Of a DNA stretch of 64,000 bases, positions 1 to 64,000 are shown piece by piece. The stretch covers positions 27,566,894-27,630,893 of the forward strand of contig CM020618.1 of NCBI GenBank assembly GCA_009829735.1, in the 5' to 3' direction. The DNA is from Pyropia yezoensis. Taxonomy: Eukaryota > Rhodophyta > Bangiophyceae > Bangiales > Bangiaceae. The notes below the pieces were generated by a model that worked only from the letters and a program-made list of their open reading frames with translations, had not been told where the DNA came from and did not search any database. The translations under genes and the position numbers were made by a program. Within the stretch, counting starts at the first letter, position 1, and each line of letters begins with the position of its first letter.

Positions 1-124
1 GCATCCCAGTGCCGGGCACGGGCCACGGCCGCCAACCATCACCACACGGCGGGCGTGTTCTGGCACCTGGTGCCCTCTGGTTGTAGTCCCGGGTCGGCGC
101 CAAGTCGGGGCCAGGGATGCTACA
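1..124 (-). repeat. E1 3' LTR, partial (U3 start)
   Basis: Identical to 9082-9205 over all 124 bases. Read on the minus strand it begins TGTAGC, the LTR terminus. The remaining ~447 bases expected from the other LTR lie left of the window. Confidence 0.95.
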
Positions 125-126
125 TA

Positions 127-137
127 GCTCCCTCCCT
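127..137 (-). other. E1 polypurine tract
   Basis: Minus strand reads AGGGAGGGAGC, then TA, then the 3' LTR terminus TGTAGC. Its position next to the LTR and its purine content mark it as the plus-strand primer. The same TA dinucleotide separates tract and LTR in the TRIM at 24087-24088. Confidence 0.75.
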
Positions 138-312
138 AGTCCGGCACGTCCCCGGGCCGAACCAGGTGCCACCGTGCACAGCCTCGACCACGTCCACACC
201 GGTGCCGAGGTCGAGCGTCTTCACCCCGGTCACGATCACCTGCTCCGATTCTGTCCCCCCCCCCCCTTCTCCTTCACCTTGGCCCTCTCGTTCCCCCCGG
301 ATTCTGGACGTC

Positions 313-2430
313 ATGTCCAGTTCCAAGATCCAAGCTGGGCCCGTGGTTCCGGCGGCGAGTGTTGCGGAAGAGAACTCGGGTAGTCGCGCCCCTCTCCTGC
401 CTCCGGCTCCTCGAGTGTCGGTGCCGGTGCCGGTCGCCACGGCGGGGACGGATCGGGCTCCCCCGGCTTCTGCGTTGCACCCGGTCGAGACCCCCCCGGT
501 GGGTCTCCCGGAGATGCTTCTTGGGCAGGATCCTCTGGCGGGCCGGCGCTACTCCACGGTGGTCGGCAACGCCAGCGCGGCCTAGTGCCAACAGGATTTC
601 TTGGACATCTGGCGCAAGGAACTCCAGCGCAGGGTCTTGACCGAGATGGACAAGACTCGTCTTCATACGGCGGACCAGATGCGCCTGGCACAAGACCGCT
701 CCCAGAGCTTCTCGGGTTCCTCTTGGGTTGCTCGCCTGGAGGATCTCCCCTTCGCGCTGGTGCTGGATCTACCCTTGACCGAGCGTCGCGTGTCTGCGTC
801 CGTTCTCCGGTGGCCGGAGGAGGAAGGGTACGTCCACCGGGCGCTCAAGGTATGGGACGAGGCGCTCAAGGGATAGGGGAGCCTGAACTGCGATCCCCGT
901 CCGAGCACGGTCGCTCTGGAGCCGCCTTTCCTAACCCGGAAATACTCCAAGTTGTCGCCGGCACGGGAGCAAGGTGAGCGACGCGGTCGTCAGCGTGACT
1001 TCCTCGTGAGCTGCAACCATCAGGAGTTCTGGAAGCTGGACAAGGCTAACCGGGCGGCGTACTACCCCAAGGTCATCCCGCAGCAGCAGGAAATCGAGAT
1101 CCCGGTCGGGTTTGCTCCATCCAGCATCCCCTTCACCTGGGACTTCTTGCACGCCTTGACCCAGGCGTCGATCAAGGGCTTCTTCCACTCGATCCCGTAC
1201 ATGATGTACACCTCCGAGATGACGGTCTTGGCGGCCAACCACTGGCTCCACGAGGTCTTGGTGTACAACCGGCTTTGGTTTCTCCCCGACCTCCTGATAG
1301 TCTGGATTGTCGACAAGTTGACCGTCGACTTCCTGTGCAGCCAGGACGAGAAGTACAAGGAGCTCTTCCAGGCGATGATTGACTTCCGGCGTCGGCTGCC
1401 GGTGCATGACCGGAGCTTCTTGAACGTGATCGCCGACCAGAACAGCCCGCGTCGGGATGGCTCCCGTTGGGTGCAGGTGGTCTACCAGTCTTCTCCGGCC
1501 AAGGTGCAGCTAGCGACACCGCTTCCGGGGTGGCCGCATCTAGGCAGCTTTCCTGCTCCGGTCGCCCTCGATCTTCTGCCAACTGGGCCGCCGGTGCAAG
1601 AGTCGGGGTGGGCCGCGGCGGTCGGTCGGGCGTCTGCGGCGGCTCCACTTGCTCCTGTTGCACCTGTCGTCCCGGTGGCTTGGCCTGGACCGTCGCCGGC
1701 GCGTTTGCGTTCCGCTCCGCCTGTGCCGGTGCTTCAAGCTCCTCCGGCACCGCGCTTGTCTGCCGTGAGTCTGGGGGTGGCCGTGCAGTCGCCGACTACT
1801 CCGGCCGTTCTGCCTCGGGCGCCTTCTTCAAACGCCGGCGGCCCTGTGCCTCCGCTGGAGTTGGGGACTCCGGATTCTGGGGCTGTTTTGGACCGTCCGG
1901 TAGTGGCATCCTCGGGGCGGTTCGAGATCGCGGCGCCGACTCTGCGCCTTACCCGCTTCCGGGTGCCTGGCTGGTACCTGAACTAAGGTGGCCCGACACG
2001 CGACCAGTACGACGTCGGTATGATTGAAGACCAGCTGGGTCGTCTTCCGGTGCAGGTTGAAGGCGTCCGGTCTTCCCTGGTGCTTGGTACTTATGCCAGC
2101 ATCTTGAACAACGTGGTTGACCGGGTGTTTGCTTGCGCGGACAGCGGCCAGATGTCGGACAGCCCGGTGGTTGGCGGACTTCTGGCGACTTTGACGCGGC
2201 ATGGCTTGGCCCAGCAGTGGTCAGAGACCTTCACGGGCTTCCAGGGGCGCCGACAGGCATACCTGGATGAGCGTGAGCGCCCGGCAACTACCAATACTAC
2301 TCCGATGGCGTCATACCTGGATGCGCCGCGCCCACCGCACTACGTCATCCCGCCTTCCTCCGGTTCCCGTCGTGCCGCGGAGACAAGGCTGGAGGACGCT
2401 CCCGCGGCACAGCGTCCACGCCGGGAGTAG
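313..2430 (+). pseudogene. E1 antisense ORF (aORF), three in-frame stops
   Basis: One reading frame runs from ATG 313 to the stop at 2428-2430 (706 codons). It is interrupted only by TAG 583-585, TAG 874-876 and TAA 1984-1986, with no frameshift. It is antisense to gag-pol and lies between the pol stop (2576) and the 3' LTR, converging on pol. The N-terminal third is Pro/Ser/Val-rich. A central part of about 150 residues (from about 960 to 1430) matches the E3 aORF by eye: both have YYPK, then E(I/V)P(V/Y)GF, then WL.EV, then LW.LP. The tail is Pro-rich and ends basic. I recognise no known domain. That frame survives over 2.1 kb, and that a homologous product sits at the same place in E3, argue it was a real gene. 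Confidence 0.7.
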
Positions 2431-2575
2431 TACTTGGAGGCAAGGAGGGTGAGAGTCTTGGGAGAAGCGAGGAGGGAAGAGGCGGAGAGAAGGGTTGCTC
2501 GAGCGGGTGCTTGTTTTCCTTGATTGTTCCATGCTTGCATTGCGTGTTTTCCTTGATATACTCGTTCCCTTCTTC

Positions 2576-5500
2576 TCAATCCTCTTGTTCCGCATCCGCT
2601 GCGGGTGAGCTCGGCTCGTCCTGAGGGTCTTGATCGGTCCCGTCCTCCTGGTCCTCCTCCGAGTCCGATTCCAGGATCTTGCCGGCTCTGGCCACCGGAG
2701 TGCCCTCAATCCCGTTCCGTCGCGTGTAGGCGCAGACGTCCGCGATGGGTAACCGGTTTGAGGGTTCCCAGGTATCATCTGCCGGGTTAAAACCAAACCA
2801 GCGTACTCGCAGGTACAAGCGCCCGTCTCTCCAGGCATGGTCGACAAATTTGACGTAGACATATTCCCGGCCTTCTTCTTGGGATAGCCAGGGTACTGCG
2901 GTCCGCTTGCGCCGGGTCAAGTCCCGTTTGCTTGGCGGTGGAGCTCGGGTGACATGGTCGCTGCTCACCCGGTACGAGGAGCCATCCGCGTCTAGAAGGA
3001 AGGTCCAGCCATCCGTATTCAGGATCTCATAAGGTCCATCCGTCTTAGAGTCCAGCTTCCCCCGGGTCTTGCTATGGTTGTCCAAAAAGACGCAGTTGCC
3101 ACCACCCAGTTCCTTGTTCTTTTCCTGGACTCCCTTGTCATAGTCCCGCTTGTATCGCTCCTGGGTCTTTGAGATTGACTCCTTGACTCTGGGGAGCAGG
3201 AGCTTCAGTTGTTCCAGGAACTCATCCTTGGCCTTGGGACCTGAATTCAATGCAGGCTGGAGACCGTCTGGTATTCTTTCCAGGGAGAAGTTGGTCAGTC
3301 GCCTTGGGGTGACAAAGTCGAGTGGAGCGACCCCCGTTGTCCCGTGAACTCGGGAGTTGTAGGCTAGAGCGAGGACAGCCAGGAGCTCATCCCAGTCTTC
3401 TTGGTGCTCCTCCACGTAGTGCCGTAGCATATCCACTAGGGTCCGGTTGAATCGTTCCACCTGGCCGTTCGTTTGCGGGTGGTACGTCGTGGTGAACAAG
3501 TTCTTGATGCCCATCAGGTCACAGACTCCTTGGAAGAACTGGGATGCAAACTGGGGGCCATTGTCTGTTAAGACGGAGTCTGGAGGGCCGTAGGCAGCTA
3601 TCCAGTACTCGCAGAAGGCCGACGTGACATCCAGAGCCGTAATGGTCCTCAGCGGGATTGCTCGAGTGAACTTGGAGAACCGGTCACAAATGATGAGCAG
3701 GTATATGTTGCCGCTAGATGTTTCAGGTAGGGGCCCCAGGATGTCCATGCTTAAGCTTGCAAAGGGCTCCGCCGCCGGGAATAGGCGTAGCTTAGAAGTC
3801 TTCTTCCTCTGGGACAACCGGTTCCTTGCGCAAGAAACACAAGCCTCCAGGTGCTTATGGACGTCGCTGGCCATGGTTTCCCAGTAGTAATGTCGTCGCA
3901 TTGAAGCATACATCCGATTGATGCCAGGATGTCCGGCCTGGGGAGACGAGTGCTCCAGGCGTAGGCTGTCAGCTCGCAGACTTCGGGGTACGTAGACTTG
4001 AGTTGCCCCATCGAAGGGTGACACCCGTACCAGGAGTCCATCTGTAGACTCGGAGAAACGACTGTTCCGGTTCAGGTCCATTTGGTGGCGAAGCTCCAAG
4101 CATTGAGGATCCGTCAGTTGTGCCTCCAGCATCCGGTGAATGGTCACCGGTTGATGAACTTCAGGTGTCTCATACAGGGGAGCATGCCAGCCACGTCCAA
4201 CATTCGGGAGGATGAAGCAAGGTATTTCCTCCGGAATAGGACCGGTGTCGGCTGCAGGAGTCTCCAGCCGGGACATGGTGTCGGCGCAGTGGTGCTCCCT
4301 CCCTGCTCTGGTGCACACCTTGTACTTGAACTCCGAAAGGCGTAAGCGCCACCGGGCGACCCTTCCTTGGCTGCTGTCCATACATAGCAACCACCTTAGG
4401 CTGGCGTGGTCCGTCCGGATGAGGAACTCTTGTCCTTCAAGATATGGACGTAACAGGAAGCAAGCCCACACGACCGCCAAGCACTCGCGCTCCGTCGTGG
4501 AATAATTCTTCTCGGCTGGAGTCAGGACGCGACTGTAGTAGCCTATCGGGAGGAAGTGCCCATCAGGTTTCTGCTGGAGTAGTGAGCATCCCACCTGGAC
4601 GCCACAGGCATCAGTCTCCAGAACGAACTGGCCCTCCCGCTTGGGTAACGCCAGTACTGGAGTGGTGGTCAGGCGCTTCTTGAGCTCTTCGAAGGCCGCG
4701 GTCTGCTTCTCGTCGAACACCGGGAGTTGTGCGGGAAGCTTCTTGCTGGTGAGCTTGGTCAATGGCCGGGCAATCAGAGCATAGTCCCGTACGAACCGGC
4801 GGTAGACGTTGCACCTACCCAGGAAGCTCTTGAGTTCCGTCTGGGTTTTAGGTTGCCGTGCATGCCGGAAGGCCTTGATGTTCTTCTCATTGACTCGGAG
4901 CTCCCCCGGACTCAGCACGTGCCCCAGGTACTCCACCCCAGTCTCAAACAGGTGGCACTTCTCGGCCTTGAGGGTAACTCCAGCCTTGGACAGGAGGGCC
5001 AGGACCTCTCGAAGGTGCTCCAGGTGTTCCGCTGGGGTCTTGGAGAAAACTATAATGTCGTCCAGGTAGACCAAACATGTTCTCCACCTTAGCCCCGATA
5101 GGATGATGTCGATGGCTCTCTGGAAGGTGGCCGGAGCATTGGTGAGACCAAAAGGGAGACGCTTGCACCGGAATAGTCCCAGGTGGCACGGGAAGGTGGT
5201 CTTGTCCTTGTCCTCGTCAGCCAGAGGGATCTGCCAGTAACCGGCATTACAATCCAGCGTCGAGAAGAGGGTGGCATCACCAAGAAAGTCGATGCAATCA
5301 TCCATCCGGGGTATCGGGTATACATCCTTGACGGTCATCTCGTTCAGGCGCCTGTAGTCAACGCAGAAACGGAAGTGACCGCCAGGTTTCGGGACGACTA
5401 CAACCGGGAAGGCCTACTCGCCATCAGACGGCTCGATAACATCCGTCTTGAGCATCTTATTAACCTGCTTCTCAATCTCATCCCGGCGATGAGGTCCAGC

Positions 5501-6535
5501 CCGGTATGGTTGCAGGTGTACTGGCTTAGCTTCCGGCTTGAGTTGAATTCGGTGTAGAGTGGCGTCCATCTTGCCCAGCTCTCCCGACCACAGGTGCCGA
5601 TATTCCCGGAGAAGCTTCTCCAGTGCCTCCTTCAAGTCGGGAGGGACATTTTCTTGTTTGACCTTCGGCATCCCGGGTGGTGCTTGTTCGGGCTTCGGAG
5701 TAGCGCTGCCAGCCTGCTCTTGTTTCGGAGGTACGTCTAAGGCCGTCAAGTTGGATGCCAGCTCTTGTTGCAGGTTCAAGAGGTCTTCCTTGCTCATAGC
5801 ACGGGCGGACCCCCGGTAAGGCTCTGCTGTACCAACTCGGGTGCCCCTGGCGAGGGTTATTGGCTTCCGGCTCACGTTGACGATCAGCACCGAGAACGGG
5901 GTGTGCCTTTCTACCTTCCTGTGATGTCCGTGGGCCAAGTATAACCGGTGCTTCGCCAGAAATTCCTTACGTCCATAGATCAGGCATTGACCTGCAATCC
6001 GGGTCGTTACTTGAACCTTGGTCTCCGAGCGAGGAGGTAGGAACACCGGTTTGAAGAGAGTCAAGGTAGAGGGTGGGATGCGTTCCCTCTTGTTCTTGGC
6101 TACACGAACCTTGGCGTCCAGATGCTCCAATACCGGTGACACAAACCCATGGTTGAACTGCACCTTCCCTTCTCTGGGTAGAATGCTCTTGACATGCTGC
6201 TTCTGGAAATCCCAGCCTAGGATAAGGGGGACTGATTGGGTCTTGACTACAAGAAAAGGAAAAAGCATTGGTTCTTTGTTGACATAGATGGCGACGGGAA
6301 GGCGGCCCAGCGGTCGTAGGGTTTGACCTGATGCGTCGACAATGTGGGTTCTGGTAGGCGCTCTCCAGGCATGTCGACGCCAGCCCGGAGGTAACAGGTT
6401 CTCAGTGATGACGCTTGGTCCGGCTCCCGTGTCAACCACCGGCGTAACAGCTTGGGGGAGGCTATCCCCCACACGCATTCGAGCATTAATCTTGAGGTTT
6501 TCCTTACGCAGGACGAGCAAGGTCCCCTTGAACAA
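2576..6535 (-). pseudogene. pol: E1 pol: protease, RT, RNase H, integrase, chromodomain; one nonsense codon
   Basis: Single frame from about 6535 to the stop at 2576, broken once by TAG at 5414-5416, where E2 and E3 have Trp (GEWASPVV context), so a TGG to TAG change. Protease motif DTGA lies early. RT follows with YLDD just downstream of the nonsense codon, then RNase H with its first acidic residue present (ETDACG). Integrase has H-H-C-C (GHPG...CVSCARN) and the catalytic D, D and E (DILGP, TDNGPQF, GQVERF). The end is a chromodomain (VYVKFVDHAW to DDTWEP) plus an acidic tail. The start is not defined; the frame differs from gag, so expression probably needed frameshift or reinitiation. About 1,320 codons, normal for the family. 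Confidence 0.93.
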
Positions 6536-6663
6536 ACAGGGTGTCCAGGCGGCTACCAGTCGAGCAGGAAAATGCCGTCCTTTCTTCCGGCACGCAAGGG
6601 GAGAACGGGTAGAAGTACCCTGCCGTTGGAGGTTCGGGAAGACACTTGGGGAGAGCGCCTGCC

Positions 6664-8424
6664 CTACTCGTTTCCCGGGTCCGAGGAGTCCTTAGAGGTT
6701 TCGGTCTCCAGGTCAAAGTCCGTAGGAGCTTCCCTTGCCAGAGCCTCCGTGATGCTCTGTAAGGTTGCCACTCGGATTGCGTGTACCTGTGCCTTGTCCA
6801 TCTTGGAGGGTGCTCGCCGGTCAGCCCAGTTGACCGCCTTTGCAAACACCAGTCCTTGACGCTTGAGTTTCTCCAGGAGATCCTTGGGAATGGTCGCGCT
6901 TTGGTAGGACATGTGGTCCTCCTTCTGGCACAGCCAGCAAGACCGGAACCGCTGGTTCTTGACCTGCTTGGGGGCGACCAGGGAAGGTTGTTCCTTAGAA
7001 ACGAAGCCGCCCCACTTGTCCCCTGACCCCACGGGTGAGGCCTCGCCAACTGCGAGTACCGGTACAAGGCTATCACCTCCCTTATACTTGTCGGGTCCGG
7101 GACGAACTCACGACAACGGCTTGGGAGTTGATACAATGGGAGCTTGGAGGGCCTTGGATTGCCGGTACTTGCCCTGGGTATAGGCCATCAACTGCTGGAA
7201 GGTATGTTCTTGATGTTCCTGGTTGTAATTCTCCGCATCCACTTGAAGATATTCAGGAAGCCCTTCCGAGAAGATCATCTTAAGCCTGTCCTCAGGGTAA
7301 ACGTTGCCACAAGCCTCGCTCATCTCCCGGACACGACGGGCAAAGGCCTCTGGAGTCTCTTGTCTTTCCATGGTTGCCCGGTTCAGCCTGCCGACTGCTT
7401 TACGCAGGGAGTCCGCGTCAGCGTAGTTGGACAGGAGCCAGTTGACCGCCTCCGGATAACTCCCAACGGTACGCCCGACAATGTGTCCGGCAGAGTCTGG
7501 TCGAACCTGTGCAAACCGCTGTTCCGCTTTTCCGGTCATGAAGTTAACCAGGAGGTAGAGAGTTTTGCCCTCGGACACATCGTTGCCATTGCATGCCTTG
7601 ACAAACCGGCGCAGGAAAGCAAAGATAAGCGCCGGTCTCTTCCCGGAAAACTTAGGATGTCCCCCGAAGCTCGGCTGCATTCGCCGGTTCAGGGATGCCA
7701 TCTTCTTGGCCATCTTCCGGGTGTAACCTTGGTCTTGGTTCTCCAGCCGGTAGTTACCCCAATACGTGACCTTGTTCAGGGTGGCATCTCCCACTTGGTG
7801 GGCAGGGAAGTCAAACTCGACTAGCCTGCGCCGGGTGGGACAGGGAGATGCATCGCAGTCATATCCCTCCTCGGAGCTGGAGGAACTGGTCTCGCTGGTG
7901 CTACAGCGACGGCGACGACGCCGACGCCTCCGGCTACTCCGGTTACCGGTCTTAGAGCTCCCCGCCCCATAGGATGCAAGGGGAGGAACAGCTTGGCCGG
8001 TCCAAGGAGTGGAGGTCTCAGGGAGACCCGTGGAACCAGTCACAGCGGTGCCTCTGGCACTGCTAGTGCCCACAGGAAGAGGTGTATACACCCAGCTGCC
8101 ATGTGTGGGTCCAGGAGTAAACACACCAGGGGCTATCCCTGGAGGTTGAGGAGTAGAACCGACAGGAGGGAGACGTCTGCTGCGAGCGGACTCAAACGCC
8201 GTTGACCCCGGGGTGGCTCCCACAGGAGGAAGAGCCGGAGGAACGGGAGCAGGAGGTGCTTGGCCGCCTGTAGACTCCAGTCCGCTACCGGATGTCACAC
8301 CCAGGTCTGCTTCACCCGTAGGGAGAACGCCGGGTTGGGCACCGTCCCCCGCGGTGACCAGGGATGCGTCAAGGGACGCCGGGTCTACCCCTTCGGGCAC
8401 CGTCGTGCCAGGGAGGGTAGCCAT
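6664..8424 (-). pseudogene. gag: E1 gag with one in-frame TGA
   Basis: ATG at 8424; open to TGA at 7108-7110, then open again in the same frame to 6664 (587 codons in all). The N-terminus is Pro/Gly/Thr-rich, followed by an Arg run and a Ser/Glu-rich stretch near residue 165. The capsid-like part carries FLRRFVKACNGNDVSEG, close to the same block in E2 and E3. The zinc knuckle lies after the TGA and reads CWLCQKEDH, but the fourth ligand is Ser, not Cys. The TGA separates capsid from nucleocapsid. It could be a nonsense mutation or a readthrough site; given the other stops in E1, I favour mutation. Confidence 0.88.
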
Positions 8425-8612
8425 GTTGGTCTCTTGACAGCCACAGTCCAGCTGCCTGCGTGTCCAAAGATCGCAAGACCACAAGAGAGGGGTTGGAGAG
8501 CCAGGAATGGGATTCCCGTGAACGGGTGCAAATAATTCCCAAACCACAGAAAAAGACAGAACAGGAACAACCCAACCGCTGCTCCCAATTGTCTCTTCTC
8601 AAGCACTCCGAC

Positions 8613-8630
8613 TCCCCTGCTGCTCCACCA
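8613..8630 (-). other. E1 primer binding site
   Basis: Minus strand reads TGGTGGAGCAGCAGGGGA, four bases inside the LTR end. It begins with the TGG that pairs with tRNA 3' CCA. The same 18 bases occur in E3 and in the TRIM. The primer tRNA would have acceptor 3' strand CTGCTCC with discriminator A. I cannot assign its identity. Confidence 0.8.
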
Positions 8631-8634
8631 AATA

Positions 8635-9205
8635 TGTGGTATAAAACTCGATCCTCTCAGGCACGTGTCAATATCCCTCGGGGGAAAGGGACAGGTAACA
8701 CAGAAAGGGGAACTACGAGAATGGTATGCCTGTTGCCTCACGTGCCTGCTCGCAGAGCAAACAGATACGCACGGTAGTGCACACGGGGAAGAGGAAAGCA
8801 AACGCGCAGTTGTCTTTTTCCTGAGGGCGCGGGCCAAGGGCGCCTCGCTGTCCCTCTTAACGAGCATCTGAGGGAGCCTCGGCACGTTGGCCAGGTAGCC
8901 CCCTCATAACCCAGAGTGGCCCCGACCCGAGTCTAACCTCGTCAGGTCGGGGGCCACTATCACTACTAATTCTATTCCCACTCACTAATCTCACACTCAA
9001 ACTCTCTCAAATCAAGTCCCTCACAAGTATGCAAAAACCCTTCAGAAATCCCTCTCTCACGTGTGGATAGCGTAGTCCACCGCATCCCAGTGCCGGGCAC
9101 GGGCCACGGCCGCCAACCATCACCACACGGCGGGCGTGTTCTGGCACCTGGTGCCCTCTGGTTGTAGTCCCGGGTCGGCGCCAAGTCGGGGCCAGGGATG
9201 CTACA
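8635..9205 (-). repeat. E1 5' LTR (571 bp)
   Basis: Bounded by TG...CA on the minus strand (TGTAGC at 9205, ACCACA at 8635). The outer 124 bases recur at 1-124. The PBS follows immediately. Identity between the two LTRs over the visible part is complete, suggesting fairly recent insertion despite the nonsense codons. Confidence 0.92.
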
Positions 9206-9274
9206 CTCACCCTAAGGGTGGGGGCAGCGTCCACGTTTTCCCCCGCCGTCGTCTCTGGTGGAGAGCGGCCAACC

Positions 9275-9610
9275 ATGGCTTCCTCGTCGGGGTCATCAGG
9301 CCACAACGCCACCATGGGTGACGGCGGCGGACCCGTTCCCCTGTCGGTTCCTTCCTCCCCCCGTGGCCTTTCGGCCACGCGGATGCCTCCCGCCGCTCCG
9401 GGCGACGTCCTGATGGACGACGCCGGGTGCGGCCGGGGTGATTCCGGTCTGGCTTCGCCGGCCGAGGTACCTGTACCACCGTTGGCGGACTCGGGGGGCC
9501 TGGCCCCCTTTCTTCTTCACTGCCGCTTCAGCGCGACTACCCGTCACCCTAAGGGTGACATGCAGAAAAGACGTCAACCATCCCAAGGGTGGCGACCAGT
9601 TCCAGCATAA
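9275..9610 (+). pseudogene. E2 antisense ORF, N-terminal remnant
   Basis: ATG 9275 to stop 9610 (111 codons), plus strand, opposite in sense to E2 gag-pol and at the LTR-proximal end. That is exactly where E1 and E3 begin their aORFs. The product is Ser/Pro/Gly-rich, like the first hundred residues of those proteins. Two perfect palindromes in CCCTAAGGG style lie at 9208-9220 and 9543-9559. The conserved central part is missing, removed by the same deletion that took the C-terminal half of pol. Alternative: a chance ORF in GC-rich sequence. Confidence 0.45.
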
Positions 9611-10005
9611 GGCTCAAGGCAGGGCTTGGGGTCTAAGGCTCTTACAAGGAAACGCCGAGGTGACCAAGGGACCTCCACAAGGGTGACCGATGGTCATGCT
9701 TCATCTCTGCGCCCAAGTATCGCGTACTCTCTTCCGTGCCGGGGGGCCTTAAGGTCACCCTGGAGCCATACTGGCACCGAGCTGCCAGTGTATCCGTCAT
9801 CTGCGAAGCATGCTCGGGGCACCCCCGTGCAGCGGACCCCATGGGGGTTGAGCAAAGCATTTTTCCGAACAAGACGCGCGGGAAGAGGGCGGCCGTTCGC
9901 CACCGTTCCCCGTCGACGTCGACCCCCGCCACACCAATACCGGTGTGGATGCCATCGAAGAGGACGCACCTCCAACATTCGAACCCGCGACCTCGCCATT
10001 ATTAT
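9611..10005. other. E2 segment of unclear origin, next to the deletion junction
   Basis: No convincing coding frame. The plus strand is Arg-rich in one frame, as the tails of the aORFs are, so it may be scrambled aORF sequence. Pol similarity starts abruptly at about 10006. At about 9905-9960 there is imperfect inverted-repeat sequence around an ACCGGT-type core. Confidence 0.4.
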
Positions 10006-13000
10006 GACTCCCTGGAAATAGACGGCCGCAAACTGAGGTCCGTTGCCCGTCAGAGTGGAATCCGGGAAGCCATAGGCAGCCACCCAATAATCGATAAATG
10101 CAGAGGCTACCCCAGGGGCAGTGGTGTCCGATAGTGGGACGGCCCTCACCAGTTTGGTGAACCGGTCGCACATCACCAGGAGCATGGTGTGCCCATTCTC
10201 CGTCTTCGGACGGGGACCCAGCAAATCCATGGCCACCGATTGGGATGGCTCAAGAGCGGGGAATAGCTTCATAGGAGACTTATGCCTCCTATCCGATATG
10301 CGGTTCTTGGTGCATCCTGGGCAGTTATAGACATACCCGTATACATCCGCCGCTAGGGCGCGCCAATAGAAATACTGGCGCATCGTCCTGTACATCTTCC
10401 GGGAACCCGGATGAGCCGCCGTAGGCGCATCATGATACAATTCCAGAACACGCTTCCGCAGCGATTCCGGGATGACCCATTGGTTATTCCCCCCGAGTAA
10501 GGAGTGGCGACACAGTACACCATCGTCGTCTTCAAAGAAGAAGGCGTTCCGCTGCCAACGGGCATCCTTTGGAGGGATGAGAGGCCCTTCCATCCGGCGT
10601 TGCTTGCAAAACTCACCAGAGGCCTGTGCCTCAATGAGCTCTCGAAGCGTAATCTTCCCGAGGCGCTTAGGGCTTCGGTCTGTGAGGGCCTTTGCTGACC
10701 GGGTCACCGCCAATACGGGTATCTGGTCATCCAAAGGTGTCCTATCCAAGCCATCCTTAGGAAGGCGAGACAGGGCATCAGCCACTTTGTGGTCCTTCCC
10801 CGGTTCGTGCTTAATTTGGTACGAGAATTCCGCCAAGCGGTGCCTCCAGCCCGTAAGGCGTCGATTAGGGCTATTGCTTGTCATCACAGAAGTGAGGGCA
10901 GAATGGTCACAGCGCACCAGAAATTCGGATCCTTCCAAGAAGGAACGTAGGTAGGTCACTGACCATACCACTCGGAGTGCCTCGATTTCAGTGGCACAAT
11001 AGTTCCTTTCGGCCGGGGATAGACCCCGACTAAAATACCCGACGGGGAGATACTCCCCGTCCTCTTGTTGTTGCAGCAAGGCAAAGCCCAGCTGCTCATA
11101 GCTGGCGTCTACCTCCAAAATGTAATAGGCTCCCTCCCGAGGAATGGCCAAAATAGGAGGCTTCAGGAGGCAGTCGCGAAGTTCCTCGAACGCCGCTTGA
11201 GTCTCCTCCGTCGGAGGAGGTAGTTCATTGGCTAGGTGCGTACTAGTCAGCACGTTCAGCGGTCGAGCGATACGGGCAAAATTCGGGACAAACCTTCGGT
11301 ATACCCCACACATGCCCAGGAAGCTCTTCAGCTGCGTTTGAGCACGCGGATAATGCAAACCCTTGAGGGCTTTGCTATTTTTCTCATTCACGGCCACCCG
11401 CCCTGGGCGGATGACATGTCCCAAATATTCGACCTCTCTCTGAAAGAGGTGGCACTTGGACGCCTTCAGCGACACGCCGTTCTCCTTGAGGAGACTCAAA
11501 ACGTGTTCCAAGTGGTGCAGGTGCTCCTCGTCAGAACGAGAAAAGACGATAACATCGTCTAAATATACGAGGCAGGTCTGCCACTTCCCACCAGCCAGGA
11601 TAATATCCATAGCTCTCTGGAACGTCGCTGGAGCGTTGCAGAGCCCAAAGGGCAACCGCGTATATTTCCATATGCCCTTATGACACGTAAATGCCTTCAT
11701 GTGCTTATCCTCTGGTGCAATAGGAATTTGCCAATATCCAGCGTTACAATCTAGGGTGCAAAACACCCTGGCTTCCCCTAGGGAGTCCAAACATTCATCC
11801 ATCCTTGGAATGGGATATGCGTCCTTCACCGTGACGAGGTTAAGGCGCCGGTAGTCAATGCAAAACCGAGGCGTACCGTCCGACTTCGCGACGATTACCA
11901 CGGGACTAGCCCACTCGCCCTCGGCGGGTTGGATATCTTCGAGTTTTCGCATCCGGTCCACTTGTTCCCCTTCCAACTGGCGATGCTTGTGCCCCGCCTT
12001 ATAGGGATCTTGCCTTACCGGGGTTGCCCCGGGTGTTAAGCGGATACGGTGCACGGTATTCTGGATGAGCCCAAGAGTACCATCTTATAAGGATTTGTAT
12101 TTCTCCACCAGCTCCAAGAGCTGGCCACGTATGGCTTCAGGGACCTCTCCTAGGTCAACCTCAGAATGGGCGCCCTCCTCCTTCACCGCAGGACCTTCGC
12201 TCAGCTTCTGCATCTCTTCTTGAGAGACGCTCAGTATAGGTCCTTGATAGGATGATATTGACGCCACCACCGTCCCAACGGGAAGGCGGACCATCCTTGG
12301 CGTAGGATTCATCATTTGCACGGTGTACGGGGCGTCTCGGTTTAGCTTTGCGGGGCCGTTCGCCACGTGAACACCGTACTTGGAGGCGATACGGGGCTGC
12401 CCGGAAATAATCCCGTGGCCTTGGAAATTCCCTCGCACCTTCACGTGCGAGATAACCCCAGGCTTCAGCCTCAACTTGAGACACAAGGTGAGTTTTGCGG
12501 TCTTGACCTGTGGACAAGCGCACACAGGGTTCCACTTAATGGGACCCGTTTCCACATCCTCCATATCCCGGAGAATCGGGACAACCATCCCTGTCTTGAG
12601 GGTCACCGTCTGGTCCTCACGGGAGATGGTTTTCACCTCGGTGTCACCAAATGAATTTCCTAATATGACGGGTACCGCCATACTATTGATCACTCCAAAA
12701 CAGACGTAGGAGACTTGGTCTCCCACTTGTACGCCCAAGCGTACAGTTCCTCGAATGGGGAGCCACCCCCCATTCAGGTCAAAGTACAGTATATTCTCCA
12801 GCTCCCCTAGGGGCTGGAGCCCCATTCCCTTCGAGAGCAAGGAGCTTCGAATCAAGGAGGGCCCGCTGCTGGTATCCAGGACAGCGTGAAAAGCATGCTC
12901 TAACCCTTCAGTAGCAAACAAATGTACAGCCAGCTGATAACTGGATGAAGGCATAATCGCGCAAATAACATTTTCCCGTTTCACCCCCTTAGGGAGTGCC

Positions 13001-13287
13001 AATAATGCAGGCTTGTTCGTTGGGGGGCGGCGCAAAATCCTCTTAGGCCCCCCCGTGTCAGGGGACGTAGTGGGAGAAGCTCTAGGGGGACCGCCCCTTA
13101 CGCGTTTCCCGAAGATGAGGAATCGGAGGAACTCCCCTTGGGGGAACTCGGTCGATCTGCCTTCCCCTTTGGGGAGGGCGTAACCGCAGCAATCGCCCCG
13201 CCAGTGCGGGCGGAGTCTCGGGCCTCCTTGCGCTCCGCGCGCGCCTTGGCCATCTGTGCTTGAGTCGCCACCGGGAGGTGTGGACAA
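10006..13287 (-). pseudogene. pol: E2 pol remnant: protease, RT, RNase H, truncated integrase
   Basis: Same frame throughout, with an in-frame TAA at 12085-12087 where E3 has the Trp of KLWDGQLGL. Protease active site reads DTSSG rather than DTGSG. RT has YLDD. RNase H keeps its first Asp (EVDASYEQLG). Integrase has the zinc-binding H-H-C-C (HPGSRK...CPGCTKN) and first Asp (MDLLGP). The second catalytic Asp is Gly (LTGNGPQFA). Similarity stops right after FQGV, so the rest of integrase and any chromodomain are gone. The N-terminal limit is not defined; the frame overlaps the end of gag. Confidence 0.9.
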
Positions 13288-14255
13288 TTTGACATCCAGT
13301 GGGAAGTACTATTACAGACGTGGCAGTGCGCCGGCCGTCATCGACGGACGGGCGAATTCGATAAAGGTCCCTCTTCAAGGGATCCTTAGGAAATTCCGGG
13401 AGGAGAAGCAAAGCTCGCCCCTCTGAGAGGCCATTATCATTTGCCGCTTTCACAAAGCGGTTGAGAAATTCGAAGACTCCCAGAGGAGGGTCTCCCCCCC
13501 AATTCACAATCGCGACCAAATACACTGGCCAGGTCCTTTCGCTTCTTACCCAGGCCTTGGGCCTCGGCTCCCGATACTCAGTTGTCCTTGTTCTTGAGAG
13601 CATATGTCTCACAGTCCAGCAGGCTCGCATAACGATCGTCTGCCGGAATAATTTTGGGAGGAATCTCCCATAGGGGGACTCGCCCCGGTCCTGCCTGAGC
13701 GGAAACCGCTCGGACTACAGGTCGCGGGCGCCGACGGCGCTCGGGAGGCGAAGCCTCCCCTCCGAAATAATCCGAAGTCGACTCAGACGAAGAACTGGGC
13801 TGCCGGCCACGCTGGCGCTCCCGTTTCTGCACACTTCGCTCCACAGAACTCAACCGTTGGCTGAGTGGAGTCAGCAGGCCGCTGACAGCCTCCACCATAG
13901 CTTTCTTCCATTCCTCCGTAGAAGTATCCCATCCAGGGGCCACAAACGCTCGAGGGGTCTCCTTAGGAGACCATGCCCCCGTGAGGCGAACCGGAGGGGT
14001 GGGCGTTCCCTCAGAATCCACCCCCGCAAAGGGAAGAATCTCAGGAAAATTGCCGAAGCCGGTTGAATGCCCTCCCTCGCGCTTCCCGCGCGGCTGGGAG
14101 CACAGTTCGCCCGATGGGCCCTCCGAACCGATTTCCAGCGGGGGTAGCCGGGTCGTCACCCTACGGGTGGCCAGGTCATCAACTCCAGCGCCTTGGGCGC
14201 GCGGAGGAGCAGCGCCTCCAATCGCGCTCTCCTTCGTCACGGATGAACCGCCCTC
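13098..14255 (-). pseudogene. gag: E2 gag, main part, with stop, frameshift and deletion
   Basis: Continues the gag frame that starts at 24350 on the far side of the E3+TRIM insertion; removing one CAGGA copy restores phase. A disordered N-terminal region leads to LDCETYALKNK, matching FDCETYALHNK of E3. A TGA at 13578-13580 follows. Then a one-base shift in a C/G run near 13494-13500 moves the capsid block (FEFLNRFVKAANDN) to another frame. About 160 residues present in E3 are missing before the zinc knuckle, whose four ligands remain (CHVCNSTSHWMSNC, near 13290-13335). The Ser-rich tail stops at 13098. Confidence 0.85.
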
Positions 14256-14260
14256 CAGGA
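14256..14260. repeat. Target-site duplication CAGGA, left copy
   Basis: CAGGA directly precedes the E3 5' LTR terminus TGTGGCAG. The partner copy is at 24303-24307, directly after the TRIM terminus GCTACA, not after the E3 3' LTR. Confidence 0.9.
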
Positions 14261-14731
14261 TGTGGCAGTATTGACCCCCAGGTAGGGGGGGGCAACACGT
14301 GCCATGCAAGGGGCGGCAGGCCACTAGCCTGATCCGTTCCTCCCCCTGCATTTGGGTCCATATTCCCTAAGTTTGGGATAGTTAGCTTAGTAGTAAATCC
14401 AACTTGGATTTGAGGGTTTTCTGCATTTATCGTCTTGAATTTTCGTGTGGCCCGGTGGGCAGGTGCTGGGGTGGGAGATTCTGAGTGGCGAGATTCTGAG
14501 TGGACCCTGGGGGGATAAGGGCAAGGACAGCGGGGCTTGGCCCTGCGTCCCCGTCCCGACCAAGAAACTGTTGGACCACACACCATCCTCTTGTTTGTCC
14601 GTGGGGGGTTTGCCCCACAACAGGGACAGAGTGTGTGCGACTTGCACTTCTTCCGGTTCCCCCGACACGGGAGGCAGCCCTAGCACACCGCCCCAACTTG
14701 GGTGCCGTGTGTGCTTGTGGTTTTTGCCACA
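14261..14731 (+). repeat. E3 5' LTR (471 bp)
   Basis: Begins TGTGGCAGTATT and ends GCCACA. Same length as 23172-23642. Contains a 17-bp perfect palindrome at 14395-14411 and an 11-bp one at 14692-14702, both with CAACTTG at the centre. Confidence 0.95.
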
Positions 14732-14733
14732 TT

Positions 14734-14751
14734 TGGTGGAGCAGCAGGGGA
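14734..14751 (+). other. E3 primer binding site
   Basis: TGGTGGAGCAGCAGGGGA two bases after the 5' LTR. Identical to the E1 and TRIM sites. Confidence 0.85.
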
Positions 14752-14850
14752 CAGAGGTAAACTTTACCTCCGGGTGCACCCGGGTGTAGGGGGCCCTCTG
14801 TCTCAGAGGAACGGTGGACTTGGACCGTGTCATACGGATCGTCAGCCAAC

Positions 14851-16770
14851 ATGGCTAGCTCGGACCCCCCGTCGTCCGGGGAGTACACGGGTGACGCACG
14901 TACTTCAGTGCCTTTGAATACTGGTGAGACACAGGTGGGTTTACCTGGGGTCGCAGAGGGACTAGAGGTCCCTCAAGCCAGCAAGACTGGAAGTACGGGC
15001 GGGCAACAGGCCACCCCGACTCAGTCGGGAGTTCACTCGGGTGACACTTCTGATGTGGGTGGGCCGAAGTCTGGCTACCGTGTGGTACACTCAAAGGGAA
15101 CGTCCCAAGGGGTGAGGACTGTCCCCGCGGGTTCCACTCGGGTTGGAGCCAACTTTGGCTTGGAGCCGTCGCCAACTAGGCTTTCGGAGGACGGCGGACC
15201 TCCGTTGGTCGGCGATGGGCTCGCGCCCATGCCCCCGGTTGAGACCCCTGAGGAACGTGGTTACCCCTCAGGTGGACTCCCGGAGGCGGACCGAGACTCA
15301 ACTGGAGTCGTCAATCCACTCCTCGCGGAAACTGTCCGTCGGGAGGCGACCAATGTGTTGCGGCAGACTTTGCCGGACCTGGTGGTCACGATGACGAATA
15401 CTAGTCTGAATCAGATTGTGGCGAGTTTGCCAGATGGCCTTAATGTCCAGACCGGACTGGGGCTTTCGAGCCCGCAGGCGCCGGGGGAATCTCTCCTGAC
15501 GCCTATTCCGGGTCGCCCCGAACAGGGGGCGACACATGTGACTCCCAACGAGGGAGCCACACCATACTCGGTGGGGCGTACGCCCTTCATGGGGGAGCTC
15601 CCCCCGGCAACGCCGGCGGGTACACCAAGCGCGCCGCGCCGGACTACAGGCGCTGAGGGTCAACTTACCCCAGTGCCACAGCGGCTGTTCCCTCAACGTG
15701 AGGTGCCGCCCAAGATCCAGGTAGCCAACCCGGTCTACCAGAGGATCTTTGACTGTGAGACCTACGCCCTCCACAACAAGTCGGTGGCGTATGGTCCTGA
15801 CCAGGCCCGAGCCATGGGCCGTGCCAAGAAGAATGCACTTCACTCTTTTGGGCACAAAGCGGAGTGGGATGGAACTCCCCCCCTCCGTGTCTTTGAGTTC
15901 CTACGTCGTTTCACAAAAGCCTGTGACGACAATGCCATAAGTGAAGGCATGGCTTTTTACATGCTACAGGAGTTTACGAAGGGCGACCTGCGGACAGAAC
16001 TTATGTCCGTCATGCCCAGCTCCTCAAGTGAAGGCGCTGGGGAGGTGACGTCCTATTTGGAGCTCGTCAACTGGTTGTTGAGAGCCATGGTTGATGAGGC
16101 AGAGTTGGCTTCTCAAGTCGAGGACTTCACGCAAGCCCATCAGGAAAAGGCGGAGGACGAGTTGTCCTTTGCGGAGCGAGTCCGTAAGCACAACAATCTT
16201 TGTGGGTTTCTTCATCCACAAGCTGTGGTGAAGAGTCGGTTTGTGGAGAGACTCCATTGGTCAGTCCGGATGGAGACCCGGGAGCATAACACTACCCGGG
16301 CGACCCTGGCCGAGTTGGCTAGGTTCGCCTATCGCAGAGGCGAGGCCTACCGCAAGTTGCGGGAGGAACAACGCCAGGAGCGTCAGGCCGAGTTGGCCAA
16401 GGAACGGGAGGAGGCGCGCCAGGCCAGAGAGTTGAGAGAGGCACGCCGAATCCGCAAGAAGAGGGCGGTAGCTGCCGTGGGAACTTCCCAGGGTATCTCT
16501 TTGTCTTCCCCAGTTGGGAAGACCCCTCCCGGAACGGACCATCGGTGTTGGAACTGCAACTCCGATGGTCACTGGGCATATGATTGCCCCAAGTTGAGTA
16601 AACGCATCCAACAACTTGTTAGGAATGCGAGTAAAAAGTCGGCTACGAACGAAGTACGTTCACGCCGCGAGGGTGGGTCTCGACCGGTCGTTGCGGTCGC
16701 CACACCCTCGGCGGAGGAGGCGGACACGTCGTCCTCGGACTCGTCGTCTTCCTCCCCGCCCTCAGATTAG
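14851..16770 (+). CDS. gag: E3 Gag polyprotein
   Basis: ATG 14851 to TAG 16768-16770, 639 aa. It forms the virus-like particle and packages the element RNA. Residues 1-290 are Gly/Pro/Thr-rich and probably disordered. The capsid-like region follows, starting around FDCETYALHNK and running through FEFLRRFTKACDDNAISEG. A charged helical stretch rich in Glu/Arg (near residue 510) precedes one zinc knuckle, CWNCNSDGHWAYDC, at about residues 566-579, all four ligands present. The tail is Ser/Asp-rich. The frame is also open a few codons upstream from a GTG; I chose the ATG. Pol starts 23 bases after the stop in the -1 frame. Confidence 0.92.
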   Translation: MASSDPPSSGEYTGDARTSVPLNTGETQVGLPGVAEGLEVPQASKTGSTGGQQATPTQSGVHSGDTSDVGGPKSGYRVVHSKGTSQGVRTVPAGSTRVGANFGLEPSPTRLSEDGGPPLVGDGLAPMPPVETPEERGYPSGGLPEADRDSTGVVNPLLAETVRREATNVLRQTLPDLVVTMTNTSLNQIVASLPDGLNVQTGLGLSSPQAPGESLLTPIPGRPEQGATHVTPNEGATPYSVGRTPFMGELPPATPAGTPSAPRRTTGAEGQLTPVPQRLFPQREVPPKIQVANPVYQRIFDCETYALHNKSVAYGPDQARAMGRAKKNALHSFGHKAEWDGTPPLRVFEFLRRFTKACDDNAISEGMAFYMLQEFTKGDLRTELMSVMPSSSSEGAGEVTSYLELVNWLLRAMVDEAELASQVEDFTQAHQEKAEDELSFAERVRKHNNLCGFLHPQAVVKSRFVERLHWSVRMETREHNTTRATLAELARFAYRRGEAYRKLREEQRQERQAELAKEREEARQARELREARRIRKKRAVAAVGTSQGISLSSPVGKTPPGTDHRCWNCNSDGHWAYDCPKLSKRIQQLVRNASKKSATNEVRSRREGGSRPVVAVATPSAEEADTSSSDSSSSSPPSD

Positions 16771-16793
16771 GACGCCAAGTCGGCGGGAAACGA

Positions 16794-19700
16794 ATGACCG
16801 TTGGGGCTGGTCGTCCGAAGCTCACAACGGCAGCCTCGGCCAAGTGGGCCAGGAGGACGAACCAGCCGTGCCGGATACTGCGGCGACCTAAGGGAGTCCG
16901 CCCACCTCGGGTAGGACTCCCCAAGAACGTAAACCCACGTCGGGTCATCGCGGTGCTGACGGGTGAGAACTTCCAGGTGGCTGGACGGGTGCAACTTGCC
17001 CCCGGCCGCGCCTGTTGTGCCCGTATCGTACTTGATACCGGGTCAGGAGCCTCCTTGATACGCAAGTCGCTATTACCGAAGGAGGTGGAGCTCCAACGCT
17101 CGGGGTCCAAAGCTGACCACATGATTGACATCAATGGTGGGGTACTTCCCATCGTTGGTGCCGTGACCCTACCAACTAGGTTGGGGACCCATGGGGTCGA
17201 CGTGTCCTATGGTGTAGTTGAGAATATATCGGTATCCCTGCTTCTGGGTACCCCTTATGTTGTTACACAAGTGCCTTTGATTTGTGGCCCTGAGTACTGG
17301 GTCAATTTGATGAATGGGGAGACTATCCCCATCCTTGGTAAGGGAAAGTCTGTGGCTCCTGTGACAGTCTCACAGTCGAAGCCTGTTTGTTCGGTGAGGG
17401 AAGGGTCTACTGCTACCCTGCGTTTAGCCCGCAAAGTCACGTTGCCCCCCAACTCGGTGGCGCACGTTGATGTTGTAACTGATTTTACGGGGAACGGGTT
17501 GGTGCACCCTCACCCCCGTCTTGCTCGCAAGCACCAAGTGCATGTTGTCCTTGGCACGATGGACTCCAAAGCCGGAGTCCCGTGGAGGATCCAGGTGATG
17601 AACCTGAGCCCGACGCCCAAGTACTTCAAGTCGGGAGCCAAGTTCGGCTATATCGACCAACACGAGGGACCGGTAGTAGCGGTCACCCTCAACGCGGGCG
17701 CAAGTAGCGACCCGAAGTCCGGAAAGGAGAAGCATCAAGCCAAGTCGGCCGCCTCTCCTCGACCCCATGTGAACATGGAGGGTGTTCCACCCAGGTTGAG
17801 GGCTCAAGTTGAACGCCTCTTGGACCAATATCACAAGTTGTGGGATGGTCAATTGGGACTCATGAGAGCCACCCAACACCGGATCGAGTTGAAGCCCGGT
17901 GCACCCCCTATACGCCAACAACCGTATAGGGGAGGACCTCGTTCAAGGGCCCTCGTTAAGGAGCAAGTTGCTCGCATGGAGGCCCTCGATGTGATCGAGG
18001 CCAGCAACGCCGAGTGGGCGAGTCCGGTGGTTATCGTCCCCAAAGTTGATGGGACCCCCCGGTTTTGTATCGACTACCGTAAGCTCAACGAGAGCACGGT
18101 GAAGGACAGTTATCCCCTACCTAGGATGGATGACTGTCTGGACTCTCTGGGGGAGGCAAACGTGTTCTCTACCCTGGACTGTAACGCGGGGTACTGGCAA
18201 ATTCCCATTGCCCCGGAGGACAGGCATAAAACTACCTTTACCTGTCACTGTGGTACCTACCAGTGCAAGCGCCTACCGTTTGGTCTGTGTAACGTGCCGG
18301 CAACTTTCCAGCGCGCTATGGACATGATTCTGGTCGGAGTACGGTGGCAGATCTGTCTCGTGTACCTAGACGATATCATTGTGTTCTCCCGAAGTCCGGA
18401 GGAACACATTGGCCATCTTGGCCAGGTGTTCAAGCTACTTGCTGACGCCGGTGTGTCACTGAAGGCGAGTAAGTGCCACCTCTTTACTCAAGAGGTGGAG
18501 TACTTGGGACATGTTATCCGCCCGGGGCGTCTCAGTGTTAACGAGAAGAACTTGAGGGCCATTCGTAAGGCTCAGTACCCCCGGACCCAGACCCAGATGA
18601 GGAGCTTCCTCGGGATGTGTAACGTGTACCGACGTTTCACCAAGGGCTTCGCCAAGGTGGCGAAGCCGTTGAATGAGCTAGTGAGCTCAACGCTACCGAA
18701 GAACCTGCCTTCCCCAAGTCGGGTGGAGCAGGAATCCTTTGAGACTCTTCGGGACCTTCTGCTGAAGCCCCCCATCTTGGCTATTCCCAGGTTGGGAGGC
18801 CACTACATCCTGGATGTGAACGCTAGCTACGACCAACTTGGTTGTGTGTTGCTTCAGCAGCAGCCGGACAAGGAGTACTTGCCGGTGGGACACTTTAGTA
18901 AGGGGCTGAACTCGGCCGAGAAGAACTACGGAGTCACCGAGTTGGAAGGACTCGCAGTGGTGTGGGCGGTGACGTCACTTCGTCACTACCTGGAGGGTGA
19001 GAAGTTCCTCATCCGCTGTGACCACCGCGCGTTGCAGTTCATCTTTAAGACGGACTGTACGAACACTCGTCTCAACCGGTGGAGGGTGCGACTGGCAACC
19101 TTCAACTTTGACATTGAGTACCGACCTGGCAGGCAACATGCCCTTGCCGATGGCCTCTCTCGGGTACCCACCGAGGGGCTGGACACTAACCCAGTCGATG
19201 AGGACATCCCCATCGTGGGAGTAGTCACGCGCTCGGGTCAGGCGTTGAACCCCGAGGCGCCAGGGAACAAAAAGTACTTGCCCCTGTCCCTGGAAGAGGT
19301 GGTGAAGGCCCAGGCCGAGGATCCCTTCTGCAAGTCGCAGAGGGATACATTGGATACGGTGGTAGAGACGCGGTTCTTTCTGGGAGACGATGGCCTCTTC
19401 ATGAGGAGGGGGGTATTCCAGGGGACCGAACAACTTGTCGTCCCCGCATCCCTCAAGGACAGTATCCTTGAGAGGGAGCACAACGCTCCCACGGGTGGAC
19501 ACCTGGGGTCTAGTAAACTGTACCAGACCCTGAGGACCAGGTACTACTGGCCGTCCATGGTGGTGGACATCTACAGTTGGGTGGCTGCCTGCACAAGTTG
19601 TGCACAGAACCGTCTGATGGAACGGCGGCCTAGTACGGCTATGTTCTTGTTCCCGGCCAAGGAGCCCTTCGCCGCGTTGGCGATGGACATCCTTGGGCCA

Positions 19701-20777
19701 CTGCCAGTGACCGAGGAGGGCAACCAGTACCTCCTGGTCATCTGTGACCGCTTCACGAAACTTACGCGAGCGATCCCACTGGCAGAAATCACGGCCATGT
19801 CGGTCGTGTCAGCCTTCCTAGATCACTGGGTTGCCGCGTATGGCATTCCGGATAGTACACTATCGGACAATGGACCGCAATTTGCGTCTGTACTGTTTCA
19901 GGGAGTGCTGGATATGTTGGGGGTTAAGGCAAACTATGCCACCCCCCACCACCCACAAACAAATGGGCAGGTGGAGCGCTTCAACAAAACTATTGTTAGG
20001 CAGCTGCGCCACTATGTGAGTGAGCACGTGAAGACGTGGGACCAATACATTTCTATCCTTACTACTGCCTACAATTCTCAGGTTCACTCATCTACGGGGG
20101 AAGTACCCCTCGCTTTTGTGACCCCCCGTCGTGTGCGGTCTATTGCCGTGCGGCGGTCGCTCCCAACTAGGGAGGATGGTGGCAGTACGCCTACTCCTAC
20201 TGAGAGTAAGGCGGAGTTCGCTGCTAGGCTTGAAAACCTCATCCCTAAAGTCAGGGCTGAGATGGACAAAGCACAAAAGCGCTACAAGCGTACCTTTGAC
20301 AAAAAGGTGCGCAGCGCCAAGCATATCCCCGAGCAGGGCGACTGGGTATTGGTCCACTCACACACCCCAACTTGGGGTAAGTTGGTACTCGAGACGAAGG
20401 GGCCGTACCAGGTCCTTCGTACTGATGGGCGGCGCTTCACCATCGAAAGTGACGATGGGGTCCGCACAGTGAACGGACAGGACGTGGTCAAAGTTGCACC
20501 ACCGCCTGCAGGCGACCCAGCTTCGGCGCGTGCTTTGGAAGCGTGGCGCCTCCCCTCACTGCCTGCGGCCAAACAGGGCCCGCAGGAGTACGTGCTCGAT
20601 AAGTTCATCGACCACGGATGGGATGAGGACACTGACCGCCTCATGTTGAGGGTGCGTTGGTTTGGCTACAAAGCCAAGGATGATACGTGGGAGTATGTGG
20701 AGGACCTTCCCGCTGAGAAGGTCCGGGCGTACTGTGCCCGGAATGAGATAGACCCTAACAGCCCTCCCTCAACGTGA
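16794..20777 (+). CDS. pol: E3 Pol: protease, RT, RNase H, integrase, chromodomain
   Basis: 1,327 aa from ATG 16794. Protease DTGSGASLI near residue 80. RT with LDCNAGYWQ, LPFGLCN and YLDD (residues about 523-526). RNase H follows, but the first catalytic acid is Asn (LDVNASYDQLG; codon AAC 18819-18821), where E1 and E2 have Asp. Integrase has H-H-C-C (REHNAPTGGH...CTSCAQN), then D, D, E (MDILGP, SDNGPQF, GQVERF). The end is a chromodomain (VLDKFIDHGW to KDDTWEY), which in chromoviruses directs integration to marked chromatin. The frame is open upstream into gag, so either -1 frameshifting or reinitiation is possible. Otherwise looks functional. Confidence 0.95.
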   Translation: MTVGAGRPKLTTAASAKWARRTNQPCRILRRPKGVRPPRVGLPKNVNPRRVIAVLTGENFQVAGRVQLAPGRACCARIVLDTGSGASLIRKSLLPKEVELQRSGSKADHMIDINGGVLPIVGAVTLPTRLGTHGVDVSYGVVENISVSLLLGTPYVVTQVPLICGPEYWVNLMNGETIPILGKGKSVAPVTVSQSKPVCSVREGSTATLRLARKVTLPPNSVAHVDVVTDFTGNGLVHPHPRLARKHQVHVVLGTMDSKAGVPWRIQVMNLSPTPKYFKSGAKFGYIDQHEGPVVAVTLNAGASSDPKSGKEKHQAKSAASPRPHVNMEGVPPRLRAQVERLLDQYHKLWDGQLGLMRATQHRIELKPGAPPIRQQPYRGGPRSRALVKEQVARMEALDVIEASNAEWASPVVIVPKVDGTPRFCIDYRKLNESTVKDSYPLPRMDDCLDSLGEANVFSTLDCNAGYWQIPIAPEDRHKTTFTCHCGTYQCKRLPFGLCNVPATFQRAMDMILVGVRWQICLVYLDDIIVFSRSPEEHIGHLGQVFKLLADAGVSLKASKCHLFTQEVEYLGHVIRPGRLSVNEKNLRAIRKAQYPRTQTQMRSFLGMCNVYRRFTKGFAKVAKPLNELVSSTLPKNLPSPSRVEQESFETLRDLLLKPPILAIPRLGGHYILDVNASYDQLGCVLLQQQPDKEYLPVGHFSKGLNSAEKNYGVTELEGLAVVWAVTSLRHYLEGEKFLIRCDHRALQFIFKTDCTNTRLNRWRVRLATFNFDIEYRPGRQHALADGLSRVPTEGLDTNPVDEDIPIVGVVTRSGQALNPEAPGNKKYLPLSLEEVVKAQAEDPFCKSQRDTLDTVVETRFFLGDDGLFMRRGVFQGTEQLVVPASLKDSILEREHNAPTGGHLGSSKLYQTLRTRYYWPSMVVDIYSWVAACTSCAQNRLMERRPSTAMFLFPAKEPFAALAMDILGPLPVTEEGNQYLLVICDRFTKLTRAIPLAEITAMSVVSAFLDHWVAAYGIPDSTLSDNGPQFASVLFQGVLDMLGVKANYATPHHPQTNGQVERFNKTIVRQLRHYVSEHVKTWDQYISILTTAYNSQVHSSTGEVPLAFVTPRRVRSIAVRRSLPTREDGGSTPTPTESKAEFAARLENLIPKVRAEMDKAQKRYKRTFDKKVRSAKHIPEQGDWVLVHSHTPTWGKLVLETKGPYQVLRTDGRRFTIESDDGVRTVNGQDVVKVAPPPAGDPASARALEAWRLPSLPAAKQGPQEYVLDKFIDHGWDEDTDRLMLRVRWFGYKAKDDTWEYVEDLPAEKVRAYCARNEIDPNSPPST

Positions 20778-20888
20778 GGGAAGGCCGAGCACCAGTGCCA
20801 AGAGAGTGCTTCAAGTCGAAGTGGTACGCAGAGTGGCTTTTAACTACAGCCCTAACCCTCAGACTCTCACAACAAAGGCAGCTGCCAA

Positions 20889-22832
20889 CTAGGCACGCAT
20901 GCTAGACTCTCCCACTCCACGGCCCTCGCCCTCACGTGGAGGCGAGCGGCGAGACCCACGCCGATAACGGTCTCCACTCGTTGGAGGGGGCGGCGGCTCC
21001 AAGTTGGAACCGTCGCGCCCCTCACGGTCGCGCAAGTGGCGCCGACCGTGGCCACTCTTCTGCCTGGTCTTGCGCGCAAGTTTGCGACGCAGACGCTGGA
21101 CAGACTCCGTCTCCGACGGGGTAGAGGACTCCGAAACGGAGTAAGACAACTCGTCTTCCGATACGGAAGGAGAGCGCCGCGAGTGTCGGCGACGACGGCG
21201 AGGAGGCGAGTATGCCCGGCTCGCGCGACGTTTGCCACGCCCAAGTGGGGCTGGCTGGGGCATAATAGCCCCAATGCGAGCCAACTCGGCTGTCATAAAC
21301 TCCGCCACCGACTCGCAACTCGCGGTCGCCACGGCAGTACGAACGCGCTCCTCAAGTTGAGGAGTCTCGGAACTCTGTAGGGTTGCGGTCGACGCGGCCA
21401 ACCAGGAAATGGTGCGCACCAACGTGGTGATCATCATCTCTGAGGTTAGAGGCGTGGGCGGCAACACCAACTTGGGGTATACCGTCAGGAGGGTGGCCCC
21501 CAAGTTGGGGGACACCGGGGTGGAAGACTCCACGGCCACGCTGATCGGGATGTTCCCGTGAGGTTGGAAAGGAACAGGAGGAAGCGGAGGGGCCCGCCGA
21601 GGTGGCGGTACCCGGGTGTAACTGCGACCCCGACTTGGGGCCCCCGCAGTGGGTTGAGTCATATGGTCATCATAGGACGGCACGGCCATAACTATGGGCT
21701 TGTCCGGGGGTGGCGCAGTGTGGCGATCCACCCCCGGGGCATACGGGTAGTCCCCGATTCCCAACCCCTCTCGTAGGACCACACGGCCGTCGTGAAGTTC
21801 ACGAGCGACCCACACGAACTGGCGAAGTGCGCCATCGTCCTTGGGCCCACGAGTGGGGCGGCGCAACTTGTGCTCAATGCTCTCCCACTCGATGAACTTA
21901 TGGAGCCGGAGCATCTCCTCAAGTAGAGTGAGTTGTCCTGATGAGCACCCCTCAGCAACTAGCTGAGGGGTGAGCTGTTCCAAACCTTGGATGAGCCGGA
22001 GGGGGAGATGCCAGAGCATCCCCCGCCGCTGAACACAGGACACCCAGGTCGACATGACCTCGAGGAGCCACTGGGTGGCCAACATGGCCCACACCAGGTG
22101 ATCAGGGGCAGCCGTCAACATGACGGAGCCGAAGTGGTCAAGCAACCGTGGCAACAACGCCGGGAACCCGTAGGGGACCTCAACTTGAGGCCACCACTCG
22201 GGCTTCTTCGGATAGTACTGCTCCTTACTGGCAGCAGACTGTTGAGGAAACTCAAGTTGAGCCGCGGTCACCAAGTAGGGACCTCGCCGGAAGTCTTTCT
22301 CCATCCGCACATCAAAGTGATGAGTGTGCGGATCGGCCTCGTGGAGGTACGGTGGGCGAGTTGCCACAGCGTCCCACGTGAAGGTCGGCAAGTCGCCGGG
22401 ACCCGGGATAGTTCCCCCGCGGTCCACCATGGCCTTGGCACGCTGAACGTCCTCAACCTCCTCATCGTCCAGGAAGGCAAACTGGTCCGTCCTGAAGCCG
22501 GCAGGGAACCCGACCCTACGGGGATACTTCTCCCGTAGGCGGTCCCATACCCGGCCCATCGCTGCGCCAAGTCGGCCACAGCGAAGAACAGTCAGCCCCT
22601 CCTCATAGAGAGGCCAAGCGGGGTAAAACCACCGCCCCAAGGCCTCACGCGGGACAACTTGTCCCGCCTCCGGGGGAGACCCCGCCGTCAACCCAAAGCC
22701 GGGTGACGCGGGAGTCCCATCCCCCGGAGCGATCGCGGAGCCCCCGCCGGAAGTCCCGGCGGGTGCTGCACCGTAGGTGGTGTCCTCCATACGCTCATCT
22801 AGAGAGTCCGTCTCCACTCCCAGGGTCGCCAT
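20889..22832 (-). CDS. E3 antisense ORF protein (aORF), unknown function
   Basis: ATG 22832 to stop 20889, 647 aa, uninterrupted, antisense to gag-pol. It converges on pol with 111 bases between the stops. Residues 1-90 are Gly/Pro/Ala-rich. A folded-looking region follows: MGRVWDRLREKY, then FLDDEEVEDVQRAKAMVD, and a block containing YYPKK, EVPYGF, WAMLATQWLLEVM and LWHLPLRLI that matches the E1 aORF by eye. The C-terminal third is Pro-rich, then strongly basic with Arg/Ser repeats, suggesting nucleic-acid binding. No known domain recognised and no clear signal peptide. The frame also extends upstream from a TTG at 23003; I prefer the first ATG. Antisense ORFs at this place are known in some plant Tat-lineage elements (Grande, Retand); homology to those is untested. 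Confidence 0.75.
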   Translation of the reverse strand: MATLGVETDSLDERMEDTTYGAAPAGTSGGGSAIAPGDGTPASPGFGLTAGSPPEAGQVVPREALGRWFYPAWPLYEEGLTVLRCGRLGAAMGRVWDRLREKYPRRVGFPAGFRTDQFAFLDDEEVEDVQRAKAMVDRGGTIPGPGDLPTFTWDAVATRPPYLHEADPHTHHFDVRMEKDFRRGPYLVTAAQLEFPQQSAASKEQYYPKKPEWWPQVEVPYGFPALLPRLLDHFGSVMLTAAPDHLVWAMLATQWLLEVMSTWVSCVQRRGMLWHLPLRLIQGLEQLTPQLVAEGCSSGQLTLLEEMLRLHKFIEWESIEHKLRRPTRGPKDDGALRQFVWVARELHDGRVVLREGLGIGDYPYAPGVDRHTAPPPDKPIVMAVPSYDDHMTQPTAGAPSRGRSYTRVPPPRRAPPLPPVPFQPHGNIPISVAVESSTPVSPNLGATLLTVYPKLVLPPTPLTSEMMITTLVRTISWLAASTATLQSSETPQLEERVRTAVATASCESVAEFMTAELARIGAIMPQPAPLGRGKRRASRAYSPPRRRRRHSRRSPSVSEDELSYSVSESSTPSETESVQRLRRKLARKTRQKSGHGRRHLRDREGRDGSNLEPPPPPTSGDRYRRGSRRSPPREGEGRGVGESSMRA

Positions 22833-23158
22833 GGCTCTCCCCAAGTTGGGGAGAGACGCTCTGGCTATCGCAGCACGAGACCCGCCTCGAGTTGAGGGGG
22901 ACTCGGATCGTGGGTATACGGGTGGCCTCCCCAGCGTGGGGCGGCCCAGTGGAAGGTGAAGGGGAGGTGGTGGTGATGGTGAAGTGTGAACTAAGGAGAG
23001 CAAGCTGCCGAGTGGGCAAGCTTGAGGAGAGGGGCGGTCAACGTGACCGCCTCCACATCCGCGTTACGTACTCAAGGGGGGGACAGCAAGTCGCGCCCCC
23101 AACGCCGAGACGTGCGTTTACGCACCCCCTCACAGGGCCGACCGGGTCGGTCGGAACT

Positions 23159-23171
23159 GAGGAGAGGGGAG
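23159..23171 (+). other. E3 polypurine tract
   Basis: GAGGAGAGGGGAG immediately before the 3' LTR terminus TGTGGCAG. Confidence 0.8.
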
Positions 23172-23642
23172 TGTGGCAGTATTGACCCCCAGGTAGGGGG
23201 GGGCAACACGTGCCATGCACGGGGCGGCAGGCCACTAGCCTGATCCGTTCCTCCCCCTGCATTTGGGTCCATATTCCCTAAGTTTGGGATAGTTAGCTTA
23301 GTAGTAAATCCAACTTGGATTTGAGGGTTTTCTGCATTTATCGTCTTGAATTTTCGTGTGGCCCGGTGGGCAGGTGCTGGGGTGGGAGATTCTGAGTGGC
23401 GAGATTCTGAGTGGACCCTGGGGGGATAAGGGGAGGGACAGCGGGGCTTGGCCCTGCGTCCCCGTCCCGACCAAGAAACTGTTGGACCACACACCATCCT
23501 CTTGTTTGTCCGGGGGGGGTTTGCCCCACAACAGGGACAGAGTGTGTGCGACTTGCACTTCTTCCGGTTCCCCCGACACGGGAGGCAGCCCTAGCACACC
23601 GCCCCAACTTGGGTGCCGTGTGTGCTTGTGGTATTTGCCACA
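23172..23642 (+). repeat. E3 3' LTR (471 bp)
   Basis: Same length as the 5' LTR, with about five substitutions visible by eye. Ends GCCACA, then TA (23643-23644), then the TRIM LTR. Confidence 0.95.
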
Positions 23643-23644
23643 TA

Positions 23645-23858
23645 TGTGGCAGTATCGCGACTGCCACGTATAACGGACCCAGCGATCGGTGCTGTAAGGA
23701 TTTGGGCTGAAAAGCCCATATCTGGCCCAAGATGTCAAGGATTCAACCCGTGGCGCAGTGGTCCACAACGCCTGGTTAACATATGTTCCATGGCGTGGGT
23801 TCGATTCCGGGCATCCAACATCGATTTTTCCGGCGACTTCAAGGTGACCTCTGCTACA
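23645..23858 (+). repeat. TRIM 5' LTR (214 bp)
   Basis: Begins TGTGGCAGTATC and ends CTGCTACA, followed by TT and the PBS. The start forms an 8-bp inverted repeat (GTGGCAGT and ACTGCCAC). A GGGCT-GAAA-AGCCC hairpin with a GNRA-type loop lies near 23704-23717. Confidence 0.9.
23739..23829 (+). ncRNA. tRNA-like Pol III unit in TRIM 5' LTR
   Basis: A box TGGCGCAGTGG at 23751-23761, B box GGTTCGATTCC at 23798-23808 (perfect consensus), terminator TTTTT at 23825-23829. Spacing fits a tRNA. I could not fold a full cloverleaf: the acceptor arms do not pair well and the T stem has mismatches. So this is a tRNA-derived promoter and short RNA rather than a functional tRNA. The 5' end is approximate. 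Confidence 0.6.
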
Positions 23859-23860
23859 TT

Positions 23861-23878
23861 TGGTGGAGCAGCAGGGGA
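23861..23878 (+). other. TRIM primer binding site
   Basis: TGGTGGAGCAGCAGGGGA, identical to E1 and E3, two bases after the LTR. Confidence 0.85.
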
Positions 23879-24076
23879 GTACGGTGACCAGCGAGGCGGA
23901 CGGGTACCCTCCGGTTGGGGCCCCGGAGGCACGTTCCAGGAAGCGTGTGGAAGTCAGTATGCCGTAAGCCGTCCGTCTACCTAAGTACCGGAATTTCCAG
24001 CTGTACGGTGGCAGTCGGCTCGGAGTAGTCGCGGAAGTAGCCGGGAACGTTACTTGACCGGGGCGGTCAAGCCTTC

Positions 24077-24086
24077 GGAAGGGGGA
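24077..24086 (+). other. TRIM polypurine tract
   Basis: GGAAGGGGGA, then TA, then the 3' LTR. A perfect inverted repeat (CTTGACCG and CGGTCAAG) lies just upstream at 24053-24071. Confidence 0.8.
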
Positions 24087-24088
24087 TA

Positions 24089-24302
24089 CGTGGCAGTATC
24101 GCGACTGCCACGTATAACGGACCCAGCGATCGGTGCTGTTAGGATTTGGGCTGAAAAGCCCATATCTGGCCCAAGATGTCAAGGATTCAACCCGTGGCGC
24201 AGTGGTCCACAACGCCTGGTTAACATATGTTCCATGGCGTGGGTTCGATTCCGGGCATCCAACACCGATTTTTCCGGCGATTTCAAGGTGACTTCTGCTA
24301 CA
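24089..24302 (+). repeat. TRIM 3' LTR (214 bp)
   Basis: Copy of 23645-23858 with about five substitutions, including C for the first T of the terminus. Ends GCTACA, directly followed by the CAGGA target duplication. Confidence 0.9.
24183..24273 (+). ncRNA. tRNA-like Pol III unit in TRIM 3' LTR
   Basis: A box 24195-24205, B box 24242-24252, T5 at 24269-24273. Boxes and spacing are unchanged from the other LTR, though other LTR positions have drifted. Confidence 0.6.
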
Positions 24303-24307
24303 CAGGA
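24303..24307. repeat. Target-site duplication CAGGA, right copy
   Basis: Matches 14256-14260. Marks E3 plus TRIM as one inserted unit. Confidence 0.9.
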
Positions 24308-24350
24308 CTCCCGTCTCCCCCTGAGGGGGATTCTGCTCGTTATCAGACAT
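24303..24350 (-). pseudogene. gag: E2 gag, first 16 codons
   Basis: ATG at 24350 opens a frame that enters the CAGGA duplication and continues in phase at 14255. The E2 leader of about 95 bases separates it from the PBS. Confidence 0.85.
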
Positions 24351-24446
24351 CACTACAACCGAGTTCCCTAAGGAAAGACAGAGCACAACCACAGAAAGAG
24401 TACGAAGAAGGGGTAGACCCCTTTGGCCAGAAGGAACCTAGTCTCC

Positions 24447-24464
24447 TCCCCCGCTGATCCACCA
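24447..24464 (-). other. E2 primer binding site
   Basis: Minus strand TGGTGGATCAGCGGGGGA, two bases from the LTR. It differs from the other three elements at a few positions, as expected of an older copy or a related primer. Confidence 0.75.
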
Positions 24465-24466
24465 AA

Positions 24467-25157
24467 TGGAAGTGGTTTTACGTACCTTAGGCGCCTAGCA
24501 CCCAGAACACACAGAGAAACAACCCACCAAGAAAGCGGGGAGACAGGAGAGACACCGAACCGCCGACGGCCTGGCTAGTTCACGCGGGGATCCGCGATCA
24601 GGACGACAGTGTTCAAGCACACGCAAGTCTGTTTTTTACGAAGGGGGAACCAACGCGCACCCCCACGCACACTCTTACCCTCTCTCACCCGCACCCAGCA
24701 ACCCTCCACACCGGGCCACGTGCAGGCCAATCAAAACCCTCCAACATGTCCGGAGGGCCCCCTCCCCCACGGATCATCCCTGCCAGCGGGGCAGGAACCT
24801 CCAAGATACGGGGAAGAGGAGCCCCGCCGGACATCAGTGCCAACACTCAAGATCTCCCAAATCTCACAATCACGCAAAATACACAATCAAAATCCAAACC
24901 CCAAATGCATCCCATCCCGGAATATTGACCAATGGCCAATTCCGGTCAGGGGAAATTCCCACACACTGGAACTCCCAACATGGGCTCCAGAACCAATGGC
25001 GACCCGGTCCCATCTCCATAGGAGGGGACCAATCGCAAGCCAGTAAAATCCCAAGGGGCCAAATCGGCCCCGTCCTCCTCACTAAGAGGGTGGGCACAGG
25101 GGTACGACGCGATCTCTTCGAGGTCCCCCCACATGGAGGGCCCATAGGGTCCCTACA
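24467..25157 (-). repeat. E2 5' LTR (691 bp)
   Basis: Minus strand starts TGTAGGGACC and ends CTTCCA, next to the PBS. The outer border is set by the terminus TGTAG, shared in style with E1, and by the abrupt start of transposase coding sequence at 25158. The partner LTR is not in the window. Confidence 0.75.
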
Positions 25158-26677
25158 GTTAAGTGCTGCCTCGGAGCCCAGATCGGATACGAGGACTTCA
25201 CACAGCGTGCACGACCGTCTGCACATGCCAGGCTTGAAACACAGCACCTGGCGCTCCTCCGGCTGGTCACGAAGGTACAAGATGACTCGCGGAAACGCCA
25301 GCAGCTGCCCGCGTGACCCCGCAGAAACTTGGATGCCATTGTGGCTGGCGGATACGGTGGACCCCAGAGCCAGGTACAACACACGCTGCAGAATGGCCAT
25401 TCGTCTCAACCTTGACCGCTCCGCACCAGCGGAGCCTTTCTCCGTGCTGATCTGCGGCACGTACGCGATGTTCATCCACTCTTCGGTCTTCGCCAGCGCA
25501 TTGACGACTTGTACTCGAATGGGGTACAGTTTGTGTGCTGCAGGGGGTGCGATCATGCAGATTGAGGCTCTCGGACAATGGCACAAAGCAAGTCGCCCGT
25601 CAGAAGCTGCCTGCCGTGGTTGATTGACGCAAACGAAGAAATGTAGCAAGTGGACGCGTACGCAACACCAACCGCACAAGAAAACGTACCTCCTGAAGCA
25701 GTAATGGCGCAGCTGTCGCTGTAGGCATAAATTGCGAGGACGAAGGCGTCAGGCCCGTGGTCTCGAATGACGTGCTCCTCGCAAAGTCGAAAGGAATCGC
25801 TGTCAAACGGTGTCTCCCAGCAATCTGAAGGCCCCTCGTCGTCGTCCCCCTTGGCCCAGTAGCGGACCTTCGGAGCCCGCGACAGAGCTTTCATCAGCTC
25901 AGGGAGAGCACCACGGTAATATGCTTCGTACGTCCCTCCCAGCTCCGTCAGCTTGCACGCATACCACGCATCGTTGTCCACAGCCTCATCGATGTCGGCG
26001 GCCAAGGCCTGGCGCAATGCGTTCGAGGTTGGAAAGAAATCTCTCAGCCTCTTCGGCCTCTCATCATCAGGCGGCGCGTCTGACTAGTAGAATAGGTCCC
26101 ACAACCTATCGGTGTCGCCGCCGGACAGGCCGCATCCCCCAGTGTTGAAAACGAAAGATTGAAACCCCCGCAGGCGACGGGTTTTGAACTGCCCAGCCTT
26201 GTCGCGCGCCCGCCAACGTCCCAACCTCGTGCTCCGCCCCGTGTCGCCAGACTTTTCATACACAGCGCAGACCCGCGTGGCGATGGACGGGAAAGTCGTT
26301 GCGTCTTCTGCACCGTGCTCGTTTGGATGACGAGGTTGCTTGTGTCCTCGTGGCTGGGGCGGCCGCGCCTCCGCTGTGGCATGAAGTAGAGCAGCAATCT
26401 CACCGCCATCTCCATGCAGTGCTGCACCACAATGTGCGTCTCCATCAGCAGCGTCAGAAGCGCCTCCGACAGACGACGGCGCCCCAACAATTGCACTCGA
26501 CACAGCGGGGACAGGAACGGTAGCAGGTTGTCCTTCGATGCGAGTGCGTGAGGCGGCAGGGGATGTCTCTCCACCGTGGATATTCAACTGGTGCCTGCGA
26601 AGAGTTGTGCGAGAAAACGGCCGACGCCCGCAGATGAGAAATTGAAGTTGAGCACGGGAAATGGGGACGTCAGACAT
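25158..26677 (-). pseudogene. Plavaka/CACTA-like DNA transposase, N-terminal part, interrupted by E2
   Basis: Exon 1 runs from ATG 26677 to 25690, intron 25689-25538 (GTACGT...CTGCAG), exon 2 from 25537 to the E2 border. Frame is restored across the splice. The start resembles a degenerate C2H2 finger (ICGRRPFSRTTLRRHQLNIH; one Cys missing). Later come WYACKLTELGGTYEAYYRG, then AIYAYSDSCAITASG, and after the intron YPIRVQVVNAL...IAYVPQI and FPRVILYLRDQPEE. That order fits Plavaka-type transposases as I remember them. One in-frame TAG at 26084-26086 breaks exon 1. The catalytic C-terminal half would lie beyond the nested elements, outside the window. Confidence 0.55.
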
Positions 26678-27718
26678 GCTTCTCCCAGGAAGGCGATGTC
26701 AAATGTTCAGAGACAGTCAACACTCATGGTTTTTGGTAACGTCTGGCCTGTGGGGTGCAGGTGGTGGGGCCCTGGTGGTCGTGAGACCGACCGTCTCCCC
26801 CCACTCCAACCGGCATTCATAGTCCGTCCATCATCGACGCTCAATGAATGAGCTCGCCGCCGTTGCGGGGGCTGACCACCAGCACCTCCTGACCGCTCCG
26901 GGGCTCGTTCGCATCATCATGTCTTGCTCGATCATGGTGCTGTCTCCACTGCTCGTTATGACTTTGCGTCTCTCCTGTCCACTCGTTGCTGTTCTGTACT
27001 TTGCCGAGGCGTGCATCAGGGTGATGGACAACACGTGCTAATGAGGGTCCGTCGTGGCATGCGCTGTAGGGGGCGCCCCGGATTGTATTCTTGCGGGTCC
27101 TTGAGAGAGACACTGACGGTACACAAATGATGCGCTCGGTTCGGCTCTTCCAGATTTTCATCCTGCCGTGTGTGGCTCTCAATGTCTCCAGCCTTTTTTC
27201 TCGCCGGCTTGGTCGCTCACTGGCGCGAAGCTGGACCCCCACCAGCGCGCCTTCTGTCTAGGTAAATGTCGTCCGCTGAAGCACTTGGTGGCGGTGCGGC
27301 CGCCTGCGAGGAGCTGCTCAGAGCTGCTTGCCCAGACGACACCGCCGCTGCGCCGCAGTATAAATTCTCCTCGAACAGGGCACTGGCGGTCACACTCACA
27401 CGCGCCCAACGCCCTCACCTGTGCACATTCTTTCGATCTCACCCCTCCCGCAAGCTGTAGTCGCTCTTCATCTTCCGCACAAGTCGTTCCTTTGAGGCAA
27501 GCATTGTGCCAGGTATGCCTTCGATCTGCTGTGCTCGAAGGGCGCCTGCCTGGGTTGATTTTTAGTTCTCTGTCTGCGGATACACACTTCGTCCAATATT
27601 CTGTCTCTCACAGGCGCAGCTGACGGACGCTCCTCACCCGTGCGCATTGCCCCATCCTGCTGGACTTTCCCTCACTGACCGCCCCCTGCCCGATTCTTAT
27701 TGCCCCCCCCATCCAGAT
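26678..27718. other. Gene-poor stretch between transposase and next gene
   Basis: No open frame with protein-like character on either strand, no repeat recognised. May hold the transposon end and the promoter of the gene at 27719. Confidence 0.4.
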
Positions 27719-28903
27719 ATGGCTCGCACACCAAAGCGTCCGGCCAACCCGGCGCGCCCTGCGCGGGTTCAGCGTCGTCGCGTCGGCAGTGCTGGGTCTG
27801 AGTCTAGCCGTTCTTCTGTCCCCTCCGATGGCCGTACCTCTCCCGTTGGCGCGGCTGCTGGCAACCCGACGCCCGCCGGCGGGGCTGCCGGCTGCCCTTC
27901 GCCTGCGAGCAGCACAGGTGCTGGCGCTGCGGCGGCGCAAGTTGGGCCGACCGCACCGCATGGCATTTGCGCCGCTCCTGTGGAAGCCAACGCCGTCTAC
28001 CCTCTGCCACAGACGCCTCCTGTCTCAGGCGCTGCCGGCGCTGGGGCTGGAGGCTTTTCCTCCCTTCGCACGAGTCCGGCGCCTGAGCGCTCTGAGCCCG
28101 TGCCGGAGTCCTTCGTCAGCGGGCCTCCTACGCCTTCTACAGAGTCAGGCTCTCAGCGCGCTGCACTGGAGCAGGCGGTGGGTGGTCACAGGTCTGCTTC
28201 TGGGTCGAGCGCCCCTTCCCGCGCACCGTCCTTCCGGGCTGCGGGGACGCCGGAACGAGCTCCTAGTCGTGGTGATTCTGGTCGTGGACGCGGATCCCCG
28301 ATGCCACAGCGCGTATGTGGGGCGGCACGCCCGATTAACGTGCGTCCCATCATGTCAGACACGCCTCCTTCGTGTTCACCTCGTGCTGCCAGCGCGGCTC
28401 GCCCTCCAGCCTCGCCCGGTTCTAGCTCGACGGCAAGTGCAGCGGCACCCGCGAATCGCCAGGGACCCGCCCATCTCTCGGAAGCGATTTCTTCCGGCTT
28501 GCGCCCGATGCGCTTGCAGCTGGTAGCGGTCTCTACGAACATTGACGACCTCATTGACTCTGTACGTCACGTTCTTGTTAAGGTTGAGCTTTTAAGCCGC
28601 GGACACGAGCGCTTAGCGTCTGTGATGCTGGCCGTACAGGTTAGCTTGACTCTCGGGTTCAAGGACGTCATGACGGGGATGCAGCAGATGTCGGCTGGTG
28701 CAGACGGGCATGGTAACGCGGCCCTGACGCAGACGCTCACGGTCATCAACGACATCAAGACGGCCTTCCGCGAGGACGAAGAGCAGCGCGTCATCACCGC
28801 AACGTGCAAGGCCAACGTGTACTACAGTACCAGCCGCACATCGTCGGCGACCGGAACCACTGCAATTCGCTGCATGTTTTTCACGCATTTCAACCCCTTT
28901 TGA
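27719..28903 (+). CDS. Unrecognised protein, disordered N-terminus with conserved-looking helical C-terminus
   Basis: ATG 27719 to stop 28903, 394 aa. Residues 1-255 are Ala/Pro/Ser/Gly-rich with basic patches, probably disordered. From about residue 256 composition changes to an amphipathic helical region (LRPMRLQLVAVSTNIDDLIDSV, then LGFKDVMTGMQQMS, then INDIKTAFREDEEQRVITATC). I know no family for it. The last 20 residues look like readthrough of a donor or of an inserted sequence, so the true end may be elsewhere. Its neighbour is a transposase remnant, so it may itself belong to a mobile element. Confidence 0.45.
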   Translation: MARTPKRPANPARPARVQRRRVGSAGSESSRSSVPSDGRTSPVGAAAGNPTPAGGAAGCPSPASSTGAGAAAAQVGPTAPHGICAAPVEANAVYPLPQTPPVSGAAGAGAGGFSSLRTSPAPERSEPVPESFVSGPPTPSTESGSQRAALEQAVGGHRSASGSSAPSRAPSFRAAGTPERAPSRGDSGRGRGSPMPQRVCGAARPINVRPIMSDTPPSCSPRAASAARPPASPGSSSTASAAAPANRQGPAHLSEAISSGLRPMRLQLVAVSTNIDDLIDSVRHVLVKVELLSRGHERLASVMLAVQVSLTLGFKDVMTGMQQMSAGADGHGNAALTQTLTVINDIKTAFREDEEQRVITATCKANVYYSTSRTSSATGTTAIRCMFFTHFNPF

Positions 28904-29459
28904 AATGCAACATATGCAGTACGATGTCTGCATTTCAGCTGCACCAAAGAGCCGTCGAAATTACGCAGGACAGCGATTATGCAGCCGCGCATGCAACGCG
29001 ATGCAGTGCAAACTGCAAAGAAAACATACAGTGAGTTGAATAGGCATCGCAAGGAGTATCCGGCAGCAACCGGATGCCGGCCTGTTCGCTTCCGGTCCAT
29101 GTGGAATTGTCGTTAGATTTTTATGCACTTTCTTTGATGTTTATTGAAATGGTAGTTGCCAGCACGTCGCACGCCGGCGAGTGCACCGCGGCGGGGCACC
29201 TCGATCACCGAGATCCTGGGCACAGACACCGACACAGACACGGCCACATGCGGTGTTCGTGTCAGGGCACAGTGCCGGTGTCTGGCGTGCGCCAGACAGA
29301 GGGCGCAGACGCAGGTATGCCCCAGACCGCTGCGACCACGGCCGTCCCCAGCCCCCGCAGCCCCACACCCTTTTTCGCCGCTGGCCGCCACCTCCGCCAC
29401 GGTGGTCACCACCGCCACTGCCGCCGCTGCCCACAGCCTCCACCACCGTCGCCGTCAGC
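28904..29459. other. Non-coding stretch
   Basis: No gene recognised. AT-richer for the first 200 bases, then Cys/His codon-rich GC sequence leading into the tandem repeat. Confidence 0.4.
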
Positions 29460-29469
29460 CACAGCCACT

Positions 29470-30150
29470 GTGACCGCCACCGCCACCGCCTCCCCCACCA
29501 TGACCGCCACCGCTTCCACCTCTGTAGCCGCCGCCACCTGCGCCACCGTGGCCGCCACGGCCGCCGCCTCCCCGACCGTGGCCGCGACCGCCTCCGCCGC
29601 CGTGGCCGCCACCGTCTCGCGCACCGCAGCCGCGACCGCAACCGCGTCGCCCACCGTGACCGCCACCGCCTCCGCCACTGTGGCCGCCGCCGCCCCCGCC
29701 ACCGTGGCCGCCACACCCTCGCCCACCGCAGCCGCGACCGCGATGGCCTCCCCCAACGTGGTCGCCACCGCCACCGCCTCCCTTACTGCGGCCGGGACCG
29801 CCTTGGCCACTGTGGTCGCCACTGCCTTGCCCACCGCAGCCGCGATGGCCAACGCCTCGGCGACCGTGACCGCCACCACCTCGGCCACATGGCCGCCGCC
29901 GCCTTCGCGACGATGGCCGCCACCGTCACCGCCTCCCCCACCGTGACCGCCACCACCACAGCCCCCCTTACCGTGGCCGCGACCGCCTCCGCCGCCTTGG
30001 CAGCAACGGCCTGACCCAGCGTGGCCGCGACCGCCTCCGCTACCACGGCCGCCACCGCCTCGCCCACCGTGGTCGCGACCGCCCCCGCCTCGCCCACCGT
30101 GGCCGCCACCGCGTCGGCTGTAATGTCCGCCACCACCTCCGCCACAGGCA
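29470..30150 (+). repeat. 24/30-bp tandem repeat coding Ala/Thr-rich octa- and decapeptides
   Basis: About 25 degenerate units, each 24 or 30 bases, ending mostly in ACCGTG. Read on the plus strand from 29470 they give units such as AATASATV (24) and AATATASPTV (30), often ordered 30-24-24. All unit lengths are multiples of three. The frame is kept for 16 units to about 29890. Then comes a one-base shift, and a stop in a later unit. This looks like a decayed repeat-protein gene rather than a neutral minisatellite. No start codon or conserved flanking domain is clear. Confidence 0.65.
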
Positions 30151-30436
30151 TGATGCCGGCAGGGTGGGGGGGGTCGTGGTGGTGCGAGGGGGGCGAGGGG
30201 GGGGGGGGGTTTGTGCGGGGGTGCACCACATGCCCATACCCGCCGCCGAGGCCGCCGCCCATGGCGACGGCGCCGCCCATGGCGTGGCTGCCCAGACCGC
30301 CGCACTTGCCGCCGCCCAAGCTGCCGCCAATGCCGCCGCGCACGCCGCTGCCACCGCCGCCGGCGCTCGTATCGGCGCCCCACCCCCCCAGCTCGCCCGC
30401 CCCCCCACCGCCGCCCCTGGCAAGGCCGCCAACGCC

Positions 30437-30467
<31 letters not shown>

Positions 30468-31200
30468 CCACCGCCGCCGCCGCACCCCTCCCGCCGGGTG
30501 CCTACACCCCCTCCCGTTATTCCCCCAGCGGCTAAAGCGGCAGCGGCAGCGGCAGCAGCAGCGGCAGAGGCGGCGGCGCCGTCGTCGCGCCAATCACAAC
30601 CCCACGGCTCTCCCGCCGCGCTGCCACCCCCCCCGCTATGAACGGGGCAAGGCAGAGACTCAGCCTCCGCCACCGGCGCCACCGCCACCGCCACCGCCGC
30701 CACCGCCACCGCCGCCGCCACTAGCCGCTTGCCGCGCATCCGGATGCAGGTCCCAGCGGCCCCGCTGTTCCGGGGGCTGCAGCCAGACGCCCCCCCCCCC
30801 TTTCCCCCGCAACGCCCAGGCCTGACCGCTCATGTCCTCCCCCCGCACCCCCCCCTCACCCTGACACCCCTCCCCCGTGAAGTCGCTTCTGGACGCGCTC
30901 GCCGCCACGGTGCCTGGCGACTGAAGCGGCCGCCGACCCCCCCCCACCCCCCCCCCCCGGCGTTGCTAGCTACGGCGGTGGCGCAGGCATTTGCCGCCAC
31001 CACTCCCATGCCAAACGTCCCTGCCGCTGCAGGCGGCCGCCGCTCTGGTGACTGGCGACGGTGGCGGCCGCGGTGGCTGGCGACGGGGGCGGCCGCGGAC
31101 CCCCCCCACAGATCTGGGTGGCGGGGGGGAGGCGGGAGGCAGAGGGCAGCCACTGTCCATCGCCCTCGCAGCGACCACGGTGCTTCCAAAGATCTTAATC
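30151..31200. repeat. GC-rich low-complexity DNA (CCG-type runs)
   Basis: Long stretches of GCC/CCG/CCACCG microsatellite (for example 30430-30485 and 30668-30722), poly-C runs, no credible gene. Frames on both strands are poly-Gly, poly-Pro or poly-Ala. Confidence 0.7.
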
Positions 31201-32639
31201 GCATCCACCAACCAGAGCGCGCACGTGGCTCCCCTCTTCGGACGTGTACATACTTTATCGACAGACAGCGTTATCGCCTGAGACTTGGCATGTGGGGACA
31301 ATACGTGAGAGACCCTGACAGGGCACCGGACACTCCTGAGGCCTGTGTCACCGTTCATAACTTCTCGTGTGCGCACCACGGAATATTCAGGGAATACAAC
31401 CGTACCGTCTCAGAAAGCGGGAGATCGCCCTTTCAGATGGAGCGACCGGACCGCGAGCGCGATCAGACAACAGTGTGAGATGCGCCGTCTCTGCGCCCCC
31501 GAACGTGAGTTTACAGCTCAAGAGGCAGCCGCACAAGCAAAGAGGAGTGACGAAGGGCGGCAGGGGGCGGTCAGGGGGGAGCGTGCGGCGGGAGCGCACG
31601 TACGTAAGGAACGTGGGGGTTGGGACGAGTTGGGGAGGGAGTGGGGGAGGTAGGCCAGCGCGCGGGGGGAGGGGAGGGCGGGTGAGGTGAGCAACTGCAT
31701 TTCTGCCTTCATCAGCGCGCGCCGTAAGCATCTTCTTCCCGTCGCTTTTTTTCGGCATTTTCTTCGCTCCGGGTGTTGCGTAGATGTGACTTGGTCAAGC
31801 ACGTGCAGCACGGCGGTCGAACGCGGCACATCGAGGAAGAAGGAAGGAGTGGCGCTTGTGGGGACCGTGATTGAGCAGGTTTGAGCGAGCGATCTCATGC
31901 CTGTGTGGGTGGGAAGGGCTGACGGCACAGAGAGACGAGACGATGGATAGAAATCACAAATCTTTGTCAGGTCGGCGCCTGAGCCGTGAGTGTGCGTTTG
32001 CGGCACCAAGTCCATTATGCTCTGGCTTGGTCGCAGAATCTTACGGACTGGGTAGTATGGGAGCTCTGAGGGGGGTTCGATGGATCTCAGCGTGTGTCGA
32101 GTGAGATCTTGAGGCAGGATCCGCTGTTCTGATGGCAACAGGACAGAATCAGAGCCGAGGGGAAGGCCCTTTGTCGTGAATCAGCTCGGTGGTGAGCGTG
32201 GTCGTGGGGAACTGCGTGGCCGTGACGGGATGCCTCCAGTTATCGCTTGCCTATTGAGCTTTGGAAGAGGTGTGGGGACGTCGCTCAAGCGCAAACCTCC
32301 CCGACGACGAGATCTGGCAGCGCCAGAACTTATCGGACGGGTTGGGAGTGTCATTTCTACGATTGCGCCGCTCAATGCTCGTTGTGGAGGAGTCCGTTTT
32401 CACAGAGCCTGAGGCCACTGGCTGTCCACCTCTAGTCATCCGCAGCTTGTTCAGAGGCGTGGCTATGAGGCAGTTTATTAAGTTTGTATTCCACTGACAT
32501 GCAGACAAAGACAATGCAGTTCAACGGAAGACGTGCATTACAGCACAGGAGTCTGTCGAGTAGTAGTTGGCGCACGATTGCGAGCTAAAGGGGATTGCAA
32601 CGATTGCGACCCGTTGCAGCGGCAAAAATCGGAGATGCA
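31201..32639. other. No gene recognised
   Basis: Frames are short and not protein-like. No repeat or RNA gene seen. Confidence 0.4.
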
Positions 32640-32913
32640 ACGCATCGCGCGTGGTTCCGGTCGCCTACGATGGCAGCAGCTGATTGGCGTCATCATGGAG
32701 GCGCGGGACGTGGACCGGGCGGCAGCCAAGCAGTATTATTACGGACGGTATCGACCCCAACCGCGGCGTCCTGAGCGAGGAGGGGGACGTTGACTCAGAC
32801 CTCGACGTGGCCGCAACGGTTGATGGCGATGTCCCAGCTGACGTCAATGGAGGTGACGGCGGTGGCCCCGCGGTCAGCGTGGACGGCGGCAATGACGGCG
32901 CCACTGTTGCTTG
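32640..32913 (+). pseudogene. Possible coding remnant, acidic C-terminus
   Basis: One frame reads LRWQQLIGVIMEARDVDRAA and keeps going to about 32745. The next, one base shifted, reads DGIDPNRGVLSEEGDVDSDL and ends in a stop at 32911-32913. Together they look like the end of a gene broken by a single-base shift. It could be a displaced last exon of the gene at 27719. No family recognised. Confidence 0.25.
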
Positions 32914-33465
32914 AGGTGTGGTGCAGGGCGTTTCTGTGCTCCTGTGTGCGTGTTGCTCCATTTCTGTTCTGTCGAGTCCTCTTGCTTGTCCTGTTGTGGC
33001 TGTTCGCTCCTTGCGTCTATCTGGAAGAATTCCGTACGTTTCTTTTTTCGCTCTTCTTCCGCTTGCTTCTTGCGATAGTTGTGTGCGCACGTGGCACTGC
33101 TTTTTTCCCGGCTTGATTGTGCTGGTCTTGCTTTTTGCTCATTATGTTGCTTTGCTGTTGAGTTGAGCTTGTACTCCGCGTTGCATCCTTTTTCCCTCCT
33201 TTAGACCGAATGCGTACGGACAGCTTCTTAGCGCACGTGTACGAGTGCTCGTGCTGCGCTTCGTGTGCTATAGTGCTCCGCTTTGCTGCTATGGCTGTTC
33301 TTCTGCACGCTGAGAAGTACTCCTTTGCGCGTTTGCATGACTCTCATGCATATCTGTGGCTCCTTTTCATGCGTACGGCAGCGTGCTCGTTGTGTGTACC
33401 GTGTAACGCTGACCGGGGGCGGTTAAGGCGCCCCCCGCACACCGCGTAGTAGTAGCCTGTCCAGG

Positions 33466-33637
33466 GATTGGCTCAGGACACAGCTCAGGCGATGGGCTCA
33501 TGACACAGCTCAGGCGATTGGCTTAGGTGCAGCGCAGGCGACGGGCTCAGGTGCAGCTCAGGCGTTGGACCCAGACGCAGTTCATGTGACAGGTTCGGGT
33601 CGCGGCTCAGGTGATGGGCTTGCGACGCTGCTCAGCC
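33466..33637 (+). repeat. 25-bp minisatellite, seven units
   Basis: Units of 24-25 bases built on GATGGGCTCAGGTGCAGCTCAGGC, degenerating toward the right end. No coding frame. The 550 bases before it and 360 after it show nothing else. Confidence 0.8.
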
Positions 33638-33997
33638 GATGCGCTTCCGGCGGCGCCTGACAGACGTGTCACGCGCCATGAACAGTACACCTCATTGGCT
33701 ACAACGCTGAGCTTAAAAACAGTCTCGCGACCGCTCCCTCTATCGACATCGTAGACTGATATGCATCCCAGGGTCCATCGACACTAGAACGAGAAGGGGG
33801 GATGATGGGGCGTCGAATGCCCGTCGATAATTGGGCCTTGATGGGGAAAAGGGATTTGGTGACGATGTAGCTCCGTCGGTCGCCACCACGATGACGACCG
33901 CGCTTAAAACGCCATGTGTTTTGGGAAAAGTCGGAAATCGGTCGAGCGTGGCACTGTAAGTGACAATGAGGCGGAATACGGCAAGACCGCCCTTATT

Positions 33998-34112
33998 GTG
34001 CGCCCTGTAAAAAGTGGACGTGCACGGGTCGTGCAGTGTGGGTTTGATTGGTCCAGTGACCGATATTTGACATGATCACGACACGAGCACGTCCACTTTT
34101 TACGGGACGCAC
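33998..34112 (+). mobile_element. MITE copy 1 (115 bp)
   Basis: Terminal inverted repeats of about 27 bases: GTGCGCCCTGTAAAAAGTGG on the left and the reverse complement of GTGCGTCCCGTAAAAAGTGG on the right. A second copy lies in opposite orientation at 39857-39972. TA flanks the right end, as in Tc1/mariner-type MITEs; the left flank is TT. No coding capacity. It sits 300 bases upstream of the ankyrin gene start. Confidence 0.85.
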
Positions 34113-34407
34113 TATATGTGCGTGTGCGACTCGCGGTCCCCCACCGCGATGCACTTGTGGAGCTCATTGCAGCCCGCCCTTCCTGCGAGCACAACAGCGT
34201 CTCTGCCCTCGGCCTCCCAGATCCCCCTGTGTCGCATCATCCTCGCGCCCTTCTCCCATCTCCGTACCCCTTCTTGTTTGCATTCTCTTTCCCTTCTTTG
34301 TCCTTGTGCAGCCGCTGTTTGTTGTTTTTTTCTTTTTGTCGTCCTTCCTACAATCATCGCGGGTGCAGCAGACGCCGCTGTCGCCGGCGCAGCTGACACC
34401 ACTTGAA

Positions 34408-35525
34408 ATGACGCCTCTCTCCCCTGCGTGGCTGGTGCCCGCCGGGGCGCCCGCCCGGCTGGGCGGCAGGTCCCCCGCCGCTGCCGTCGCTGCCGCCGCC
34501 ACAACACGCTCGCGGGGGGGGTGGTGGTCGCGGGGGGGGGTGGGGGTGGGGGGGTGCGGTGCGCCGTCCGCCCTGCGTCGAGACGGTCGGACGGTGCGGG
34601 GGGTGGGGGTGGTGGCGATGGCGACCACTCCCCCTGCCCCTCCCCCCGGGCAGCCTACTGAGGCGGCGGCGGCCGCAGCAGCAGCAGCGGCGTCGGCGGC
34701 GTCGGCGGCGGTGGAGGCGGCCGTAGCAGCGGCGGCAGCGGCTGGGGGGGGGGACGATGGCGGCGCGGCGGCGGTGAGCCGCGCAGACGTGGAGGCGTAT
34801 TGCGATGCGGTCACGAGCGGCAGCGCGCTGTACGTGCACAGGGGGGGATGGAGGAGGGGGTGATGCTGAGGGGGGGGGGGAGGGGGATTTGAGCTTGGGG
34901 GGGATGGCTGCGAACTGCGGTTTGAGGGTGCTGGTGTGGGCTGACGTGGCGCCGCTTCTGATCGATGTGGCGGTTGTGGCATGGGTCTGCCCACGCGTGC
35001 TACGCGTTTGTCGTTGTTGCTCTGGTGGTTCCTTCCCCTCGGGCGCCCTGCGCCGCTGTTTGTCCCTCTCATCCCCCCCCCCCCCCCCCTCCCATTGTGT
35101 TTTTGTTCGCCAGCGACAAGGACCGCCTGCGCAAGCTCCTCGACGACCGGCGGGTCAGCCCAGCCGAGGCGCAGCTGCTGCTGGCCGCCCGCATGGGTGA
35201 CGCCCCTACCGTCGCGGCGCTGGTTGGCGCGGGCGTGGACCCCAACGTGCCGGACGCCGAAGGCTCTACCCCCCTCATGCGCGCCGCGTCGCGCGGCCAC
35301 GTGGACGCCGTCGCCGCCGTCCTTGCCGCGCCGTCGGCCGTGGACGTGGCTGCCGTCAACGCGTGGGGCTATGACGCGACTATTTACCTGGGGAGCGTCC
35401 GGTCGTCCCAGCCGGCGGCGTTCGCGACAATTGAGGCGCTGCTGGGAGGGGCGGGGGGGGACGTCTCGCGGGTGGCGCTGCGGTGGAGCCAGCCGCCCGT
35501 GTGGCGGGGGGGGGAACGCCCGTGA
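34408..35525 (+). CDS. Ankyrin-repeat protein (two exons; C-terminus uncertain)
   Basis: join(34408..34829,35114..35525), 277 aa as modelled. Exon 1 codes a low-complexity N-terminus with poly-Ala and Gly. Donor GTACGT at 34830; acceptor CAG at 35111-35113; phase is kept. Exon 2 gives LLDDRRVSPAEAQLLLAARMG, then APTVAALVGAGVDPNVPDAEGSTPLMRAASRGHVDAV, a clear ankyrin repeat with TPLMRAA, and a weaker one after it. Two to three repeats are visible, acting as a protein-binding surface. The last 30 residues are not ankyrin-like and there are further donor sites, so another exon (perhaps near 35686) may replace them. A neighbouring gene converges on it from 37790. Confidence 0.65.
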
Positions 35526-35861
35526 AGAACGCAGCGGGCAAAGGAGGGGGGCGAGGGGGGTCACGAGGTTGGGCGCCCTTTTGGGAGGGGGATGCAGCCC
35601 CGGCTGCCGAAGGGCGCACCGTCGGGGGGCGAATGCAAGGGCGGGGCCGGCCGTCCGTGGCCGCCCTCCCACGCTGTTGTCTGTGCGCAGTGTATGGTCG
35701 TGGGCCTCGGCCGCTGCTGTCCAATGCAGGCGGCTGAACTCTCTCGCCACCGCCCTTCACCATCCCCCCTCCCTTGTGGGCAGCTCACATATGAGGCAGC
35801 AGTGAAACCTCTGCCAGCACTATCCAACTCGCCTCCCCTCGGCGTCGTCCTCACCTCGCTT

Positions 35862-37790
35862 TCAGTCGTCGTTCCCCCTTTTTGCACCGTCCTCCTCTCT
35901 CCTTGCGTCAACTTCTCTGCCCGCGCCGGCATCGTCGTCCTCCCGCTGCCGTGCGTCGTCCCCCCTCCCTCTCCTTGCGTCGTCCTGCACTCCCCTTGTT
36001 CCTCCGCCAGCTTGTGCTGCCCTTCCCCTCGGTGTGGAGGATCTCCCCGCAGAGCCCCCGCCGCGGCCGCCGCCCGCCACCCGCGCGGCCGCCTTGAGAG
36101 CCTGCCGCCGTCGGTTGGCCCGCGTCGCTGCCTCCCGGTTCCGCTCAATCCGCCGGCGCTTGCGTTCGTCCTCGATGGTGGATAGGTCCAGGCGGCTGCG
36201 CTTGCGGGGCACGCTTCTCTGTCGGGGGGGGCTGGCCCGCTTGGTTGCGGCGCCAGTGGCGCCGGAGCCGCGGGGAGGGGTGCCACAGGTGGGCCCTCCG
36301 CCCGCCCTCGTCAACGCGGCCGCGACGGCCCTGGCCGGCTTAACGGCGGCGGTGGTGGCGGCGGCGGCAGCGGCAGTACCCGCGACAGGCGACTGGCCCG
36401 CGCCACCACCGCCGCCGCCGCCCCCGCTACCGTCCCCGCGGCATGCGGCAGGGGTGCCCCCCCCCCCCCCCGGCGGGGATACCGCCACCCCGCTGCCCTC
36501 CTCCCTCCTCCACCGGGAGGTGGGCGCAAACGCCACTGCAGCTGCGAGCCGCTGCCGCAAGGCCGTCACGTCAGACGCAAGGCTGCACGAGTAGACGGCG
36601 GTGTAGTCGGCGGCGACCCCCCCAGGCATCGCCGACCCCGCGTGCGTCGACGCCAGGCCGGGGCGCACCACCAGCATGCGGGTGCCGACGAGGCGGGCGG
36701 TCAGCTGGTAGAGGAGGGGGTGGGTAAGCGTACGAAGAGACGGTGGGGGGGAGGGGGGGAGGCACGCGCCGACGGCTGCAGCACCCCCCCCCGCCCACAA
36801 GGGCCACCCCCCTGCGAAAGCTGGCGCCATTGGTCCGCTGGGGTGCCCCGCCACTGACACGGACGTGAGGTGGAGGATGCACGTGACGGGCGCGCCGACG
36901 GCGGTGGGGCGGCGGAAGAAAAAGGTGGACTCGACCGACTGCCCGTCGGGGGTGACGGGCGCGAGCCAGCGCATGAACACCCGCGACGGGTCCGTGGGGG
37001 CGACGCCCAGCCAGACCGCCTCGGCGGTGGCTGCGTCGAACGCCAGCCGCAGGTGGGTGGGGGTAAAGGCAAGGGCGGTCAGCAGACCCGCCCGAAGGTC
37101 GAGGGTGTACTCGCGGAGTGCCACGCCCAGCAGCACCCCACCGTCGGTGTCGACGGGGAGCATTACCTCAGACTGGGCCACCAGCAACGGGCCGTGGCCA
37201 TCGGTGCTCGCCATCCGGCCAGCGAGCTCCTCGGCCGAGGGGGCGCAAGGCTCGGAGGCACCGGCGGGGAAGGACGCCAAACCGCCGGCGAGGCTCCCGC
37301 GGCCGTCGACAGGGGAGGAGGTGCTGCCAGGAGGTGGCGCGCCGCCGCGGGCGCCGCCTCCGCCGCCTCCGCCGCCTCCGTCCCGCGCCTGCGGGGGTCG
37401 CCGCTGAGCACTCGCGGAGGAAACGTCGGAAAGGGCGACGCCTCCGCCTCCCTCAACGCCCCTCCTCATCCCCCCCCCATCTCTCGCCCCCCCCTTTCTC
37501 GCGTCCACCTCCTCCTCGTCATCCCCACCCACGGGCAACGCCGAGCGGATGGTCAGGTCCAGCACCACCGCCTTATCAACAGCGGCGGCAGCGACCGGCG
37601 GCACCGCCGCCTCGGTGGCGGCGGCGACATCGACGGGCGTCAGCGGAGACACGGGGTCGAGCCACGCAGCCGCCGCCGGGGAGCGGTGGAGGAGGCCAAA
37701 TTCGGGACGGGCACCCAGCACCGCCGCCGCGATGGGCGTTGCCTGGGGGTAGAGGGGGAGCAACGACAGCTGCAGGGGAAAGGATGCCAT
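35862..37790 (-). CDS. Putative bZIP-type DNA-binding protein, basic region without visible zipper
   Basis: ATG 37790 to stop 35862, 642 aa, no intron needed. The first 500 residues mix low-complexity Gly/Ala/Pro runs with folded-looking parts (for example EYTLDLRAGLLTALAFTPTHLRLAFD, TCILHLTSVSVAG). At about residue 540 there is a basic region, ERKRRRIERNREAATRANRR, which has the N-x7-R pattern of bZIP proteins. After it the expected Leu heptads are absent and a Gly/Arg-rich, then Asp/Arg-rich tail follows. Either an intron hides the zipper or this is a zipperless relative. The frame is also open upstream to 38606. Likely nuclear. Confidence 0.5.
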   Translation of the reverse strand: MASFPLQLSLLPLYPQATPIAAAVLGARPEFGLLHRSPAAAAWLDPVSPLTPVDVAAATEAAVPPVAAAAVDKAVVLDLTIRSALPVGGDDEEEVDARKGGARDGGGMRRGVEGGGGVALSDVSSASAQRRPPQARDGGGGGGGGGARGGAPPPGSTSSPVDGRGSLAGGLASFPAGASEPCAPSAEELAGRMASTDGHGPLLVAQSEVMLPVDTDGGVLLGVALREYTLDLRAGLLTALAFTPTHLRLAFDAATAEAVWLGVAPTDPSRVFMRWLAPVTPDGQSVESTFFFRRPTAVGAPVTCILHLTSVSVAGHPSGPMAPAFAGGWPLWAGGGAAAVGACLPPSPPPSLRTLTHPLLYQLTARLVGTRMLVVRPGLASTHAGSAMPGGVAADYTAVYSCSLASDVTALRQRLAAAVAFAPTSRWRREEGSGVAVSPPGGGGGTPAACRGDGSGGGGGGGGAGQSPVAGTAAAAAATTAAVKPARAVAAALTRAGGGPTCGTPPRGSGATGAATKRASPPRQRSVPRKRSRLDLSTIEDERKRRRIERNREAATRANRRRQALKAAARVAGGGRGGGSAGRSSTPRGRAAQAGGGTRGVQDDARRGRGDDARQREDDDAGAGREVDARREEDGAKRGNDD

Positions 37791-39856
37791 GGGAGCTAGG
37801 CGGCTGCTTGTCGAGGGGGAAGGGGGGGAGTTCAACGAGAGAGAGGGCACTGCGGGGGGTAGTGGCGTATGCGAGGAGGTCGGGGGGGGGGGGGGGGGGG
37901 GAGGAAAGTGCTCCCGGAGAGTGCCAGCCGAATTGCCGACGGAGCGCGCACGCGCAACCACGGGGGGTGGATGAGGGAGGCGGGAGGAGGGTAGTAGTCG
38001 TACGCGCCGACTGAAAAGAGGGGGAAGAGGGTTCCCGTGGGAGGGGTTCCCGCGGCCGACCCGGCCGCTACGCACCGCGTCAAAAAGCAGGGTCAGGGAG
38101 GGAAGCTCGGAGGCGGGCGCGTACTGTACACACAGGGAGGAGGGAGGCGCTCGCAGACGGGCGCGCACAGGGAGGAGGGAGGCGCTCGCAGGCGTCCTCG
38201 AGCCCGCCTCGCCAGCTGACACGCGTCTCGGCAGAGTGCCCCGCTGGCGTGGAAGCTTAAACACAAGACTGGCAGGACCCTGAGGAGGGGAGACACAAGG
38301 ACGCAGCGGCAGAGGCCGTCGGGCCCGCTCGGCCCTTCCCGCGGAGCAACCCTGGATAGGCGGCCACCTCGTCGGTGCTCGGCAGACGTTCGGCCTCTGC
38401 CACATGGCAAGGTCTGCGAGAACCAGACCGGTGAGCAACCGCGGGTGCGCGAAGAAATTCGTAGGGCGCCCGGCCACGTCGCGGCGAGACCCCCGCGCGG
38501 GCGTCCGTACGTTTGGCCAACCAGCGTCCACTATGGCGGGTCCGATGGCAGCCACGGTCCGACCAGGCAAAATCCGGCGGGCCCCGCCGGAAGCAGCCAT
38601 GTTCAAGGTCGCCGGTCCCCGGGACAGACACCCTTCCTATGTATCTGGGATACGTATGATACATACTCCACACCCCAAATTGACCTGGGACTCTTTGTCC
38701 ACTTGTCCTCCGCTGCGCACAGCGGCTGCCACCATGGCGCGCCTGCACGCGGCGGCTTGCCCTCGACGTACCGTATAGCTTTCTGTCTTGGCGTGTGTGG
38801 CAGGATGCGCCGTGGCTGATGCCGGCGCAACCGCTGTACCGTAACCTGTGGAATCCCCTCCGCCGGCTTGCGCAGGCCAGCGCACAGCACGGGGCTTCTG
38901 TCCGCGGTTGGCCCTGTCGCACACCACCGCCATGCCTGGCCATGACAGCGCTTACGCCGCTGGGCAGCCACTGTGGTGGGGCAAGGCTGGTCTGCTACAC
39001 AACATCAAGGGTGCGTGGGTGTCAGGGTTGTCCCTCTTCGCCGCCGCCCACCTCTCTGTCTCTCTGCTCCTACATTTTTTTCCCTTGCTGATTAGCTCAT
39101 GTGTGACTTGGATGGTGACCAGCCGCACCAGCGCATGCAAACGGTCCTATTCTTCATGTGGGCAGCCGCAGGGCGCTGCTGGCCTATTGCCGCGCGTCGC
39201 ACCGTAGGGAGCGTGAGGGCTTAATACACGGTGTGCCGGGAAGGCTTCCACCGTCCTGCTCACGCGTCTCCGCCTCCAAATTTGTGTTGCAGGGGCTGTT
39301 CGAGTAGAGGGTGCGTCCGGGCGTGCAGCAGGTAGGTCGCTGCCTCGGAACGACAGCGGGCGCACTACCAGTCGCTTTTTTCTCTCTTCATGAGTGAAGA
39401 GAGGCGTACACGGTGAGGTCAACGAACATGATAATGTCTTTTGCGTTCTGTTCCTGCCTTCCGCGCGTCGCGGGGCAAGCTGTGGGCATCTGTGAGGCCG
39501 CCTGGCGTGTTCGCATCTTTGGACAGTCCACGATCTCCATGTCTGGTCGCATCCTTATCACATGGCAGTTGTCATATTATGAGTGTTGATTGGCTGACGT
39601 GTGCGGCGCTGTGCACGCGGGCGCCAGTGGGCTGGCCGCATGATGATTGCTGATTGGCTGCTGCGCTTGTCGACTTGCACAGAAATGCCGGGAGATTGTG
39701 AAGGAACGAGTGCTCCGCAGAGTTTTGCGTGTGAGCCCTGCGGCCCCACATTTTTTTGAAAAAATCACCTATTTTGCGCGTGATCAAGCATCCTGTGGAC
39801 AATGCTGCGGGTCGCCAAACAGGTCCAAACAGGCTTTGCGTGAATCACCATTTATA
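37791..39856. other. Intergenic, no gene recognised
   Basis: Long frames on both strands are shadows of GC bias. Direct 24-base duplication around 38134 and 38164 (CAGGGAGGAGGGAGGCGCTC). CCAAT-like ATTGG motifs near 39590 and 39650. Nothing else supported. Confidence 0.4.
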
Positions 39857-39972
39857 GTGCGTCCCGTAAAAAAGTGGACGTGCTCGTGTCGTGATCATGT
39901 CCATTATCGGCCACTGGACCAATCAAACCCACACTGCACGACCCGTGCTTGTGCACTTTTTACGGGACGCAC
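39857..39972 (-). mobile_element. MITE copy 2 (116 bp)
   Basis: Inverted copy of 33998-34112, about 90% identical by eye, with the same terminal inverted repeats (GTGCGTCCCGTAAAAAAGTG). TA precedes the left end; the right flank is AA. It lies about 250 bases upstream of the MYG1 start codon. Confidence 0.85.
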
Positions 39973-40222
39973 AATAAGCACCACTGCGCTTTAGGCAACA
40001 GCACTGTCGAAACCGTGTCACCGCGCCAGCGTCGTCCTCGAAGCCTCTGTCCACGGGTGTGCACAGAATTACTTGTACCAAGTCACAGACTGAGAGAGTT
40101 TCAATCGCCTCAGGTCAGATCTGATCGGACCAATATGGCGCGGAGAAAGTCCACGGCGCCGACTGTGACCCCCACGCCAAAGTGCCACTCAGGCTGGGCC
40201 AGTAGAGGACACTGGACTAACG

Positions 40223-41842
40223 ATGCTGCGCCGTCTCGCCTTCAGCCACTACGGCTTGTCTACCGCGGCCGCCTTGCACCGGCCCGCCCCGGCCAACCGC
40301 TGCTGGCCACTCGCTCCCGCATCTTCCCTTTCATTTTGTACCGCCGCCGGGCTTGCCGCCAGCCGCCTTTCGTCTGGGTTCGGCCGTGCCGCGACGCTAC
40401 AGACTGGGCGTCCGGGACTCGCCGCGCTGCGGATGGCGTCATCGGCCAACGGGATGGACGCGGCCTCTGCGCCTGCGGGCGGGTCACCGGCGGCGAAGTC
40501 TCTGGTGATTGCCACCCACGATGGCACTTTTCGTACGTAGCTGCGGCAGCCGCGCGGTTGAGGTGTGGAGTGGTGGTGCATGGGTGCTGGGCTTTCAAGA
40601 CGAACTTTCTGGGTACGGAAGTGGCGGCTGCATTCAACGCGATGGTTCCTGTCATGCTGATTGCTGCAGGCAAGCTGCTGTAGCCCTTCGAGCGCACGTC
40701 TGACTCTCATGCGGCTCTCCCATCTTCCTTTAACCGGCTCCTACTATATCCTCCCATCACACCACTTGGCTTGTTCGCCCGTTTCCTTCATAGATTGTGA
40801 CGAAGCGCTGGCTGTGTACATGCTGCGCCGCATCCCCCGATACGCTGGTGCCTCGCTGACGCGCACGCGCAACCCCGAAGTTCTCGCCACGGCGGATGTT
40901 GTCGTTGACGTGGGTGCTGAGTACGACCCGACCACTCATCGGTACGACCACCACCAGCGTGGCTTTGACTGCACGCTTACAACGCCGGGGAAGAAATGGG
41001 CAACCAAACTCTCCTCTGCTGGCCTCGTGTACAAGCACTTTGGCGCCGAGGTGATCGAGACGATTGTGGCTGATGCGGGCCTGCCCGCACTCAGCGATGC
41101 CGACGCTGCTGCCGTCTACGCCAAGGTATACGAGTCGTTTGTTGAAGCGGTGGACGCCGTGGACAATGGTATTCCGCAGTACGTTTCGGCACCTTGCCCA
41201 ACGTTTGGGCCTTCTCCTGCAGGGGCCGGTGGCGATGGCGCGGCGCCCCCCCGTACTGCCGCAGCGGTGGCCGTTTATCAGAGCTCGACAGGTCTGTCGG
41301 CTCGTGTCGGTCGGCTTAATGGTCGGTGGAATGAGGACCTTTCCGACGGGAAGGACCCGCTGGGCGGCCCAACCGGGCGCTTCCTTGCTGCCTCTTCCGT
41401 GGCGGGGGAGGAGTTCGCGGCGACCGTTGTGGACGTCGTGGCCTCGTGGCTTCCCGCCAGGGCCGTAGTAGCGGCGGCACTGGGCGCCCGGTTTGAAGCC
41501 GATGCCAGCGGCAAGGTGGTGGTCCTGTCTCAATTTGCGCCTTGGAAGGCCCATCTATTCGAGGCCGAGCGGGCGGCCGGCGCTGAGGGAGAAGTCCTTT
41601 ACGTGGTGTACCAGGATGATCGAGGTTCGGGAGCGTGGCGTATTCAGGCAGTGCCGCCTACACCCGACTCTTTTGACAGCCGCAAGAAGCTACCGGAGGC
41701 GTGGCGGGGGGTGCGGGACGCGGAGCTCGACAAGGTGTCGGGGGTCGATGGCTGTATTTTCGTCCACGCCAGCGGGTTCATCGGGGGCAACAAGACCTTT
41801 GAGGGCGTCATGGCTATGGCGCAGAAGGCGTTGGTGTTGTAA
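40223..41842 (+). CDS. MYG1: MYG1 family exonuclease (UPF0160)
   Basis: join(40223..40532,40794..41842), 452 aa. MYG1 is a DHH-like 3'-5' RNA exonuclease that acts in mitochondria and nucleus. Exon 1 codes a basic, hydroxylated N-terminus of about 70 residues that looks like an organelle presequence, then ends inside the first motif. The splice (GTACGT...TTCATAG) joins ATHDGTF to HCDEALAVYMLRR. The metal site continues with DVVVDVG and RYDHHQRGF. The rest follows the family through GRFLAASSVAGEEF and the C-terminal CIFVHASGFIGGNKTFEG. All motifs I know are present; length is normal plus the presequence. Confidence 0.95.
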
Positions 41843-42301
41843 GCACGCAAGCGCCATGACCGTTCGTTGGTTGAGTACGGTTCCTGGGGGGGACCGTTCG
41901 CGCATACGGGGAAAGTTTGGAAGAAAGATATAAGGCCCACAGCCACTCTTGCGTGCGATAAGGAGAAAGGACGTGGCGTTCACCAGGATATGCCAGCTCC
42001 AGCCGACTCGAGCAGAACACTCCGCCGTGCACCGGATTACCTGCAGCTCTTCTGACAGGCAATCCACCTGTAGACGCAGGCTGGCAGCCGCATAAAAGCC
42101 GCCTGCGCAGAGCGCGTGAAGCGCGCTGCTTGGAACAAGCCACCACAGCAGCTCCAAAGTGTGCTTTTAGTCGTCCTTGACATACCACTGCGGGCGTGTA
42201 CGGAGAAAGGCGCAAGTCCGGACCAGGGCAACAATGACACATCCACGTGTTCCAACAAAAGAAAAACATCAGCAGAAGCGGTTAGTACATCGCCCGGACA
42301 G

Positions 42302-44025
42302 CTATAGAGCCCATGACTCGACCTCGCTGACACCCTGATGATGCAAAGGCACACGAGATAACAAAGCTGGCCACCAGACACGGTCACGTACGTAGTACTG
42401 GAGCATCGGCACCAAGCAGGCAATGACGAGCAGAACAATGACCACGGTCGAGTACTTGCTGCGCTCCTCGCTTGTGTCTTTCTTAGTCTTGAAGGTGGGG
42501 CCAGCGTCCTCGCGAATGATAACAGGTGGGCCCGGGTCCTCACCTGCGTGCAGCCAACAGTGAAATGAAAAGCGACGAGTAAAAAACACGAGTAGACGGA
42601 GCAGCAGCAGGCAAATAACAAGCAAGACGCCAAAACAGCGTCAGTCAGCCTCAGATAACACGACAGTAGAGCATCTGTGTGCAACAGTACAAGTAAGAAC
42701 ACTTGAGAGCTAGACAAAGCACATCCGAGCTGACGAAAAAGTGGGCACCGATCGAAGAACGTACGTCCATTGAGAATAGGGATCAGCCTGTTGATTACAT
42801 CCGAAGCAGCCAAGCTGTACTGAGCTTCGATGGCCTTGAGGGAAAAAGTCTCCGCGCCAATAGACTCAACCATCTCAGGAGTCACCAGCTTTTTCGCGTC
42901 CGCCCCCAGAGCCAGGCCTGCGATAAGGGACACGCATCAACACCGAGAAGACTCAAGAACACATCAGCAGCAAGGCCAAACAGTTAGCAGGACTTCAAAG
43001 TGCAGTAGGCCCGGGCAGTCCTGTCGCGGCTCGCGACCACATCCTCCAAAGCACCTCAGATGGGCAGCCCTCGACGTGCACTCCGTCGAGAACTTCTCCT
43101 CGCACCATAACCTGCAGTTAACCAACCCATAAAGCGGAAACGAAGTCTCCTCAACGCTCGACGACCACTTACCGCCCCGAGCCACCTTGGACCCCCCGAC
43201 AAACAAGACGTCCTTGTCGCCCAGGCCCCACTCGTTAAAAAGCTCGTCCGCGTACTCCTGCGGGAGCGTTCCGTACGGCAAGGAGCGCATCATCACAAAG
43301 CGAACCTTGAGGCCCGAGGACTCGCCCAGCTTGGTGAGGCTCTTCACAATCTGCGTCTCGGACGCAGGCGGCACCACGTTGGCCTCATCAAAAAAAATGG
43401 TGGCAGGGGGAGTGTCAGGGAACTCGGCCCGCGCCATGTCCGACGCGGTCACCGTGGTTAGCAGCGCAAGCGCCATGGCAGTGGCGGCAGCGGCAGGGGG
43501 AAGAGCGGAGGCAAGGAGTTTGGTATCCGCAACAGCACGGTCGGTCACAATCGCGGCCAGCGAGCGCACTAGGCTCCGATGAGACAACGAGAGGAACAAA
43601 AACGCAACGAAACAGTCGGCGGGAAGCAGTGGCGCGGACCAGGCGAGACACGCAGCAACATGGAGGCACACGGCACCCAGAACATAGACAAATGTTAGCA
43701 CGAGAGCTCGTGCAAAAGTAGCTCCACAGGGATGAGCCCTACCTGCTAAACGCCGCGATAAAAACCTGAATAACGGCCGCGAGTCGCCTTGGCGGTGGCA
43801 GGGCGTCTGTGCCACGGACAAGGAACATGGTGGGTGCCTCAAAACGTGAGGGCAAAGCGTACAGGATGCAGGAATCGTGGCTGGCGTCTCATTCTGGCCC
43901 CCATGACGCATGCGCACTGGCACAGCCAGCGGCGATATCGAAGACCCCCGCCGGCTGCACAGGCTTGACCGCCGGGAACCAAACGGGGTCGACCTGGCCA
44001 GCGGCGCTGGGACAAAGGCTGCCAT
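42302..44025 (-). CDS. TLP18.3-like thylakoid TPM-domain protein (PSII repair)
   Basis: complement(join(42302..42543,42765..42917,43173..43568,43743..44025)), 357 aa. TLP18.3 (AtTLP18.3, PF04536) helps turnover of the D1 protein and photosystem II repair. The N-terminus MAAFVPAPLARSTPFGSRRS is a plastid transit peptide. A hydrophobic segment near residues 110-140, ending DMARA-EFPD, looks like a thylakoid-lumen signal. The TPM domain follows (FFDEANVVPPASETQIVKSL, then DELFNEWGLGDKDVLFVGG). The last exon gives FKTKKDTSEERSKYS and a membrane anchor VVIVLLVIACLVPMLQYY, matching the plant protein end. All four exons join in phase. An optional 57-base intron in the last exon would change only a few residues. 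Divergent from the TyrRS gene. Confidence 0.9.
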
Positions 44026-44339
44026 GGCGAGCAGGCAGCGCGTAATCGATTGTAGGCGGCGACGACGAGAAAAAAAAACAGCAACGAAGATGATTGAACT
44101 CAGAGCGAAGGGGAGAAGCGATAGGTGCTGACTGAAGCAGAGAGGAGCGCGGAGTGAAGGGAGGTCGGGTCAGGACACGGTGGAGCATGGCGTCGATGCC
44201 GGCAGGAGGGGCATTGGTGGAGTCGCGAATCCCAGCGATCTCGATCCCGGAGAAAACAAAATTGCCATAAATAGTGCAACATCAAACCAGCAATTCATGA
44301 ATTAAAGTACCATGAACATTAAAGGTAGCCCCCCTAAAG
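44026..44339. promoter_or_regulatory. Shared promoter between TLP18.3-like gene and TyrRS gene
   Basis: 314 bases between divergent start codons. CCATAAATAG at about 44264-44273 is TATA-like and 70-75 bases upstream of the TyrRS ATG. The surrounding 60 bases are unusually AT-rich for this region. Two genes serving plastid function and translation would share it. Confidence 0.35.
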
Positions 44340-45806
44340 ATGACGAGTTGCGACTGGTGGCAGAGACGACGTCAACGTCACGCAGAGGGCGTTTTTCATC
44401 CTCTTCGCACCACCTCTCTGGCTGCCAGTTCCTATCCCACAGGACCACGTTTACGTCCATATCCTGTCTCATTCTCTTTTGGACTGGCTGCGAGACCATC
44501 CATGGCCGACGACGCTGCTGAGGCAGCATCTCAAGTACTGGGTGCTATGGCTTTAGACAACAACATTGCTGTGGCGACAAGCCCTTCTGCGTCTGACCCG
44601 GGAGCGGGCGTAGCATCGGCGTCATCCAGTGCAGCAGCTGTCGATGCATCACTTTCCACGACCAGTGTTGGCCCGCCGGCAGCACGGGCCACCCATGTTT
44701 TGGAAACCCGCCTAGCTCGCATTCTCTCGGTTGGTGAGCGATGCATTGAGGAGTCGGAGCTCCGCGCCCTCCTGACCCACACTTCCGCCACGGGTCGGCG
44801 GCCGCTCTGCTACGATGGCTTTGAGCCATCGGGCCGCATGCACATTGCTCAGGGTATCCAAAAGGCGGTCAACGTGAACAAACTCACCTCCTCTGGATGT
44901 GACTTTGTGTTTTGGGTGGCCGACTGGTTTGCAGCACTGAATGACAAGCTTGGCGGAGACCTGAAGAAGATTCGCGTCGTGGGTGAATACTTCATCGAGG
45001 TATGGAAGGCGTCCGGGATGGATATGGACCACGTCCGTTTCATGTGGGCATCTGACAGCATCAACGCGGCGCCTGACGAGTACTGGCGTCGCGTGATGGA
45101 CGTGGCGCGGCTCAACTCGCTGGCGCGCATCAAGCGGTGTGGTCCCATTATGGGGCGCCAAGAAAATGACAACCTCTCTGCCGCCCAGGTACTCTACCCG
45201 TGCATGCAGGCGGCGGATGTGTTTTTCCTGAAGGCGGATATCTGCCAACTGGGGACGGACCAGCTCAAGGTCAACATGCTGGCCCGCGAGTACTGCGACG
45301 CCACCCGCCCCAAGATTTCTCACAAGCCGGTGGTGCTGTCGCACGTGATGCTGCCCGGCCTCAAAGCCGGCCAGGACAAGATGTCCAAGTCCGACCCGGA
45401 GTCGGCGTTGTGGATGGAGGACACGGCCGCGGACGTTAACTCCAAGATCAAGAAGGCGTTTTGCCCCGAGAAGGAGGTCAAGGGCAACCCTTGCTTGGCC
45501 TATGTGCGACACCTGGTGATCCCGGCGGCGGGCTCGCTAACCATCCTTCGCAAGGAGGCGAATGGGGGGAACGTGACCTACAGTGACGCGGATGTGCTGG
45601 AGGCTGCTTTTGCCGCGGGGGACCTCCACCCTGGGGACCTCAAGCCGGCGCTGAGCAAGGCAATCAACGCCTTGCTGCAACCTGTACGCGACCACTTCAC
45701 CAACAACCCCAAAGCAAAGGCTCTGCTGAAGCAGGTCAAGAGCTATAAGGTGACCCGCTCTGTTGCTCGCGCGCCGGACGCTGAGGCTACGTCAGGCAGT
45801 GCATAG
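44340..45806 (+). CDS. YARS: Tyrosyl-tRNA synthetase, eukaryotic type
   Basis: ATG 44340 gives 488 aa; a second ATG at 44502 gives 434 aa. Charges tRNA-Tyr with tyrosine. Class I core: CYDGFEPSGRMHIAQG (HIGH-like motif), then DWFAALNDKLGGDL, EVWKASGMDMDHVRFMWASD, MQAADVFFLKADICQLGTDQ (Tyr-binding region) and DKMSKSDP (KMSKS loop). The sequence style is that of cytosolic plant/archaeal-type TyrRS without the animal EMAPII domain. The extra 54 residues from the first ATG are Arg/Ser/Thr-rich and could be an organelle presequence, so alternative starts might serve two compartments. No intron. Converges on the cyclophilin gene. Confidence 0.95.
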   Translation: MTSCDWWQRRRQRHAEGVFHPLRTTSLAASSYPTGPRLRPYPVSFSFGLAARPSMADDAAEAASQVLGAMALDNNIAVATSPSASDPGAGVASASSSAAAVDASLSTTSVGPPAARATHVLETRLARILSVGERCIEESELRALLTHTSATGRRPLCYDGFEPSGRMHIAQGIQKAVNVNKLTSSGCDFVFWVADWFAALNDKLGGDLKKIRVVGEYFIEVWKASGMDMDHVRFMWASDSINAAPDEYWRRVMDVARLNSLARIKRCGPIMGRQENDNLSAAQVLYPCMQAADVFFLKADICQLGTDQLKVNMLAREYCDATRPKISHKPVVLSHVMLPGLKAGQDKMSKSDPESALWMEDTAADVNSKIKKAFCPEKEVKGNPCLAYVRHLVIPAAGSLTILRKEANGGNVTYSDADVLEAAFAAGDLHPGDLKPALSKAINALLQPVRDHFTNNPKAKALLKQVKSYKVTRSVARAPDAEATSGSA

Positions 45807-46645
45807 GCTTGTTTGAAAGTTCTGTGACGTTTCCCTGGGTTCCCGTCACCACAGGGCTGGACAGCATTGCAAGCGTTGCGAGGAGAGTGGGCGCTGTGCC
45901 ACCGCTCTGTCGGTTCTCTGTCCGTGTGCGACAGAGGCACTGAATGCGCCTAAACATGCTCTACTCGTCCCACCAGACTCCTTCATTATGCAAGTCGTGT
46001 TGTGGGCTTTGACGTGCGAGTATTGTGGTTCAAGGGCTGGCGCCTGTGTGGGGCGGGACCATGCCGTTGATGAGCAGAAGGTTGTTTGCGTGGAGAGACG
46101 ATGGTGACAGTCAAGAGACGACGAACGACTTGCCAGCTGCGGAGTGCCTGCTCGGACGAGATAGTGTGCTCTCCCAGCCAGTAGATCGATTTGACTAGCA
46201 ACGTAATGAGCAGTTTGTCAATGAGATGTAGTTCTTTTTCGAGCGTACGACCGAGACCAACACGAAAATACGCGCCTGCCCAGGTGCTCTCTGTCAGCGT
46301 GTTTTCTCTCACTTCGGTCAAGAACCCGAGCAGTGGCGTCGGGGAGATAGAGAACGAGCAAACGGGCTGAAATATACGATTCTGGTGATCCATGTTTGCG
46401 TCGCTTGATCCGGAGCTTCGTCAGGAACGGTATGGGGGACACTTGTGTCTGGAATGAGAATCAAATCGAGGAAAACAGAAAAGGGAGCAGCGTTGAAGAC
46501 AAGAGTATCGGCCCCTTCGCAAAACAACGACAATGGCTAGCGGGTGCACGCACAAGCAGGCTGTGGGGTAAAGCGCTCCTCCCCGTCCCCATCTCCTCTC
46601 CTACAAGTCACACCGCAGTGCCCAACCACAAACATTGGTCCGGTA
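45807..46645. other. Intergenic between convergent genes
   Basis: 3' UTRs of TyrRS (+) and cyclophilin (-). No further gene seen. Confidence 0.6.
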
Positions 46646-47865
46646 TCACATTTCCAGGTTGTACGGCTCAGGGAGGTCCACACTGCCGCTGTCCTCAATG
46701 ACGACAGCCTTCTTGGGCTTGTCGCTCGCACCTGTCGGGTTCGCCTCGATCTTGCGGACCACATCCTCCCCGGACACAACCGCCCCGAAAACAACATGGC
46801 GGCCGTCCAGCCACGAGGTCGGCGCCAAGGTGATAAAAAACTGTGACCCGTTCGTGCCAGGACCGGCATTGGCCATGGAAAGCAAGTACGCCTTGGTGTG
46901 CTTGATCTTGAAGTTCTCATCCTACAACAAACGAAAGAGAACATCGGATATGACGCAGGCACAAGGAGCGCACGCGCACAAGACAAGCACAGAAGTGGGT
47001 TAGCACGGACCGCAGGGAGAACATGTCGCTTTCTTCGAAGGAACGTCACGTGCCTCGGACACGACAGACCAGAGCATCGTCCCCTAAGAAAAGAGGACAC
47101 TGATCAACAACGTACATCAAACTTCTCGCCATAGATGCTCTTGCCGCCGGTGCCATCGCCATTCGTGAAGTCACCACCCTGCAACAGTCAATGGTATTCA
47201 CAAGGTGATAAGAATGGCAAAGGAAGAAAGAAAGTGACACAGCGACGTCAGCTGTCCGATTAGTTCCTGAAGGTAACCTACCGAGCGCCTCAGCGGTGGC
47301 CTCGACAATACCCCGACGCTCAGCGCAGGGCAAAAAAAAAAAAAATGTCTGACATAACGAATGTGCTCCATTCGTACCTGCAGCATAAAGCCTGTACCAC
47401 TCAAGACGGCACGGGCACAAGAGGGGGCCAGAAAACCCCATGCAAGCAGACAAGCGTGAAGGGCGAGCGAAAACAAAACAACCATGTGAGTCCTCGGATG
47501 CAAAGCACAGACCACAGCTGGTCTGCTTCCAGCAATGTGAGTGCACACATTGCCAGGGATAGCCTTCCCCCCCAGCAGAGGTACATCTACGTACCCGGAA
47601 TGACTCGGTGGAAGCTCGAGCCCTTGTAGCCAAAGCCCTTCGAGTGAAGTGCAAGCTGCAAAAAGTTATCCGCCGTCTTGGGTGTGGTGCTCCCAAAAAG
47701 ACCCAGCACGATGCGGCCTGCGGGCTCGCCGCCAATGCTCACATCAAAAAAGACGTGAGAGGTGACCTTGGGGCCCTTCTTGGCGGCTACCGCCGCGGGA
47801 GCACCCGCGGCCAACGCCGCGAAGAGCAGGCCGACACATAGGGCCACACGCCCAAAGCGAGCCAT
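46646..47865 (-). CDS. Secretory-pathway cyclophilin (peptidyl-prolyl isomerase)
   Basis: complement(join(46646..46921,47116..47178,47378..47391,47595..47865)), 207 aa. Catalyses cis-trans isomerisation of Xaa-Pro bonds. Residues 1-28 are a signal peptide ([21 protein letters not shown]). The isomerase core has [20 protein letters not shown] (catalytic Arg and Phe), [15 protein letters not shown], and [10 protein letters not shown], so active-site residues are all there. No KDEL-like end; the C-terminus is PYNLEM. Exon 2 is a 14-base microexon coding FMLQ plus part of Gly; without it the core motif breaks. All four exons join in phase. Closest in type to cyclophilin B, in the ER or secreted. 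Confidence 0.95.
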
Positions 47866-49599
47866 GGCAGCCGCAAGCAGGCAACAGATACAGCAACAGA
47901 CAGGAGGGGGAACAATACGCCACAGAGCGTGCCGCGGTTCGACTCGACAGACAGCAGTCTATGGTGACAAGAGGGGGGCATGCGGCAACGGCGACATGGT
48001 GGATCAGGGTTTTCTTGTGTAGTTGTGGACTTGTGCTGACACTTGGCCTTCACCAAGCACAGTGGTGCGACTCCTGTGGCATTTGTCATGGATTTCTTGA
48101 CATTGCCACGTTGCACATCGCACTCCATCCAACGTTGGAGCGAACTGGGAAGCTCTTCTCTCGGATGCCTCTTTTGACTTTCTCCCACCGCGACGGCTCC
48201 GCGGTGGTACGAGCACCCTGGTTCATAGGGCGGACGCCGCCGCTCCCTTCCCGGAGGACTGCGGCTGCACTCTGATCGCGGTGAGCGATTAGACCAACAG
48301 CATTTGCCTCTGCAGGTGGCATTGCTTGCCTTTCTCGTCCTGGAGTCTCTGGCGCTATTGCGGTTGGTCAGCCACATCGTCCCCCCCCCCCCGTCCCGGG
48401 GGGGGGGGGGCGGGGAGGGTGCAACAAGGGGATGATTTGTGAGGGGGGGTGAGGGCCACGGGAGATGGAAGAGACGTGCAAGAGGGTGCTGGTGACGTTT
48501 CGGTGGCCAGCACGCCGACCCTGTGTTCGGCGCACAACAGCTATCGTCTTCTTGTGCCCCCCCCCACCGCCTCGCAGTGCAACTTTGCCTCGCAGCGGGT
48601 GTATGTCGTAGAGCACGGCTCACTCTCGGAGAAGGGATGTCTCGGCACCGTGCTCCACGCGATCCCCGGCGCCCAGGACGGCGGCGGTCGTGTACGGCTG
48701 CATTATCCAGGTCAATGGGCACTCCGAGGCGTCGGCGGCAGTGGGATGCACGACGGAAAGTCCTTGCCGTCGGCCATCCACCATGTGTAGTTCCAGGCGC
48801 GCTGAGGCTGCACCATGGTGATCTTGGCCATAGAGGTAAGCAATCGGGGGAGCGGAAGGTCGGAGGTGGCACGCGCTGGCTACACAGATCTTGGCGTATG
48901 CGTTCATCGATGATGTGTGCGGGTGGTGAGGGTGGGTGGGGCGATTGGGCTGTCTGCACCCCAGCACAGTGTCCTGTGTTCCCTCTCCCCGCACCTTTCC
49001 CTCTGGGCTATACTGCCCCCGCGGTCGCAAGCGCCAGTCGCAAGCGGGGGGGCGCCCACAGGGTGTGAGCGCTCCAGCTAAGCGTGCGCCAGCCGCAAGT
49101 CTCCTCTGTGCGACCCCGCCCGTCCAGCGCCGCCACCGCGGGCCGAAGGCTCCCGTCGGGGGGTGCCGGGGCGCGTCGCGAGTCGTGCCCGCTCCCCCCC
49201 GAGCCCACTCGTGAAGAGGGCACGCGGGAAAACGCCGTAGCTAGCTACAGGGGGTGTGTGTAAAGATGTTGATTTTTTACCACTGTTTGCTTGCTGGCCG
49301 AGCTGCCCGTCATCTCCTCCGGGGCTACGACACACCGTCATGAAGCCCGTGAGCTTCTTGTTGTTCTGACAGAGACACAGAAAAAAAGGACACGATCTGA
49401 CCATGTAGCGGCGACAGATATTTATCCCTTGGACTGACCACTCGAGGGCGGAAATAGGGTGGTAATGATGAGTACTGTCAGCACCCCGGATCCCGGCCCT
49501 GGGGCCCGTGTGAGCCGCCCAGATGAGACGAAAGACTCGACGACGCCCCGGGTGACCGACGCCCATGACACCCTCTCCCCACCTCGACTGCTGCACCGA
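47866..49599. other. Intergenic, no gene recognised
   Basis: Holds the cyclophilin promoter. Poly-C and poly-G runs near 48381-48411. A possible decayed frame on the minus strand (48831 down to about 48620) is too weak to call. Confidence 0.4.
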
Positions 49600-49935
49600 T
49601 GCACAGACGTCGACCTCCAGCAAAGGCGCGCCCCTGGCATGCCAATACAGAATCTGCTTCTCGATAGCCATCTCCTCCTCAGTCGTCAGCACAGGCGGCC
49701 GTCCTCTGGAGAGCACGCCTCTCGTTCCGTTCTTGGCTCGTGCCACCAGCCCTTGTGAGCAGCCAAGGTTGTTGGCAGCGTGCACCACCGCCATCTCTCC
49801 AGAGCGCAACTGCGGGAGCCACGCTTGAAGCAAGGCCTCCTTCTCGGCGGAGAGGCCCCACTTCCGAGTCGAAGCGGCTTGGGCACCTTGAGCCGAAGAA
49901 CGGGAATGGCGCCCGGAAGCAGAACGGCGCCCCAT
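49600..49935 (-). pseudogene. pogo/Tc5-like transposase N-terminal HTH fragment
   Basis: ATG 49935. The product starts MGRRSASGRHSRSS, then WGLSAEKEALLQAWLPQLRSG, then GRPPVLTTEEEMAIEKQILY and HARGAPLLEVDV. The GRPxxLTxEEE...I...ARGxPL pattern is the second helix-turn-helix of CENP-B/pogo-like transposases that bind their terminal repeats. After about 49600 the similarity stops. A donor-like site (GTGCAG) is there, but no DDE catalytic domain follows in the next kilobase. So this is a fragment, or exon 1 of a domesticated DNA-binding protein. Confidence 0.4.
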
Positions 49936-51126
49936 TGTCAGTGAAGTGGCAGGGGGGAGGGGGGGGCGGGGGGGGGGGAGGAGGGCAGGCAGCCAGCGAG
50001 GACCGCAGCAGCAGGCAGGCTTGGAGGGCGGCAGAACGGAAGGACGCGGGGGGGGGGCGGCGGGTGCGGGGTACGAAAGCAGCCTTGCGTGGAGCGGATG
50101 GAGGCGAAAAGGGGGGGGCAGGCGGCAGCACCGAGGGTGGGGAGGGTGCCAGAGAGGACGGTGCGACGGTGGCGGGGATGCAGGGGCACGGGGCGGCGGC
50201 TGGGGGAAGGGTGGGGTGTCACTCTCACCAGGGGAGGTGAGCGACGGGGGCGCAGTGAAGCAGAAGGAGGGGGTTGCTGGGGCTGGCGGCGCCTGGGAGG
50301 TCTGCAAGTGTCGGGGTCGGCTTGGGGAGCAAGTGTGTGGCGTCGCCAGCGGCGTGGGGAAGCATGGGCGCCTTATTATTGCGTTCTTCAGGTGCTTCTC
50401 CCCCCCCCCCAGTGCAAGCCGAAAGTGCCCCTGGACGCGCCAATTATTTCCGTTCAGGCAACGCGAGTGCAGAAGCGGGAGGAGGGTGGCACTAGCTACC
50501 TTTTGAGCGTCTTGCTGCCCTGGAGCGGTGTCTGCTTCGTCTCATGGAGTGGGGTAGCATGTGCCATATGTGCCAGGAAGAACGGCCTGGTCACTGATGA
50601 AGTAACATATGTCTTGCCCAACCAAGGTCAGAATCGACGCTGTAAGCACTCTCAATCATTTGCCTCACTCTTCATGATTGGAGACCCCCCCGGTACGAGG
50701 TCGGGGGCGTCGTTCAACGGCCGTGCCGTTGGCTAATTTGGCGGCCGTGCCGTTGGCTAATTTGGCGGCCGTGCCGTTGGCTAATTGGCGGCTGGCGACG
50801 CGTGGTGCGCAAGGCGGATCACGATGAGCCGCCGCCGCGCGCGGGGGGGTGGCGGTTGATCCGCCCGCTGCCGAATCGCCGATCAGAGCGGGCGCCGCCT
50901 CCCTCGATCGCGCGAGTCGCCGTGCCGCTCGGACGTGCCGCGACACCCACCGCACACCCATCCCCGAGTCCGAGACCCCGACGCCCGTCCCTACCGCGGT
51001 CGCCGACGGCGTCGCTGCTACGTCGCGTCCCGTACATTCCCCCCCCTAATCCTCCCCTCTTCTGGCGCCCTCCTGCCGCTCGTCCTCTCTCCTGCACGCC
51101 CCTTCTGACCTCGCCAACCCCCCATT
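49936..51126. other. Intergenic, G-rich, with 24-bp triple repeat
   Basis: Poly-G tracts near 49955-49980 and 50050. No gene seen. The last 300 bases are upstream of the translocator gene. Confidence 0.4.
50719..50789 (+). repeat. 24-bp tandem repeat, three units
   Basis: GGCCGTGCCGTTGGCTAATT plus TGGC repeated three times without mismatch, except one T missing from the last unit. It lies about 340 bases upstream of the translocator ATG, so could act as a promoter element array (TTGGCTAATT contains a CCAAT-like core in reverse). Confidence 0.85.
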
Positions 51127-52678
51127 ATGGCCGCCTTTGCGGCTGCCGCCGCGGCGCCGCTGCACCGCCGCCGCCACCCCACCGCCGCGACTGCCTCTTC
51201 TGGCCGCCCCGCTGTCGTGGCGGTCGGGTCGGGCGCATTTCTGGGGGGGGGCGCCTTCCGCCGCGGGGCCGCTGCCGCCGCCGTTGCCCGCAGCACTGCC
51301 GCCATTGGCGGCGGCGCCGGTCTCGGCGGCGGCCATAACGGCTGGCGGAGTGGGGTCGGGGCAGCGGCCAGGGGGGCGGTGTCGATGGCAGCGGCGGGCG
51401 GGGCTCCCCCCCCCCCCTCCGCCTCCCCCCCCGCGCCCACCGAGCCGCCGGCCTCCCTCGGCCGCACCCTTGCGATTGGCGCGTCGATCGCGCTGTGGTG
51501 GGCGAGCAACGTGCGGTTCAACATTGCCAACAAGCGACTGCTCAAGGTTTTTCCCCTGTTCATGACGCTCACGGCGGCGCAGTTTGGGATGGGCGCCGCC
51601 GTCGCGGTCATTGCGTGGGCGCTGCGCCTCCGGCGATGGCAGGTGCCGACCAAGGCGCAACTGCGGGCGCTCTACCCACTGGCGCTGGTGCACGTAGCGG
51701 GCAACGTCTTCACCAACCTCTCCCTGCGGGCAATGGCTGTTAGCCTGACACACACGCTGAAGGCATCCGAGCCCTTTTTCTCTGTCGTCATCTCCAAGCT
51801 CTTCATCCCGGGCACCGTCTACAGCGGCGCCGTGTATGCGAGCCTGGTGCCCATCGTGGCGGGCGTGACGATGGCGTCGGTGAGTGACATTACGTTCAGC
51901 TGGTTTGGCTTCTTCACCGCCATGGGTGCTAACGTCGCCTTCCAGTCGCGCAACGTCCTGTCCAAGCGGTTTATGGACGCGCCTGTGCCCGGTAGAACCG
52001 CCACCGTACCTGCAGCCGAGCCAATGGACAACTTTAATACGTTTGGGTGGATCAGCATCCTCTCCTTCCTGACGCTCGCACCGTTCACGCTCCTTTTTGA
52101 CGCTGCCAAGTGGTCGGGCACCGTCGCCGCCGCGGGGGCGGCTGGGTGGACGGCGCCGGCGGTGGCGTTGGCGCTTGCGAACGTGGGCTTCCTCCACTGG
52201 CTGTACAACCAGGCGTCGTACCTCGTGCTGGTGCGCGTCAACCCCGTGACACATGCGGTCGGGAACACGATGAAGCGAGGTACGTCGGGCGTGCCAGCCC
52301 GTCCCTGGTGGCCGCGTCCAGCAACTGTAACATGGGAGGTGGGTGGGCTTGGTGGGCTTGTCCGGCCCCCAGGGTGCCAGGGGTTCTGGAACCTGTTGCG
52401 CAGGCCGTCGTGACTCACCGCTCGACTTCTTTCTTCCTGTTTTGCGCCTTTGTTCCCCCGGTTGACGTGACTCCTCCCCGTCCGTGTCCCTACACCGTCT
52501 TGCACCCGTGCATGTCCCCTACACAGCCGCCGTCATCATCTCTTCTGTGCTGGTCTTTGGAAACCCCCTGACGACTACGAACAAGATTGGCACGGCGATC
52601 GCACTCATTGGCGTCGGCCTCTACTCGCAGGTGAAGCGGTGGAAGCCAAAGGCCAAGGCGGTGGACGCCACTGCCTGA
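51127..52678 (+). CDS. Plastid phosphate translocator (TPT/PPT/GPT family)
   Basis: join(51127..52279,52527..52678), 434 aa. Exchanges triose phosphate or a related phosphorylated metabolite for phosphate across the inner plastid envelope. Residues 1-110 are Ala/Gly-rich and start MAAFAA, a plastid transit peptide. The mature part has about 8-10 hydrophobic helices, with [54 protein letters not shown]-like [20 protein letters not shown], and HAVGNTMKR at the exon end. These are family signatures. Splice GTACGT...ACACAG joins in phase to [20 protein letters not shown] and GVGLYSQVK. Which substrate it prefers cannot be told from sequence alone. Confidence 0.93.
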
Positions 52679-53407
52679 GCGCGGGGCCATCACACGCTCG
52701 CGGTGGCGGCTTGGTTTTCTTCGTCGCCTTTGTCCGCCGTGCCTGCCCCGTCGGCACGTCCAGGTGTCAGGGAGAGGGGGGGGGGGGGCGCCCCACGGTG
52801 TCTTCTGCTGTAGGGCCTCCCCCCCTTCTCCCTTCGGCCCACGCGCACGCGTCGTGGTCGCGCGCGTCGTGGTTGGGACCCGCGAATGTGTGTCCCCGGC
52901 GCGCGCCCGCGTGCTGTATTTTTGTTCTCGTCACGGTTGCTCACAGGGATCCCCGCTTGTGCCGCGGTTGTAGGGCTTGTCTACTTTCGTTTGTGATGTT
53001 TTTTTTGTCTTTTCGGCGTCCTCGGGATGTACTTGGGGCGTGCTGTGTGACTCGTGAACGGGCCCGTTTCAGCGGTGGCGAGCGGCGGTGTGATGTGTCC
53101 GGTAACGGGCGAGCGGCTTCCGTGTGTGCCCCCGACGGCGCGTCCGCCGTTGGTCCCGCTCCCTGGTCGTTGGGGTGGCCCACAGATGGTGAGGCAGGGA
53201 GGAGCGCGCTCCGGTGGGGGTGTTCAACCGAAGCGCGCGAGAACACCACCTTGGACCGGGCAGGGACAGCTATTGTCACCGGGCAACGCCAACAAGCACA
53301 CGCCCTTTGCAAAGAAACTATGACTATGTACAGTACAAACAAACCCTCGTGGAACAGTCGGCAACCCTCTACCCAACATCGGCCCACAGGCGCCCTCCAC
53401 CCGCGGC
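52679..53407. other. Intergenic between convergent genes
   Basis: 3' regions of the translocator (+) and methyltransferase (-) genes. No gene seen. Confidence 0.6.
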
Positions 53408-55030
53408 TCAGTCGTTGCTGGTTGCGTCTTCCTCCTTTTCCTTGGCCGCGGGCGTCGGCGTCGGCGTCGGCGTCAGCTTGACCGAATCCACGCAGTGCCG
53501 TGCCTTGAGAGCACGGGTGCCCACCCAGTACTCGTTGACCGCCAGCTTGGCCGCCCTGCACATGCCTGCCTTGAGCAGCGCCGTCTCACACACATTGACG
53601 CTGCCCTCCATGCAGCTCACCCCCGGGTAGAGGATGAGCACGTCAACGCTCACCGCCGACCAGTCAAAGGTGCGGAGCGCCACCGCCTCGGAGCCAGAGA
53701 TGTCCAGGGAGAAAAGGTCAATGTGCGTGACGCCCGAGCGCGCCAGAATGTCTCGCAGCGGCTCGCACGGCACGTCGTAGGGGTCCATCGACTTGAAAAA
53801 CTTGCCAAAAGAGAGGAGGTGCTTCTCCGACAAGGTCTCCACCGCCCCCGCAGCGGCGCCGTCGCCGACAAACAGCTTCGTGCCGACCGAGTCACACACC
53901 GCCGACCACGCCTTGGCCGACCGCGGCCGGTTGTGGTACATGGAGAGGAAGTTCTCCTTGGAGCCCTCAATGAGAAGGCCCGACCAGTCGAGCGTATCCT
54001 CAAAGAAGCGCGTGTTGGAGTACTTGATGCCATCCACCGCGCCAAGTTCTACAAAGACACCCCCACGGCGGAGGGGGTGCTTGAAAAAGGTGTCATAGAC
54101 AAACTCATCGGGCTGGCCGACTAGCCGCACCATCGTCTCGCCCGTATCAGCCCTGCGCTCGTGCTCATAATGGGCCTGCCCCCAAAACTTGTTTGGCAGC
54201 GCCATGTACTCGTCCAAGCCACTCCCCACCGACGTGCGGACGGCGGCCTTGCCGCCGCTGGCACTGGTGCGCGCACCGCCGGCCCGGGCCTTGGCGGATG
54301 CCTTTCCCTTGGCCACCTTCTCGTCGACCCCGCGGGGGCCCCCCTCCGACGCGGGGAGAGGCTGTCCCGGCGCCACCCGTGCGCGCAGCAGCACGGGCCG
54401 CAGGGCCACACCGCGGCTGCCCCGCGAGCGGCGCTGCTGGCGGGAGCCGCCCATGGCGGCAGCGACCGTCGCCTTGGCAGGGTAAGCCGGCCGGCGGCTG
54501 CCGCGGGGGACATCGCGACCACGGACGCCGCCGCCTGCCACCGCCGAGCGGATGGCCTCCACCGAGTGGCGAGGTAGGTAACTGGTGCGGCCGCCCCCGT
54601 CCCCGCCCTCCCCTCCCGTCCGGCCTGCCGCGCCTGCACGACCAGTAGGCGCGTCAGTCCCGGCGCCGCCGCCGCCGTTGCCGCCGCCCGGTCCCTGCCA
54701 CGCAGACGTGGCCTCCTTGATGGCCTGAAAGTCAGCCAGCGCGCCGTCATTCTCGTCACTAAAGCCGTCGCCCGTGGGCGCCAGCGCCGCCCCACCGCTC
54801 GCAGAGGCCGACGCGGCAACGACCGCCGCGGCGGCGAGGGCGGCGGCCGCAAGCACCACGGCCCGGCGGCTACAGGCGCCACGGCCGTGGCGGCGGGCCG
54901 CCCCCATCGCCCGTGTGTGTGGGCGTTCGCCCTCGACAGCCGCCGAGAGGACGGAGCGGTGAGGAGGGATGGCAGCAGTCGTCGAGGACGACCGACTCGT
55001 CGACGCGCCGCAGGTCGGCCGGCCGTCCAT
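53408..55030 (-). CDS. FkbM-type methyltransferase, membrane-anchored
   Basis: ATG 55030, 540 aa; an internal ATG at 54907 would give 499 aa. Residues 42-75 hold a basic stretch and a hydrophobic Ala/Val segment (AVVLAAAALAAAAVVAASA), so a signal anchor for the secretory pathway. A Gly/Arg-rich linker of about 180 residues follows. The C-terminal 230 residues are a Methyltransf_21 domain: GGVFVELGAVDGIKYSNTRF (SAM-binding loop), LDWSGLLIEGS (acidic residue after strand 2), and THIDLFSLDISGSEAVALRT. Such enzymes in algae probably O-methylate cell-wall or secreted polysaccharides; that substrate is inference. No intron. Confidence 0.85.
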   Translation of the reverse strand: MDGRPTCGASTSRSSSTTAAIPPHRSVLSAAVEGERPHTRAMGAARRHGRGACSRRAVVLAAAALAAAAVVAASASASGGAALAPTGDGFSDENDGALADFQAIKEATSAWQGPGGGNGGGGAGTDAPTGRAGAAGRTGGEGGDGGGRTSYLPRHSVEAIRSAVAGGGVRGRDVPRGSRRPAYPAKATVAAAMGGSRQQRRSRGSRGVALRPVLLRARVAPGQPLPASEGGPRGVDEKVAKGKASAKARAGGARTSASGGKAAVRTSVGSGLDEYMALPNKFWGQAHYEHERRADTGETMVRLVGQPDEFVYDTFFKHPLRRGGVFVELGAVDGIKYSNTRFFEDTLDWSGLLIEGSKENFLSMYHNRPRSAKAWSAVCDSVGTKLFVGDGAAAGAVETLSEKHLLSFGKFFKSMDPYDVPCEPLRDILARSGVTHIDLFSLDISGSEAVALRTFDWSAVSVDVLILYPGVSCMEGSVNVCETALLKAGMCRAAKLAVNEYWVGTRALKARHCVDSVKLTPTPTPTPAAKEKEEDATSND

Positions 55031-58000
55031 GGCGACGGTGGGTAGCGATTGCAAAAAAAAGAAAGAAAAACGCGACGGAGGAGGACCGACCCGCCGCCGT
55101 CAGCGGTCACGTGTCGTTGGCAACCGTCGCTGTCGAGGGTGCGCCCGGGAAGGGGGCGACCACGGGGCGGTTATCAACCTCCGGCCACCCGACGCCCGAC
55201 TGTTTCGGCCCTTTGGCTCCCCCTGTACCTTGTGAGACACGTGCGCGGGGGAGCGCTCGCCAGCAGCGACAGGCCAGACCTCCGCCCTTCACCCCTGCGC
55301 AACGGCCATGGCAAGCCGCCGCCGTTGCACAGGCGCTACTCGGGGGGGATGAGGGGGGTGGGAGGGGGTGGCGGCTGGTGACGGCTGTCCGAATTCCGTT
55401 GCCACCCGGGGGCAGACGGTGCCGCGTCGCCAGGCGCCAACGCGCCATGATGGACTGTGGTACGGAGGCAGCCGCCACCGCGGCAGCTGTGGCGGCGTCC
55501 AGGCGCTGGCGTCCCAGACGGGGTGGGAACAGGGGTGGGCCCTGCGGGCAGCAGGTGGCCGCGAGGTGGCCACCGCGCGGTGCCTTGGCGTGGCGCGGCT
55601 ACTACCTACTGCGTCATGCCGCGGAGGTCCTTTCTCAACTATAGCTAAGACATCGGGACCGTGGGCACGACGTCGGGACCCCTCGTCGTGGAGTCGACTC
55701 CATGAGGCCCCGAATTTGACTGAATTCGGGGGTCAAGTCCGTTGCCCCCAGAAGGCAAGTGGATTCAATCGCTTGCCTCACTCCCGGACCTCACCGTCGC
55801 GCGGGGACAAGGACAAGCCAAGCGTTCGGCGGTCTCGCCAACCGCGCGAGGGAGGCTCTCCTCTCCCCCTCCCTACCGCGGCCACCGCGGTGGAGAGGGG
55901 GAGGGGCTCCCTCTCTCAACTGCTGCGGCGCGGGTGTGGACGACACCCACTACGCCGTAGGGCGTGGTGCGGCAGAGGGGGGCGCCGCCAGCGGCTCTCC
56001 CCCGCCAGCTGGCCCCGACGACACAGGCGGCTGGCCGACCCGCCCGTCGTCCCGCGGCCTGCTGCTGGCGGCCCCGCCCCAGAGGCGGCGGCCGCCCCGC
56101 ACACCACCTCGCCAGCGGTCGCTGCGGCTGCCATGAGAACCCCCCGACCCCTTCCGTCCTGGTGTGCTCCTCGGCGGGGATCTGGGAGCGCCGCCCTCCC
56201 CCACCCCCCTGTAGCCGGGTACGTAGTCTGTTTTTTCCCCTCTTTGGTAGGAACAGTGGCGCATCGCGTCCAATTGGCCGGTAGGCGGATGGTGTCTTGG
56301 GTGCCGGTGCTGCGGGTGACCCTGGCGCCACCGCCCGCCGTTAGTTTTTGTGGTACCAGGCGGCATGCAACGCGCGGCTCGCGCCGCGCGGGGCCGCGAC
56401 GAAAGCAGGCCCCGCTCTTTGGTGACCCCTCTCCCTGACCAACAGCTGTGCTTTTCGCTCTACTGCAGAGGCGTGGCGTGCCGCCGCGCGTGGCGTGGTC
56501 GCCGAGGACACGGCCGCGGTGGCCGGCAAAAGTTCCCCCACGAGCAGCAGTTTTAGGCAATAAAAGAGCCACCGTGGGCCCGACCGCCCAGCTCTCGACA
56601 GGAGGTCCTGACGGAACGTTTTTCGTTGAGCAGCCCCCGCCATCGTAGGCAGCAGGCGGTGGGGGCGGGGGGACGGGGGAAGGGCACGGCGGCGCGTGCC
56701 CGGCTGCTCAGACGCTCTGTCGGTCACCCCCCCCCGCATTCTCCGCTTCCCCTTTCCCCCTCCGCCTTGGTCCAGTGTTGACCGCTGCTCCTCGGCGGCG
56801 CCCGCCGCGTACGTGTACACACCTGCTGTCACTCCGAGCGCGACCATCGCGAACACAATGATGGACGGCGGCGGGCGACAGCGGGCAGCCTGTTTCTCAA
56901 CCTCGGTGGGGGTACACAAGGGGTAGAGGGCAAATGGCCATGGAGCGGGACTTGTAAGGAGTGACTGCCCGCCCACCCCTCCCAGCTGCGCAACCCGGCG
57001 GTCGCGGGGCCGTGCGCGGCGGACAGTGAAAAGGGAGGCGACGCCGGTCCCCCTACCCGCTGGTGCGCCTACCCCACAGAGCTTCACCGCTGCTCCCCCC
57101 TTGGGCCACCCCCAGTCTTGTTGGTGCCCCGAGAGCGGGCGAGTGGGTAACACTTTGACGATCGCCGGCCGCAGGATGCGCTCCCCCACTGGCAGCTACT
57201 GCCACCGCCGCCAAAGCGCCAAAGCGGGTGGCCAGGCTGAGGGAGTTGCTGGTCGGCAGGACCCCCTTCCCCGGGGAGGGCGGCCAACATGGCCAGGGGG
57301 GAGGGCGAGCGACTTGGCCGATTGAGGGGGCACGCCCGTTGGGAACGGCCACTCGGCCTGGGGTTTTTCCCTGTGCGGCCGCCACGGCTCGCCCCCCCTT
57401 CAATCGCCGCTGCGCCGTTGGCAGCGGCCCTGCGCACGGTCAGCACGTGCAGTTGGTCAGGCGCTACGCGCCGGGGTCGCCGCCCAGGAGGGGGACGTGA
57501 CGCCGGGTGCGAGAGGGGCGCGCCCACCCTCTGCCCTCCTGCTCGTTGCCGGCTCCTCCCCTCTCTCGCCCATCCCTTTTTTAAGACGACCACATCCAGC
57601 CCGTCTACGCGCCTTCCCGCCGGCGTGCCGTCCGAAGCTTGACGGGGAGGCGCGACGGAGGGGCAGGGGTTCCTATCGCGACGTGCCCAACCCCCAACAA
57701 TCGTGGGGGCCTCTGACCTCATGCTCGCCTGCCCGACCGCAAGAGGCGTTTGGGGGGGAAGGGGCGGCCACGCGCGCGCGGTGCCGGTGCCGGTGAGCGG
57801 ATCCACCAACATCCGACTGTGGGAGCCGACGGCCATGGGGGGCGGAAGACCGGTTCGGTCACTGACTGACGGCTCGTCCTCGGCGGGTGGGGCCACGCCC
57901 CGCGAGCCGCCCCATCAGTACGCCAGTAACTACACACGGAGGTGCACGCACACCCTGCGCACGCTGCACGTGCCCCCATGCTCTTCCCCCTCACATGAGC

Positions 58001-59246
58001 AAAAGCGGTCGGCGCGGCGAGTATCCCGTATGGCTCGACGCTGGGAGCAGCGCGACGCCCCACCCCCGGCCGTCTGTGGGCCTTGGCCCGTCTTTGATGG
58101 AAGCGGAGACGACAAGGTGCGGCTGGCGCGGGCGCTGGGCGTGGCCGTTCGGCCGCGGGTGGTGGGCGACCTCCCGTCCCACGATGCGTTCTCTGTGAAC
58201 GTGGCGGGCGGCACAGCCGACAAAGGTCGTGGGCGCGGCGCTGCCGCCTCCCTTCCTCGCACCCTCTGCCAGAGGAGGGGGCGGCCCATGGGGGGTAGAG
58301 GCTGGGGGGGGCGACAGCACTGCGCATGTTGGCAAGACTGCCAATGCAAAAAGCAACAGGCATAATGTCGCTGGGGGGGGGGGGGAGTGGTGCCGGAGCA
58401 GTTGTGGCTGGTATAGATAGGGTGCCGCAGTCGAAGAAGCTTTCGGAAGGAGGTCAGAGGGTACAGCGAGCTCGGCACGCCTCCGCAGGGGGGCGGGAAA
58501 GAGGCAAATGTGCCGCCGCAAGGGGGGTGGGGGAGCTGGACGCGCCCCTAGCCCCCTGCTCGCGCGGCACGACAAGGCGCGGGCCGTGAGATCGCGAGGC
58601 GGTCGTGGCACTTGAAGAGAGGGTGAAAGATGGGGGCGTGTGCGTGGGGCGGGGGGGAAGGTGGAGTGGGGAAGGCTGCTTCTGTGCGAGAGGCCGAGCC
58701 GCGCCGCCCCTCGGGAGGCGCTCGGCGCGACGACGCAGAGCCGCGGCGGGTCTCTGCGGACGGAGGGTCCCCCATCACCGCCCGCCGCCTTCTACGGCGG
58801 ACACCACGATGCAGTGGGGGTGCAGGGTGCGGGTGGCGCAGGCTCCGCAGGGTGGCCGCCGCGGTGGGGTTTTGGGGGCTTGCCGGGCGAGTAGCACCGC
58901 GACCGCGACGATCAGGCCAGCCGTCTGCCCGGCGGGAGGATGGTGGCCGCGGTCGGCGGCGGCCGGCGGGTGGTCGCGCCCGCAGAACAGGCACCGCCTT
59001 TTGGCGCGCCTGCCGGCGGCGCGGCCCTCTCACGGTGCCTCCAAGGCTGGGGTCCCGTCGGCGCCTGTGGCGCAAACGGGGCCGAGCCCCCGCCCCGCGC
59101 TCCCCGTCTCTGGGATCATTGGGCCGCATGCATCATGTATGATGTCGGGCCGAGTTCGCCGCACGCACTTGCCGGCGCTTTTAATGCAATAAGTAGCGTG
59201 AGGGCCTCTGCATGTACCCCTCAACGCACCCTCCCCTCCACCCTCG
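55031..59246. other. 4.2-kb stretch without a supported gene
   Basis: Very GC-rich, with many long overlapping frames of Arg/Pro/Gly bias on both strands. Two local stretches look more protein-like: a hydrophobic segment on the minus strand near 56750-56915, and a plus-strand segment near 58030-58240. Neither has family similarity that I can name. Confidence 0.35.
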
Positions 59247-59591
59247 ATGTCTGAAAGAGAAAGGAAAAAAGCCGACGCTGCGGTACCTGAGGTAGATCCC
59301 ATCAACTTATTTCAAGATGACAGCGGCGGCGGGGTCCCCCCCTCTGCCCGTCAAGTAACCTTTGAGAAACGCATCGCTCCTTTCGTTTTTTGTTGCTGTG
59401 CCCGCCTGTCAACCTGTACGGACGGGTCTGTTGTGTGGGGGCGCGCGTGTGTCGTCGTGGCGGGTCTGGTGCCCTGTGTTCTTATCGGCTGGTTGGTGGG
59501 GGGAACCGATACTTGGGAAACTACAGATGACAAGAGCGCGGGTGCGCGTGCGCCTGCAGGCTGCTCTAGGGAAAGGAAGACGGGGGAATGA
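59247..59591 (+). CDS. Possible small gene or first exon, unknown
   Basis: ATG 59247 after an AT-rich leader. The first 45 codons (MSERERKKADAAVPEVDPIN, then FQDDSGGGVPPSARQVTFEK) have balanced, protein-like composition unlike neighbouring frames. A hydrophobic stretch follows (VVVAGLVPCVLIGWLVGG). The frame ends at 59591, but a donor may occur earlier. No family recognised. Confidence 0.25.
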   Translation: MSERERKKADAAVPEVDPINLFQDDSGGGVPPSARQVTFEKRIAPFVFCCCARLSTCTDGSVVWGRACVVVAGLVPCVLIGWLVGGTDTWETTDDKSAGARAPAGCSRERKTGE

Positions 59592-59902
59592 CCGTCAGCC
59601 GCACGCGCACACGCACCGAAAGCGCAGTCCGACAGCGTACCAGGTCCGGGTAGGGAAAAAATCAACTCACCCGCCGCCGGATCCAGGCCTCTCATTGGCC
59701 CAGAGAGGTCTCGCCCTGGACAGTCGTTGGGTGGACGGGACCAACGGGAAGACACGCAGGGCCAGTCGCGATGGGGCAGAAGCAACACCGCGACCGCGCC
59801 AACCCAGGCATGCACCCCCCGGGAGCGGTTGTGTGCCGGTGGGCTGTGCAGGGGGGTCTAGGAAAGGCAGCGTTGTAGGCCAAGGGACGAGCGCGAAGCT
59901 AC

Positions 59903-60505
59903 TGAGTCATGGTGATAAATTCTGAGGATCTGTGATAAAGTCTGACCTGTGGGTCTCCTCTTGAAAGGCCATTGGGGAGGGCAATCCGCCTCGTTGGGGG
60001 TGCAGACGCAGATTGCACAGGCGGCACTTCTGCACATGGTGCTCATGATACATAGAAGCAAAAAACGGAGCGGATGATACAAGAGGAAAGAAGGGCTCAT
60101 CAGCATGCCGCCCATACCACTCTTGGTTGTATTAAGCGTCGTGATCGGGGCTTTATAGGCTGTTGACTAGAACAAGAACGAGAGCCAGAGTGCTGCCGCT
60201 CCCGGTCCATCTAAGAGAGGTCGATTGGCTTTTTTTTTTTTTGAACAGCCTATAAAGCCCCGATCACAACGCTTAATACAGCCTTGAGTGGTATTGGCGG
60301 CATGCTGATGAGCTCTTCTTTCCTCTTGTATCATCCGCTTCGTTTTTTGCTTCTATGTATCATGAGCACCATGTGCAGAAATGCCGCCTGTGCAATCTGC
60401 GTCTGCACCCCCAACGAGGCGGATTGCCCTCCCCAATGGCCTTTCAAGAGGAGTCTCACAGGTCAGACTTTATCACAGATCCTCAGAATTTATCACCGTG
60501 ACTCA
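59903..60505. mobile_element. Foldback element: two 262-bp inverted arms with 79-bp spacer
   Basis: Arm 59903-60164 is the inverted copy of 60244-60505, equal length, about 97% identical by eye. Termini read TGAGTCA(C/T)GGTGATAAATT. The spacer (60165-60243) ends in a long T run. Both arms keep an open frame of about 75 codons containing CAICVCTPNEADCPPQWPF, but with so few changes that says little about coding. No target duplication found. Composition is much AT-richer than the surroundings, so it looks recently arrived. Confidence 0.85.
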
Positions 60506-61017
60506 CTGTGTGCCCCGTTTTTGTGGCCGTGGCAGCGGGCGGGACACCGGACCCGCAATAGCAAAGAAGCAGGGGGGTGCCCCCATCCCCAAGTCAACCG
60601 GGAAAGGCGCTAAACATCCGCTTCAGTTGTTTACCCCCGGGCACTCAACTCTACTCATCTATTTACTATTAGCAGACGCCCTCTGTGTTTGCAGAGCATC
60701 ATCTAGCAGGGGTTCCCACTGTCCCCCCTGTCCCATCTGGGTCCCCGTAGGTTGCGCAGTATGGTCCCTGCGCATCTCCTCTCACCCCCTTGCGTATCAA
60801 TGGCGGGGAATGCGCTCTCGATCTTTCCGCAGCCGTCAATCCGCGGTCCACCGCCGCTCTCCCCCCCCACCCATATCCTCGTGGCCGCGCATCTCGCTAC
60901 CGTCGCGAGGTCAAGCGAGGGGCCCATAAACGGCGAGGCCGGGGCGCTCTACTCAACCGCCGCACAGCCGCCGCCTCCTCGCCACTGCCGCCTCGCCCCA
61001 CCTCGGCCCACCGAATG
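60506..61017. other. No gene recognised
   Basis: Short frames only; nothing supported. Confidence 0.4.
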
Positions 61018-61098
61018 CGCAGTTGTGCTAAAACCGGGATCCACCCCAAGCCTGTTTCTCGCCGGAAAAGGTTGTGCGCGACTTGTGCAACAGGCCCT
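61018..61098 (+). repeat. Inverted dispersed repeat, copy 1 (81 bp)
   Basis: Shares CCGGGATCCAC, AAGCCTGTTTCT and CTTGTGC blocks with the reverse complement of 62609-62689, about 83% identical by eye. In one frame it reads TGIHPKPVSRRKRLCATC. Confidence 0.75.
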
Positions 61099-61299
61099 GC
61101 CGGCTGAAACGACGGGTGAAACGACTAAAATCTTGGTGGCGAAGCCGTTTTAGAAAGCAGGAGTAAGTTCGACGAAGTGCGTCCCGTTAAGCTAACGCAT
61201 CGCTAATAGATGGATAAAGAGAACCGATTAAGTGTCGGAAACTCCAACGAAAAACACCGGTCGCCGTGAAGAGCGCATTGCCCATGGACACAACAGGTA

Positions 61300-61935
61300 C
61301 AGCTGCCGGCCACCCCCACCGTCACCCCCGCCGACCACAGCTGCAGGTGACTGCTGTCGGCCATTGCTGCTGGCAACAGCTGCAGGTCACCGTCGCCGGC
61401 CATCGCCGCCAGCCACCGCCGCCGGCCAACCCCGCCAGCCACCCCCGCCAGCCACCGCCGCAAACCACCCCGGCAGGCCGCCGCTGTCCGGTGCGTCCGT
61501 CTGGAAGATCCCCAAGGCAGCGGTCGACATGCACCACCTTGGGGACAGGTGGCCATCCCCGCCGGCCACCCCGGCCAGCCACCGCCGCAAGCTCCTACTG
61601 CCCGCCACCCCCGCCGGTCAGCCCCGCCGACCACAAGCCGGAACCACTGCTGCAGGCCACTCACGCAAGCCACCCCCGCAGGTCACTGCCGCCGGCTATC
61701 GCCGCCGGGCATCGCCGCCGGCCACCGCCGCCCGCCACCCCCACCGGTGCACCCCCGCGGGTCACCCCTACCGGGCACCCAACCCCGCCGGCCAACCCCG
61801 CCAACGAACGCCGCAGCCGCCGGCAAGCCCCGTAGGCCACCGCCGCAGTCCCCAGCGGCATACCATTGCCGCAGGCCAACCCCGTCAGCTCCCCCCGCCG
61901 GCCACCGCCGCAGGCCACCCCGGCCACATCGTCGG
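61300..61935 (+). repeat. 13-bp minisatellite (CAGCCACCGCCGC type)
   Basis: Degenerate tandem array; five exact-length 13-base units can be read at about 61407-61475. 13 is not a multiple of three, so the long Pro/Ala/Arg frames across it are not evidence of a gene. Confidence 0.7.
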
Positions 61936-62608
61936 TCGCAGCGGCGAGGGGGGGGAGGGGAGGGAATGGAGGGGGGGGGGGGTGGGTTGGAGAGGTGGAG
62001 CATGGCGGGGGGACGATGCGTCGTACAGCTTGTCGCGGGGGGACGCCAACGCCTGATCAGCGTGGTGCTCATGTGCCTAGCACTTCGTAGCCACGTGACG
62101 ATTGCAGTGAAGCGAGCACGAACGCGAACTCTCACCAGTGGTAGTCTGTTTATTTCTTTGCAATGTCTCAATCATTTGCCTCTGGCAATCCATCCCGACT
62201 CCTTGTCGGAGGGTGTGGGTCGGCTAACAAGGGGCTTCGCAAGTCTCATCAGACTACAAAGTGTGCTCTTCAGTCCCGACAACACGAGGTCAGATGGCAG
62301 TGGGGCCGCCTTTTCCAGGGGTACTTCCTCTTAGTTCGGGCCGAACACGCCTAACCGCGGCCTGCAACCGACGTGCTGCCAGGCCCAAGTGCTTGTGCGA
62401 TGCTTGTCAAGTGTTGTTAGATGGTCCTGAAAGACGTGTTAATAAGAACACACTTTTTATTACATCTTCTGGTACGCACCGTCGCTGCGCGTCTTGTCAT
62501 ACCATCGTAATCGTGTGGGGGCAACGTCTAGGGGCATTGCCCAAGCCACAAAGAAAAGGACAATAATAAACCGGCCTGTATGGGGGTGTGGAGGGGGGTT
62601 CAGGGGGC
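61936..62608. other. No supported gene
   Basis: G run near 61970-61982. A plus-strand frame at about 62380-62500 has Cys-rich KCLCDACQVL and HRRCASCHTI, similar in style to the 81-bp repeats on either side. Confidence 0.35.
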
Positions 62609-62689
62609 CACTTGACAAGCCGCGCACAAGCTTTTCATGCAAGAAACAGGCTTGTAGTGGATCCCGGTGTTAGCACCACTGCGATGGGG
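62609..62689 (-). repeat. Inverted dispersed repeat, copy 2 (81 bp)
   Basis: Inverted partner of 61018-61098. In the matching frame it reads TGIHYKPVSCMKSLCAAC. Confidence 0.75.
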
Positions 62690-64000
62690 CGGGCGTGAAT
62701 CGGTCGCGGCGTAGGCAACAAGGGGGGTGTGGGAGGCATGGGGCTGGGCGCCTCGAAAAAGGCTGTGGCGCACCGCGCACCAACCCGACGGCGCTCTGGT
62801 GCAGGCAAGCCTGTACAGCCTTGCTGGCGGGGAGGTGCGCCATAAAAACTTCGCCCCCCTACGCCTGCTGCTTCTCCAACCGGCGTGCATCTTTTCAGGG
62901 GTGCGCGTGCACTCCTGTTCTCGTCGGTGAGGGGCACCAGTAGTCGCCTGCAAAACCGGCCGTGTCTTTTGCGGGGGGAGCAAGTGCAGCCCTGCGACGG
63001 TTGGTAGAATACCTTCTGTTGGGGGCGCTAACAGACTGCACCCGCTGAGTGGGCCTCAGTGCGCTTTTCCATCGCTGTTGCACCTCACGCAGCCTGTTCC
63101 ACGCGACAAGGTCGGGCGAGAGGCGGGGGAAGCGCCCGGTCAGGCGACTGGCTGGCCAGGTTGCCCCAGAACAGGACAAACCCGCAGGACGCGCACGGCC
63201 CCCCCAACCACGCCAACCTGCCAGGCGCCCCAGGACGTCCAGCCACACAGCGTCGACCAAACGGACGGGCTCCTCACCTGCCAATGGCGGCACCCAGTGT
63301 GGCACATTTGACCACAGACAATTCGCTCCCCGTCCCGGTCCCTTCTGCGGAACGTCCTTGACCTCAGCGAATTGTTACTATTGCATTGTTGCAGCTAACC
63401 CCATTTTCGCAGTTAACATCAATAAAGAGGTGGGGAACAGCTAAGCAAAACGCCATTGGCTGATCCTCCACATACCCGCACGTCATTGGCTCTCGCTTTT
63501 TGCTATGTCTGTGCCCAACCGACTAAAGTTCGGACGGCATTCACGGTCCAATGGAGGGAGGAGCGGAAGGGCGGATAGGCGCGAACGGTGCCATGTGGGC
63601 AGGGTGGGGGGGACGTGTTCCGCTCTGTGCCCTCATCGTTCGCCGTCCGCCCGCCCGACCACACGTGTGTGGTGTAGAATGGTCCTTCCAGGACGGGTGG
63701 CCGGCAAGCCAACGAGAAGGTTCTGGGAGCCCCGGCCATGGGGGGGAACAAAACTCAACCAACTCCATCAGGGAGTGATCTGTCAGGAAAGGGGTACTGG
63801 GGGGCACGGCGGTTGGACGGCGCGGTGGTCTGACATCGCGCCCTGGGCTACCAGCGGGCTTCTGCGCTGCTGCGGCCGTGGCGGTGCCCCCACCCAGGCA
63901 TGACCACCAAGCCAGGGCGTTCCGACAGACACACGTGTCTGCCCCGAGGGGTGCGAGTCGGGGTCCCCCACCAGGAGCGGGCCGATCGCCCCAATATGGG
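62690..64000. other. No supported gene to window end
   Basis: Two ATTGG (CCAAT-box) motifs at about 63456 and 63487 precede an ATG at 63505, whose 132-codon frame has no recognisable similarity. Nothing else. Confidence 0.35.

Follow-up and report, generated by a model that had tools for sequence, protein, structure and literature searches.

The Ty3/gypsy LTR retrotransposon E3 (14261..23642, + strand), situated in the 64,000-nucleotide stretch of Pyropia yezoensis DNA analysed here (the window), carries a dense array of short hairpins with a common loop of five nucleotides. These hairpins far exceed expectation, do not depend on codons, display their loop in one orientation and, in several cases, persist in diverged copies of the element; two further families of the same genome, E2 and F4, show separate loop codes. 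We tentatively read the E3 array as family-specific stem-loops on the genomic RNA, probably recognized by Gag as signals for self-recognition or packaging and superimposed on a genome-scale ordered RNA structure. The genomic RNA would be tiled with short Watson–Crick stem-loops sharing the loop R-A-S-U-N, in which A2 and S3 hardly vary, U4 is usual and a purine mostly occupies position 1, whereas the stem sequence is largely free. The reader of the loop would be an RNA-binding protein of the element itself, most likely Gag; signals dispersed in this manner may enable a family to select its RNA from that of the many other gypsy families in the genome, and the stems may jointly compact the RNA.

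The E3 retrotransposon

E3 is bounded by a pair of LTRs (offset 8911, 99% identity over a 300-nt core) with the termini TGTGGCA...TGCCACA. Pfam matches comprise RVT_1, RT_RNaseH, Integrase_H2C2, rve and zf-CCHC, with a weak Chromo match, and the order reverse transcriptase, RNase H, integrase, together with the LTRs and a CCHC Gag, is that of Ty3/gypsy elements; at E 0.001 the pol ORF yielded no Pfam protease match. The gag ORF with its CCHC zinc knuckle (14827..16770, + strand), the pol ORF (16794..20777, + strand) and an antisense ORF devoid of Pfam matches (20889..23003, − strand) all run uninterrupted across the hairpin sites. A protein search with the antisense product returned one match, 96% identical. 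The family is abundant in the genome, with 1296 first-look candidates for a single piece of E3. A scan of viral contigs with pol found no relative, and Rfam gave 0 matches at gathering score in window positions 9000–24500.

From palindromes to a pentaloop code

The original prediction described perfect odd palindromes on a fixed CAASTTG core with variable but paired arms. All 16 listed palindromes occur at their coordinates, far above chance, and the LTR pair is found again in the 3' LTR at 23314 and 23608. The unique part of E3 (14261-23171) contains 22 CAASTTG sites, and in 20 of them the first outer position is Watson–Crick paired as well, each of the four pair types being represented (CG 8, AT 5, TA 4, GC 3). 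In about 109 kb of non-E3 DNA, masked letters included (the rest of the window and loci L005–L024), the motif occurs 10 times and is paired at this position in two. Genome-wide (107.5 Mb), CCCCAASTTGGGG occurs 1729 times vs 11 for the reversed pattern. Two arms absent from the window's E3 show no enrichment over their reversed controls: GTCAASTTGAC (23 vs 19) and GCCAASTTGGC (172 vs 852), the first three loci examined for the latter (L025–L027) all lying within E3 relatives. The palindromes are thus a feature of the E3 lineage.

The fixed core itself was not upheld: A-S-T alone is fixed and the flanking positions are free. The CAASTTG-only census had suggested a reading as DNA palindromes, which was abandoned when a census by spacer length revealed a pentaloop instead. 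The CAASTTG palindromes are the symmetric subset of the E3 pentaloop hairpins, and long hairpins that are not palindromic, CACCCCTCAGC-AACTA-GCTGAGGGGTG among them, had escaped notice owing to their asymmetric loops.

In the spacer census, E3 has 49 perfect stems of at least 4 pairs around an N-A-S-T-N loop, 1.4 being expected. With stems of at least 5 bp, NAST loops number 26 vs 0.90, with a maximum of 3 in 300 shuffles preserving codons and dinucleotides. The excess extends to gag (7 NAS pentaloop stems of at least 5 bp vs 0.66 in codon shuffles), pol (11 vs 1.05) and the antisense ORF (12 vs 0.71). Such shuffles had been proposed as the test by which the palindromes could be refuted; their failure to reproduce the excess bears out the claim that coding does not explain the dyads. 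The 5-nt spacer stands out, with 51 stems of at least 5 bp vs 10.3 expected and 17–19 at the even spacers from 2 to 10. Across 316 NASTN pentamers, Watson–Crick pairing at arm positions 1–4 reaches 1.57–1.87 times expectation, vs 0.85–1.27 times for six control cores. NASTN stems of at least 4 pairs number 0 in E2, three parts of F4, E1 and two gypsy fragments (L012 and L021), and 2 vs 3.4 expected in the window from 24 to 64 kb.

Position 1 of the 49 loops is a purine in 43 (A 33, G 10, C 4, T 2) and position 5 a pyrimidine in 30 (T 20, A 11, C 10, G 8). One-sided cases comprise 17 loops with only the purine at position 1 vs four with only the pyrimidine at position 5, and an RNAfold loop table reveals the same asymmetry at these two positions. 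The purine is present in 19 of the 21 C-centred and 24 of the 28 G-centred loops. This single orientation is as in a single-stranded molecule. The first stem pair is C-G at 32 of the 49 sites, and the base preference is weak. Hairpins occur about every 180 nt through LTR, gag, pol and the antisense gene; regular spacing in E3 is not clear (CV 0.95 vs 0.97 for random sites). NSN triloops are also raised in E3 (65 vs 23.7), partly the same sites in another register.

Individual hairpins and their conservation

All E3 hairpins below are given on the + strand. The LTR hairpin AAATCC-AACTT-GGATTT (14395..14411) belongs to the palindromic subset and has the loop AACAT in most diverged copies. The gag hairpin GTCTTCCC-CAGTT-GGGAAGAC (16503..16523) is not palindromic. 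In pol lie CCACCTCTT-TACTC-AAGAGGTGG (18476..18498), CTCAAGGA-CAGTA-TCCTTGAG (19452..19472) and GGCTTCGCC-AAGGT-GGCGAAGCC (18645..18667), at about the place of which a 93% copy, L032, bears a GCCAASTTGGC palindrome, that is, the loop AAGTT. The AACTA hairpin quoted above is the longest in E3 (11 bp, 21946..21972); its loop is retained in all four relatives covering the site and its stem shows differences. Perfect stems are kept in three of the four relatives covering AGGTC-GACAT-GACCT (22046..22060), and likewise for CCGTC-AACAT-GACGG (22112..22126). The hairpin GCGGGAC-AACTT-GTCCCGC (22649..22667) is present in L032 and missing from five relatives compared.

The copies at L005–L024, 95–98% identical to E3, are too young for covariation. 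Seven hairpins are present in most of 29 diverged copies, and sites recur in copies about 71–84% identical to E3. Over 30 alignment rows, 90.0% of cells in the seven are paired, vs 39.8–49.1% when the helices are slid. Helix 1, CCCGCCGG-AAGTC-CCGGCGGG (22743..22763), recurs in diverged copies with 90.8% of cells paired. Helix 2, CTCTCCCC-AAGTT-GGGGAGAG (22835..22855; 86.3%), shows compensatory changes, reading CTCCCCCT-AAGTC-AGGGGGAG in diverged copies and CTTACT-AAGTC-AGTAAG in one. Helix 3 is bulged, CAAGCTGCC-[A/G]AGTG-GGC(A)AGCTTG (23001..23024; 95.2%), and helix 4 is GGCGGTC-AACGT-GACCGCC, lengthened by one G-U and one G-C pair (23031..23053; 93.3%).

The arm covariation anticipated across E3 copies does occur and is limited, being concentrated in one of the seven helices. 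Changes on both sides were found in 20 cells vs 9.0 in shuffles, none of 500 shuffles reaching this number; counted by pairs, they amount to 8 vs 5.2 (58 of 500 shuffles as high), and slides reach 6–12. Stem columns are barely more conserved than the others (0.910 vs 0.881, with shifted masks reaching 0.922), and RNAalifold, run on the whole alignment, mostly chose other pairs.

Separate codes in co-resident families

The families differ in their most enriched loop length and centre: 3 nt, N-W-N, in E2; 4 nt, enriched for Y-R, in F4; and 5 nt, R-A-S-T-N, in E3. The gypsy element E2 (9206..14260, − strand), which adjoins E3, has its own set of about 45 triloop sites centred on A/T (45 vs 9.1 expected), such as GACGGGGAG-TAT-CTCCCCGTC (11041-11061). 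Only the single centre base of its loop is constrained. One site, 11187, forms a T-A / T.G / C-G series among copies, and E2 spacing has a CV of 0.77, as low in 5.9% of random sets. In F4, the third family, the loops are tetraloops, among which Y-R centres are enriched. None of the codes is exclusive, as further loop classes exceed expectation too, in part at the same sites in another register: other pentaloops in E2 (53 vs 21.1) and non-YR tetraloops in three parts of F4 (24 vs 8.0, 16 vs 3.1 and 32 vs 11.5). The gypsy element E1 (125..9081, − strand) serves as an internal control; neither E1 nor the fragments L012 and L021 show a hairpin excess. On the opposite strand, E1 possesses an ORF homologous to the E3 antisense ORF (BLASTP E 3e-6). 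Its presence in an element with no hairpin excess weakens the earlier proposal that the antisense product reads the sites, and that product would be unlikely to be their only reader.

Folding, strand and alternative readings

Folding was assessed with RNAfold in 150-nt windows, each against 12 dinucleotide shuffles. On the + strand, z was −2.18 in E3, −2.45 and −1.57 in F4 and −1.21 in E2, vs −0.14 in E1, +0.15 in L012 and −0.05 at 40–48 kb of the window. Native energies lie well below those of order-shuffled sequence, by about 15.6% in E3, 8.9% in E2 and 19.1% and 9.8% in F4 (ratios of mean energies). That the stems represent only general genome-scale ordered RNA structure (GORS), selected for compactness or for evading RNases, RNA silencing or dsRNA sensing, with no specific reader, is unlikely. 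These excesses do exceed the 3% threshold given, for 300-base fragments (150 here), in PMC3950689, and stem counts in E3 and F4 are raised for numerous further spacer lengths up to 20; however, ordered structure predicts no loop code, whereas the families differ in loop length and centre and the 5-nt spacer stands out in E3. A mutational origin, by which reverse transcriptase template switching perfects near-palindromes with no function involved, is highly improbable: it would suit the perfect pairing, the wide spread of arm lengths and the near-background conservation of stem columns, but neither a sequence code in the loop nor one fixed spacer for each family would be expected from it, and it does not sit well with recurrence in diverged copies, open reading frames through the sites or the lack of excess in E1.

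A DNA-level role is somewhat unlikely; it would involve extruded or single-stranded DNA hairpins (in cDNA, for example) or sites for a DNA-bound protein such as a chromatin or anti-silencing factor. On the minus strand the folding excess is nearly the same, and reverse complementation leaves each of the loop-centre classes A-S-T, W and Y-R unchanged, as one would expect for DNA. Single defects in E3 stems (GU 8, AC 10, other 28) are near composition; pairing is thus Watson–Crick only, with no wobble excess, which lends this role some support. Absence of G-U tolerance is unusual for RNA stems. E2 defects (GU 16, AC 15, other 35) give no clear strand answer, and F4 shows 57 A-C vs 17 G-U defects (22 and 11 in L016, 35 and 6 in L009). 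The F4 sense strand is A-rich, which by estimate accounts for the A-C excess of L016 and not for all of that in L009. At loop positions 2 and 4 alone, exclusive cases in E3 stand at 11:6 for an either-strand reading vs 9:8 for one strand (at a C centre, 6 with A2 alone and 3 with T4 alone; at a G centre, 3 with A2 alone and 5 with T4 alone). R-A-C-N-N hairpins on either strand were considered and set aside; exclusive letters slightly favour them and position-1 purines favour one orientation. Against a role in DNA stand the oriented loops at positions 1 and 5, the bulge in one conserved hairpin and E1, where the antisense gene is present and dyads are not in excess. The symmetric DNA-binding protein of the original prediction is disfavoured on the same orientation and bulge, and a dimeric reader does not explain arms that are complementary without a specific sequence. 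The sites do look like selected dyads, with arms that vary and yet remain paired, and of the two forms put forward the conserved-loop hairpin is to be preferred, with CAASTTG discarded as its core. A kissing-loop network, in which pairing of NACUN with NAGUN loops inside one genomic RNA or across two of them would compact or dimerize the RNA, is improbable. C-centred and G-centred loops occur in similar numbers in E3 (21 and 28), the triplets ACU and AGU are complementary, and palindromic sequences have been proposed for Ty1 dimers (PMC4974528); yet the recurring loops AACAT and GACAT lack a matching partner in the E3 lists, and the single base constrained in E2 is too little to kiss.

Relation to known systems and significance

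Signals probably read by Gag find their closest likeness in the dispersed packaging signals of MS2, picornaviruses and the HBV pregenomic RNA, which PMC6281560 portrays as many genome-wide stem-loops with a common motif, in MS2 an apical loop. E3 likewise has many stem-loops with a common loop motif and variable stems. As candidate signals, those of E3, E2 and F4 would differ in belonging to LTR retrotransposons, in a preferred loop length per family and in near-perfect Watson–Crick stems. GORS shares a folding energy far below shuffles along the genome, present in some families and absent in others; it has been described as a whole-genome structure of RNA viruses, whereas here a code of loop sequence and size is added. 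Ty1 and Ty3 offer a likeness in the recognition of RNA by Gag in cis and in the palindromes proposed for Ty1 dimerization (PMC4974528); their cis elements lie near the ends, unlike the E3 sites, which are found throughout. Since Ty3 nt 429–4979 are dispensable in trans according to the same paper, a tiled packaging signal would be unlike the known yeast arrangement.

No report of such hairpin arrays in retrotransposons was found in a limited literature collection. In VANC/VANDAL anti-silencing, a family-specific motif, a short fixed DNA sequence, is multiplied through the transposon. The E3 arms differ in having complementarity only; all four pair types occur at arm positions and no fixed base sequence was found.

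To our knowledge, the way in which an LTR retrotransposon picks out its own RNA from that of related families is poorly understood. It is possible, if doubtful, that co-resident families carry distinct structural identity codes of some 45–50 or more hairpins each, with each Gag packaging its own RNA; if true, this would be the retroelement counterpart of phage coat–operator specificity. The loop scan, which scores arm-position pairing per core, is applicable to any transposon library. A dense code legible in sequence, which differs among three families of a single genome and was not observed in others, makes own-RNA selection directly testable, and such a code would widen the reach of dispersed packaging signals and of genome-scale ordered RNA structure to include cellular retroelements.

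A pentaloop hairpin in E3

All 16 sites named in the original prediction for the Ty3/gypsy LTR retrotransposon E3 (window 14261–23642, plus strand) are perfect odd palindromes on CAASTTG, where S is C or G. A further Watson-Crick pair, of any of the four types, extends this motif in 20 of 22 instances within the unique part of the element (14261–23171), and in only 2 of 10 beyond the E3 family. The core itself is not fixed as proposed: the palindromes form the subset of hairpins that happen to be closed by a C-G pair and to have A at the first and T at the fifth loop position. The earlier interpretation is partly right and too narrow.

Every perfect inverted repeat was counted by spacer length, with no core presupposed. 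Seven stems of at least 8 bp enclose a 5-nt spacer in E3, against 0.5 expected from the remainder of the window, and for stems of 6 bp or more the even spacers lie near background. When stems of at least 5 bp are admitted, the 5-nt spacer reaches 51 and even spacers 17–19 against 10.3; spacers of 11–20, with 12 to 29 stems, likewise exceed the 10.3, suggesting that some stems are bulged or branched. The majority of E3 loops are non-palindromic (AACTA, TACTC, CAGTA, CAGTT, AAGTC and AACGT, among others). Stems of at least 4 bp surround 28 of 160 AGT and 21 of 158 ACT central trinucleotides, the next loops being AACGT (4 of 11), AACAT (3 of 5) and AACGA (2 of 5). The arms flanking the 316 pentamers that follow the loop code NASTN form Watson-Crick pairs more often than expected at positions 1–4, by factors of 1.80, 1.64, 1.87 and 1.57; the corresponding range is 0.98–1.13 for NASVN and NBSTN and 0.85–1.27 for six control cores.

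G-C predominates at pairs 1–4 and 6 of the E3 hairpins, unlike pair 5, seven bases from the centre, where A-T or T-A accounts for 16 of 26 paired cases among 49 hairpins. An overlapping hairpin pair, ACCCCAACTTGGGGT and CCAACTT-GGGGT-AAGTTGG, occupies 20364–20385. The 5-bp flanks of E3 (CAGGA and TATGT) form no target site duplication, and another LTR-like start (TGTGGCAGTATC, 23643–23665) directly adjoins its 3' LTR.

Coding controls and diverged copies

Coding had been discounted as the cause, and the control proposed for this bears it out. In 300 shuffles, synonymous codons were exchanged in gag, pol and the antisense ORF and the remainder was dinucleotide-shuffled; stems of at least 5 bp number 35 on N-A-S loops (shuffle mean 2.97, maximum 9) and 26 on N-A-S-T loops (mean 0.90, maximum 3). 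Each ORF is enriched: gag 7 against 0.66, pol 11 against 1.05 and the antisense ORF 12 against 0.71. The hairpins are also present in E3-family copies: across twelve loci, counted together with their flanking DNA, the density of NASTN stems with 4 bp or more runs from 2.0 to 6.0 per kb.

With the diverged copy L031 as query, 40 of 932 candidates (75–100% identity to L031) were scored. The resulting alignment of 30 rows (E3, L031 and L034–L061) covers window 22590–23430; L060 is nearly a duplicate of L053, L033 was omitted as the same place as L031, and 11 further places lie outside the set. Many rows are probably dead copies. Seven hairpins recur, with AAGTC, AAGTC, AAGTG, GACGT, AACGT, AAGTC and AACAT as commonest loops, and 90.0% of their 1547 cells are paired, against 39.8–49.1% in slid controls. 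The predicted covariation of the arms stood in part: 20 cells carry a change in both arms, where shuffles give 9.0 and none of 500 reaches 20, but the pairs bearing such a change are unexceptional (8 against 5.2), and most of the changes fall in helix 2 (22835–22855; CTCTCCCC/GGGGAGAG, CTCCCCCT/AGGGGGAG and CTTACT/AGTAAG). An A bulges out of helix 3, which also shows U-A 18 times and U-G 11 times. Conservation is only slightly higher in stem columns (0.910) than elsewhere (0.881), and shifted masks give values up to 0.922. Some E3 hairpins, such as that at 22656, are missing from the compared relatives, whose hairpin at 23060 is lost from E3.

Other families in the same genome

The surrounding genome comprises 107.5 Mb in 11 contigs, three of them of 43.6, 34.3 and 29.4 Mb. 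The gypsy element E2 (9206–14260, minus strand) carries, spread over its length, 45 N-W-N triloops on stems of 4 bp or more, where 9.1 are expected (44 with other margins), and N-S-N triloops show no excess there (10 against 12.4). Three of four sites in a 350-bp E2 piece are kept in four 88%-identical copies, with scattered single changes and some wobble; at the fourth, one pair is T-A, T.G or C-G among copies.

A third family, F4, bears a tetraloop array in L016:1–3591 and L009:5117–9001, treated as one family because a common 910-bp stretch is 96.6% identical. Tetraloops on stems of 5 bp or more number 47 and 46, respectively, against 3.7 and 2.9 expected, per 3.6–3.9 kb. N-Y-R-N loops in three parts reach 35, 8 and 31 (expected 2.7, 1.0 and 3.7), the remaining tetraloops are raised too (24, 16 and 32; expected 8.0, 3.1 and 11.5), and the closing pair is G-C in 58 of 83 and 64 of 85.

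None of the three loop codes is in excess in the gypsy element E1 (125–9081, minus strand) or the gypsy fragments L012 and L021. RNAfold in 150-nt windows agrees: the folding energies of E3, E2 and F4 lie far below those of dinucleotide shuffles on both strands; those of E1, L012 and window 40–48 kb do not.

Other repeats were observed. TGGTCAAGTTGACCA occurs at L029:1506 and again 168 bp further on, at 1674, in a stretch that does not match E3. A degenerate 24/30-nt tandem repeat in 17 registers lies at 29386–30175, where several ORFs overlap, and an inverted repeat with 276-nt arms (94% complementary, 51-nt spacer) at 59903–60505.

Orientation and the putative reader

At 49 E3 sites loop position 1 is A33 G10 C4 T2 and position 5 T20 A11 C10 G8, whereas a strand-symmetric signal would predict A at position 1 as frequent as T at position 5. 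RNAfold, which draws AASTT loops as triloops, gives 67 five-nt loops with A37 G17 at position 1 and an even position 5. This asymmetry implies that the hairpins share a direction along the element, as they would in RNA or a single cDNA strand; alone, it leaves the strand being read unspecified. Exclusive letters at loop positions 2 and 4 fit either-strand reading slightly better, which counts against one orientation, and single-defect stems follow approximately composition (GU 8, AC 10, other 28), which counts against RNA.

A putative reader protein would recognize the hairpin loop. The original prediction named the antisense product as a possible symmetric DNA-binding reader, an idea weakened by E1, which encodes a homologue (952–1986, plus strand, opposite to its pol; BLASTP E 3e-6) and has no hairpin excess. 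The antisense ORF, for which Pfam gave no match, is probably an old gene of these elements. Gag is the likeliest reader because the code covers the whole RNA, differs among co-resident families and resembles the dispersed packaging signals described for RNA viruses (PMC6281560). That the hairpins are RNA signals read by Gag is a tentative reading, set beside GORS-like protection (genome-scale ordered RNA structure), a DNA-level role, kissing loops and mutation. The literature searched yielded no description of such a code.

The feature amounts to a stem-loop code specific to individual families of LTR retrotransposons: many stems of mostly free sequence, a family-preferred loop size and centre, codon independence, a single loop orientation in E3 and several hairpins recurrent in copies.
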